A stretch of DNA of 36,369 bases from a virus: positions 1-36,369 of IMG/VR virus record IMGVR_UViG_3300045125_000108; one strand, 5' to 3'. The notes under the pieces were generated by a model. It was not told the DNA's origin, ran no database searches, and was given only the letters and a program-made list of their open reading frames with translations. Made by a program: the position numbers and the translations under genes. Shown here in pieces: positions 1-36,369 of the stretch. Position 1 is the stretch's first letter. Each line of letters opens with the position of its first letter.

Positions 1-88
1 TTGTACTTCGTTCCATTCTAATTTTAATTGTTTAACCGTTTTCGCATTCATCAAGTGAAACGCTTTCGCGTTTTTCGTGCGCTTCATT
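1..88. other. sequencing-adapter remnant, left end
   Basis: The first bases (TTGTACTTCGTTC, then GTTTAACCGTTTTCGCATT and GTGAAACGCTTTCGCG) match, from memory, the Oxford Nanopore rapid/transposase adapter with a few errors. The same blocks recur in reverse complement at the right end. This is library sequence, not phage DNA, so the genome end lies elsewhere. The adapter-like match fades at about position 88. Confidence 0.85.
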
Positions 89-129
89 GATAAACATTAA
101 CTCTTGGGTACAATGTAATCTTTATTCAT
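89..129 (-). CDS. start of a truncated gene, function unknown
   Basis: An ATG at 127-129 follows a good Shine-Dalgarno (AAGGAGAAG) just downstream of the dehydrogenase stop. The readable peptide begins MNKDYIVPKS and then hits a stop, probably a read error so close to the adapter. Position and ribosome binding site mark it as the next gene in the minus-strand cassette, cut off by the read end. Nothing can be said of its role. Confidence 0.35.
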
Positions 130-154
130 ATCTTCTCCTTGATCAATTATATCA

Positions 155-853
155 TTATCCTATTTGGATAGATTGTCCGCCTATGCAATTAGATTTTGGA
201 TCAAATAGAAGTTCAACAATATCTGCTACATGTGAGGTATTTAATGGAATACCGACTGGTTGAGACAACATAATGGTTTATTTTGAATCTTTTTGAAAAC
301 TTGGTCTAGTCATATCTGTTTCTATCATTCCTGGACAAATTGCGTTAGGTCTAATTTTAGTTGTAGATAATTCTTTTGCTAAGGAAGCAGTAAATCCCTC
401 TACTACAAGATTTACTTGCAGTATATGCAGTATTTTGATTTGGTATATGTGCTGCAATACTACTAATATTTATTGTTGGAGTATGGACCTGTTTGTTCAT
501 TAATTTAATAAAAACCGAACCAGCTATTTGGTGTTCCTAAAACATTAATATTTATTACCTTTTTTATAATTTTCATAAGGGAAAAAAGCAAATGGTAATG
601 ATTCAAAAACTCCAGCACAATTTATTAATCCAGTTACTGTTTTATTTTTAATTTTTTCATATATTAAATTTAAACTTTTTATATCTGATACATCTGCTTG
701 TTCCAACATATATGGAGGATTTTCATATTTTAAATCTAGCGGGCTACTTAATGAAATTCCTAAACATCATGGCCAAGTGAATGTAGGCGATCAGCAACTG
801 CTCTCCCTATTCCACGACTTGCGCTAGTAATAATAACTGTCACTCTTCACCAT
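155..853 (-). CDS. short-chain dehydrogenase/reductase (SDR), frameshifted in this read
   Basis: An NAD(P)-dependent oxidoreductase of the classical SDR family; substrate unknown. Joined frames show the N-terminal dinucleotide-binding motif (TSASRGIG), the NxAG motif as NCAG, the catalytic serine in NISSIAAHIP, and the YxxxK pair in TAYTASK, followed by RPNAICPGMIETDMTRP, typical of the end of the fold. It ends GGQSIQIG-stop, a common SDR C-terminus. Length is about 230 residues, normal for the family. At least four single-base breaks occur, which I put down to the unpolished read end. ATG 851-853 lies just after the oxygenase gene, so the two are probably co-transcribed. SDRs often work with sugar or small-molecule modification enzymes, which fits the oxygenases beside it (inference). 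Confidence 0.75.
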
Positions 854-873
854 ATTTTCCAACATAGCCTGGC

Positions 874-1555
874 TCAAAACCAATTTTTATTATTTTCCCA
901 TTCTATATAAGTTATTTTTTGTTCAGCTCTAGTCTTTTTTAATTTTTTCCTCTTTCTAAAATTTGTTCTTCTGTATACAGAATCTGCATTGTCCCAGAAT
1001 GAACCCACTGTATATCGAGTTCCATCATGAACTTTTGTAACCTCATGTTCATTTGTATGTCCACCTGCAAAAAAAGCAAGCAATCCTTTTTTAGGATGTA
1101 TTTTTATATCATAATTTTAAAATTTAAATACCCGCCAGAAAAGTCATCATTTAAATATATGAAAGCCGCATATTTGCTTCTTTCAAATTCTGAAGGAGAT
1201 CCATCCTCATTAGAATTATCAGGAATGAAATGAAGCAAAAGCTCCTGGTAACCATTTTTGTGCATGATAGCTAACTTCAGAAAGTTCTTTTTCTAAAAGC
1301 ATTTCACCAATATTTTTTATTTTTTCTTTAATATATCATGAAAATATTTTTTTCAAGACCAAATTTTTCACAACCACCAGTGGGGTCTTCATCCCAAAAT
1401 CCCATTGCATATGAATCATAAAAAGATATTTGATTCCAATCTAAAATTTTATTTAATGATAACCATTCAACATAATTAATTATTGCATCACATTCTTCAT
1501 CTGTTAAAAAATTTTCTATTGTAAAACATTCATCTTTATATTTTGTTATTTTCAT
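874..1555 (-). CDS. 2OG-Fe(II) oxygenase 1 (prolyl-4-hydroxylase-like), frameshifted
   Basis: A 2-oxoglutarate- and iron-dependent dioxygenase. Joined frames give about 225 residues. Visible family marks are the HxD iron ligands in FASFHSDNSNEDG, the core strand YLNDDFSGG, the distal histidine in GGHTNEHEV, and the 2OG-binding arginine in HDGTRYTVGSFW. Start chosen at ATG 1553-1555 (MKITKYK), with GAGAGG upstream and a one-gene spacing to oxygenase 2. Frames break near 1120 and 1320. Substrate unknown: free amino acid, protein side chain, nucleotide or glycan are all possible. It is one of three related oxygenases within 2.7 kb, each with the same LNDD core motif but otherwise divergent. Confidence 0.8.
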
Positions 1556-1557
1556 CA

Positions 1558-2219
1558 CTAATGCCTCTCTATTGTCCAAAAATATGGAAGAGTATATCTA
1601 ATTCCACTGGTTACTGGCCTAACGCCATGAATATAGTTTTTATCTCCTGGAAAAAAATATGCGGCCCCTGGTTTGGTTTAAACTCAATACCTTGTAGTGG
1701 AAAATATAATTCTCCACCCTCATAATCATCATTTAAATAAAAAAACAGTTCCAATGTCATACCAAGGAAATGCGTTTGGTGTTCCAGCATCTGGGCCTTC
1801 ATGCATTTCTTTATCTGCATGAGGTTCTTGTCTAGATCCAACAGGCCATCTAACAATACATGGGCCAGTGGGGGTTGCGTCTACTTTAAAAAATGAATCA
1901 ATAGTTTTTTCATTCTAAAAATTATACCTGTTAATATTGGTAAAAGTTCTGGAGCATATTGCTTAAAGGTTTCTGTTGTTACAACCCTATCTTTCCATAT
2001 ATTTGCCTGGTATATAATATTTCCATTTTCATTAAATTCATCTTCAGTTTTATCAAAATGAATATTTTCTCTAGCCCATGGCAAAGAATTTCTAGTTCTT
2101 CTTCAGAAACTGCATTTAAAATTTCAACTATATTATTTTCACTATTTCCAAAATACCCAGAAGGTGTTATAGATGTGGCAGCAAAATTTTGCCATATTAT
2201 TACTAGTATCATGCTTCAT
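1558..2219 (-). CDS. 2OG-Fe(II) oxygenase 2, frameshifted
   Basis: A second 2-oxoglutarate/Fe(II) dioxygenase of about 215 residues once frames are joined. HxD ligands lie in RQEPHADKEMHEG, the core is YLNDDYEGGELYF, and the distal histidine and 2OG arginine lie in YIHGVRPVTSGIRYTLPYFW. The N-terminus (PSGYFGNSENNIVEIL) matches no family I know. The start is taken at ATG 2217-2219: an extended -10 (TGGTAGAAT) ends only 6 nt upstream and there is no Shine-Dalgarno, so the message may be leaderless. ATG 2210-2212 is the alternative. The stop TAG 1558-1560 is 2 nt from the next gene's ATG. Confidence 0.8.
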
Positions 2220-2225
2220 CTTTAT

Positions 2226-2234
2226 ATTCTACCA
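2226..2234 (-). promoter_or_regulatory. extended -10 promoter before oxygenase 2
   Basis: On the minus strand the sequence reads TGGTAGAAT, an extended -10 (TGn plus TAGAAT), then ATAAAG and ATG. The 6-nt gap would place the transcript start on or next to the start codon. The same TGGTA(T/G)AAT element recurs before other late genes (see 3631, 9871, 17661, 21049). Confidence 0.5.
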
Positions 2235-2257
2235 CATTCAACTTAATAGACTTAACC

Positions 2258-2914
2258 TCATGGTCGCCCATTTTCACCTTTCCAATTTACTCCATCTTTG
2301 TAAAAGTTTGTCCATTCTCCTCTACTATAAATTTCTTTTCTTGCTTTTATTTCATTTAAACTATCTACTGGGGACACCTGTTTGTCATATTTTTTAAATA
2401 TCATTTCAGAGTCTTGTAATTCAGTTAAAGATATAGGAAGTATTGTGCATATTGGATCATTTGCTTTTATTGTTATTATTTTATTTGGTTCTGTTACACG
2501 ATAAACAATTGGAATAGGGCCATCAAAAAATGAAGTACTAATTATTGTTGTAAAACAAGTAGCACCACTAACAAAATAATTAGAAGGTGGCATTATCAAT
2601 AAACTTAAATTAGAATCAGTTTTAAATTTTAAATTGCTATCAAAACTAATAGTAGCATTTCCTCTTTGTAGTGCTGTATGTTTTCCACCAGATAGAAGCT
2701 TTATATGTTTATCTGATGTGTCAGAAATACCATCCCATATAAATGAAATATCTTCTGGAAACGATAATCCCCATCCTAATCTATTAGTGAGTGTTACTGG
2801 AAAACAACTATATGCATGTTTGTTATAAGTTTCATCCATCCACCATCTTTTGACTGGCATTTGAAAAATATCAGCAGATTTTTCTGCAGTTTTATAAACG
2901 TCTATTTTATACAT
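2258..2914 (-). CDS. DUF6065-like protein
   Basis: An unbroken 218-residue frame. The N-terminal part (VKRWWMDETYNKHAYSC, then TLTNRLGWGLSF and ISFIWDG) resembles DUF6065 proteins, which have a conserved WMD...YRC..L...GWE..WDG pattern. I recognise this from memory, and the biochemical role of that family is not known to me. No signal peptide or membrane segment is seen. Its ATG overlaps the stop of oxygenase 3 by one base (TAATG), so the two are translationally coupled. Related proteins tend to sit with 2OG oxygenases and sugar-modification genes, as here, suggesting a shared tailoring pathway (inference). Confidence 0.6.
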   Translation of the reverse strand: MYKIDVYKTAEKSADIFQMPVKRWWMDETYNKHAYSCFPVTLTNRLGWGLSFPEDISFIWDGISDTSDKHIKLLSGGKHTALQRGNATISFDSNLKFKTDSNLSLLIMPPSNYFVSGATCFTTIISTSFFDGPIPIVYRVTEPNKIITIKANDPICTILPISLTELQDSEMIFKKYDKQVSPVDSLNEIKARKEIYSRGEWTNFYKDGVNWKGENGRP

Positions 2915-3613
2915 TATAATAAATTTTGATTATATTTTTCTTCAAGTTTAAAATACTCTGGAGTATGAGCTGTTTGTAAATAATCAAGCATAGTAACTAT
3001 AGAATACTTTGTTCCATTAGATACTGGCATTGCAGCATGTGAGTATATAAAAGAAGAAGGGAATAAGTATAGGTCTCCAGCCCTTGGTTTTATTTTTTAA
3101 ATTAAATTTATCAAAATATAGTTCTCCGCCTTCGTAATCATCATTTAGATATCCTACTGAAGATAAAACACATGTATATGAATATCCGTGATCTGAATGA
3201 ACTTGAAAAATGTTGATCTTGTCCATATTTTACATAATTAAAAGATTCCCAATAAGTTAATGGAGCAAGGTTAAACATAACTCTATAATCATTTACTGGA
3301 TCAACTTGTACCTTATAAGAATCTTGCCAAATATTTGCTAGTTCAGTTTCTGTATTAGTAAACATAGATTCTAGAACTTGTTCATTATTTGTTGTTATTG
3401 AATTATCATGATTAACTCTTATTTTAAAATCAAAACAATCTCTATAATTTAAATCTGTATTTGCATACCCAGTATAGGCTTGCTTCCATTATACTTTAAT
3501 CCATTTTGTGTTCCTATTACATTTTCTAATCTATTAATAATATCTAATTCTTTTGTAAATGTATCTCTATAAACAACAATACCTGGACCTAAAAATTCTG
3601 CGTTTTGTAACAT
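2914..3613 (-). CDS. 2OG-Fe(II) oxygenase 3, frameshifted
   Basis: A third 2-oxoglutarate/Fe(II) dioxygenase, about 230 residues. It starts MLQNAEFLGPGIVVYRD at ATG 3611-3613 with a clear AAGGAG 6 nt upstream. Iron ligands lie in FQVHSDHGYSYTC, the core is YLNDDYEGGELYF, and the distal histidine is in YSHAAMPVSNGTKYSIV. The usual 2OG-binding arginine position here reads lysine (GTKYSIV), a conservative change seen in some phage members. The PRAGDLYLFPSSFIYSHA stretch is typical of the prolyl-hydroxylase-like subgroup. Frames break near 3090, 3205 and 3480. Confidence 0.8.
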
Positions 3614-3630
3614 TTTTTCTCCTTTGTACT

Positions 3631-3639
3631 ATTCTAGCA
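3631..3639 (-). promoter_or_regulatory. extended -10 promoter before oxygenase 3
   Basis: The minus strand reads TGCTAGAAT, an extended -10, 17 nt before ATG 3613, leaving a short leader that carries AAGGAG. No convincing -35 is seen. It would drive oxygenase 3 and the genes downstream of it. Confidence 0.45.
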
Positions 3640-3645
3640 TAATGG

Positions 3646-4198
3646 CTAAATAATTCGAACCCATACGCCAGGTTCATTATTTTTAATGAAAAGAGTGGTG
3701 CTATATAAAATTCTATTATATTTGATTCAGAAGATACATTTATATTAATTAAATCAGTTGGTTTATTAATTATTAAATCTCCAACCTTTATGTCTTGATA
3801 ATGAATTATTCCGCTATTATTAAATTTTTAATTTAATTTCATCACCTGAAGCAAAATAAAACCCATGCAAAAACGGAACATTTATTCCTGGAAAATCATA
3901 CCATTTATTATTATCTTCAGGATAATACTTTACATTTTTAGCATACGTCATATACTTTTGCTTACTTTTATTTATTTCATAGCTCCAGCATGCGTGATCT
4001 ACAGCAATACAGACTCTTTGATATAGGTCATAACAATCTTCAGTGTATATAGAAATACATTTTTGGGATATGTTGTTATGGTATCAGTTTTAATTAATTC
4101 TCCATTTTGAACATTATAGATATCTTCTTTTTTTACACCCTTGTGCTCTATATCACTAATGATATTATTTAAAACACCGATTTCTTTTATGTATAAAT
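3646..4198 (-). CDS. hypothetical protein, frameshifted
   Basis: No family recognised. Joined frames give about 180 residues, including YIKEIGVLNNIISDIEHKG, DLYQRVCIAVDHACWSYEI, PFLHGFYFASGDEI and a C-terminal stretch IEFYIAPLFSL. The predicted mix of strands ending in a compact beta-rich part would suit a cupin-like or virion-decoration fold, but no iron ligands are evident. It ends GVWVRII-stop. The start is unresolved: no ATG lies in frame right after the preceding stop, so a read error or a rare start codon is likely. It sits between the acetyltransferase-like gene and oxygenase 3. Confidence 0.45.
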
Positions 4199-4204
4199 TT
4201 TGTT

Positions 4205-4746
4205 TTACTTAATATCTGTTTCAATATATACAACTCTCTTATCAAAATAAATTACAGGGAATGAGTAATTTCTAAAATCAAAAATTTCATTTGGATCTAT
4301 TTTATGAAAATTATTTTCAAATCCTAATTGATATATTGAATTATATAACTGATCTCCTGCTGGAGTTCCACTACTATCTGAATAAATTTTAGACCAAACT
4401 TGATATCCAAGATGTTTAGATAACATGTCGTTGGTTGTCACCGAATATTTAGCAATATTTTTATTTCTATAAAATGGATCTACATACATTCTATTAATTT
4501 GACAAGACATTAGCCAAGCACTTTGTGCTATTGGGAAATCATTATATATTTTATTTGATACTACTATATCTCCAGTAGAATGATTTTTATTATTATAAGC
4601 GGCACACATTACTTTTATGTCAGAATCTTGATCTTCTACAAATGCAAAATAACCCCAAATTCCCTCTGACTCTAAGTCAGGGGAAAATGGTCATATGAAA
4701 TATCTTTTACTATTTCTTTATAATCATTCCCATATAGGAATTTCAT
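4205..4746 (-). CDS. GNAT-like acetyltransferase candidate, frameshifted
   Basis: About 180 residues after joining two frames near 4680. The start ATG 4744-4746 (MKFLYGNDYKEIVKDI) has AGAAGG upstream. The middle part, INRMYVDPFYRNKNIAKY, looks like the acetyl-CoA-binding motif A of GNAT enzymes (VxPxxRxxxI), and the later YNSIYQLGFEN resembles the usual GNAT C-terminal strand. If right, it moves an acetyl group to an amine on a small molecule, sugar or protein. The normal Q/RxxGxG/A glycines are not clean, so this is tentative. It is linked to the oxygenase cassette downstream and the fibre genes upstream. Confidence 0.45.
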
Positions 4747-4765
4747 TAAAACCTTCTATACTAAA

Positions 4766-6088
4766 TTATAAATTCCATTGGACGGGATATGCGTCAAATG
4801 TTAATCCATTTTCTGTAAAGAAAAAGTCTTGAGGCTCTACGTTAATTGTATAAACCTGAATATTTATTTCTGTGTTTTGTTCCAAGTTTTCAATTGGTAC
4901 AAAATCTTTTTGGTTATAATTATAGATTAAATCAGTTACTGAAAGCTCTGAAGATTTAATTGTTCTTATAACGCCATCTCTTTGCTACAAGGAAATGATC
5001 TAGAGAATATATGTCTGTATTTACTACAACTGCGCCAGCTGAGTTGTGCAATGATATGCCATTAACTGTTGCAACAACTTCTTCTGAAGAATCAATTTGT
5101 TCTTGTGTAAACGTAAAAAGCTTTCTCCTTGATGTATTTCCATAAAATTATCTGGAATTCCTGGTATTGATAAGCTAACAACTTCGTCACCAACTTGAAG
5201 TTGTCCTGCTGCCACCATTCCATTAGGAGTTCTAATTAATGTACTAACTCCAACACTTTTATAAAGAAACCCTGGAGGGGAAAAGAACCCTGGAGGGGAA
5301 AAGAACCCTGGAGGGGAAAAGAACCCTGGAGGGGCAAAGAATCCTGGAGGGGCAAAGAACCCTGGAGGAGCAAAGAACCCTGGAGGGGAAAAGAACCCTG
5401 GAGGAGCAAAGAAGCTTGGAGGGGAAAAGAACCCTGGAGGGGAAAAGAACCCTGGAGGGGAAAAGAACCCTGGAGGAGAAAAGAAGCTTGGAGCTTGTGT
5501 TGTTACGCTATTAGAATTTGCAGATGTAGCGGAGCTACCGTTTGCATTATCTGCTCTAACATTATAAGTTTGTGCTGTATTTGCTTCTTGAGATACTGTT
5601 ACAGATGTGCTTGTAGTATTACCACTTTTACCGTCTGATGATGTCCAATAATAATTTGTAATTCCAGAACCACCATTTGCTGGAGCGGACCATGTTACAG
5701 TATCATTATTGACGCCTGCAGTTGCTGATGGGGCTGATGGTGTTGCTGGAACTGTTGTAGCAGTTACTCCTACAGAGGTAGATCCGCCACAGAAACCATA
5801 AGCATCATAAGAATCTACTTTATATGTGTAAGATACTGCAGAAGATAGACCAGTATCAGAATATGTATTTGTTGGATGAGAAACAGTTGCTATTAAAGAC
5901 CCATCTCTATATACTCTATAACCAGTAGGGGTGTTTCCCGTAGTAGGATTTGTCCAAGATAAATCTATTCTTCCATTATTATAAGCTCTTCCGCTTGGAA
6001 CGTTTGTAACAGTTAATCCTGTAACGCAGCCTGGTCCAATAAAGTTATCTTGTGCTGCTGCCTTATTACCTTTTCTTAAAGTTGCCAT
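4766..6088 (-). CDS. tail/adhesin protein: two FN3 domains, hexapeptide repeat, Hint-like C-terminus
   Basis: About 440 residues in three parts. Residues 20-110 and 112-195 read as fibronectin type III domains (RIDLSWTNP and GYRVYRDG; then DTVTWSAPANGGSGITNYYW). Residues 200-273 are a dozen GFFSPP-type hexapeptides. The rest resembles a Hint (hedgehog/intein) fold: STLIRTPNGMV...GDEVVSL, a block-B-like YSLDHFLVAKRDG, and a final VYTINVEPQDFFFTENGL. The first cysteine and the terminal His-Asn of active inteins are missing (STLIR at the front, LTFDAY at the end), so it is probably not splicing-competent. Frames break near 4985 and 5120. ATG 6088 has AAGGAG upstream. Likely a surface or tail protein (inference). 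Confidence 0.7.
5267..5488 (-). repeat. 18-bp tandem repeat encoding GFFSPP/GFFAPP
   Basis: Twelve head-to-tail 18-bp units plus a fragment (core AACCCTGGAGGGGAAAAG as seen on the plus strand). Each codes GFFSPP or GFFAPP, with SFF at two units. Units differ only in an Ala/Ser codon, a third-position change or the Gly/Ser switch, so the array is young or kept uniform by gene conversion. It links the FN3 domains to the Hint-like part, as an extended or self-associating linker (inference). Confidence 0.9.
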
Positions 6089-6104
6089 TTTTTTCTCCTT
6101 TATA

Positions 6105-9100
6105 TTAAGCTGACAAGTCGCCCATTACTACCCATGTGTCTGTGGCTCTCTTAAATAGAGTTGCAGAAGACCATTGTGTTCTTAATTTTAATCCTGGAGT
6201 TGCATTTACTGTAACCCCAGCAGCTCCAGCAACAGTTACTTGTCCTGCTCCTGTTTGAAGAATATCTATTGAAGTGCCAACTGGGTACGCTGTAGTAGCA
6301 TTAGTTGGTATTGTTAGAGTTACTGCTGATGCTGAAGAAATTTCAATTAATTGATCTCTATGTGCTAATCCTCCAGTAGATAAATTGTATGCTGCTGTTT
6401 GTTGTGAAATTGAAGTTCTTGAAGGAACACCTTCTTTTGTTTGTGTTCCGTCTGTAAATGCTACTCCAGATGCAGATACTGTAACAGTTCCTGTAAATGT
6501 TGGAGAAGCAAGTGGAGCTCTTGATGCATCAGTAGCGTGTACGTGATCTGCACGTGCTGCTGTTGTTCCAGTTCCAACTGCTGCTGTTCCATTCATTGGC
6601 TGGAGTTGTTGAACTAAGACCAGTAATGCTATTAAACGATGTACCAGTTGCAACTCCAATATTTGGAGTAACAAGAGTTGGACTTGTAGCAAATACTAAA
6701 GCTCCTGAACCTGTCTCCTCTGTTACTGCAGAAGCAAGGTTTGCTGCTGATGGTGTAGCAAGAAATGCTGCTACGCCAGTTCCAAGACCGCTAACACCAG
6801 TGCTAATCGGAAGGCCAGTTGCATTAGTTAATGTACCAGATGCTGGAGTTCCAAGTACTGGAGTTGTTAATATTGGACTTGTTAATGTTTTATTTGTTAA
6901 TGTTTGAGCAGTTGTAAGATCTGCAGTAATTGCAGTATTAATACTAAATGCTGATCCAGTTAATGTTAATCCATTATTTGCTGTATATGTACCACTTCCA
7001 GAGAATTGTGTAAATGCAATTGCATCTGTTCCTATTGTAGATATTAAGTTTGTCTGTACCCAGCCTGTTTTGCCGTTTACTGTACCGCCTTCTACAAATA
7101 TAAAGTCACCAGCATCTACTTCTGGTGTTGAATCGTAATCTGTTGCACGTGTTGCTGCACCTGCACCAACAATATAAACACCATTATCCGCAGCAGTATT
7201 TTGATTCTTTACAAGAACTCTATTTCCTGTTGCAAGTGTTACACCGTCAAGTATGTCATTATTTTTAATTCCATTGGTAAGATTTATGTTTGACGTTGTT
7301 GCTGCCTTTACAGAAGCATGTACGTTTAATCCTGCAGTTGCAGCATCAACATATGCTTTTGTAGCAGCATCTTGATCTAATGTTGGATCTGCAAGGTTTG
7401 TAATCTTTTGACTATTCATTGAGAACGACCCAGTCGGAGCAGTAAGGTCTGTTACCTTAGATGTTCTAACCTGTGTATCAAAATCTGAAATTGTGCTTGC
7501 TGTTTGTGTACCAGTATGGTTTGCACGAGCAAGGGGATCGGTTGCTAACTTACTAAGAGCAATTGCAGCTGAAGCATTAATATCAGCATTTACAATAGTG
7601 CCATCCAAAATCATTCCAGAAGTAACAGTTCCTGTAGGAAGAGTTACAGTGCCTGTAAATGTTGGTGAAGCAAGATTAGCCTTAAGATCAAGAGCAGTTT
7701 GTGTCGCTGTTGATACTGGTTTATCTGCATCAGATGTATTGTTTACATTGCCGAGGCCTACCATTGACTTTGTAATACCAGATACTGTGCCTGTAAATGT
7801 TGGGGAAGCAATTGGCGCATAAGTTGAAGCGGCAGTTGCGGAAGCAAGTTTAGCATCTAATTGTGTTTGAATTGCAGATGTTACTCCATCTACATATCCT
7901 AATTCAGTAGCAGAGACTGTTCCAATTGATGTTGTTGATGGAAGAACTACTGTTCCTGTAAATGTTGGGCCAGCAAGGTTTGCCTTAAGTTCTAAGTCTG
8001 ATGTTAGATTTGCAATCTTAGATTGAGCAATATCTGCTGTTGCATTAATATCTTCATTTACAATTGCACCATTTGCAATTTTACCTGAAGTTACAGATCC
8101 ATCTACAATTTTTCCTGTTGTTACTGAATCAGTAGCAAGTTTATCTGATGTAATTGCTGCATTTGCAATTTTACCTTCAGTTACTGCTAAGTTAACAATT
8201 TTATTTGTAGATACAGAATCTGCTGCTAGTTTTTCCTTCTACAACAGATAAAGAATTTAATTTATCTGTTGTAATTGCAGAATCTGCAACTTTTGCAGTT
8301 GTTACAGCAGAACCATTAATTTTATTAGTTGTCACTGCAGAATCATTAATTTTATCTGTAGTAACTGAAGAATCTGCAATTTTTGCAGCTGTTATTGCAG
8401 AATCATTAATCTTATCTGTAGTAACTGCAGAATTTAATATTTTTGATGTAGTAATAGAATCATTTAGTATTTTTGATTCTACGATGGAATCATTTGCAAT
8501 TTTATCGGTAGTTACAGCAGCATTTACAATTTTATCTGTTGTAACTGCATCATTTGCAATTTTTGCAGTTGTTACTGCTAAATTAACAATTTTTGCTGTA
8601 CTTACGCTGTTATCTGCAGGAGTTCTTTTCATTTGATAATCTTTCATCTGAAGTATATACAAGGTTTGCAGCATCTGAAATTCCATGAATATTTGTTGAT
8701 TCTGCACCATGCGTTGCAAGATTATTTGAAATTGCTACATCAACATATCCTTTTGCTGCCGCATCTGTTGCTTGCTGTAGGGGCAGATAATCCTGTAATT
8801 TTATGTGTTCCCATATCAAGAACACCACTCATTGTAATCTCAGATTTTGATACTTTACCTGAAATTGCTGTTGTTAAAGTACCTGCAAGATCTGCATCAT
8901 TATTTAAAGATGTTGCTATTTCTGCCAATGTGTCTAAAGCTGATGGAGCTGCGTTTATAACTGCTTCAATGGCATCTTGAACGAACGCTGTAGTCGCAAC
9001 CTGTGTAGTATCAGTTCCAAGAGAAGCTGTTGGAGCGATTGGTGTACCAGTAAATGCTGGAGACGTTAAAGTTTTTGATAATAATGTTTGACTTCCTGTT

Positions 9101-9848
9101 GTTGTAACAAGAAGACTTGTATCAGCAATGCCATGAATATTTGTTGTATCTAATTCGTGAGAAGAAAGAGCTGATAATGAATCAGATTTAGCCTGATTAG
9201 CTTTAGTTGTTGCATCAGTTGCTGCTGTAGATTCAGCAGTTGAAACTGCATTGTCTGTATAATCAGTAGCATGAGTTAATTGAGAAAGAGGAACTAATGT
9301 TGATCCGTCTAATGTTGCAACACCTGTTGCTGTTCCTTTTGAGATAAAGGAATATAATCATCAACTGTATTATTTAAATCATTTCTTAAAGTAGTAATTT
9401 CATCATCTACATATTGAACTGTTGATATAACATCTGTATCTACTGATACTGTTAGGGTATTTGCAGCATCATTATAATTTTTTGTTATACCTGTTCCCGC
9501 CGTTAAAGCTTGATCAATAGAATCTTGGGCAACTTCAGCCAATTCTGCTTTAGTAGCAATAACAGAAGTATCAACGGATACTGTAATTGTATTTGCTCCG
9601 TCATTATAAGCTTTTGTAATACCTGTACCAGCAACAAGTGCAGAATTAATTGCATCTTGTGCTATTTCGCCAACTTCTGGCGCATCTGCAGCTACATAGT
9701 CTAAAGAATTCCACGCTGTAGTGCCATCGCCAATTTTTACTTTTCTTGTGTCTGTTTCAACACCCATTTCACCAGCAGCCAATGTTGGATTTGCTGATTG
9801 CCATTGCGAGAATGTTCCTCGTCTTAATTGAAGTCTTACTGTTGCCAT
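6105..9848 (-). CDS. giant repeat-built tail fibre, frameshifted
   Basis: One gene of about 1,245 residues after joining frames (breaks near 6600, 8215, 8630, 8730 and 9340). The N-terminus [16 protein letters not shown] followed by [19 protein letters not shown] is the phage fibre-entry domain also found in major-tropism-determinant-like proteins. Then come TGITKxYNDxANTxTVSVD repeats, two NIHGI modules, a long decapeptide array, [11 protein letters not shown] modules and [17 protein letters not shown], a well-known fibre motif. The C-terminal part (after [12 protein letters not shown]) is a beta-rich tip ending VVMGDLSA. It probably forms a trimeric fibre that contacts the host. ATG 9848 follows an extended -10 (9871) and an AGGGG-type ribosome site. 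No internal terminator or restart is visible. Confidence 0.75.
8035..8612 (-). repeat. 30-bp coding repeat: SAVTTDKI-type decapeptides
   Basis: About 18 successive 30-bp units within the giant fibre gene encode decapeptides with consensus (S/A)-(V/I)-T-T-(D/A)-K-I-x-(N/D)-x, for example [11 protein letters not shown] and [10 protein letters not shown]. The regular ten-residue step with hydrophobic residues at fixed places suggests a stacked or trimeric beta-helix shaft. Units vary at third codon positions and at the D/A residue, so this is a long-established repeat. It is coding and not a CRISPR array. Confidence 0.85.
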
Positions 9849-9870
9849 TTTATCATACCCCTATATTAGA

Positions 9871-9879
9871 ATTATACCA
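9871..9879 (-). promoter_or_regulatory. extended -10 promoter before the giant fibre gene
   Basis: The minus strand reads TGGTATAAT, an exact extended -10, 23 nt before ATG 9848. It lies between the stop of the small fibre gene (9893) and the giant fibre start, so it could give the giant fibre its own transcript. Confidence 0.5.
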
Positions 9880-9892
9880 TTTACTTATTTTA

Positions 9893-10210
9893 TCAGATAG
9901 TGCCTGAATCAAAAGTTAAAGCAAATGATGAACTAGTTGGGGAACCGCCATCAGCCATTTTTGTAGCTTCAGTGATAACCCCTTCTCCACCAACAGAATA
10001 TATTGGTGCGCCATCATAATCGATGGCTAAATCAATATCATTAAATCCCATATCATTTGAATCTGATATATCAATCCATTGACCATTGACTTGAATTCTT
10101 AATTTATTATTTTCTGTATTAAATACGAGGGCACTGAGCCTAGTGTAACCTGTTCAGATTGAACTACAAGGTTGTTCTTTACCTTAAAATCTTTATTCTG
10201 TTGTTGACAC
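9893..10210 (-). CDS. small fibre-related protein, frameshifted
   Basis: A protein of about 105 residues. It begins STTNKDFKVKNNLVVQSEQV, a clear relative of the N-terminus of the next fibre gene (VNKNFRIKNGLVVEG), then has LRIQVNGQWIDISDSND and a glycine-rich end, FALTFDSGTI-stop. It looks like an entry domain with almost nothing attached, perhaps a truncated fibre or a cap protein. A GTG at 10208-10210 is the best start, after GGGGGA. Frames break near 10130 and 10195. The upstream palindrome at 10235 separates it from the preceding gene. Confidence 0.5.
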
Positions 10211-10234
10211 GAGTTCAGTATCCCCCGAATTTTA

Positions 10235-10256
10235 GGTGGGGTTTTAAAACCCCACC
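10235..10256. terminator. perfect 22-bp palindrome, terminator-like
   Basis: GGTGGGGTTTT is followed directly by its own reverse complement, AAAACCCCACC. On the minus strand it sits after the stop of the 10317-12026 fibre gene and before the next start, and U/A-rich sequence flanks it on both sides. It may stop or process late transcripts in either direction. Confidence 0.6.
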
Positions 10257-10316
10257 AATTAATTATTTAGTTTTATGAACCGATTAAGGTTCCAGCTACA
10301 CACGACGGTGCTGTTA

Positions 10317-12026
10317 TTATTTAGCAGTTGTTACTCTAATTCTAATTTTATTGCTATCGTAATCGGCGGAAATTGTAGATAGAGATCCATTAGTTCCGAC
10401 CATTGCCATATTCAGTAAAGTGAATATTATCTGCTTGTATCACTTGTTACTACTAACTTCTGATAACTCTGTATGTGTACCTGCTGCAACTTTTACAGTA
10501 AAATTTAGCAGATGTAAATCCATTATGGTTCCATTGATAAGCAGTTACTGTAGAAGCAGTTGGTACAGATATGGATGATGAAATTCTTTGCAATTCCATT
10601 AAAATCAATTGCTGCATAGTACTGTTGTTCAGCTACTGCATTACCAGCTAGATATTGCTGAATCTGTATAGGATTCAGCACTTGCAGATTGCATCTAATT
10701 CTGACTTGGTCTACATATTGCTTTGTAGCAGCATGTAGGGCATTGTACTGGATCAGCATTAAGAGTTAATGCTCCAGTCATTGTGTCGCCAGACTTAGCT
10801 ACCTTTTCAGATAAACCAGTTGTTACTGTTGTAACAAAATTAGCATCGTCACCAATAGCAGCAGCTAATTCATTTAAAGTGTCTAACAACGCTGGAGCTG
10901 CATCAACAAGATCTGCAACCTCTTGATCAACATACGCCTTTGTTGCAATTACATCGAGTGTCAACAGAAAATTCACCAGTTGAGCTGTTGTAATCTAAAT
11001 CCATTCCCAGCGCTTACTGCTCCACGAGCACGTGAATCCTGATAATATAAGTTGAAGAACCCTCTTCAATGTCATCTGTATCAAGAGCGTTAATTGCACT
11101 ATCTGTATAAGATTGTGCATTTCCTTCTGCTGTGGATGCTGCGCCATATGAATCATATGTGTTTAGCAGTTACATTTATAATACCGTCTGCAGAGTTATA
11201 TGTAATTCCTGTTCCAGCTGACACGGCATTTCTTGCACGACCATTTGTAAAGTATAGATTTGAAGAACCTTCTTCAATATCGTCTGTATCAAGTGCATTA
11301 ATTGCATTTGTAATTGCATTATTTCTATTTGTTACCTCTGTAGAAATTGCAGAATTAATTGCACTGTTTCTATCTGTTACTTCTGTAGAAATTGCAGAAT
11401 CTGTATATCCATTTGCTGCAGACTCAGCAGCATCTGCTGCATTATCAGCATATGTTTTTGTTGCAATTGTATTATCTACAGATACAACACCAGTTGTATT
11501 ATCGTAAGATATTCCTGTTCCGCCTGAAATTGCTTGACGTGCACGAGATTCTGTAAAATACAGGCGTGTAATACCTTCTGCTAAATCATCTGTTGTTGAA
11601 TCGGCTACACCATTTTCTGCAGTAATTGTAAGATTATTTGAACCATCTTTTGTAATTACTATATTTGTTTTGATTTGAATTTACTAAAAGATCTGCTGCC
11701 TCAGATTTTGCACGTGCAGCTGTATAATAAAGATTTGAGCCTTCTGACAAATCATCTGTAGTGTGATTTGCTAAACTTGAAACTGTTCCAGTTACGTCAC
11801 CAACTAAATCAGCTGTTATTGTGCCAGCTGAAAAATTGCCAGATGCGTCTCTTTTAACTACAGAGTTTGCAGTATTGGCAGAAGTAGCTGTACCTCCAAT
11901 GAGGTCTATAATATAATTTTGATCTGCTGAAGCCTTGGTTAAAATATCATAACCGTTGACTGTAGCTGTACTGCCTTCGACTACAAGGCCATTTTTAATT
12001 CTAAAGTTTTTGTTTACTGTTGCCAC
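10317..12026 (-). CDS. tail fibre protein, frameshifted
   Basis: About 570 residues. The GTG start at 12024-12026 (MATVNKNFRIKNGLVVEGST) is fixed by AGGAGG 8 nt upstream. Then follow several copies of the phage-fibre module DDxxEGxxxLYFTxxRAR, TGITYNSADG-type strands, STEVTDRNSAINSAI heptads, IATKAYVDQEVADLVDAAPA, and MTGALTLNADP with AATKQYVD. The C-terminus ends IRVTTAK-stop, a frequent ending of these proteins. Breaks near 10400-10760, 10960-11170 and 11660 look like read errors. It is a modular adhesin paralogous to the giant fibre gene downstream. Confidence 0.7.
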
Positions 12027-12042
12027 CCTGACAACCTCCTAG

Positions 12043-12956
12043 TTAAGCTTTAAGCGCAGTCCGAACAAATCTTGCTGTAACAGCAGAATTTGTAGGAGTT
12101 ACGCATAAACTAATTATACCTGCATTTAATTCAAAAGTGACGGAAGCAAGATTATTTAAGGTATTTGAGATAATATTACTTTCTGATACGTTTATATCAG
12201 TACCATCGTTTAATAGCAAGAAGTCTGATGTATGATATTCAGACCCTCTTGATATTTGAAGATTATATTTAATTGTTCTATACACTGATGCCGACCATGT
12301 GTCTACGGCTGTTTTATTTTCTATGCCTGTTATAGTAAGGTCGTTGTTGCCATCTAATCCAAGAAGTTCTAGTGTTGAATCTGATTGATTGTCTAAATTC
12401 AAAAGTTGAGCTTCAATTTGATTTAATCTTATAATCAATAGAATTAGGATCAGAAGATCCATCTATACCAATTTTTGTTTCTATAGCTTCTATTGCGTCA
12501 TTTACATTTCCGTGTAAAGATGCATGTCCAGCCATGCTGTCTGTACCTTGTGGATTATTTAAATTATCTAATCCATCTGGAAAACTAGTTGCACAATTTC
12601 TCCTCCGTCTAACAATGTTAATTCTGAATAAGATGCATTGTTAATTATTGAATTTGGAGCTCCACCATCAACTCCAATTATAACAGGAATTTCTTCCTGC
12701 ACAGACTGATTTTCATTAAATTCATCAAATTTAATTTTTTTCTTGAATATCAATAGTATGAACATCTCCATCATATGCTATGTGTATGCATGTAAAAAGG
12801 TGTTGGATCTGTATTTTGTGAAAGAATAATCCAAGTAGTTCCATTATGAATTTTTAAGGCTTTATCCGTTGTATTAAAAAACACATCGCCTTCCGACCCA
12901 AGTGGATCGGAGGCCAATGTGGTTAAATTAAGTAAAGACTTAAATTTTCTTGACAT
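12043..12956 (-). CDS. tail fibre or fibre-tip protein, frameshifted
   Basis: About 300 residues. The N-terminus MSRKFKSLLNLTTLASDP is followed by GDVFFNTTDKALKIHNG, a short beta module also present in the neighbouring fibre gene. The C-terminal 90 residues (DTWSASVYRTIKYNLQISRG through ARFVRTALKA) match a beta-sandwich tip that I know from many marine and freshwater phage structural proteins. The start overlaps the end of the upstream 677-residue gene by 17 bases, so translation is probably coupled. Frames break near 12465, 12590 and 12745. The module order suggests attachment at the N-terminus and binding at the tip. Confidence 0.65.
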
Positions 12957-14973
12957 GTTTATCTTCTACTATTGCTACTCTATACTCATTTGTTGCTGGC
13001 GCTTCAGCAAATTTTATTGTTATGACAGATGTTGATGTATGTTCTATATCTGCTTCAACCTGTGCATAGACTTCATTGTTTTCAAATATTTGAACTGTTA
13101 CATCTTTTGTACCTAAATTATGTGTGACAGCATATGAAGTTGCGACTCCATTTCCAATATTTGTTACAAATTTTCTTGCAATTGAATGATAGTGAGAACC
13201 ATCATTTGTTAGAGTCCATTCATCTGATGTTTCATTCCATAATAACTGAACATCATTTTCTGTTCCACGATGTACCTTAATTCCAGCATCTACTGTTGGA
13301 GCTTGATCCTCTGGCATATCGCTATTTAAATTAATTACATTGTCAGATATATTAACTTGAGTTGTATTAACAGAGTTAATTGATCCAGTAACATTTAAGT
13401 TACCGTCAATCTGAACATTGCCTGTTGTATGTAAAGATGATGCTGTTAATTCACCAGTAATTGTTACATTGTCTGGTAATCCAATTGTTACATCATTACC
13501 AATTTTAGAAACTTCTACTTCATCTTCTGTTCCGTAAAATGTTAATAATGAATCTGAAACTTGAGAATCAACATAAGCTTTAGTTGCAGCATCTTGGTTT
13601 GCTGTAGGATCTGTAAGGTTTATAATCTTGTTTGAATTTGCATCCAAATTAGAAGATAGTTGTGTCCCTGTTCCTAACGCTTTATTTGTTAATGTTTGGT
13701 TAGATTCTTCAGTAACAATTCTATCTCCATATACAGTTGCATAACCGTCTGGTTGCAACTCTATATTTCCATTTGCTGTAGATAATTGTAAATTGTTATT
13801 AGCAGTAATATAGAAATTATTTCCATCTACATCGATTGTGCTATCGTTTGAACCATCATTAAATTTTAAAGCATCTGAAATTGTTTTATTGCTTAAAGTT
13901 TGTGAATCTGTTGTACCAACAACATTGCCAGTAATACCATGGACATCTGATGTTGATGAGTTATGATTTGATAACTGTGTATCTACATATTCTTTATTTA
14001 CAGCATCTTTATCATCCGTTGGATCTCCCACCCAGTGGATTTGATACCCATCCGCATCTAATGCGCTTCCAAGGCTTGTATTAGAGCCTAAAACTTTATT
14101 GGTTAATGTTTGCGAATCTGTTGTTCCTACAACATTACCAGTTACTCCGTGTACTCCAGAAATTTCATTATTATGATCTGTAATAGCATCTGTAAGATCT
14201 TGTGGATTTACTGATATTTGAACCCAGGATGTACCATTATCAATGTAAAGTGTTTGTGTATCTGTAGCTACGTATAGTATGCCACCTTTTGATGCTGAGG
14301 GTCTATTTGCTAAAAGACCGTATTTTGTTGCACCGCCTGCAATCCATTGTGTACCATCGTAGAAACGAGTTTCTTTTGCTGCGGTATTATAATAAATCTG
14401 ACCTGCGACTGGCGAAGATGGGTCGGAAGACAGATTTTGTAATCTAGCATTTAGCAACTCATTTTTATTGAGGTCTAAACTAACTAAAATTTTCTTGCCA
14501 TTTCTTTCTCCTTTTATGACAAATATGCTTTCCCAGGAAAAGGGTTGCGCCATCGTCAGTGTTATTTTATTTGCTGTTACATATTCAATTCCAGTCTCGA
14601 CCAACTCATTTGTACTATCTTTGATAGTAACATTTGGGTAAAAGTTTAAATCATGCTGTAAATCAATATAGTAATACTCATTTGTTTCATCATATTGAAC
14701 TTGACTAATTTCCCAGCTTAAAACTCTTGCATAGTCTGATGCTGGGTCTTGAAGTAAAAAGTTTGTTGCTCCACTCCATGTAGTTTCAGAGATTTTTGGC
14801 CCATAGAATCTTGTAGTAGAAATATCATAATAAAAATCTCCAATATAACCTAAATTATTAGAAGGTGCACCAGTTCCATTCAAAATGGTACGCCCTCTAG
14901 GTCCTTGAGGTCCTGGAGTTGATACTATAACTTTGTTTTTATTTTCTGTTACTATTATTTTTTCATTAGCCAT
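12940..14973 (-). CDS. tail fibre protein, intact, 677 residues
   Basis: Unbroken. Residues 18-27 hold a tiny collagen-like stretch (PGPQGPRG). There follow two FYDG/YIDNGTSW beta modules (about 190-250), two near-identical VHGxTGNVVGTTDSQTL modules (about 268-360), [18 protein letters not shown], a strand-rich NVTGSINSVNTTQVNISDN shaft, and a C-terminal 75-residue domain (ARKFVTNIGNGVATSYAVTH to YRVAIVEDKHVKKI) found at the end of many phage fibres. Its ATG shares one base with the stop of the baseplate-like gene. This is the best-read fibre of the set and a good reference for the broken ones. Confidence 0.85.
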   Translation of the reverse strand: MANEKIIVTENKNKVIVSTPGPQGPRGRTILNGTGAPSNNLGYIGDFYYDISTTRFYGPKISETTWSGATNFLLQDPASDYARVLSWEISQVQYDETNEYYYIDLQHDLNFYPNVTIKDSTNELVETGIEYVTANKITLTMAQPFSWESIFVIKGERNGKKILVSLDLNKNELLNARLQNLSSDPSSPVAGQIYYNTAAKETRFYDGTQWIAGGATKYGLLANRPSASKGGILYVATDTQTLYIDNGTSWVQISVNPQDLTDAITDHNNEISGVHGVTGNVVGTTDSQTLTNKVLGSNTSLGSALDADGYQIHWVGDPTDDKDAVNKEYVDTQLSNHNSSTSDVHGITGNVVGTTDSQTLSNKTISDALKFNDGSNDSTIDVDGNNFYITANNNLQLSTANGNIELQPDGYATVYGDRIVTEESNQTLTNKALGTGTQLSSNLDANSNKIINLTDPTANQDAATKAYVDSQVSDSLLTFYGTEDEVEVSKIGNDVTIGLPDNVTITGELTASSLHTTGNVQIDGNLNVTGSINSVNTTQVNISDNVINLNSDMPEDQAPTVDAGIKVHRGTENDVQLLWNETSDEWTLTNDGSHYHSIARKFVTNIGNGVATSYAVTHNLGTKDVTVQIFENNEVYAQVEADIEHTSTSVITIKFAEAPATNEYRVAIVEDKHVKKI

Positions 14974-15368
14974 TATATAGTTACCGACCTACTCAAAGTC
15001 ATAAAGCCTTCCACAATTTTGATCTTGTTTCCATTGGAATCAACAACCATAACGTCATATGATGATTTAGGATAAAATAGCTTATTGGTTTGAGTAGGGG
15101 TAATTACTATTTCTAATGTGCCAGTTGGGCCATCTATCGTAATACCGCCAACAGGTGATGTTAGTGTAAAAGCTAATTTGCTTCCACCCTTTGTATCTCT
15201 AACCTGCATTTTTGCGGTTGCGCCAGTAAGATCGATGGGTGTAATCTCATCATCTTCTGTGTATTGAACCTTAAATTTGAAAGTGGTATTTTGATCCACT
15301 TCCCAATTTTTGTACTGCCATTTGCTAAAGTCTCCTAATTGGAAAAGCTCTTGTGACAATTTTATCAC
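14973..15368 (-). CDS. baseplate/fibre-associated Ig-like protein
   Basis: 131 residues, intact. The stretch TPIDLTGATAKMQVRD, then GGITIDGPTGTLEIVITPTQ and YDVMVVDSNGNKIKIVEGF, is the signature of small beta-sandwich proteins encoded with tail fibres (BppU-N-like/DUF2479-like, from memory). The likely role is to join fibres to the baseplate. The GTG start at 15366-15368 is supported by GAAAGG 5-6 nt upstream and by the conserved first residues. It is coupled by TAATG to the 677-residue fibre gene, so the two are made together. Confidence 0.75.
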   Translation of the reverse strand: MIKLSQELFQLGDFSKWQYKNWEVDQNTTFKFKVQYTEDDEITPIDLTGATAKMQVRDTKGGSKLAFTLTSPVGGITIDGPTGTLEIVITPTQTNKLFYPKSSYDVMVVDSNGNKIKIVEGFMTLSRSVTI

Positions 15369-15398
15369 AAGAGCCTTTCTAATCTAGTTGGCTAGATA

Positions 15399-15606
15399 TT
15401 ACTTCTTTTTAAATCCAAATGCTGGTTCGTTTGTATTTAATGCCTTTAAAATTACTGGAACAATAGCTGCAATTCCACCCTTAATCAAATCTCCAGGATC
15501 TGTATTTCCAGTCATATACAGAGCAAGGACGGCTGAAACAAAAAGCTCTTCCATAAGTTGATAATGCTGCTAATACTTGTTCTAACATTTTATTTAAATC
15601 TTTCAT
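15399..15606 (-). CDS. holin-like small membrane protein, one frameshift
   Basis: 69 residues after removing one extra base in a T-run near 15555. It reads MKDLNKMLEQVLAALSTYGRA, then a hydrophobic segment (LFVSAVLALYMTG), a short TDPGDLIKG turn, a second hydrophobic segment (GIAAIVPVILKAL) and a charged tail (FGFKKK). Two membrane helices, small size and a basic C-terminus fit a phage holin or a virion-release membrane protein. ATG 15606 follows AGGAGG. A lysozyme-like gene lies 2.2 kb away on the other strand. Confidence 0.6.
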
Positions 15607-15618
15607 ATATCCTCCTAT

Positions 15619-15639
15619 TTCTGAGTACTTTACTCAGAA
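15619..15639. terminator. hairpin between reductase and holin-like gene
   Basis: A perfect 9-bp stem, TTCTGAGTA / TACTCAGAA, with loop CTT. It lacks a clear U-run on the minus strand, so it may be an RNA-processing or partial termination site that tunes expression of the holin-like gene after the reductase. Confidence 0.45.
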
Positions 15640-15670
15640 TTATGGGCTGACCCACAAATTTATTATACTA

Positions 15671-17605
15671 CTATGCTGTAATATCTACAAGTTCACAATT
15701 CCCATCAGATGTACAGGCTAGTGTTTGAGTACCGCTTGTACCATCTTCTGTTTCATAAAAAGATAAGTCTTCCCAACGAATTGAAGACGGCATCTTGGCA
15801 AGAAGCTCTAAATATTCTGTTTCAGTAACCTCTTGATACGGAGCCTGTTTATACGAATGGTCTGAATGTGGTAAAAATGAAATACCTGATACTTCATCAA
15901 AGTGCTTATACACCCACGCACCAACTTCCATCCATTCATCTTCTTTAACTGAAACTGTAATTGAAGGTTTATGTTCGCACCATGAACGCTGATAAACAAG
16001 CCATGTATTTAAATGATCAATAGCGGTAAGATGATCTCTTGTAATTGCTCCTTCTGGTGCTTTTACTGGAAATGAAAATACATAAGTATCATTTGGCTTC
16101 ATAAAATCATCTTCTACAGGAATCCCAACTTCTTTTAAAAATGTAGATAAAGGATCTTTCTTGTCTCCACGTACTGTACGAATATAATAATCTGAATGCC
16201 ATGCATGCATACCTGAAGAAACTCCAACTAATTGAGAAACTGTACCTGAAGGCTTTACACAAGTAATAGCGGCAGATTCATTAATACCAATCTTGACTGC
16301 TTCTTCTTTATTAGTTTCTCTAGCATATTCACGAAGGCTTTCTAGTGTTTCTGCTAGCTTTTTTAAGATCTTGTTTTCCTGAAAAAATTTGTTTCCAAAC
16401 TGTCCAGTTAAAGATACTCCTAATAGACGTTCTTCTTCTGTATTATCCTTCCAAATTTTACGAAGGTATTTAAAGTCTGTAAGAGTAGATTGCCAAGTTC
16501 CGAGAATAGTTGCTAGTCTTACTTTTTCCGCCACAGTCTCTGGGGTATCTGATTCTCGAATGACAACTTCGGATAGATTACAGAACTGATAAGGTCTAAG
16601 GATAATTTCTGAGCATGGGTTAGTTCCATAATGGATTTCTTCGCTTCTACGACCCCATCGAGATGCCTGCTTTTGTGCTGCTGCAACATTGTATATGCCA
16701 CGCTCACCTGATTTTGAATCATATAAATTCTTCCATTCAGCAATAAACTGTTCCATTTCTGGTTTACGAGAATATGCTACTGAGTTATTTGATAAAGCAC
16801 GTTGTGAATTTTGTTCCCACCAGTTTCCTGATTTTGCCGCTGCCATTTCAATATCATTAATATTAGATAATGAAATCATTGCAGAACGACGTACACCACC
16901 AACAACTACAACTTCGCCAATCTTACACATTATATCGTGAGCCTCAATAGGTTTCAACTGACGACCTGCTGCAGCTTTAAGCTTTGCAATTGTAAAATCA
17001 AAAAGGTTAATTAAAGGTTGTGGTCCTGAAGAACGACCACCCATTGTCTTAAGACGTGCTCCTGCTGGACGAAGTTTAGATACATCAATAGAAGGAATCT
17101 GTCCAGCCCAAAGCATGGCAAGAAGTTCACGGTATGCTTTTGCCCAACCAGTCTTTGAATCTTCAACTACAATAATTGTTGTTGACTTCTCAAATGATTC
17201 TGGGACGGGAGGAAGCTTATTAACGTACTTGTATTCAACAGAAAACCCTACACCAGTTCCACACATAAGAATATACATTGTTTCATCAAATGAACGTGGT
17301 GAATCTACTGGAACAAATGAGCAGTTGTATCCTGCTACATGGTCTCTTGAAAGAGCAGCACCTGCAGTCATAACTGCTCTCATAGATGGCATAACATTAC
17401 GTTCATATACCGCATTCTTTAAATCTTCTATAAGTTTAGAATTTGGCTTATATTCATAATTCACGAAAAGGTGATCTAACATAAATGAAAAATAACGATC
17501 TACTGTTTCGCCCCATTTTTCACGACGGTTTTCTTCTGGTATCCATCTTGCATATCGTGATAATGCAATAAAGTTTTCATACGGGTTTTCAATATTTTTT
17601 GACAT
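15671..17605 (-). CDS. rtpR: adenosylcobalamin-dependent (class II) ribonucleoside-triphosphate reductase, monomeric
   Basis: Reduces ribonucleoside triphosphates to deoxy forms with cobalamin as radical source, feeding phage DNA synthesis without oxygen dependence. 644 residues, somewhat shorter than typical family members. Seen: the first redox cysteine in AGYNCSFVPVDSPRSFD, a substrate loop CGTGVGFSVEY, the active-site Asn-Cys-Glu in GTNPCSEIILRP, PSGTVSQLVGVSSGMH, and the C-terminal cysteine pair in ACTSDGNCEL that re-reduces the active site. Intact, in the best-read part of the window. A purine-rich ribosome site (GAAGGAG) lies a little far (about 12 nt) from ATG 17605. The host or environment must supply B12. 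Confidence 0.93.
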   Translation of the reverse strand: MSKNIENPYENFIALSRYARWIPEENRREKWGETVDRYFSFMLDHLFVNYEYKPNSKLIEDLKNAVYERNVMPSMRAVMTAGAALSRDHVAGYNCSFVPVDSPRSFDETMYILMCGTGVGFSVEYKYVNKLPPVPESFEKSTTIIVVEDSKTGWAKAYRELLAMLWAGQIPSIDVSKLRPAGARLKTMGGRSSGPQPLINLFDFTIAKLKAAAGRQLKPIEAHDIMCKIGEVVVVGGVRRSAMISLSNINDIEMAAAKSGNWWEQNSQRALSNNSVAYSRKPEMEQFIAEWKNLYDSKSGERGIYNVAAAQKQASRWGRRSEEIHYGTNPCSEIILRPYQFCNLSEVVIRESDTPETVAEKVRLATILGTWQSTLTDFKYLRKIWKDNTEEERLLGVSLTGQFGNKFFQENKILKKLAETLESLREYARETNKEEAVKIGINESAAITCVKPSGTVSQLVGVSSGMHAWHSDYYIRTVRGDKKDPLSTFLKEVGIPVEDDFMKPNDTYVFSFPVKAPEGAITRDHLTAIDHLNTWLVYQRSWCEHKPSITVSVKEDEWMEVGAWVYKHFDEVSGISFLPHSDHSYKQAPYQEVTETEYLELLAKMPSSIRWEDLSFYETEDGTSGTQTLACTSDGNCELVDITA

Positions 17606-17660
17606 TTTGATATAAATCTCCTTCTCCGCCTTGCGGTTAATAAAAAATGAATAGGTACCA

Positions 17661-17669
17661 ATTCTACCA
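17661..17669 (-). promoter_or_regulatory. extended -10 promoter before the reductase
   Basis: The minus strand reads TGGTAGAAT, identical to the element before oxygenase 2, about 55 nt from the reductase ATG. It would drive the leftward late block. Confidence 0.5.
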
Positions 17670-17726
17670 AAAATAAATATAGAAGGAAAGACTTTTTATT
17701 TTTTTTAATAGAAATAAATATAATTA

Positions 17727-17758
17727 TTAGTTAACTAAACTATTTATATTTTAGTTGA
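17727..17758. promoter_or_regulatory. palindromic operator candidate in the divergent region
   Basis: TTAGTTAACTAA is a perfect 12-bp palindrome, and a second half-copy (TTTAGTTGAC) faces it 9 nt on, just before the rightward -35. The site lies between two divergent promoters and is well placed to control both. The binding protein is unknown. Confidence 0.45.
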
Positions 17759-17763
17759 CTAAC

Positions 17764-17793
17764 TTGACATGTTCTATAAAACAATGTTATTAT
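17764..17793 (+). promoter_or_regulatory. sigma70-type promoter of the lysozyme operon
   Basis: A perfect TTGACA (17764-17769), a 17-18 nt spacer, and TTATTA or TATTAT at 17787-17793, then GGAGG at about 17814. This is a different architecture from the short-spaced promoters further right. Confidence 0.7.
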
Positions 17794-17826
17794 TATAGTT
17801 CGTTATCTCTAATGGAGGAAATGCCA

Positions 17827-18399
17827 ATGGAGAATGTAAAAGAAAAGTTCAGTGATTTAATACATCATTGGACAGCAATAGCAATACTAGTATTGTTTTT
17901 ATTCTCAGGAAAAGAAACTATACTACCTGCTGCTGAAGCTCTGACTGTAAAGCCAGAAATTACAACGCAGCAAGAAGAAAAACTGAAAAAAGAAACGCTG
18001 GAAAAATTCAGCAACACTGTATACAAACCATCTATATCTTTAACGGATAAAGAACTGGTTAACCTTCTAAAAGCAGTTGGTTTTGAAGGTAAAGCCCTTA
18101 AAATGGCTTGGGCCATTGCTAGAACGGAGTCTAACGGACGCCCTATGGCATATAATGGTAACAGGAAAACTGGAGACAGTTCCTACGGACTATTTCAGAT
18201 CAATATGCTAGGTACTCTTGGCTCAGATCGCAAAGAAAAGTTCGAACTGGATAGTAATTATTCATTATTCGATCCAGTAATTAACGCAGAGATAACGTAT
18301 TACATGACTAAAGGCGGAACAGACTGGTCAAGTTGGCCAAATTCTGTTAATAAAGCAAAAGAAATTGAGCATTCAATTTCCAAAGTAGTTAGGAGATAA
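17827..18399 (+). CDS. membrane-anchored lytic transglycosylase/lysozyme-like protein
   Basis: Cuts peptidoglycan, for host lysis or DNA entry. 190 residues. The N-terminus (about residues 13-37, TAIAILVLFLFSGKETILP) is a single membrane segment or signal-arrest sequence. A charged linker follows, then a lysozyme-fold domain: AWAIARTESNGRPMAYNG with the likely catalytic glutamate, TGDSSYGLFQINM, and INAEITYYMTKGGTDWSSWP, all typical of SLT-type and actinophage lysozyme-like domains. Start at ATG 17827 (MENVKEKF) with GGAGG 8 nt upstream. ATG 17821 is possible but too close to it. It heads an operon of five plus-strand genes ending at 19263. Confidence 0.8.
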   Translation: MENVKEKFSDLIHHWTAIAILVLFLFSGKETILPAAEALTVKPEITTQQEEKLKKETLEKFSNTVYKPSISLTDKELVNLLKAVGFEGKALKMAWAIARTESNGRPMAYNGNRKTGDSSYGLFQINMLGTLGSDRKEKFELDSNYSLFDPVINAEITYYMTKGGTDWSSWPNSVNKAKEIEHSISKVVRR

Positions 18400-18400
18400 A

Positions 18401-18610
18401 TTGAAGATACAGCTAGTGTCTAAATATTTATCTTTAGCAGAAGAGGGCCTTGTTCAAGAAATGGAATGTCCATTAGATCAAGGCCTTCTTATGCCAAATC
18501 TAAATGAAGTAGAAGAAATATTTTTATATTGCCTTTCTTGTAATTATAAAAAGGTTATTGGGTATAAATTATATAATCAAATGAAAGAAGCATTAAATGC
18601 CATTAAGTGA
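18401..18610 (+). CDS. small zinc-ribbon protein
   Basis: 69 residues starting at TTG 18401 with AGGAG 5 nt upstream, one base after the lysozyme-like stop. Cysteines in MECPLDQGLL and in FLYCLSCNY (C-x-x-C) form a probable zinc site. Short proteins with this CPxDxGLL...FLYCLxC pattern are frequent in actinophages and cyanophages, with no assigned function. It overlaps the next gene by 14 bases. Confidence 0.7.
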   Translation: MKIQLVSKYLSLAEEGLVQEMECPLDQGLLMPNLNEVEEIFLYCLSCNYKKVIGYKLYNQMKEALNAIK

Positions 18611-18806
18611 TGAGTTTAATTTAAATTTAAGAAAAGTAATTGCAAATTCAATTCCATGTGTTCATATGAATACTCTATTAATTTCAGAAAGAGTATTAAA
18701 TACTTTTAAAAAATATTTAATAGAATGTAAAGAAAATAATTTAAATACTATTGATGATATTTTATCTAATATGGAAAATAAAAATGGAACCTCAGAAAAC
18801 AAATAA
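18597..18806 (+). CDS. hypothetical small helical protein
   Basis: 69 residues (MPLSDEFNLNLRKVIAN to NGTSENK), predicted mostly helical, with no cysteine cluster or membrane segment. Family not recognised. It overlaps both neighbours, so its product is probably made by coupled translation. No good Shine-Dalgarno is seen, which supports coupling. Confidence 0.6.
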   Translation: MPLSDEFNLNLRKVIANSIPCVHMNTLLISERVLNTFKKYLIECKENNLNTIDDILSNMENKNGTSENK

Positions 18807-18999
18807 TTTGGAAGAAAATTTACCTATGGTTAGCTACATAATGCTGCATAGGGTTTATGATATATTAACATTAATTGCAGATATTTTATCTAAAGATGAA
18901 AATGATAGACAGAAAATTTCTAAAATGGTAGAATATCATAAAGAAGGATTTTTGCTTGGGCCCACCCCAGCATTTAGATCGGAGGACAATAATGAATAA
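18784..18999 (+). CDS. hypothetical small protein
   Basis: 71 residues from ATG 18784 (MEPQKTNNLEENLP), or fewer if ATG 18826 is used. Contains MLHRVYDILTLIADIL, an amphipathic helix, and a charged C-terminal half. No family recognised. It overlaps the previous gene by 23 bases and the next by 8, in the compact lysis operon. The function may relate to lysis timing, but nothing in the sequence shows it. Confidence 0.55.
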   Translation: MEPQKTNNLEENLPMVSYIMLHRVYDILTLIADILSKDENDRQKISKMVEYHKEGFLLGPTPAFRSEDNNE

Positions 19000-19183
19000 A
19001 GAATTATTGCTACAAATAATGACTGATTCTTTTAAGAAAGCAAATGTATCTTTAGCTGTGCAAAATGGAGCAAAGCAAGAAGAGGCTTCAAAATATGTTG
19101 AGGAAATGTCAAATATAATTTATAAATGCATGCATTCTGTGCTGGATGACTTGCTAGAGCATTTACCTGATTCTATAAAGTAG
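18992..19183 (+). CDS. hypothetical small helical protein
   Basis: 63 residues from ATG 18992, chosen because GGAGG lies 8 nt upstream; an upstream in-frame ATG lacks one. The sequence (MNKELLLQIMTDSFKKAN onward) is helical with an acidic C-terminal part ending LEHLPDSIK. It is the last gene before the terminator at 19228. No known domain seen. Confidence 0.65.
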   Translation: MNKELLLQIMTDSFKKANVSLAVQNGAKQEEASKYVEEMSNIIYKCMHSVLDDLLEHLPDSIK

Positions 19184-19227
19184 TATAGGTTGAGTAACAC
19201 TCCCTATATAGAGCACTAACGTGCTTG

Positions 19228-19263
19228 AAACCCCAACTAGATCCGCCTCTGGTTGGGGTTTTT
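19228..19263 (+). terminator. rho-independent terminator of the lysis operon
   Basis: The stem AAACCCCAAC / GTTGGGGTTT closes a loop of about 14 nt and is followed by TTTTT. This is a textbook intrinsic terminator on the plus strand, ending the 17.8-19.2 kb operon. Confidence 0.85.
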
Positions 19264-19277
19264 GATATAATATTAAC

Positions 19278-19388
19278 ATGAGCCCAAGAGATCACTTTAA
19301 TCAAATGATGCGTAGCCCCAATTTTAAAAATGAAACATATCAAAAATCTGGTGGTAAAATTGAATATAAAATAGAAATTTTTTTTTAA
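19278..19388 (+). CDS. possible tiny protein
   Basis: An open frame of 36 codons (MSPRDHFNQMMRSPNFKN...) lying 8 nt after a TATAAT, without a Shine-Dalgarno, so it would have to be leaderless. It ends in a homopolymer tract, where read errors are likely. It could equally be the leader of the following gene. No family recognised. Confidence 0.25.
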   Translation: MSPRDHFNQMMRSPNFKNETYQKSGGKIEYKIEIFF

Positions 19389-19408
19389 AAAAATTAAAAG
19401 GATTTTTA

Positions 19409-19982
19409 ATGTTAAAAAATAATGTTGGAATATTACAAATAGATGACTTTCTTAACGATGATGATTTTAAAACTTTAAAAGAACAATGTAAAGAAATTTC
19501 TGATAATTTTAAAATAAATAAATACTATCGTTGAGTATGGTAGATTTGATACATCTTTCTATATTCCAGATGAAATAGAATATAAATTTATGGAAAAATT
19601 AAATAGTACATTAGATTTAGATAATAAACTTATATATGCCCAATTATTGAAGTATCAAATAGTTGATGGATGTGTACCAAAACTTGGAATACACAAAGAT
19701 GCTCTTGCTTGCGAATTAAAAATAACGTTTTGTATAGATAAAAAAATAGATGGATGGAATTTTTGTGTAGAAGACAAAATCTTTAAAGATAAAGAAAACT
19801 CTGTCATAGCATTTGATGGCAATAAATATAGTCATTTTAGAACTAAGTATCCTTCAGAATCAGAAGATGATTTTTTAACTGTTCTTTTAATACATACAGC
19901 TGATAAAAATTATTGGGCTAACAAAGTGGATAAAAAGTACTATCATTTAATAACACCTATGAGTGTTGATAAAAAATATTAA
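19409..19982 (+). CDS. 2OG-Fe(II) oxygenase-like protein 4, one frameshift
   Basis: About 190 residues. It starts MLKNNVGILQIDDFLND at ATG 19409 after AAGGA. The middle has an HxD-type pair in KLGIHKDALACELKITF, and a second histidine follows in GNKYSHFRTKYPSESEDD, with FLTVLLIHTAD as the closing strand. This spacing fits the jelly-roll 2OG oxygenases but is more divergent than the other four, and no clear 2OG-binding arginine is seen, so it could be an inactive relative. The frame breaks near 19530. It converges on oxygenase 5, with 140 bp between the stops. Confidence 0.55.
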
Positions 19983-20122
19983 AATCTCTATAGCGTCTTT
20001 TCTTGGATTAAAATCGTATAAAGGATCAGTAATGTAAACTGGAGTAGGTGAGTTCATTTTCACTATACTCGAATCTATTTTCTTTTGATATTAAATCTCT
20101 ATTGCCAGATTTTAATACATAT

Positions 20123-21042
20123 TTATGTTCTTTTTGGATGCCCTAAAGAATTTATATCTTCTTTAGTAGCAAATAATCTACCATGCCATTGTTTATTTTC
20201 AAATCCATCTTTTTCTATCTCAGCTAACTTAGCAACAAAATCTTCATCTGATAATGTTTGTCTATAAGTAATCAATTCTTTTGGCTGAGGTGCAACTAGA
20301 AAATGTCTTACATAATACTTATTTCCTTTTATTGGAAATACGGAGTGAGGATGATCTGTTCTAAAAAGTAAACCATCTCCAGCCTGCATCTTATAAATTA
20401 AAGGATCATCTACCATCCAGCATTCTTTCTCTTGTCCATGCTCATCTATATAGGTTGATTTTTCTGCAGTTTCAAAATTAATAAACTGTATTTCCCCGCC
20501 TTCATAGTCATCATTAATATAAACATTATAATTAAAAAATGAAGGAGCTGGATTTAACCACATTCTTCTATCTTTATGCAATTCCATTGATAAAGATTTA
20601 GACGGATTTGTATTTACTGATTCTGCAATTAACAGATCTCCATATTCCCACCTATGTGGATTTTTAAACTTAGAAACATCTGATCTAGAGTATCCTGGCA
20701 TATCAATAAGTTCTTCCCAAGATGTAGGGATATTTGGATCCTCTCCCCATATTTTAAAATATTCTTCATTCAAACAATTTTCTTTATAATACTTTAATGC
20801 TGCACAAAAAGATTTTAAATTTTCTCTAATAAAGTATCCGCCTTCTGAAGGACAATCTCTCCATCCCGCTTCTACTCTAGGGTAAGCTTTAGAATAATTG
20901 CCCCAAGGTTTCCAGTCTGTCCATGGTCCAAAAAAATTAACTTCTTCTACCTTTGACTTTTTTATAATGTCGTATAATTTTTGTGGGTCTTCAACAGAGT
21001 TCTTTACTAAAGTACGTCCTTGGTTAATTCTATAAATTCCAT
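20123..21042 (-). CDS. 2OG-Fe(II) oxygenase 5, one frameshift near the start
   Basis: About 306 residues, larger than the others by an N-terminal 110-residue extension (FFGPWTDWKPWGNYSK, EGGYFIRENLKSF). HxD ligands lie in LSMELHKDRRMW, the core is YINDDYEGGEIQF, then AGDGLLFRTDHPHSV with the distal histidine and NKYYVRHFL with the 2OG arginine. The C-terminal 45 residues (KLAEIEKDGFENKQWHGRLF) are an added tail. ATG 21042 lies 6 nt after TGGTATAAT with no ribosome site, so the message is probably leaderless. One missing A near 21038 would restore MEIYRINQGRTLVKN. Confidence 0.8.
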
Positions 21043-21048
21043 ATTATT

Positions 21049-21057
21049 ATTATACCA
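21049..21057 (-). promoter_or_regulatory. extended -10 promoter giving a leaderless start
   Basis: The minus strand reads TGGTATAAT, then AATAAT, then ATG. The -10 to ATG gap of 6 nt puts the transcript start at the start codon. It matches the arrangement at 2226. Confidence 0.55.
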
Positions 21058-21114
21058 TTCCTATTTAGTAAAAAAAAGTGCGAAAAAAGTGCGGCGGAAA
21101 TAGAAGAGAGCATT

Positions 21115-21130
21115 TGTTTCACATGAAACA
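21115..21130. promoter_or_regulatory. parS-like ParB-binding site
   Basis: TGTTTCACATGAAACA differs at one central base from the bacterial chromosomal parS consensus TGTTTCACGTGAAACA. It is intergenic, between the stop of the small membrane protein (21133) and the start of oxygenase 5. No parA or parB gene is seen in the window, so the host ParB would have to bind it. The single mismatch falls in a CG step and could be a base-call error. Confidence 0.4.
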
Positions 21131-21132
21131 TA

Positions 21133-21242
21133 TTATCCTTTTCTCCTCCAATGATCATTATCTTCATTAATGGATGCTAATAAGGCAAATCCAATAACAA
21201 TATATGACTAAATATACATCCAAGGAAGAAAGCTATTTCCAT
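21133..21242 (-). CDS. tiny single-pass membrane protein, one frameshift
   Basis: About 36 residues: MEIAFFLGCIFS, then after one frame break YIVIGFALLASINEDNDHWRR. One hydrophobic helix is followed by a charged tail. It starts 5 nt after the stop of the zinc-ribbon gene. Many phages carry such small membrane peptides; the role is unknown. Confidence 0.4.
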
Positions 21243-21246
21243 ATAC

Positions 21247-21439
21247 TCACCATTTCTGTAAAGGACATGTGGCATTTTCTGATTTAGCCTTAACTGGCAT
21301 AATACAGCCACATTTTTTACATTGCTGTGTTAATTGTATAAATTCGGGACATATCATCGCAAATATCCAGTCTATGAGTATAAAGCTCTTCTTTTGATCT
21401 AGGTTGTTTTGGATTAAATATGTCCCATAGTTTTACCAT
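21247..21439 (-). CDS. small zinc-binding protein, one frameshift
   Basis: About 63 residues (MVKLWDIFNPKQPRS onward). Cysteine pattern: RLDICDD...CPEFIQLT, QCKKCGCIMPVK and ATCPLQKW. This is a four-cysteine-plus zinc ribbon that I know as a frequent small phage protein (similar to DUF6171 proteins), always ending near CPxxKW. ATG 21439 has GGAGGGG upstream and overlaps the sulfotransferase stop by 7 bases. The frame breaks near 21345. Confidence 0.65.
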
Positions 21440-22119
21440 TTCGCTTCCCCTCCATTTTTAAATTTATTATATATAGCATAGTCTACATCAAAATATTTTT
21501 CTAGAGACATTTTATCATTATAATCTAGACTTTCATATAGGGTTTTTGAACCCAAATTAGAATAGGTTGTCTTTATCGTCTACCGCCTCCAAATTTTCTA
21601 CTATTTAAATCTGAACATATTTTAGAAAAAATATAATTTGGATTTTCAAGCATATAATCTTGGTCGACTAGAAAATTTATTCTATTTATTCTTTCTTTTA
21701 AAAGATCTTGATCAATTTTTTTAAATATAGAAAATTCATATATTTGATCAAATATGGGACCAGATATTAGTATACTCTTTGCTTTGTATATTATGATATT
21801 GGATTGAATTTTCAATCCATTCAAAAAAATGTTTTTTGGTTAAATGTATATTTTTAATATCAAGATGAGTTATTGAGTCATTTATTAAAAGATCAAGCTT
21901 TATAGTAATTAAATGAGCATATAGGCTACATATCAATTTAATAGGATCTCTTAGTATTGAAAATATATAAGTATCTTTATTTATATTTTTATCCCAGCCA
22001 TTATGTCTATCTTCCCCATCAATAATATTAATATGGCTAGATATATGTGGAATTAAATATTTTTTAAAAATCTACCGCCTGTTTTTGGTCATGTGTAGAA
22101 AATAGAAATCTTTATACAT
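21433..22119 (-). CDS. sulfotransferase family protein, frameshifted
   Basis: Transfers sulfate from PAPS to an acceptor. About 228 residues after joining frames. The 5'-phosphosulfate loop is clear near the N-terminus (FLHMTKTGGRFLKKY), and the 3'-phosphate motif reads TYIFSILRDPIKLICSLYAH. The C-terminus (LYESLDYNDKMSLEKYFDVD, then YAIYNKF) matches the end of short carbohydrate-type sulfotransferases. ATG 22119 has AAGGA 7 nt upstream. Frames break near 22070, 21800 and 21580. Acceptor unknown: virion glycan, host surface sugar or lipid. Its location between oxygenase and zinc genes extends the tailoring theme. Confidence 0.75.
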
Positions 22120-22132
22120 GTATATCCTTATA

Positions 22133-22254
22133 TTATTGATATCTGAGACTATTAGATTTTAGGAAAGCCCCCTTTCCCCCATTGAAAATTTTGCTACAAT
22201 GTGAGATAAGAGAAGCGACATCTGGTATATATTGAGTTCCAGTGTAAGCTTCAC
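22133..22254 (-). CDS. possible small protein, two competing frames
   Basis: Downstream of a good minus-strand promoter there are two overlapping short frames. One starts at GTG 22254 (33 codons, KLTLELNIYQMSLLLSHIVA). The other is in a different frame, without a clear start (EAYTGTQYIPDVASLISHCS, ending LRYQ at 22133). One base error would decide between them. No family recognised. Confidence 0.3.
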
Positions 22255-22268
22255 AAACCGAATACTAA

Positions 22269-22297
22269 GTATAACATTAAAAAAATAGTGAAGTCAA
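22269..22297 (-). promoter_or_regulatory. sigma70-type promoter, minus strand
   Basis: On the minus strand, TTGACT, a 17-nt spacer and TTATAC. It would drive the small frame and the sulfotransferase block. A plus-strand TACAAT (22318-22323) lies back to back with it. Confidence 0.6.
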
Positions 22298-22329
22298 TAC
22301 TTTCAATTTTTTTATTGTACAATTGATAC

Positions 22330-23095
22330 ATGATAAAAGTTCAAGTAATAGGCGACTACCTTACAGCAAGAATTCAGGACAACATATAAATGCACATTTT
22401 GGTCACTAGAAAAATTAACAAAAACTAATCCATCAATTGAACAAAAAAATTCTAAATTTATAAATGATACAATATAGAAGTTAACTTTTGGGGACTTGCT
22501 GGTTATAAATGTTTTGGTTAGATATACTAGAAGACATTAACAGGAATATTATTTCATCTCCGCCAGAAGATACTATAGATATTCCTGGAATATCAGATAA
22601 TGTAGATTTATTTTTTCCATATAAAGATATTTTAGATGCAGATCTTAATTATGCCATGGCTAGGATTATGTTGATTGTAGAAATTGGATTCCTAAATATA
22701 ACAATGCAGATCTTGTTGTTAGAGATTATGTGAATCGTTTCTTGCTTCTTTCCCGTCCAAAAAAATTAGATTTATAGAACCTTTCCCACAATTTAAAGAG
22801 CTGAATACTTATAACTATCCAAGTTTGCCATACGAAAAAAAGATGACCATGATAAAAGAATTTAGAGAAAGTTTGTATAAAATAAGTATTGAAAAAGGAT
22901 TACTTCCTCCTATTAGCAACTCAATTGTATATTGATGCTGTAAATTGTGATTATCTTGCAGAAGAACATGCTAGACCAGGAAATCAAGAATATCACAAAG
23001 GTACAATAATAGATGCATTAAAACCTGAGCATAACGAAAAAGTTTACAATAATCTTGTTGCTCATATTAAAGATACTGTATCTCAATTATCTTAG
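22330..23095 (+). CDS. SGNH/GDSL-hydrolase-like candidate, frameshifted
   Basis: About 255 residues across several frame breaks (near 22385, 22480, 22680, 22760 and 22915). The start MIKVQVIGDYLTARIQ resembles the SGNH block I (GDSLT), though tyrosine stands where the catalytic serine should be. Later NFWGLAGYKCF and DLVVRDYVNRFLASFPSKK fit an alpha/beta fold, and the end has an LKPEHNEKVYNNLV stretch where the D-x-x-H pair is expected. With the serine missing, either the base is misread or the enzyme is inactive. ATG 22330 lies 6 nt after TACAAT, without a ribosome site. Confidence 0.35.
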
Positions 23096-23190
23096 TCAAC
23101 TACTTTTTAGATTTTTAAAAATGTTAATATAATTTTTTCATGCATGATACACAATAAAAAAAGAATTAAAAATCATTATAGTGCGCCCAT

Positions 23191-23256
23191 AATGTCCGAA
23201 TTGCACCTTATTTTTTCTAAATGTGATGTAACTCATAGTCAAAATGTCCGAATTGC
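23191..23256. promoter_or_regulatory. two exact 14-bp operator-like repeats
   Basis: AATGTCCGAATTGC occurs at 23191-23204 and again at 23243-23256, 52 bp apart (about five helical turns), in the gap before the first short-spaced promoter. A third copy (13 of 14 bases) lies in inverted orientation at 29019-29031. Looks like a binding site for a regulator of the rightward genes. The rest of the 23096-23332 gap holds AT-rich sequence and no gene. Confidence 0.55.
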
Positions 23257-23275
23257 CCGTGTTTCAACTTGAAAT

Positions 23276-23298
23276 TTGTCAGACCCCTATGATAGTCT
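23276..23298 (+). promoter_or_regulatory. short-spaced promoter, copy 1
   Basis: TTGTCA, an 11-nt spacer and a weak -10 (TAGTCT), followed by GAAAGG and ATG 23333. First of 15 similar elements. Confidence 0.6.
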
Positions 23299-23332
23299 TA
23301 AGACATAAGGTTAAATAAAGAAAGGTAGTCAA

Positions 23333-23548
23333 ATGATTACACTAGATAAAAACGAAATAAAGTCCGCTAAGTATGGACACCTCAATCTAACACAGCGTAT
23401 CGCTATCGCTGCTCAAATGGTAGTAGATGGTCAGCCTGTCTCTTTCCGTGGGGCTAGTGCTGATACCTATGCTAAGGTAATGCAAGAGGCTAACCGCATT
23501 AAGCATGAATTAGAGTTTCCACAATGCCCATGCGGAGAGTGTGACTAA
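23333..23548 (+). CDS. hypothetical protein with C-terminal cysteine cluster
   Basis: 71 residues, intact. The first half (MITLDKNEIKSAKYGHLNLT) reads as a helix-strand mix, and the end, EFPQCPCGECD, holds three closely spaced cysteines that could bind a metal. Function unknown. It is a single-gene unit: its own short-spaced promoter in front and another promoter 35 bp after its stop. Confidence 0.7.
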   Translation: MITLDKNEIKSAKYGHLNLTQRIAIAAQMVVDGQPVSFRGASADTYAKVMQEANRIKHELEFPQCPCGECD

Positions 23549-23582
23549 CACCACAGCGACACGCTAGGCTAAATGCCTCAAT

Positions 23583-23605
23583 TTGTCAGACCCCTATGCT
23601 ACACT
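23583..23605 (+). promoter_or_regulatory. short-spaced promoter, copy 2
   Basis: TTGTCA, 11 nt (GACCCCTATGC), TACACT, then AAACGAAAGG before ATG 23640. It drives the five-gene coupled string 23640-24256. Confidence 0.7.
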
Positions 23606-23639
23606 TACAACATAACAACAAAACGAAAGGTCAGAATAA

Positions 23640-23744
23640 ATGACACTAGAAGAATACAAGGCGCTAGTAACAGCACAGCGCAAGGCTAGCCTAGAAAAGG
23701 CTATCGCTACCCTATCCGCTACTACCTCTAAGGAGAATAAGTAA
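23640..23744 (+). CDS. tiny hypothetical protein
   Basis: 34 residues (MTLEEYKALVTAQRKASLEK, then a Thr/Ser-rich end), one amphipathic helix. First gene of a coupled string: its TAA shares a base with the next ATG (TAATG). The GAAAGG leader sits 8-9 nt upstream. No family recognised. Confidence 0.6.
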   Translation: MTLEEYKALVTAQRKASLEKAIATLSATTSKENK

Positions 23745-23915
23745 TGACTAAATGGGATACTATCCAATCAGATGTAAGCTGATGCTTACCGCCATTGGGA
23801 TGATGTAGTAGATGTAGAAGAAGATGAGGATGATTTCTTCGGATTTGCTAAGGCTATACAGATTGACCACTTAACAGATGAACAACTAGATGAGATTGGA
23901 AAAATGTTCGAATGA
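23744..23915 (+). CDS. acidic hypothetical protein, one frameshift
   Basis: About 56 residues. It reads MTKWDTIQSDV, then after a break near 23780 DAYRHWDDVVDVEEDEDDFF and LTDEQLDEIGKMFE. Very acidic, with an EDEDD run; possibly a DNA-mimic or protein-binding peptide (inference). Coupled to both neighbours by TAATG and ATGA overlaps. Confidence 0.6.
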
Positions 23916-24052
23916 CATTAGAATTAAATGACTATGGATTAGAGTTCGATACCTATGTGTGCTACATAGCGTTATCATGGCAGGTTATTGTTCCCGCTCT
24001 AATTGTTTTTATTGGATACAAGATTTATAAAAGAACTAAGAGAGTGTTTTAA
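23912..24052 (+). CDS. small membrane protein
   Basis: 46 residues. The N-terminal acidic part (MTLELNDYGLEFDTY) is followed by one membrane helix (SWQVIVPALIVFIGYKIY) and a basic tail (KRTKRVF), so the N-terminus should face out. Overlaps the previous stop by 4 bases. Confidence 0.6.
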   Translation: MTLELNDYGLEFDTYVCYIALSWQVIVPALIVFIGYKIYKRTKRVF

Positions 24053-24168
24053 TGAATAGACTACTTACTAGCCTTGTACAGTTAGCCCTCATAGTACCCG
24101 CCCTATACATGGGGCGCATTGTGTGGCATGACTTTAAGCAAGAGATGAGGGAACTATTCAATGGCTAA
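24052..24168 (+). CDS. small membrane protein
   Basis: 38 residues with one N-terminal hydrophobic helix (LVQLALIVPALYMG) and a charged C-terminus (WHDFKQEMRELFNG). TAATG coupling to the gene before and an 8-base overlap with the one after. Two adjacent small membrane proteins could act as a pair, but no function is evident. Confidence 0.6.
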   Translation: MNRLLTSLVQLALIVPALYMGRIVWHDFKQEMRELFNG

Positions 24169-24256
24169 CCCTAACGGGTTTTATAAATGCCCTAAATGTG
24201 ATCGCCTTAATGCGGGCGCTTATACTAAATGCGTATGTGAGCAAGATAACAAATAA
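24161..24256 (+). CDS. tiny zinc-ribbon protein
   Basis: 31 residues: FYKCPKCDRL and TKCVCEQD give a C-x-x-C / C-x-C set able to bind one zinc. Last gene of the 23.6 kb string; the DnaA-box element follows 5 bp after its stop. Confidence 0.6.
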   Translation: MANPNGFYKCPKCDRLNAGAYTKCVCEQDNK

Positions 24257-24260
24257 ATAA

Positions 24261-24390
24261 CGGCGTGTCGGCTTGACAAAGTCGAGCTGGCCCGCAAGTA
24301 CTTGCGGGAGTTATCCACAGGCTTACGGGGTTATCCACAACCCCCTGGAAATGTGAGGTTTATCACAAAAAATAATTTTGCGACACGCCC
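24261..24390. repeat. DnaA-box intergenic element, copy 1
   Basis: 130 bp bounded by inverted ends GGCGTGTCG and CGACACGCC. Inside, in order: a near-palindrome around TTGACAAAGTC, the perfect 18-bp palindrome CCCGCAAGTACTTGCGGG (24291-24308), and two perfect DnaA boxes TTATCCACA (24311-24319 and 24331-24339, 20 bp apart) separated by a TTACGG core. A promoter follows 16 bp on. Confidence 0.8.
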
Positions 24391-24405
24391 GAGAAATCCC
24401 CCAAT

Positions 24406-24428
24406 TTGTCAGTACCCCATGCTACACT
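24406..24428 (+). promoter_or_regulatory. short-spaced promoter, copy 3
   Basis: TTGTCA, 11 nt, TACACT; then GAAAGGTGG before ATG 24465. It drives the four-gene string to 25090. Confidence 0.7.
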
Positions 24429-24464
24429 TCCAGTATAAAGATTAAATAAAGAAAGGTGGTCACC

Positions 24465-24644
24465 ATGACTACACTAACACATACACACACTCCACACATG
24501 GAGAGCGTATCTACTACATACGGATTTGGAGTAGATGTCGAATACACTTTCTGCGAAACTTGTGAGCAGAACATAGATAGAGTTTATTTCTATGATGACT
24601 TTGACCGCTTACCATTTTACACAGATTGGAGTTTAACTAAATGA
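24465..24644 (+). CDS. small protein with CxxC motif
   Basis: 59 residues from ATG 24465, chosen because GAAAGGTGG is 6-9 nt upstream; a GTG at 24456 lies inside the ribosome site. His/Thr-rich start (LTHTHTPHME), then FCETCEQNIDRVYFYDDFD. The CETC pair plus histidines might hold a metal. Its stop overlaps the next ATG by 4 bases. Confidence 0.6.
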   Translation: MTTLTHTHTPHMESVSTTYGFGVDVEYTFCETCEQNIDRVYFYDDFDRLPFYTDWSLTK

Positions 24645-24802
24645 AAACTAATTTTGAGATTTCGCAAGAAATTAACACTCTTGCCAAAAAACACTATGGC
24701 GACATGGATTTGGCTTTTGCTTGGGGTTGTGCTCAGGCTTTGCTAACTACAAAACAATTAGATTTAATTCTTGGAATACTAAAAGAAAAGGAAACTAACT
24801 AA
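24641..24802 (+). CDS. hypothetical helical protein
   Basis: 53 residues, intact (MKTNFEISQEINTLAKKHYG, then AWGCAQALLTTKQLDLILG). Predicted all-helical and soluble. Coupled to both neighbours by ATGA and TAATG. Similar short helical proteins are common in actinophage early regions; role unknown. Confidence 0.6.
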   Translation: MKTNFEISQEINTLAKKHYGDMDLAFAWGCAQALLTTKQLDLILGILKEKETN

Positions 24803-24894
24803 TGAATAAATGTTCATCTTGTGGTCAAGATACCACGCAATTTATTACCGATGACGGAGAATACTATTATCCAATTTGTGGGGAGTGTTACTAA
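24802..24894 (+). CDS. tiny zinc-ribbon protein
   Basis: 30 residues with two C-x-x-C knuckles (NKCSSCGQD and YPICGECY), a complete minimal zinc ribbon. Coupled by TAATG at both ends. Several such proteins in this region suggest a set of small adaptor or host-takeover factors (inference). Confidence 0.65.
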   Translation: MNKCSSCGQDTTQFITDDGEYYYPICGECY

Positions 24895-25090
24895 TGAACG
24901 ATTTCTATGATGACTTGTTAAATGATTGCTACGGAGAAATTAAACTTGGCAATTTGGTTTTTCTCCCGCCGAAATTATTAAAGCTTTAGACCCTATTGCG
25001 TATGATCAAGGTTTATTAGACTTTGAGGACATGATGATGGAAAACATGGAAGAAGAAGAAATGGAAATGTTAGAAAAAGAAATTATCTAA
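24894..25090 (+). CDS. acidic hypothetical protein, one frameshift
   Basis: About 65 residues. It starts MNDFYDDLLNDCYGEIK; a break in a T-run near 24962 leads into AEIIKALDPIAYDQGLL and a Met/Glu-rich end (MMMENMEEEEMEMLEKEII). Strongly acidic. Last gene of its string, 5 bp before the second DnaA-box element. Confidence 0.55.
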
Positions 25091-25095
25091 CTCAA

Positions 25096-25195
25096 CGGCG
25101 TGTCGACTTGACAAAAGTTGATGCGCCCGCAAAAGAGAGGGGTTATCCACAGGTTACGGGCAGTTATCCACACCCCTGGAATTTGCGACACGCCC
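25096..25195. repeat. DnaA-box intergenic element, copy 2
   Basis: 100 bp with the same inverted ends as copy 1 (CGGCGTGTCG at 25096, CGACACGCCC ending 25195), the CTTGACAAAA block, CCCGCAAAAG, and two perfect TTATCCACA boxes (25143-25151 and 25164-25172, 21 bp apart) around a GGTTACGGGC core. It is shorter than copy 1 because the 18-bp palindrome is reduced to its left half. Confidence 0.8.
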
Positions 25196-25266
25196 GAGAT
25201 TTTGTGATTTTTATCACATGGCTTGAGCGTCTCATTATTTGGAATTACTGGCTAGTAATTAGATAA

Positions 25267-25289
25267 ATGTCAGTAGGGTCTGGTAAAAT
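25267..25289 (+). promoter_or_regulatory. short-spaced promoter, copy 4
   Basis: ATGTCA, 11 nt, TAAAAT, then AAACGAAAGGCGG before ATG 25322. The ATG inside this promoter is not a gene start. Confidence 0.65.
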
Positions 25290-25321
25290 ACCATTATCAA
25301 CAAAACGAAAGGCGGACTCAA

Positions 25322-25521
25322 ATGTCAGCAAATCTTTACACTATCGAAAATCTCCTTGTGGAAAAACTTATAAATCAAAAACACTAACAGGCGAAATAGT
25401 TTCTGCCGAGCCACACCCTCAAGCAATTTGGTATGATGGCGCAGAGGCTTATCGTGTAGAAGTTAGAAATCAAAATGGTGGATACACTTATCGCTCAGTA
25501 GCCGTAAAGGTATCTGACTAA
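25322..25521 (+). CDS. small beta-strand protein, one frameshift
   Basis: About 66 residues. Starts MSANLYTIENLLV, breaks near 25360, then GKTYKSKTLTGEIVSAEPHP and YRVEVRNQNGGYTYRSVAV. The pattern V-G-x-T-Y...T-G-x-I...H-P...R...V is shared with the protein at 27904, so the two are paralogues. A small beta-barrel (SH3-like) is likely from the alternating strands. Single-gene unit. Confidence 0.6.
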
Positions 25522-25522
25522 T

Positions 25523-25545
25523 TTGTCAGACCCTTACGCTATAAT
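25523..25545 (+). promoter_or_regulatory. short-spaced promoter, copy 5
   Basis: TTGTCA, 11 nt, perfect TATAAT, then AAGAAAGGAAAA before ATG 25570. It begins 1 bp after the previous stop. Confidence 0.75.
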
Positions 25546-25569
25546 TTAACAACTAAGAAAGGAAAACTA

Positions 25570-25735
25570 ATGTTAAAGATAATCGACAAAACCGATTTCT
25601 ATGAAATCGCAGACGAACAACACTTTTGCTGTGATGAAAGTCAGTTTAAGTATTACTGTGAACGAGCACCTAGAGTTTATGGGTTGCTACTTTTGCCAAT
25701 TTGACTATGATAAAGATTGCGAGGAACAACACTAA
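25570..25735 (+). CDS. small cysteine-rich protein, one frameshift
   Basis: About 54 residues. MLKIIDKTDFYEIADEQHFC, then cysteines in CCDESQFKYYCE, and after a break near 25680 GCYFCQFDYDKDCEEQH. Six cysteines and two histidines suggest one or two zinc sites. Coupled by TAATG to the next gene. Confidence 0.55.
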
Positions 25736-25890
25736 TGGGATTTATTGAAATCTTTCGCCTTGATGAAAATGGCGCAGGTTGGGTGGATTTATCAGAAGCC
25801 ACCCCTGATGAAATGTTTAATCTTGAATTAGGCTTACTTAATGAGGGAGCCTTATTCTCAACACCGAAGCCGACTAATTGTCGGTGGTAG
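25735..25890 (+). CDS. hypothetical small protein
   Basis: 51 residues, intact (MGFIEIFRLDENGAGWVDLS, then TPDEMFNLELGLLNEGA). Its last eight codons run through the next promoter (TTGTCGG), so promoter and coding sequence are fused here. No family recognised. Confidence 0.55.
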   Translation: MGFIEIFRLDENGAGWVDLSEATPDEMFNLELGLLNEGALFSTPKPTNCRW

Positions 25891-25900
25891 GTGCTATACT
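25878..25900 (+). promoter_or_regulatory. short-spaced promoter, copy 6
   Basis: TTGTCG, 11 nt, TATACT, then AAACGAAAGGAAAA before ATG 25931. A small hairpin (CCGAC / GTCGG) covers the TTGTCG element. Confidence 0.7.
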
Positions 25901-25930
25901 TACAACAACAAAACGAAAGGAAAACTAAAA

Positions 25931-26094
25931 ATGAAAACACTTAAAAAATAGAAACTTACTCTTTTGATTGCGACTCTTGCGGTGGTAAGGGTTGGTTATT
26001 TTGGGGAGATAATGAAAACTTTGATGTTGAGGCTTGCGATTGTAACCCTGAACAATTAGATGTTCCACAAAATAAGTTAGGTCATGGTGAATAA
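25931..26094 (+). CDS. small zinc-ribbon protein, one frameshift
   Basis: About 54 residues. MKTLKK is followed by a break in an A-run, then IETYSFDCDSCGGKGWLFWG and EACDCNPEQL. The CDSCGGKG knuckle resembles a DnaJ-type zinc repeat, though only one and a half repeats are present. TAATG coupling to the next gene. Confidence 0.6.
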
Positions 26095-26300
26095 TGTATA
26101 AAATAACTTGCGCTTATGATGAAAACGCTCCACACTGCACTCAGCAATTCTCAGATGAATTAGACGCTCACAAAAGTTTTGCTAATTATGTAGATTGGGG
26201 ATTTGCTGACGAATACTCAACTGTAAATCTTTATACACCTAGCGGAAAATGCTACACAAAAATTTTCTATCGTGAAGGTAGAAGGGTGGTAGAAAAATAA
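26094..26300 (+). CDS. hypothetical protein
   Basis: 68 residues, intact: MYKITCAYDENAPHCTQQFS, VDWGFADEYSTVNLYTPSG and KIFYREGRRVVEK. Predicted alpha/beta with a C-terminal beta hairpin. No family recognised. Shares bases with both neighbours. Confidence 0.6.
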   Translation: MYKITCAYDENAPHCTQQFSDELDAHKSFANYVDWGFADEYSTVNLYTPSGKCYTKIFYREGRRVVEK

Positions 26301-26488
26301 TGATGACTCGTAAAGATTACATAGCAACTGCGGAAATTCTAAAGTATGTTTCCGATAAAACTCACCCAGCCGTTTTTTCTAAAATGGTTGTAGATTTTGC
26401 GGAGATGTTCGCAAAAGATAATCCACGATTTGACGCTAATAGATTTTATTCTGCGTCAAATTACAAAATACCAACTTTCAGCAACTAA
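26300..26488 (+). CDS. hypothetical helical protein of actinophage type
   Basis: 62 residues. The ATG overlaps the previous stop by one base (TAATG). MTRKDYIATAEILKYVSDKT and FAEMFAKDNPRFDANRFYSA belong to a short helical protein that I have often seen in actinobacterial phages and plasmids, function unknown. The second Met may be the start actually used. Confidence 0.65.
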   Translation: MMTRKDYIATAEILKYVSDKTHPAVFSKMVVDFAEMFAKDNPRFDANRFYSASNYKIPTFSN

Positions 26489-26505
26489 AATAAAAAGGAC
26501 AGAAA

Positions 26506-26632
26506 ATGAAATTACCAAATAAAGAAAGAATAAAAAGAGTTTTGGAATTGCGCAGAGTCAAATGCCGCAACTCCAATAAAATCTAAAAAAATTTATTCAC
26601 GAAAACGAAAACATAAAAATAAAACTGGTTGA
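26506..26632 (+). CDS. small basic protein, one frameshift
   Basis: About 41 residues. MKLPNKERIKRV, then after a break near 26542 AESNAATPIKSKK and YSRKRKHKNKTG. Very basic C-terminus, so a nucleic-acid-binding peptide is possible. AAAAAGGA precedes ATG 26506. Its stop lies inside the first palindrome of the next DnaA-box element. Confidence 0.5.
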
Positions 26633-26737
26633 AATTTCAACCAGCCCGCAACACTGCGGGGTTTTCCACAGGGTTACGGGCAGCTGTGGATAACCCTGGA
26701 TTTTTGTGATAAATCTCACAAATGTTGCGACACGCCG
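26625..26737. repeat. DnaA-box intergenic element, copy 3 (inverted box)
   Basis: Starts with the perfect 20-bp palindrome CTGGTTGAAATTTCAACCAG, then a CCCGCA/TGCGGG hairpin, a degenerate box TTTTCCACA (26662-26670) and an inverted perfect box TGTGGATAA (26685-26693), and ends with CGACACGCCG. Here CAGGGTTA and TAACCCTG also pair, so the boxes can form a cruciform. The left GGCGTGTCG end is missing. Confidence 0.75.
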
Positions 26738-26752
26738 ATACTAAAATTGAAA

Positions 26753-26775
26753 TTGTCAGTAGCCTAGTGTAAAAT
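26753..26775 (+). promoter_or_regulatory. short-spaced promoter, copy 7
   Basis: TTGTCA, 11 nt, TAAAAT, then AACGAAAGGAAAA before ATG 26806. Confidence 0.7.
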
Positions 26776-26805
26776 ACCGATATCAAACAAACGAAAGGAA
26801 AATAA

Positions 26806-27057
26806 ATGTTAGACACAACAAATTGGGCAAGTTATCCGTTCACCGTAAATGGAGTAGATTTTGTATCTAAAGTAGATAAAGATAGTAGTATGTATAAGCA
26901 AGTATCTAGAGTACCTAATGATATATTTATATCTATGAATCACAGGCGTATTCTAGAACTTATCGGTAATCCAACCGAGTTTTCTTATGATGAACTATCT
27001 ATTGAGTTAGATAGAATAAATGAAGGCGCAAGTCAAGCCCTACTCTGCTTAGCGTAA
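26806..27057 (+). CDS. hypothetical protein
   Basis: 83 residues, intact. MLDTTNWASYPFTVNGVDFV, then helices in SMNHRRILELIGNPTEFSYD and IELDRINEGASQALLCLA. Alpha/beta; no recognised family. Single-gene unit between two short-spaced promoters; leader AACGAAAGGAAAATAA before ATG fixes the start. Confidence 0.65.
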   Translation: MLDTTNWASYPFTVNGVDFVSKVDKDSSMYKQVSRVPNDIFISMNHRRILELIGNPTEFSYDELSIELDRINEGASQALLCLA

Positions 27058-27059
27058 AA

Positions 27060-27091
27060 ATGTCGGTGGGTAGGTGTATAATCTACCCACC
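27060..27091 (+). promoter_or_regulatory. short-spaced promoter, copy 8, with the -10 in a hairpin loop
   Basis: ATGTCG, 11 nt, perfect TATAAT (27077-27082). The inverted repeat GGTGGGTAG / CTACCCACC (27065-27091) places the -10 in its 9-nt loop. This could be an operator, or a terminator for the upstream gene fused to the promoter. Confidence 0.7.
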
Positions 27092-27112
27092 ACTAAACGA
27101 AAAGGAAATCAA

Positions 27113-27391
27113 ATGCTATCAACCGCAACCGCTATTATCGAAGCCGTAACAGATACCATAATGGAAGATGAAATTATGGATTTAGCAAGATTTATTGCTC
27201 ATAAGAGAAATGAACTTTCTGATGATGATTTTGCTAAAGCAATTTATCTTTATTCAGGTATGCTATCGTCTAATACTGCTGATAAAGTAACTAAGATTTT
27301 ACTTTCACCAATGGAAGTCCAACAACTAATGATGTCTATTGATGAAATGGAACAACTAAGAAATGAAATACTAGGAGAGGAAAATAACTAA
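27113..27391 (+). CDS. hypothetical helical protein
   Basis: 92 residues from ATG 27113, set by AAACGAAAAGGAAA just upstream; an in-frame GTG at 27074 lies within the promoter. MLSTATAIIEAVTDTIMEDE, RFIAHKRNELSDDDFAKAI and LSPMEVQQLMMSIDEMEQLR are strongly helical. No known domain. TAATG coupling to the next gene. Confidence 0.6.
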   Translation: MLSTATAIIEAVTDTIMEDEIMDLARFIAHKRNELSDDDFAKAIYLYSGMLSSNTADKVTKILLSPMEVQQLMMSIDEMEQLRNEILGEENN

Positions 27392-27676
27392 TGGGAACTA
27401 ATCTTGCTTATGACCTTAGCGTCAGATGAACTAAACTTAGATTTAGAAACTGCTATCGGATACCACTTACAGGGTAATCACTATCCGCCCGTCCCGTTGT
27501 CAATGGTGCAACCATGCATAGATGCTATTGATGCTTACTATGAAGATGCCTATGATCGTGAGATTGAAATGCCCGAAGGCGTATCATACAAAGGAAGGGA
27601 TACTGCCCCTGCTTAGGCTATTGTAGAACAGCACCACTTAGATGCATGGCTACCACAGGAGGACTACGATGAGTAA
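27391..27676 (+). CDS. hypothetical acidic protein with an in-frame TAG
   Basis: About 94 residues. MGTNLAYDLSV, a frame break near 27420, then DELNLDLETAIGYHLQGNHY and CIDAIDAYYEDAYDREIEMP. The frame meets TAG at 27614-27616 after GRDTAPA but stays open for 19 more codons (AIVEQHHLDAWLPQEDYDE) to a TAA that overlaps the next gene in the usual way. Either the TAG is a misread codon or the last 19 residues come from readthrough. The tight spacing to the next ATG supports the longer form. Confidence 0.5.
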
Positions 27677-27809
27677 TCTTTATTCTATTTTAGCTGAGAT
27701 GCACCCAAATGGAGATTTTACAGAAAATGACCTATGGGAGGCTATTGCTGAGTCTGAGGGATTAGATGTAAACGAGATCATGGATCAGGATCTAACAGAA
27801 TACTTGTGA
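27669..27809 (+). CDS. small acidic helical protein
   Basis: 46 residues (MSNLYSILAEMHPNGDFTEN, then LWEAIAESEGLDVNEIMDQD), intact, with AGGAGG 6-7 nt upstream, one of the few canonical ribosome sites here. No family recognised. Confidence 0.6.
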   Translation: MSNLYSILAEMHPNGDFTENDLWEAIAESEGLDVNEIMDQDLTEYL

Positions 27810-27856
27810 GATAAATCACACAATAACTTTCTCAAATAATGAGATTGGGGAGGAAA

Positions 27857-27879
27857 TTGTCAGACCTACCCTGTATAAT
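27857..27879 (+). promoter_or_regulatory. short-spaced promoter, copy 9
   Basis: TTGTCA, 11 nt, perfect TATAAT, then ATCGAAAGGAAAC before ATG 27904. Confidence 0.75.
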
Positions 27880-27903
27880 AATTGACCTATCGAAAGGAAA
27901 CAA

Positions 27904-28056
27904 ATGAGCACAACGCTATCAGTAGGACAAACCTACACAACTACACAAAGCAAAATCACTGGGACTATCAAGGAAATCCATAAGCACCCGTCAGGCGTAA
28001 ATCGTCTATTGCTTGATGTAAATGGAACAGAACGCTGGACAAGCGTATCTAACTAA
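27904..28056 (+). CDS. small beta-strand protein, paralogue of the 25322 gene
   Basis: 50 residues, intact: MSTTLSVGQTYTTTQSKITG, then IKEIHKHPSGVNRLLLDVNG and ERWTSVSN. It shares the V-G-x-T-Y / T-G-x-I / H-P / R-x-x-x-x-V framework with the protein at 25322. A small beta-barrel is likely. Single-gene unit with its own promoter. Confidence 0.65.
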   Translation: MSTTLSVGQTYTTTQSKITGTIKEIHKHPSGVNRLLLDVNGTERWTSVSN

Positions 28057-28063
28057 TCAAATA

Positions 28064-28101
28064 GCAGGGCTCACCGAAATGTCGGTGGGCTCTGCTACAA
28101 T
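28064..28101 (+). promoter_or_regulatory. short-spaced promoter, copy 10, in a long hairpin
   Basis: ATGTCG (28079-28084), 11 nt, TACAAT. The 14-bp near-perfect inverted repeat GCAGGGCTCACCGA / TCGGTGGGCTCTGC (28064-28095) includes the -35-like element and reaches the -10. It could end the upstream transcript while starting the next. Confidence 0.65.
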
Positions 28102-28130
28102 TACCAACTCAACCAAACGAAAGGAAAAAA

Positions 28131-28554
28131 ATGGCTAGAAATGGCAAAGCGATAAATGTAAAAATCGCTACAACTAAAGTAATCAAGGCACTAGAGGGTG
28201 CGTTGGCTAAGTTAGATAACGAGTATGCTTCACAAGAAGCAAATCAGGCTAAAGTACGATAAAGCAGTAAAGGCTTGGAATAAAGAGGTTGGCTAAGTTA
28301 GCACTTGCTCAAATCGCTAAGGCAGAAAACTCTATCAGCAAACAAACGCTACAATGGCGAAATAAATGTTGATTTTAATTTACCTGCTGGAACTATTACT
28401 CTACCTGCTGAACCTAAAAGGATTTTCTACAAATCCACGAGTGGCAGTATCGTGAGCAAAAGAGGAAATTGAGAACGCAATTCGTATTCTCAAAATGACC
28501 GATGAGGAAGTAGTCAATACTTCTACTTACAACGCTATCGCTAGATACTTGTAA
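28131..28554 (+). CDS. hypothetical protein of actinophage type, frameshifted
   Basis: About 140 residues. MARNGKAINVKIATTKVIKA, LEGALAKLDNEYASQEANQA, then YDKAVKAWNKEV and LALAQIAKAEN (coiled coil), a strand-rich INVDFNLPAGTITLPAEPKR, and EEIENAIRILKMTDEEVVNT. I recognise this arrangement from actinophage early genes, without a named function. Breaks near 28255, 28295, 28340 and 28430 fit read errors in A-runs. AAACGAAAGGAAAA precedes the ATG. Confidence 0.6.
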
Positions 28555-28561
28555 TAATAGC

Positions 28562-28597
28562 GGGGGCTAGACAAAATCTAGCCCCCAATGCTATAAT
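28562..28597 (+). promoter_or_regulatory. terminator hairpin fused to a promoter
   Basis: A perfect 10-bp stem GGGGGCTAGA / TCTAGCCCCC (28562-28586) is followed by TGCTATAAT. Here the TTGTCA element is absent; a TAGACA inside the stem lies 18 nt from TATAAT, giving a more normal sigma70 spacing. Confidence 0.65.
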
Positions 28598-28626
28598 TCT
28601 TATTCCTACTAACAGAAAGTAATAAA

Positions 28627-28884
28627 ATGAAAAATCGTTTTCGTGTTGAAATCTATGATGCTAATAAATTAAATGATGTAACTATTTATTCAGAACAAGG
28701 TGTTGATAAAGAATACTTAACTGAAATTGTATTCTCTAACTTGTCAAAGTTTTCTGGAAATGTAAAAGCATACGTGTATGATGAATTAAAGAAGACTAAA
28801 ACTGTTGCGTTATTTTTACCTGAAGCAACTGTAATGAAATATAAACCAAAACAATTAACTAGGATTGAACTAGGATTGATTTAA
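28627..28884 (+). CDS. hypothetical protein
   Basis: 85 residues, intact: MKNRFRVEIYDANKLNDVTI, EQGVDKEYLTEIVFSNLSKF and LFLPEATVMKYKPKQLTRIE. Alternating strands and helices suggest a small ferredoxin-like fold. No family recognised. Only a weak ribosome site (GAAAG) is present. Confidence 0.6.
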   Translation: MKNRFRVEIYDANKLNDVTIYSEQGVDKEYLTEIVFSNLSKFSGNVKAYVYDELKKTKTVALFLPEATVMKYKPKQLTRIELGLI

Positions 28885-28890
28885 AAGCTT

Positions 28891-28925
28891 GGGGCGGGAT
28901 CCTGATTCCCTTCTAGTCCCGCCCC
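28891..28925 (+). terminator. GC-rich terminator-like hairpin
   Basis: A perfect 9-bp stem GGGGCGGGA / TCCCGCCCC with a 17-nt loop directly after the 28627 gene. No U-run follows, so termination would need help. Confidence 0.55.
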
Positions 28926-28935
28926 ATCCTGTTGG

Positions 28936-29006
28936 GCCCGCAATAGCTAAGGGGTTATCCACAGGGTTACGACAGTTATCCACAACCCCTGAAATTTTGT
29001 GAGATT
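28936..29006. repeat. DnaA-box intergenic element, copy 4
   Basis: GCCCGCAATAGCTAAGG, then perfect DnaA boxes TTATCCACA at 28955-28963 and 28976-28984 (21 bp apart) around a GGTTACG core, then CCCCTGAAATTTTGTGA. It lacks the GGCGTGTCG/CGACACGCC ends. The first 17 bases recur exactly at 30245. Confidence 0.8.
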
Positions 29007-29018
29007 AATCACATCAGA

Positions 29019-29042
29019 CAATTCGGACATTTAACTAGTTAA
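29019..29042. promoter_or_regulatory. third operator-like repeat plus palindrome
   Basis: CAATTCGGACATT is the reverse complement of the 23191/23243 repeat. It runs into the perfect palindrome TTAACTAGTTAA (29031-29042), 8 bp before the next promoter. Both could bind regulators of the DUF932 gene. Confidence 0.5.
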
Positions 29043-29050
29043 TCTTTACA

Positions 29051-29073
29051 ATGTCAGACCCCTATGTTATACT
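29051..29073 (+). promoter_or_regulatory. short-spaced promoter, copy 11
   Basis: ATGTCA, 11 nt (GACCCCTATGT), TATACT, then AATCGAAAGGAAAA before ATG 29105. Confidence 0.75.
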
Positions 29074-29104
29074 CAGTTAATCAACCAATCGAAAGGAAAA
29101 AAAT

Positions 29105-30117
29105 ATGGCTCATAATCTTGAAGTCGAAAATGGCGAAGTTGCTTTTGCATTGCGTGGCGCACCTGCATGGCATAATCTCGCAAACCGCATCTTTAATCAG
29201 GATGAGGATGTTACAACTCAAATGATGTTAGATGAGGCAAAATTATCTAACTGGGATGTTCGCTTGTCTCCCTATCACAAATCACATTGACGAGTCTTGG
29301 AATGATGTTTCAAATTCGTCTCTAGTTGTTCGCACAAATCCATTTAATGGCGGAACTGATGTTCTTGCAACTGTTGGAAAGCGTTACAAGCCTGTGCAGA
29401 ATGAAGAATTGTTTGCATTTGCTGATGCTATTCATGACGCTAACGCTGATTGCCGTTGGGAGTCTGCTGGCTCATCTGCGTAGTGGTAAAGTTGTGTTTG
29501 GAACTGTAGATATTCCTCGCACAATGGTATTAGACCCACAAGGTGCTAATGACCAAACTAAACTTTATTTAATTGTTTGGACATCTCATGACGGGTCTGT
29601 TGCTGTTCAGGCAGCCGTTACCCCTGTTCGTGTAGTTTGCCAAAACACTTTGAACCTTGCAATGCGTAATGCTAAGCAATCATTCAAAATTCGTCACACT
29701 CAATCTGTTGAGGGTCGCATCCAAGTTGCTCGTGAGACTCTTGGGCTTGCTCTTGGATACTTTGATGAATTTGAGAAAGAAGCGCAGGGCTTATTTAATC
29801 AAGCAATTACTGATGCTCAATTCTCAGAACTTGATCAAAACAATTTATCCTAAGCCTGATAAGGATGCGTCAAAAGTTGCAATCACTAAGTGGGAAAATA
29901 AAGTTGTTTTGCTTGATGATTTGTATCATAACTCACCAACTAACGCTAATGTTAAGGGCACTAAGTGGGGTGCGTTTAATGCACTTACTGAACGCCTAGA
30001 TTATTATCCGTTCAGGTCGTGGCAATTCTGAAACACTAATGGCGGGTGCAAGTGGTTTTGACCCTAATCTTAACCGCAGAAAAAAATAAAATTCTTAAGT
30101 TGGTTAAATCCTTCTAA
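29105..30117 (+). CDS. DUF932 / phage-plasmid-like protein (TIGR03299), frameshifted
   Basis: About 335 residues. Marks of the family: an N-terminal FALRGAPAWHNLANRIF, SSLVVRTNPFNGGTDVLATV with GKRYKPVQNEELFAFADAI, then LYLIVWTSHDGSVAVQAAVT, PVRVVCQNTLNLAMRNAKQ, IRHTQSVEGRIQVARETLGL, and KWGAFNALTERLDYY followed by a short C-terminus (NKILKLVKSF). These proteins are widespread in phages and conjugative plasmids, and their exact function is unsettled. Frames break near 29275, 29480, 29850, 30010 and 30085. Largest gene of the rightward region, with its own promoter and nearby operator-like sites. Confidence 0.8.
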
Positions 30118-30158
30118 AGAAAAAATCCTGAGCAAGATTTAAAACTGCTCACCATATT

Positions 30159-30233
30159 GGTCCGTTAGCTCAGTTGGTTAGAGCGCTACCCTGTCACGGT
30201 AGAGGTCGACGGGTTCAAGTCCGTTATGGATCG
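30159..30233 (+). tRNA. tRNA-Asp (anticodon GTC)
   Basis: A full cloverleaf: acceptor GGTCCGT pairing ATGGATC with two G-U pairs, D arm TAGCTCAGTTGGTTAGAGC, anticodon stem CTACC/GGTAG with loop CTGTCAC, and T arm GACGGGTTCAAGTCCGTT. Anticodon GTC reads aspartate codons. CCA is not encoded. Confidence 0.93.
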
Positions 30234-30244
30234 CACTAATGAAT

Positions 30245-30300
30245 GCCCGCAATAGCTAAGGAGCCAAATTGATGTGTTACGGATCACATATAAAACCCCT
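30245..30300. repeat. decayed copy of the DnaA-box element
   Basis: It begins with the same 17 bases as copy 4 (GCCCGCAATAGCTAAGG), keeps a GTTACGG core and an ACCCCTTGAAATTTG end, but both TTATCCACA boxes are lost or badly altered. A promoter follows at once, as with the intact copies. Confidence 0.6.
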
Positions 30301-30306
30301 TGAAAT

Positions 30307-30330
30307 TTGTCAGTGCCTGGGGTGTATAAT
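30307..30330 (+). promoter_or_regulatory. short-spaced promoter, copy 12
   Basis: TTGTCA, 12 nt, perfect TATAAT, and only 7 nt to ATG 30338, so a leaderless transcript is possible. The extra spacer base may be a read error in a G-run. Confidence 0.6.
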
Positions 30331-30337
30331 TCTCGTC

Positions 30338-30427
30338 ATGATAACGAAATGGAATAAGTATACATATGATGAACACAGGACGACTGTGACTGCATTAATT
30401 GAGGTTACTACATTTAGAGGGGACTGA
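30338..30427 (+). CDS. short protein, probably broken by a read error
   Basis: Readable frame of 29 codons (MITKWNKYTYDEHRTTVTAL, then EVTTFRGD). After one break near 30415 a second frame continues as TEAKILTYLACNESPYTLLS, which looks coding, up to the next promoter. The true gene may be about 45 residues. No family recognised. Confidence 0.4.
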   Translation: MITKWNKYTYDEHRTTVTALIEVTTFRGD

Positions 30428-30476
30428 GGCAAAGATTCTTACATACCTCGCATGTAATGAATCGCCATATACATTA

Positions 30477-30499
30477 TTGTCAGTGGTCGATGCTACAAT
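30477..30499 (+). promoter_or_regulatory. short-spaced promoter, copy 13
   Basis: TTGTCA, 11 nt, TACAAT, then AACGAAAGGGA before ATG 30524. An open frame runs through it but is not the gene start. Confidence 0.7.
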
Positions 30500-30523
30500 T
30501 ACACCAACAAACGAAAGGGAACA

Positions 30524-30909
30524 AATGACAACAACAATGGAATCAACAGAGATGCAGGACCGCATCAAACAACTCGAGGAGCACATCTCTAAAGTAACTC
30601 AGCGTTCATATACTGAATCTGCAGAACGTAATCGCATGCGTAATGAGATGCAGGAATGGACATTAGAGCAATTAGATGAAGATTCAATTACAGAATCACA
30701 GGCTGAAGAAATTGCTAGCATCTGTGAAGCTTTGAACTTGCTAAAGAGTTTGAGGTTGAAGTAACAGTTATGTAATTCAGCAACAGTTATTGCTCGTAAT
30801 GAAGAGCAAGCACAGAACGCAATCTATGATAGTTGACTTTGATACAGTCGATTACAATACAGATTCAATTAGATATATGTCTTCTAGCATTGATAGAGTG
30901 GAAGTCTAA
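30524..30909 (+). CDS. coiled-coil hypothetical protein, frameshifted
   Basis: About 128 residues. MTTTMESTEMQDRIKQLEEH and RSYTESAERNRMRNEMQEWT form a coiled coil. Then QLDEDSITESQAEEIASICE and, after breaks near 30735, 30775 and 30830, ATVIARNEEQAQNAIYD, VDFDTVDYNTDSIRYMSS and SIDRVEV. I recognise the arrangement from actinophages, with no assigned function. Its TAA overlaps the next ATG (TAATG). Confidence 0.6.
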
Positions 30910-31098
30910 TGTACTTTGAATTCACCGCTCCTGATAGGCTATCCTTGGAGATGGCCTATTGGGATGCACAAATCACTGGGACTAGACCCACAAGCAATGC
31001 CACCATTGACATTCAACATTGGAACTGGTAGTATTGAGAAAGTAAGTCGGATTCGAGATAAGTTTAATCTAGTTGAAACTTATGTCATCAGACTATGA
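30909..31098 (+). CDS. hypothetical protein, one frameshift
   Basis: About 62 residues: MYFEFTAPDRLSLEMAYWDA, then after a break near 30985 QAMPPLTFNIGTGSIEKVSR and IRDKFNLVETYVIRL. Predicted alpha/beta. Coupled by TAATG at its start and followed closely by the next start. No family recognised. Confidence 0.55.
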
Positions 31099-31126
31099 AC
31101 CGACAGGATATCACAAGGAGTTAAGA

Positions 31127-31284
31127 ATGGATTACCAAGATGGATTTCGAAGACGGTGTTAAAGTTTGCTCGTGAGGTTATTATTGCTAACATTAGGTTA
31201 TGGGCTGAATCGTCAGATGATGGTCAGGTATATGATGACATCGCAGATCAAATTGAATTCGGAAAGGTAGACTATGACCTCTGA
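31127..31284 (+). CDS. hypothetical acidic protein, frameshifted
   Basis: About 51 residues: MDYQDGF, EDGVK, then FAREVIIANIRLWAESSDDG and QVYDDIADQIEFGKVDYDL. ATG 31127 has AAGGAG 6 nt upstream. Breaks near 31148 and 31165. It overlaps the DUF7455-like gene by about 10 bases. Confidence 0.5.
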
Positions 31285-31475
31285 GGATCTAACTACGATG
31301 GATTGGCATGTGATCAATGTAATTCAGCTCAAGCTATGTATTTAGTTAAACTAGTTAGATGGGGAGCTTTACTTTTGTGGGCACCATTTATAATGAAAAT
31401 AAGGAGGCCCTTGACAAGGTCGCCTATGAAATTGTAGAATTAAACAAGGTCGAGGAAAGCACCAAGACCAACTAG
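31274..31475 (+). CDS. DUF7455-like zinc-ribbon protein, frameshifted
   Basis: About 66 residues. LACDQCNSAQAMYLVKL followed by YFCGHHYNENKEALDKVAYE is the C-x-x-C...C-G-H-H zinc ribbon of DUF7455, a family that is, to my knowledge, confined largely to Actinobacteria and their phages. It is the best single marker of the host group here. Breaks near 31290, 31352 and 31370. Function unknown; a small regulatory or adaptor role is likely. Confidence 0.7.
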
Positions 31476-31495
31476 AAAGTGAGCGGATATAAGAA

Positions 31496-31918
31496 ATGGG
31501 AGACAGAGCAAATTTTGGTTTCGTTCAACCAAGTGGAAACACAATTGTACTCTACGGACACTGGGCTGGGCATCAGATATGTTAGAGTAACTTAGCGGAG
31601 GCTGTTGCTAAGGCTGCAGTCCACGTTGGAATGACCCATCATATGCAACACGCATTGCTATTAGCAACATGATTGGCGATGTCATGGGGTATGGAAACTG
31701 GCTGGGGCCTGCAGGTAAATGAAATCTCAGGACAATGAGCACAAGATTCCTATAGTCGACTGGGCTAGCAATATACTTTTAGTCTTCATGAAGAGGATGA
31801 TCACATTATACACGAATCTAATAAAGTTACGTGGCATGAAGAATGAAGCAATCTTCACAATGGACCTCTCAGAGCATTCTGTGAGAAGTATGCCCTGGAA
31901 GAAATGCTAGTCAACTAA
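31496..31918 (+). CDS. conserved actinophage hypothetical protein, frameshifted
   Basis: About 135 residues: MGDRANFGFVQPSGNTIVLY, then GHWAGHQML, DPSYATRIAISNMIGDVMG, TGWGLQVNEIS, DNEHKIPIVDWAS and a FTMDLSE end. I know the GDRANFGF...LYGHWAGH...GWGLQVNE...HKIPIVDW set as a conserved actinophage protein without a named function. Its beta-rich profile with conserved Trp/His residues suggests ligand binding. At least five breaks; stop at 31916-31918. Confidence 0.65.
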
Positions 31919-31924
31919 TTTTGG

Positions 31925-32092
31925 TATAATAATGATCTAGGTCAAGCTGGACCTTATCATTAATTTAAGGTGCGGCTAATTAGGGGAATCCCTCAAGTCG
32001 CTAAGTAAAGCAGCGTTTACTTAATTCCTTTCGTTCTGCTAGCAGCCTTACTATCTTAAAGATCCCTCAGCTGCAAGCTGGGATTTTTTATT
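31925..32092 (+). ncRNA. candidate structured small RNA
   Basis: About 165 bp without a gene, framed by an extended -10 (TGGTATAAT, -10 at 31925-31930) and an intrinsic terminator (32062-32089). In between: a hairpin AATGAT..AGGTC / GACCT..ATCATT (31931-31961), then a two-part stem GGAAT / ATTCC around AAGTAAA / TTTACTT (31985-32028), and a CTGCTAGCAG palindrome. The first hairpin may instead terminate the upstream gene. No match to a riboswitch class that I know. Confidence 0.4.
32062..32089 (+). terminator. rho-independent terminator
   Basis: Stem ATCCC(TC)AGCT / AGCTGGGAT with loop GCA and a two-base bulge, then TTTTTT. Ends the 31.9 kb transcript. Confidence 0.75.
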
Positions 32093-32160
32093 GCCCGCAA
32101 AAGACAAGAGGGTAGCATATGATTGTTTACGACTGTCAATATATTTTCCCTGAAATTTCA
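32092..32160. repeat. decayed copy of the DnaA-box element
   Basis: GCCCGCAAAAGACAAGAGGG matches the start of copy 2 (GCCCGCAAAAGAGAGGGG), a TTTACGAC core and a CCCTGAAATTTCAC end remain, but no good TTATCCACA. Next to it lies the next promoter. An open frame over this stretch (32119-32304) is rejected as a gene. Confidence 0.5.
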
Positions 32161-32210
32161 CAATATGAGACAAGCTTGTCAGATCCATGTGATGCACATC
32201 ATATAGACAA

Positions 32211-32234
32211 TTGTCGGTGGTGCAATTATATAAT
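32211..32234 (+). promoter_or_regulatory. short-spaced promoter, copy 14
   Basis: TTGTCG, 12 nt, TATAAT, then ATCGAAAGGAAAA before ATG 32258. Confidence 0.7.
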
Positions 32235-32257
32235 AGGAATCTATCGAAAGGAAAATT

Positions 32258-32991
32258 ATGCCAAATTGGTGTTACAATGGATTAACTATAGAGGGAAATC
32301 CTGAATCTGTAAAGAAGTTAATGGAACAAATGAATAAGCCATTTAAGAAAAAGCATGACAACTGGAATATGGAAACAGGTAAAATGGAAATTACTCAAAC
32401 TCTATATCTAAATCCAATATTTGCATTTCATCAATATCTATAATCATTTAGAGGACAGGTATTACTGATGAGCAATATATTCAACAACCCGACCATTCTC
32501 TTCCATATTGCAGAAGCATTGCAATTTAAGGGAAATCATTGGTATGACTTTAATAGTTCGTGAATGGGGAACTAAATGGGATGTTGCTGTATCAGATGAT
32601 AATAAGTATCCTGATACAACTGATGGAAGATACTCCTAATGGTGAGAATCATGTAGTTCATTATAATTTTCAAACTGCTTGGTCCCCACCGTTTCCTGCT
32701 ATATCTAAACTATCTAAACAATATCCTAATCTACTCTTTACTTTATCATATGAGGAAGAAACAGGTTGGGGTGGGGAATGTGAGTTCCTACGTGGAGAAC
32801 AAATATCAGATTCATCATATGGTTGGATGTGTCGTGAATGCGAACATACAGAAGAAGATACTCCATATTGTGAAGAATGTGAATTTGATATGTGTCCGTC
32901 ATGTGGCTACGGAGAGCCAATGGACGAAGACCGTGCAAAATGTCAGACCCATGGTGTAGAATCATCTCCTACAGAAAAGGCGGAAGCATGA
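32258..32991 (+). CDS. YubB/DUF1281-like protein with C-terminal zinc fingers, frameshifted
   Basis: About 240 residues. It starts MPNWCYNGLTIEGNPESVKK, the hallmark of the YubB ferredoxin-like family of phages and plasmids, followed by the other conserved parts: HWYDFNSREWGTKWD, VVHYNFQTAWSPPFPAISKL and LLFTLSYEEETGWGGECEF. An extra C-terminal region has CRECEHTEEDTPYCEECE and DMCPSCGYGEPMDEDRAKC, two likely zinc fingers. Role of the family unknown. Breaks near 32430-32470, 32560 and 32625. Start and leader agree with the promoter pattern. Confidence 0.75.
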
Positions 32992-33054
32992 CAGTTTGAT
33001 GAATTAATGAGAAAAATCTATGATGAGCATTTCTCTCATTTTGATTTCAGATAA
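32988..33054 (+). CDS. tiny protein, frameshifted
   Basis: ATG 32988 overlaps the previous stop (ATGA). After one break the frame reads DELMRKIYDEHFSHFDFR and stops. The reading may go on past a misread stop (YERWRLDYVN), so the true length is unclear. Confidence 0.35.
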
Positions 33055-33117
33055 TATGAACGGTGGAGATTAGATTACGTAAATTGCATAATGCAATGAT
33101 TTAATGTATGAATATGT

Positions 33118-33396
33118 GTGATTATATGGAGCCATTATTTAGATATAAATGAAATGAAACAAATCTATGCTGATAATTATGATGACCAAGTTTCTGATTA
33201 TATCCTCGGAGAGGCTGTAGCAGAATTTAATGGTCGACTAGATAATTATGCAGATGAATTATTAAATGACATTATTGATAATATTAAAGAGGATATATTA
33301 GATAATGTTAGTTATGAACAAAAGGATATTGATGTTATGCAGGCTAGTATTAGTTTGGCTAAACATTATATTCGCCACTTTCAAATGATGAATTAA
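33118..33396 (+). CDS. hypothetical helical protein
   Basis: 92 codons open. A solid coding part runs from EMKQIYADNYDDQVSDYILG through NYADELLNDIIDNIKEDILD to SISLAKHYIRHFQMMN. Strongly helical and acidic. The start is uncertain (GTG 33118, or an internal ATG before KQIYAD). No family recognised. The end overlaps another coding frame by a few bases. Confidence 0.5.
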   Translation: MIIWSHYLDINEMKQIYADNYDDQVSDYILGEAVAEFNGRLDNYADELLNDIIDNIKEDILDNVSYEQKDIDVMQASISLAKHYIRHFQMMN

Positions 33397-33642
33397 GACG
33401 GGACTTGAAATGGCTAATTCATTCTTTGACGGGTTATGGGATTGAGGTTACTTTGACTAATCAATTAATTGAATATATGCAGGAAGTCATTTAATTAATT
33501 GGTGATGAACAAAGATTATATTATGCATCTTTGATGAAATGGAAAAGGTTGGATATAAACTCTAAGGCATTTAACGAATTAGATTTAAATATAACTAATA
33601 TAGGACAGATTATTGCTACCCGCCATTTATTGTCAGTGGCTA
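33387..33642 (+). CDS. hypothetical protein with an in-frame stop
   Basis: A coding-like frame DELRRDLKWLIHSLTGYGIE, TLTNQLIEYMQEVI, a TAA at 33492-33494, then in the same frame LIGDEQRLYYASLMKWKRLD and LDLNITNIGQIIATRHL. Read as one gene, the TAA is a misread codon inside an AT-rich run (TTTAATTAATTGG). It probably ends by 33642, where the next promoter begins. No family recognised. Confidence 0.35.
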
Positions 33643-33652
33643 GTGATATACT
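33630..33652 (+). promoter_or_regulatory. short-spaced promoter, copy 15
   Basis: TTGTCA, 11 nt, TATACT, then GAGGAGAAAAGGGA before ATG 33681. The rightmost copy seen. Confidence 0.6.
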
Positions 33653-33680
33653 GGGCATTCAAAACAGAGGAGAAAAGGGA

Positions 33681-33849
33681 ATGCGAGAAGAACCAGGAAT
33701 GTTCACAGAGAAAGTTGGACCCACATCTACAAAGCGCTTGGTAGACGCAGGCTGCTAGTGGTCTTGATATCAGGCACAGAGTCATCCGAAGATTTGACAT
33801 GCTAGAGGCTGAGGCACAGTACGAAGAGGCCCATGGCGTGAGCATGTAG
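33681..33849 (+). CDS. hypothetical protein, frameshifted
   Basis: MREEPGMFTEKV, then through breaks THIYKAL and ASGLDIRHRVIRRFDMLEAE, AQYEEAHGVSM. About 55 residues, helical. AAAAGGGA precedes the ATG. No family recognised. Confidence 0.45.
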
Positions 33850-33863
33850 GAAGACGACTACTG

Positions 33864-34006
33864 ATGACGCAATGCAGTCCTATGGAGCGGAAGTACTGGC
33901 GAGGCCATGCAGACGCTCTAGCACATCTGTATAAGTACTTACATATGACCGTATCATTACGCAAATTGCTGGATATGAAAACGGGAGGACGAAGAATGAG
34001 TATTAG
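33864..34006 (+). CDS. small hypothetical protein, one frameshift
   Basis: About 47 residues: MTQCSPMERKYWRGHADALA, HLYKYLHMTVS, then after a break near 33960 QIAGYENGRTKNEY. Short proteins with MERxYWRGxADAL are familiar from actinophages. It overlaps the next ATG by about 11 bases. Confidence 0.5.
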
Positions 34007-34184
34007 ATCTACATAGAAGCAAACACGTAGGGACGATGTATTTAATCAATTGTTAGATATTAATGAGAAGTTAACTAATCTAACAGTATTCCCATCATTA
34101 TGTTGGGTATGGACCTTTGACATAATTAAAGATATCTTTGATAACACTGATACTGGTCAGGACGAAGCAATTAAGTTGAGGTAA
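33996..34184 (+). CDS. hypothetical protein with an early in-frame TAG
   Basis: 62 codons: MSIRST, a TAG at 34014-34016, then KQTRRDDVFNQLLDINEKLT, NLTVFPSLCWVWTFDIIKDI and NTDTGQDEAIKLR. The rest is unbroken, so the TAG is a misread codon or an amber readthrough site. A start downstream of the TAG is not obvious. Helical; family unknown. Confidence 0.45.
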
Positions 34185-34186
34185 GC

Positions 34187-34352
34187 TGCCTTAAAACAAA
34201 TCTTTTGATAAGTTCTTTGGAAGATTGCGGCGAACTTGGTCTCCAGCATGGACATGGGCGGCGAAATCACGGAGGAGGTCATCAGAGATTGGATGAGTGG
34301 AGAACGACTTCATTGAAAACGTCTCTGATGAAGACAGTACATGGAGGAAGCC
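34187..34352 (+). pseudogene. badly broken coding stretch
   Basis: Pieces in three frames look coding: FDKFFGRL, AANLVSSMDMGGEITEEVIR with DWMSGER, and DFIENVSDEDSTW. They fit a small acidic protein of about 55 residues, but no continuous reading is possible. Read error is more likely than true decay. Confidence 0.35.
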
Positions 34353-34363
34353 GCAGATGAGCA

Positions 34364-34474
34364 ATGACACCCACAGGGATTTTGGCTGGTCCAGAAACAA
34401 CTGACCTGGCAAGTAGGGCCTGGTTGGAGAACGGGCAGGAAGAACTGGCTAGATCTATAATTAAATCATTATAG
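34364..34474 (+). CDS. small hypothetical protein
   Basis: 36 residues, intact: MTPTGILAGPETTDLASRAW then LENGQEELARSIIKSL. One helix-rich peptide. No family recognised and no strong ribosome site (CAGATGAG). Confidence 0.4.
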   Translation: MTPTGILAGPETTDLASRAWLENGQEELARSIIKSL

Positions 34475-34600
34475 ACCCAGCTGAAGATATAACTAACAAA
34501 AGACAACTTAATAGTGGGCGCAAGGGCAAAAATTTTCTCTTACGGGTACATAATCGTGAATTCTGATAAATATAAATGTCTATAGAAGTAGACACAACAA

Positions 34601-34742
34601 ATGACAACAAAGCGTGAATATCTAGCAAGCAGCAGATCACAGTGGGAAAGCGTGGTCGCTTTTCTGGTGCAGCTAAGACAGCTTTGGCAGAGGCGGAAAG
34701 AACGGAATCAAGTTTACCGCTGAAGTCAAGACTCCAAAGTAG
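34601..34742 (+). CDS. small basic actinophage protein, one or two frameshifts
   Basis: About 46 residues: MTTKREYLAS, then ITVGKRGRFSGAAKTALAEA and NGIKFTAEVKTPK-stop. The K/RGRFSxxAxxALAxAxxxG pattern is one I know from small actinophage proteins, function unknown. An 11-bp hairpin (GACAGGGCTGG / CCAGCCTTGTC, 34759-34788) follows and could terminate or stabilise the message. Confidence 0.55.
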
Positions 34743-34837
34743 CAATCCTCAGCATTTGGACAGGGCTGGACGAACCTCCAGCCTTGTCTGGATGCTAATA
34801 GCAAGGTCATCAACTCAATACAGGAAAAGGCGGAACT

Positions 34838-35099
34838 ATGAGTAAGAAAACACAAGAACACAAAGTAGGGGAACTATCAACAGAGGCTTTAGATACAACG
34901 TTTGGTTTAATCCAAGTTTAGCAGCACAAATTATCATCAAGCAGCCCTATATATGTCCTCAAGATAAACCAATGGATTTAATGAAGGAAATCATTATAAC
35001 TCCAAGCCAGCCGTTTTCGAGTCAGAGTGGGAACACGACCAAACTTCGGCGGGACTAATGTTAGCAGGCACATCTGGCGGAAGTAATAGAAATGCATGA
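34838..35099 (+). CDS. hypothetical protein, badly frameshifted
   Basis: ATG 34838 has AGGAAAAGGCGG upstream and reads MSKKTQEHKVGELSTEALDT. Later coding-like pieces are FNEGNHYNSKPAVFESEWEH and DQTSAGLMLAGTSGGSNRNA-stop. Perhaps 85 residues in all. No family recognised. Confidence 0.4.
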
Positions 35100-35177
35100 A
35101 CCTCTAGAATAACCTATTAAACCGAGGTGATCAACAGATCCAAGTATTACTTTGATAGGTTATAATCAAATAAGCTT

Positions 35178-35236
35178 AAGGGACAGTATGTCCAATTTGT
35201 ACAGATTGTACATTTTGGATATATATGTCCCTTTTG
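35178..35236 (+). terminator. terminator-like long hairpin
   Basis: AAGGGACA (35178) pairs with TGTCCCTT (35226), followed by TTGTTAT; a GTACA/TGTAC pair sits in the loop. It comes after the last clear rightward gene. From here to 35444 no sure gene is seen; a start-less open frame (35166-35435, with YICPFCYINIGAKNPFDEES) overlaps the hairpin and is doubtful. Confidence 0.45.
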
Positions 35237-35443
35237 TTATATAAACATAGGGGCAAAAAATCCCTTTGATGAAGAATCTTTTAAATTCCCAGAAATTTCT
35301 GCCAGAATAGATCAAAAACATATATTAAATCTAATAGAATATGTATATAAAATAGATCAAAAAATCTGGCAAAATTGTATGGGCAATTTTCCCGTTTTAC
35401 GGGGCTATTTACAAATTCTCCATGAAATATGGTAGCTATTGAC

Positions 35444-35554
35444 ATGCCTAAATTTATATGCTATGCATATATGTGGGGCAAAATGGAGCATTATGGGGAG
35501 TTAGATATGGAGGATGTTCAATTACATAGGCAAATCTCAATATATGATATTTAA
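35444..35554 (+). CDS. doubtful small open frame
   Basis: 36 codons (MPKFICYAYMWGKMEHYGEL, then MEDVQLHRQISIYDI). Further on, RSHDRALKAIGGS in another frame looks coding, so a rightward gene to about 35638 may be broken here. The opposite strand also has a 60-codon frame (35454-35636), so even the strand is uncertain. Confidence 0.2.
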   Translation: MPKFICYAYMWGKMEHYGELDMEDVQLHRQISIYDI

Positions 35555-35677
35555 TAATAATTGATAGCGAATTAATAGCCATATATTCTCTCAAGTCGTT
35601 CTCATGATAGGGCTTTAAAAGCCATAGGAGGCTCATAGAGAGAGGTAGTTGAATTGGGCGGGAATCTAGGATACTAG

Positions 35678-35851
35678 CTATTCTTCAAATGAAATCTGTG
35701 TAGCCCATATGTCTTGATTCAAGGATTCTTCGGGCTTATTTCCACCATATATTTGGATCCATCATATGATCTGGAACCTTCTTCCATTAGGATATATATA
35801 ATGTAATACTCATGGGGTACTAGTGTCAAGGATTACTTCATCTGCTGCCAT
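35678..35851 (-). CDS. hypothetical protein, frameshifted
   Basis: About 57 residues on the minus strand: MAADEVILDTSTP, MEEGSRSYDGSKYMVEISP and, after breaks, ESLNQDIWATQISFEE. It starts 4 nt after the stop of the gene to its right, so they form an operon. Family unknown. Confidence 0.35.
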
Positions 35852-35854
35852 TAT

Positions 35855-36181
35855 TTATTTATAGAATCCCATCTCTCCTTTGAGATGATATCTATATATT
35901 CTCTTACCTATGATATCTACCCTTGTATCTCCGTCCCAAAGTGTCCCTAGATAATGAGTATATATCCCTTGATTATTCCGCCAATTTCTCCAGTGAGATA
36001 AGGGCATTTTCATTTACTTTTACATCAAAGTATTCGTCGCTCCAACATTGTTCTGGAGATGACCAGTCTGTATTAATATAATATCCACCTAATTTAACCC
36101 AATGATCTGTATCTTTTTCTTTGAGTCAGAGTTTCAGCATATACAGCATAATCCAGTTAAACCATCTGAGTAGCGATCCAT
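35855..36181 (-). CDS. hypothetical protein, frameshifted
   Basis: About 108 residues over three frames: MDRYSDGLTGLCCIC, DTDHWVKLGGYYINTDWSSP, EQCWSDEYFDVKVNENA, SHWRNWRNNQGIYTHYLG and VDIIGKRIYRYHLKGEMGF. Trp- and Tyr-rich with an N-terminal cysteine cluster. Minus-strand sense is supported by one coherent peptide running through. Family unknown. The 36182-36286 stretch beyond holds nothing I can assign. Confidence 0.4.
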
Positions 36182-36286
36182 CATTTATCGCTCTATTTAG
36201 CCTCAATAGGCTTTTAAATTTAGGCGAAGTTGATGCAGTTGGAGAAGGTTTCTTTCTACTTTCGACTGCACTTTAGGGTCTGTAGG

Positions 36287-36369
36287 TGAAGCGGTGCACA
36301 GCGAAAGCGTTTCACGATAAATGCGAAAACGGTTAAACACCCATCTGATAGTAACTGAACGAAGTACAA
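36287..36369. other. sequencing-adapter remnant, right end
   Basis: Reverse complement of the left-end adapter: TGAAGCGG, GCGAAAGCGTTTCACGATAA, ATGCGAAAACGGTTAAACA, CTGAACGAAGTACAA. From memory this matches Nanopore rapid adapter plus sequencing adapter. It is technical sequence. Confidence 0.85.

Follow-up and report, generated by a model that had tools for sequence, protein, structure and literature searches.

The DNA analysed here, a virus record of 36,369 bp hereafter called the window, raises the question of what reads a short-spaced promoter motif that recurs in one of its gene blocks. An earlier note had listed 15 copies with a spacer of 11 nt, or 12 nt in two of them. Every listed copy was found at its coordinates on the + strand, and one more is present at 32940 (ATGTCAGACCCATGGTGTAGAAT), so that the window holds 16 sites, all on the + strand. 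The spacer is indeed 11 nt in 14 of these and 12 nt in the other two (30307 and 32211). TGTCRG is present in all 16 sites, and downstream of each a ribosome-binding site resembling GAAAGG and a start codon follow within ~60 nt. Reading frames of the window are interrupted by frameshifts in places; many of the matching promoter-gene pairs are intact in relatives. The sites and associated features are as follows, the promoters being labelled by the class that their layout matches, RecA-NDp:

23276..23298, + strand: RecA-NDp-type promoter, TTGTCA-N11-TAGTCT
23583..23605, + strand: RecA-NDp-type promoter, TTGTCA-N11-TACACT
24406..24428, + strand: RecA-NDp-type promoter, CRP box centre 47.5 bp upstream of TGTC
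25267..25289, + strand: RecA-NDp-type promoter, CRP box centre 57.5 bp upstream of TGTC
25523..25545, + strand: RecA-NDp-type promoter
25878..25900, + strand: RecA-NDp-type promoter, TTGTCGGTGG variant
26753..26775, + strand: RecA-NDp-type promoter, CRP box centre 41.5 bp upstream, out-of-phase class
27060..27082, + strand: RecA-NDp-type promoter
27857..27879, + strand: RecA-NDp-type promoter, CRP box centre 45.5 bp upstream
28079..28101, + strand: RecA-NDp-type promoter; motif precedes its gene family in 11/11 array phages
29051..29073, + strand: RecA-NDp-type promoter of DUF932 gene, CRP box centre 46.5 bp upstream; kept in 11/11 array phages
30307..30330, + strand: RecA-NDp-type promoter, spacer 12
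30477..30499, + strand: RecA-NDp-type promoter
32211..32234, + strand: RecA-NDp-type promoter, spacer 12, ahead of DUF1281_C (Api92-like) gene
32940..32962, + strand: RecA-NDp-type promoter, sixteenth copy, absent from earlier list
33630..33652, + strand: RecA-NDp-type promoter
24352..24367, no strand: CRP/GlxR palindrome TGTGA-N6-TCACA
25203..25218, no strand: CRP/GlxR palindrome
26705..26720, no strand: CRP/GlxR palindrome
27805..27820, no strand: CRP/GlxR palindrome
28998..29013, no strand: CRP/GlxR palindrome
24311..24339, + strand: DnaA-box sequence pair TTATCCACA, 20 bp apart
25143..25172, + strand: DnaA-box sequence pair, 21 bp apart
26662..26693, no strand: DnaA-box-like pair, TTTTCCACA (+) and TTATCCACA (-)
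28955..28984, + strand: DnaA-box sequence pair, 21 bp apart
29104..30090, + strand: DUF932 gene, approximate extent, frameshifted here; orthologue in Jay2Jay terminal repeat
15671..17605, - strand: class II ribonucleotide reductase, family marker

Between 23 and 34 kb, the pattern [AT]TGTC[AG]-N11-TAnnnT occurs 14 times on the + strand and not once on the - strand, against a mean of 0.23 and a maximum of 2 in 300 dinucleotide-preserving shuffles. For TGTCRG with spacers of 11-12 nt, 16 sites were observed in the array region and 0.24 expected. Other spacers near 11 nt gave 0-2 matches each, and the five matches with a spacer of 6 are in part a by-product of TATG within the array sites themselves. 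The 11-nt class is likewise prominent in related block-bearing contigs.

The class II ribonucleotide reductase of the window matches at least 599 IMG/VR stretches, 80 of which were used for the family comparison. Among isolates, it matches Streptomyces phages of Stanwilliamsviridae (up to 66% identity). Family contigs of 91-113 kb have a gene order in common with one of them, Jay2Jay, and resemble it in portal (51-58%), capsid (55-61%), DNA polymerase (55-56%) and terminase (57-60%); this synteny with Stanwilliamsviridae is found in relatives G001-G005 (51-61% identity), and the window itself has only two matches, ribonucleotide reductase (65%) and DUF932 (55% over 123 aa). Judged by these similarities, the window phage belongs to a family of ~100-kb actinophages that are relatives of the Streptomyces Stanwilliamsviridae, apparently of lake-type or aquatic origin. 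WhiB, which serves as an actinophage marker (PMC10202952; PMC6802176), is encoded in seven of 25 phage records. Because of this and of the contig synteny with a Streptomyces phage, the host is most likely actinobacterial. Assignment of the host by MAG context was rejected, since the only MAG matches of the ribonucleotide reductase are five contigs from phyla that are not related; a 110-kb contig of a cyanobacterial MAG is itself array-bearing and so looks like a misbinned phage.

The counterpart of the array block in Jay2Jay, with small unidirectional genes, forms a direct terminal repeat that is exact over 11,438 bp. Both blocks comprise ~10 kb of such genes and include a DUF932 orthologue, the family protein behind site 29051 being 53% identical to that of the Jay2Jay repeat. 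Exact terminal repetition is a property of Jay2Jay, whereas the window phage is known only to have the counterpart block. In SPO1, the terminal repeat carries the host-takeover gene cluster, likewise ~10 kb of small genes in one direction. Because the Jay2Jay counterpart is a terminal repeat, as in SPO1, we infer by analogy that the array represents the early block of the phage family.

The layout of the window promoters is not new. Because TTGTCR followed by 11 nt equals TTGTCRGTG followed by 8 nt, both letters and spacing agree with the published actinobacterial RecA-NDp/PafBC consensus, tTGTCRgtg-8 nt-TannnT (PMC5656591); the 8-nt spacing to TAnnnT is found at 14 of the 16 window sites and 134 of 137 sites in family arrays. 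The RecA-NDp motif is also known in other actinobacteria (PMC8223512). At such promoters PafBC, activated by ssDNA, binds the -26 motif together with σA polymerase and is wedged between promoter DNA and the -35-contacting domain of sigma, no -35 element being used (PMC11804915). Consistent with this layout, the family logo (147 sites) reads AAWTGTCRGWSS....TGnTATAMT, that is, a -26 element and an extended -10; it contains no -35 element, and further upstream only an A/T-rich three-base run is conserved. The earlier note had recognized an element lying upstream, at about -24 to -29, combined with an extended -10, which describes this promoter class, for which sigma alone would be insufficient; the RecA-NDp/PafBC match and the upstream CRP and DnaA boxes had been overlooked. 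Its suggestion of an unusual sigma factor, which would go with a phage sigma and a non-standard -10, is not supported: the -10 is an ordinary TGnTATAAT, and 18 phage records yielded no Sigma70_r2 (sigma-70 region 2) protein.

The phage promoters share with known RecA-NDp/PafBC promoters the consensus, the -26 element in place of -35 and the σA-type -10, but differ from them in several respects. They are phage-borne, with 16 copies in 10 kb; their -10 is near consensus and extended (TGnTATAAT); the -26 tail is frequently GACC; they are coupled to CRP and DnaA boxes; and they precede small early-block genes rather than known DNA-repair genes. The three bases after TGTCRG (145 family sites) are TGG in 56 cases, ACC in 41, TGC in 20, TCC in nine and AGG in one. 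Only about half to 60% of the family sites have the GTG tail of the -26 element, and ~1/3 have GACC instead of GTG after TGTCA, a variant that departs from the published consensus only in its weak lower-case part. ACC, the second commonest tail, is the complement of TGG, and the TGG/ACC preference may mean that shape or G-C pairs are read, not one strand.

Numerous short, near-identical sites within one genome are also typical of mycobacteriophage stoperators, and the earlier note had considered a comparable repressor site. According to this explanation, a phage repressor bound to TGTCRG would keep the block silent, in the manner of cluster A mycobacteriophages. Stoperators, however, are located away from promoters and inside genes, whereas the sites here are always promoter-bound and have a single orientation. 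In 11 family arrays all 137 copies of the -26 element point toward genes; the -10 lies at 11 nt in 134 of them, at 12 nt in two and at 8 nt in one, and not one copy stands outside a promoter, lacks a -10 or lies on the opposite strand. Being paired with a -10 every time and confined to one strand, the -26 element is a promoter part and not a stoperator. With 137 of 137 copies oriented toward genes and 136 having a -10 at 11-12 nt, a stoperator or operator array is strongly disfavoured and, in our view, highly improbable. The promoter is retained before matching gene families, for some of them in all 11 phages, and its flanks vary.

Five perfect TGTGA-N6-TCACA palindromes are present in the window, all within the array (0.02 expected) and each upstream of a promoter. 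The palindrome, whose central bases are A/T-rich, matches the consensus TGTGANNTANNTCACA of GlxR, usually an activator (PMC4254451). Across the family, 210 of 744 promoters with a gene (28%) have a perfect CRP/GlxR palindrome upstream, and the 249 distinct boxes are centred mostly 26.5, 36.5, 46.5 or 56.5 bp before TGTC. This distance has a 10-bp periodicity (R=0.57, p ~1e-4, 26 gene clusters) in a test that used one value per gene family, limiting double counting of relatives, and inside one gene family it commonly shifts by ~10 bp. An exception is the class at 40.5-42.5 bp (27 of 249 boxes), half a turn out of phase, into which window site 26753 falls (~41.5 bp). Class I CRP boxes of E. coli are centred at -61.5 and -71.5. 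The phage boxes resemble those of CRP/GlxR class I promoters in having TGTGA-N6-TCACA upstream at whole helical steps, but their centres, assuming a transcript start 7 nt past the -10, would lie at about -54.5, -64.5, -74.5 and -84.5, and the promoter that they accompany is of the -26 rather than the -35 type. In distance, the helically phased coupling would fit class I activation.

Four of the five window promoters with a CRP-type palindrome also have DnaA boxes upstream. In the family, 223 of 296 copies of the DnaA-box sequence TTATCCACA, counts that include relatives repeatedly, fall in the 200 bp preceding promoters, a zone that makes up 12% of the sequence. Paired boxes often lie ahead of the CRP palindromes, commonly with 21 bp between the two; pairs are direct at 21 bp in 36 cases and inverted at 23 bp in 14. 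RNA hairpins are a disfavoured explanation of these pairs, since a second box in both orientations fits protein sites on DNA better. The LexA-like motif GAAC-N4-GTTC is not concentrated in the array, with two copies in the window and one inside the array.

Which proteins, then, might read these promoters? Domain searches with three families, in which control genomes were positive and many of the phage records were fragments, found neither a WYL (PafBC-type) nor a cNMP-binding (CRP-type) protein in 25 phage records. A phage activator of these obvious types, as proposed in the earlier note, was thus not found. Since WYL, cNMP-binding and sigma region 2 proteins were not detected in the phages, host PafBC and CRP are the simplest reading. 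Phages commonly encode their own transcription adaptors, and most proteins of these phages have no known function or annotation; the sites might then be plain extended -10 σA promoters, near consensus with TGn, at which a phage activator or adaptor of unknown family reads TGTCRG, the RecA-NDp likeness being due to convergence or to a PafBC-independent origin. We regard this as rather unlikely: the exact letters and spacing are those of a host-phylum promoter class, neither a WYL nor a sigma region 2 protein turned up in the phage records, and CRP-type boxes at promoters of phages with no CRP found point to host regulators. It is less probable still that a host regulator other than PafBC, such as another WYL protein or ClgR, reads the site. 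In mycobacteria, ClgR has been reported to bind this motif and to recognise the recA P1 promoter region (as cited in PMC5656591), but the motif was assigned to PafBC by later in vivo binding (PMC6789036), and structures place PafBC at the -26 element (PMC11804915).

We therefore return to host PafBC and CRP. Given the established motif identity, spacing, orientation, conservation and phasing, and with no detectable WYL, cNMP-binding or sigma region 2 domains, the 16 sites are probably early promoters that copy RecA-NDp, the LexA-independent DNA-damage promoter of the host, and are hard-wired to host PafBC and CRP. The extended -10 would be held by housekeeping σA polymerase, and ssDNA-activated host PafBC, docked on the -26 TGTCRG, would substitute for the -35 contact; the early-gene block would thereby be switched on or boosted once entry and replication of phage DNA yield ssDNA. 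A host CRP/GlxR dimer, located whole helical turns further upstream at roughly one promoter in three, would face the polymerase and add a cAMP-dependent activating input, and the paired upstream DnaA boxes may contribute a replication-linked one. Host PafBC, CRP and RecA-NDp promoters are assumed here from the phylum; that the two regulators act at the array, that CRP activates there and that DnaA plays a part is likewise proposed from sequence. Several points speak against this explanation: a near-consensus extended -10 could function without PafBC, ~1/3 of sites have the GACC tail, the 41.5-bp CRP class is out of phase, and Streptomyces relatives have differing promoters.

In its strict form the motif occurs in at least 120 IMG/VR stretches, and 116 of the 120 among the matches listed belong to this phage family, as judged by array genes. 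One of the four remaining loci, L183 (46% GC), has three such promoters consecutively before small genes, and the promoter type may therefore not be restricted to this family. The array is absent from the Streptomyces cousins tested, including the Jay2Jay block; the initial 24 kb of Jay2Jay more often show TTGACN-17/18-TAnnnT. Because close Streptomyces relatives use other promoters in the corresponding block, the wider lineage can do without the RecA-NDp array. For G001 and G005, a lineage difference was rejected as the cause of the missing array, since both contigs stop ~4 kb beyond the ribonucleotide reductase and do not reach the array position.

While this class of promoter was already known, two features are, as far as we found, new: its deployment as an early regulon by a phage and the phased CRP coupling. 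In the literature on PafBC with phage or mycobacteriophage, covered incompletely and at the level of titles and abstract openings, none describes phage use of PafBC promoters, and no description of a compound PafBC-CRP promoter was found for hosts or phages. We give roughly even chances to the full reading, in which the early block of an aquatic actinophage family would be a PafBC regulon that also takes up cAMP (CRP) and possibly DnaA signals in helical register, the host ssDNA sensor doubling as the infection sensor of the phage in a compound PafBC-CRP promoter. If true, this would be the first -26 (σ-adaptation) promoter known to us to have a further activator in helical phase, and its 744 natural variants would make it possible to study how the polymerase is contacted by PafBC and CRP. 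The first genes of the phage family would be wired to the DNA-damage sensor of the host, with no factor of its own brought along. The results suggest that two host sensors, of alarm and of nutrition, are used by the virus to time its early genes, and the pace of infection would then be set by DNA damage and nutrition of the host.

In the window, four copies of a repeated intergenic module, all of which precede promoters at operon heads, combine paired DnaA-box sequences with a CRP box (a TGTGA-N6-TCACA palindrome of the CRP/GlxR type):

24259-24390, repeated intergenic module, paired DnaA-box sequences and CRP box
25094-25195, repeated intergenic module, paired DnaA-box sequences and CRP box
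26640-26735, repeated intergenic module, paired DnaA-box sequences and CRP box
28935-29020, repeated intergenic module, paired DnaA-box sequences and CRP box

Inverted arms GGCGTGTCG...CGACACGCC are additionally present in two of the four. At the 26753 promoter and among family members, there are CRP boxes at a distance of 40.5-42.5 bp, half a helical turn from the main series, and one gene family (MLDTTNWASYPF...) is found downstream in most cases. Boxes of this class possibly act in a different mode, e.g. repression.

The early block also contains a tRNA-Asp (GTC) gene (window 30159-30234). Several genes at 23-34 kb are broken by apparent frameshifts, which, being absent from relatives, suggest that the window assembly is error-prone (long-read).

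Beyond the window, the phage contig L183 (46% GC) carries three consecutive RecA-NDp-type promoters (5657, 5876 and 6278) ahead of small genes; a search of it for the array proteins of the family gave no matches. The array is also present on a 110-kb contig (L135/G025:C31) binned in a cyanobacterial MAG, which looks like a misbinned actinophage.

Across all family promoters, the three bases 3′ of TGTCRG are mostly TGG or its complement ACC, AGG being rare. This alternation is a base-pair flip, not free variation.
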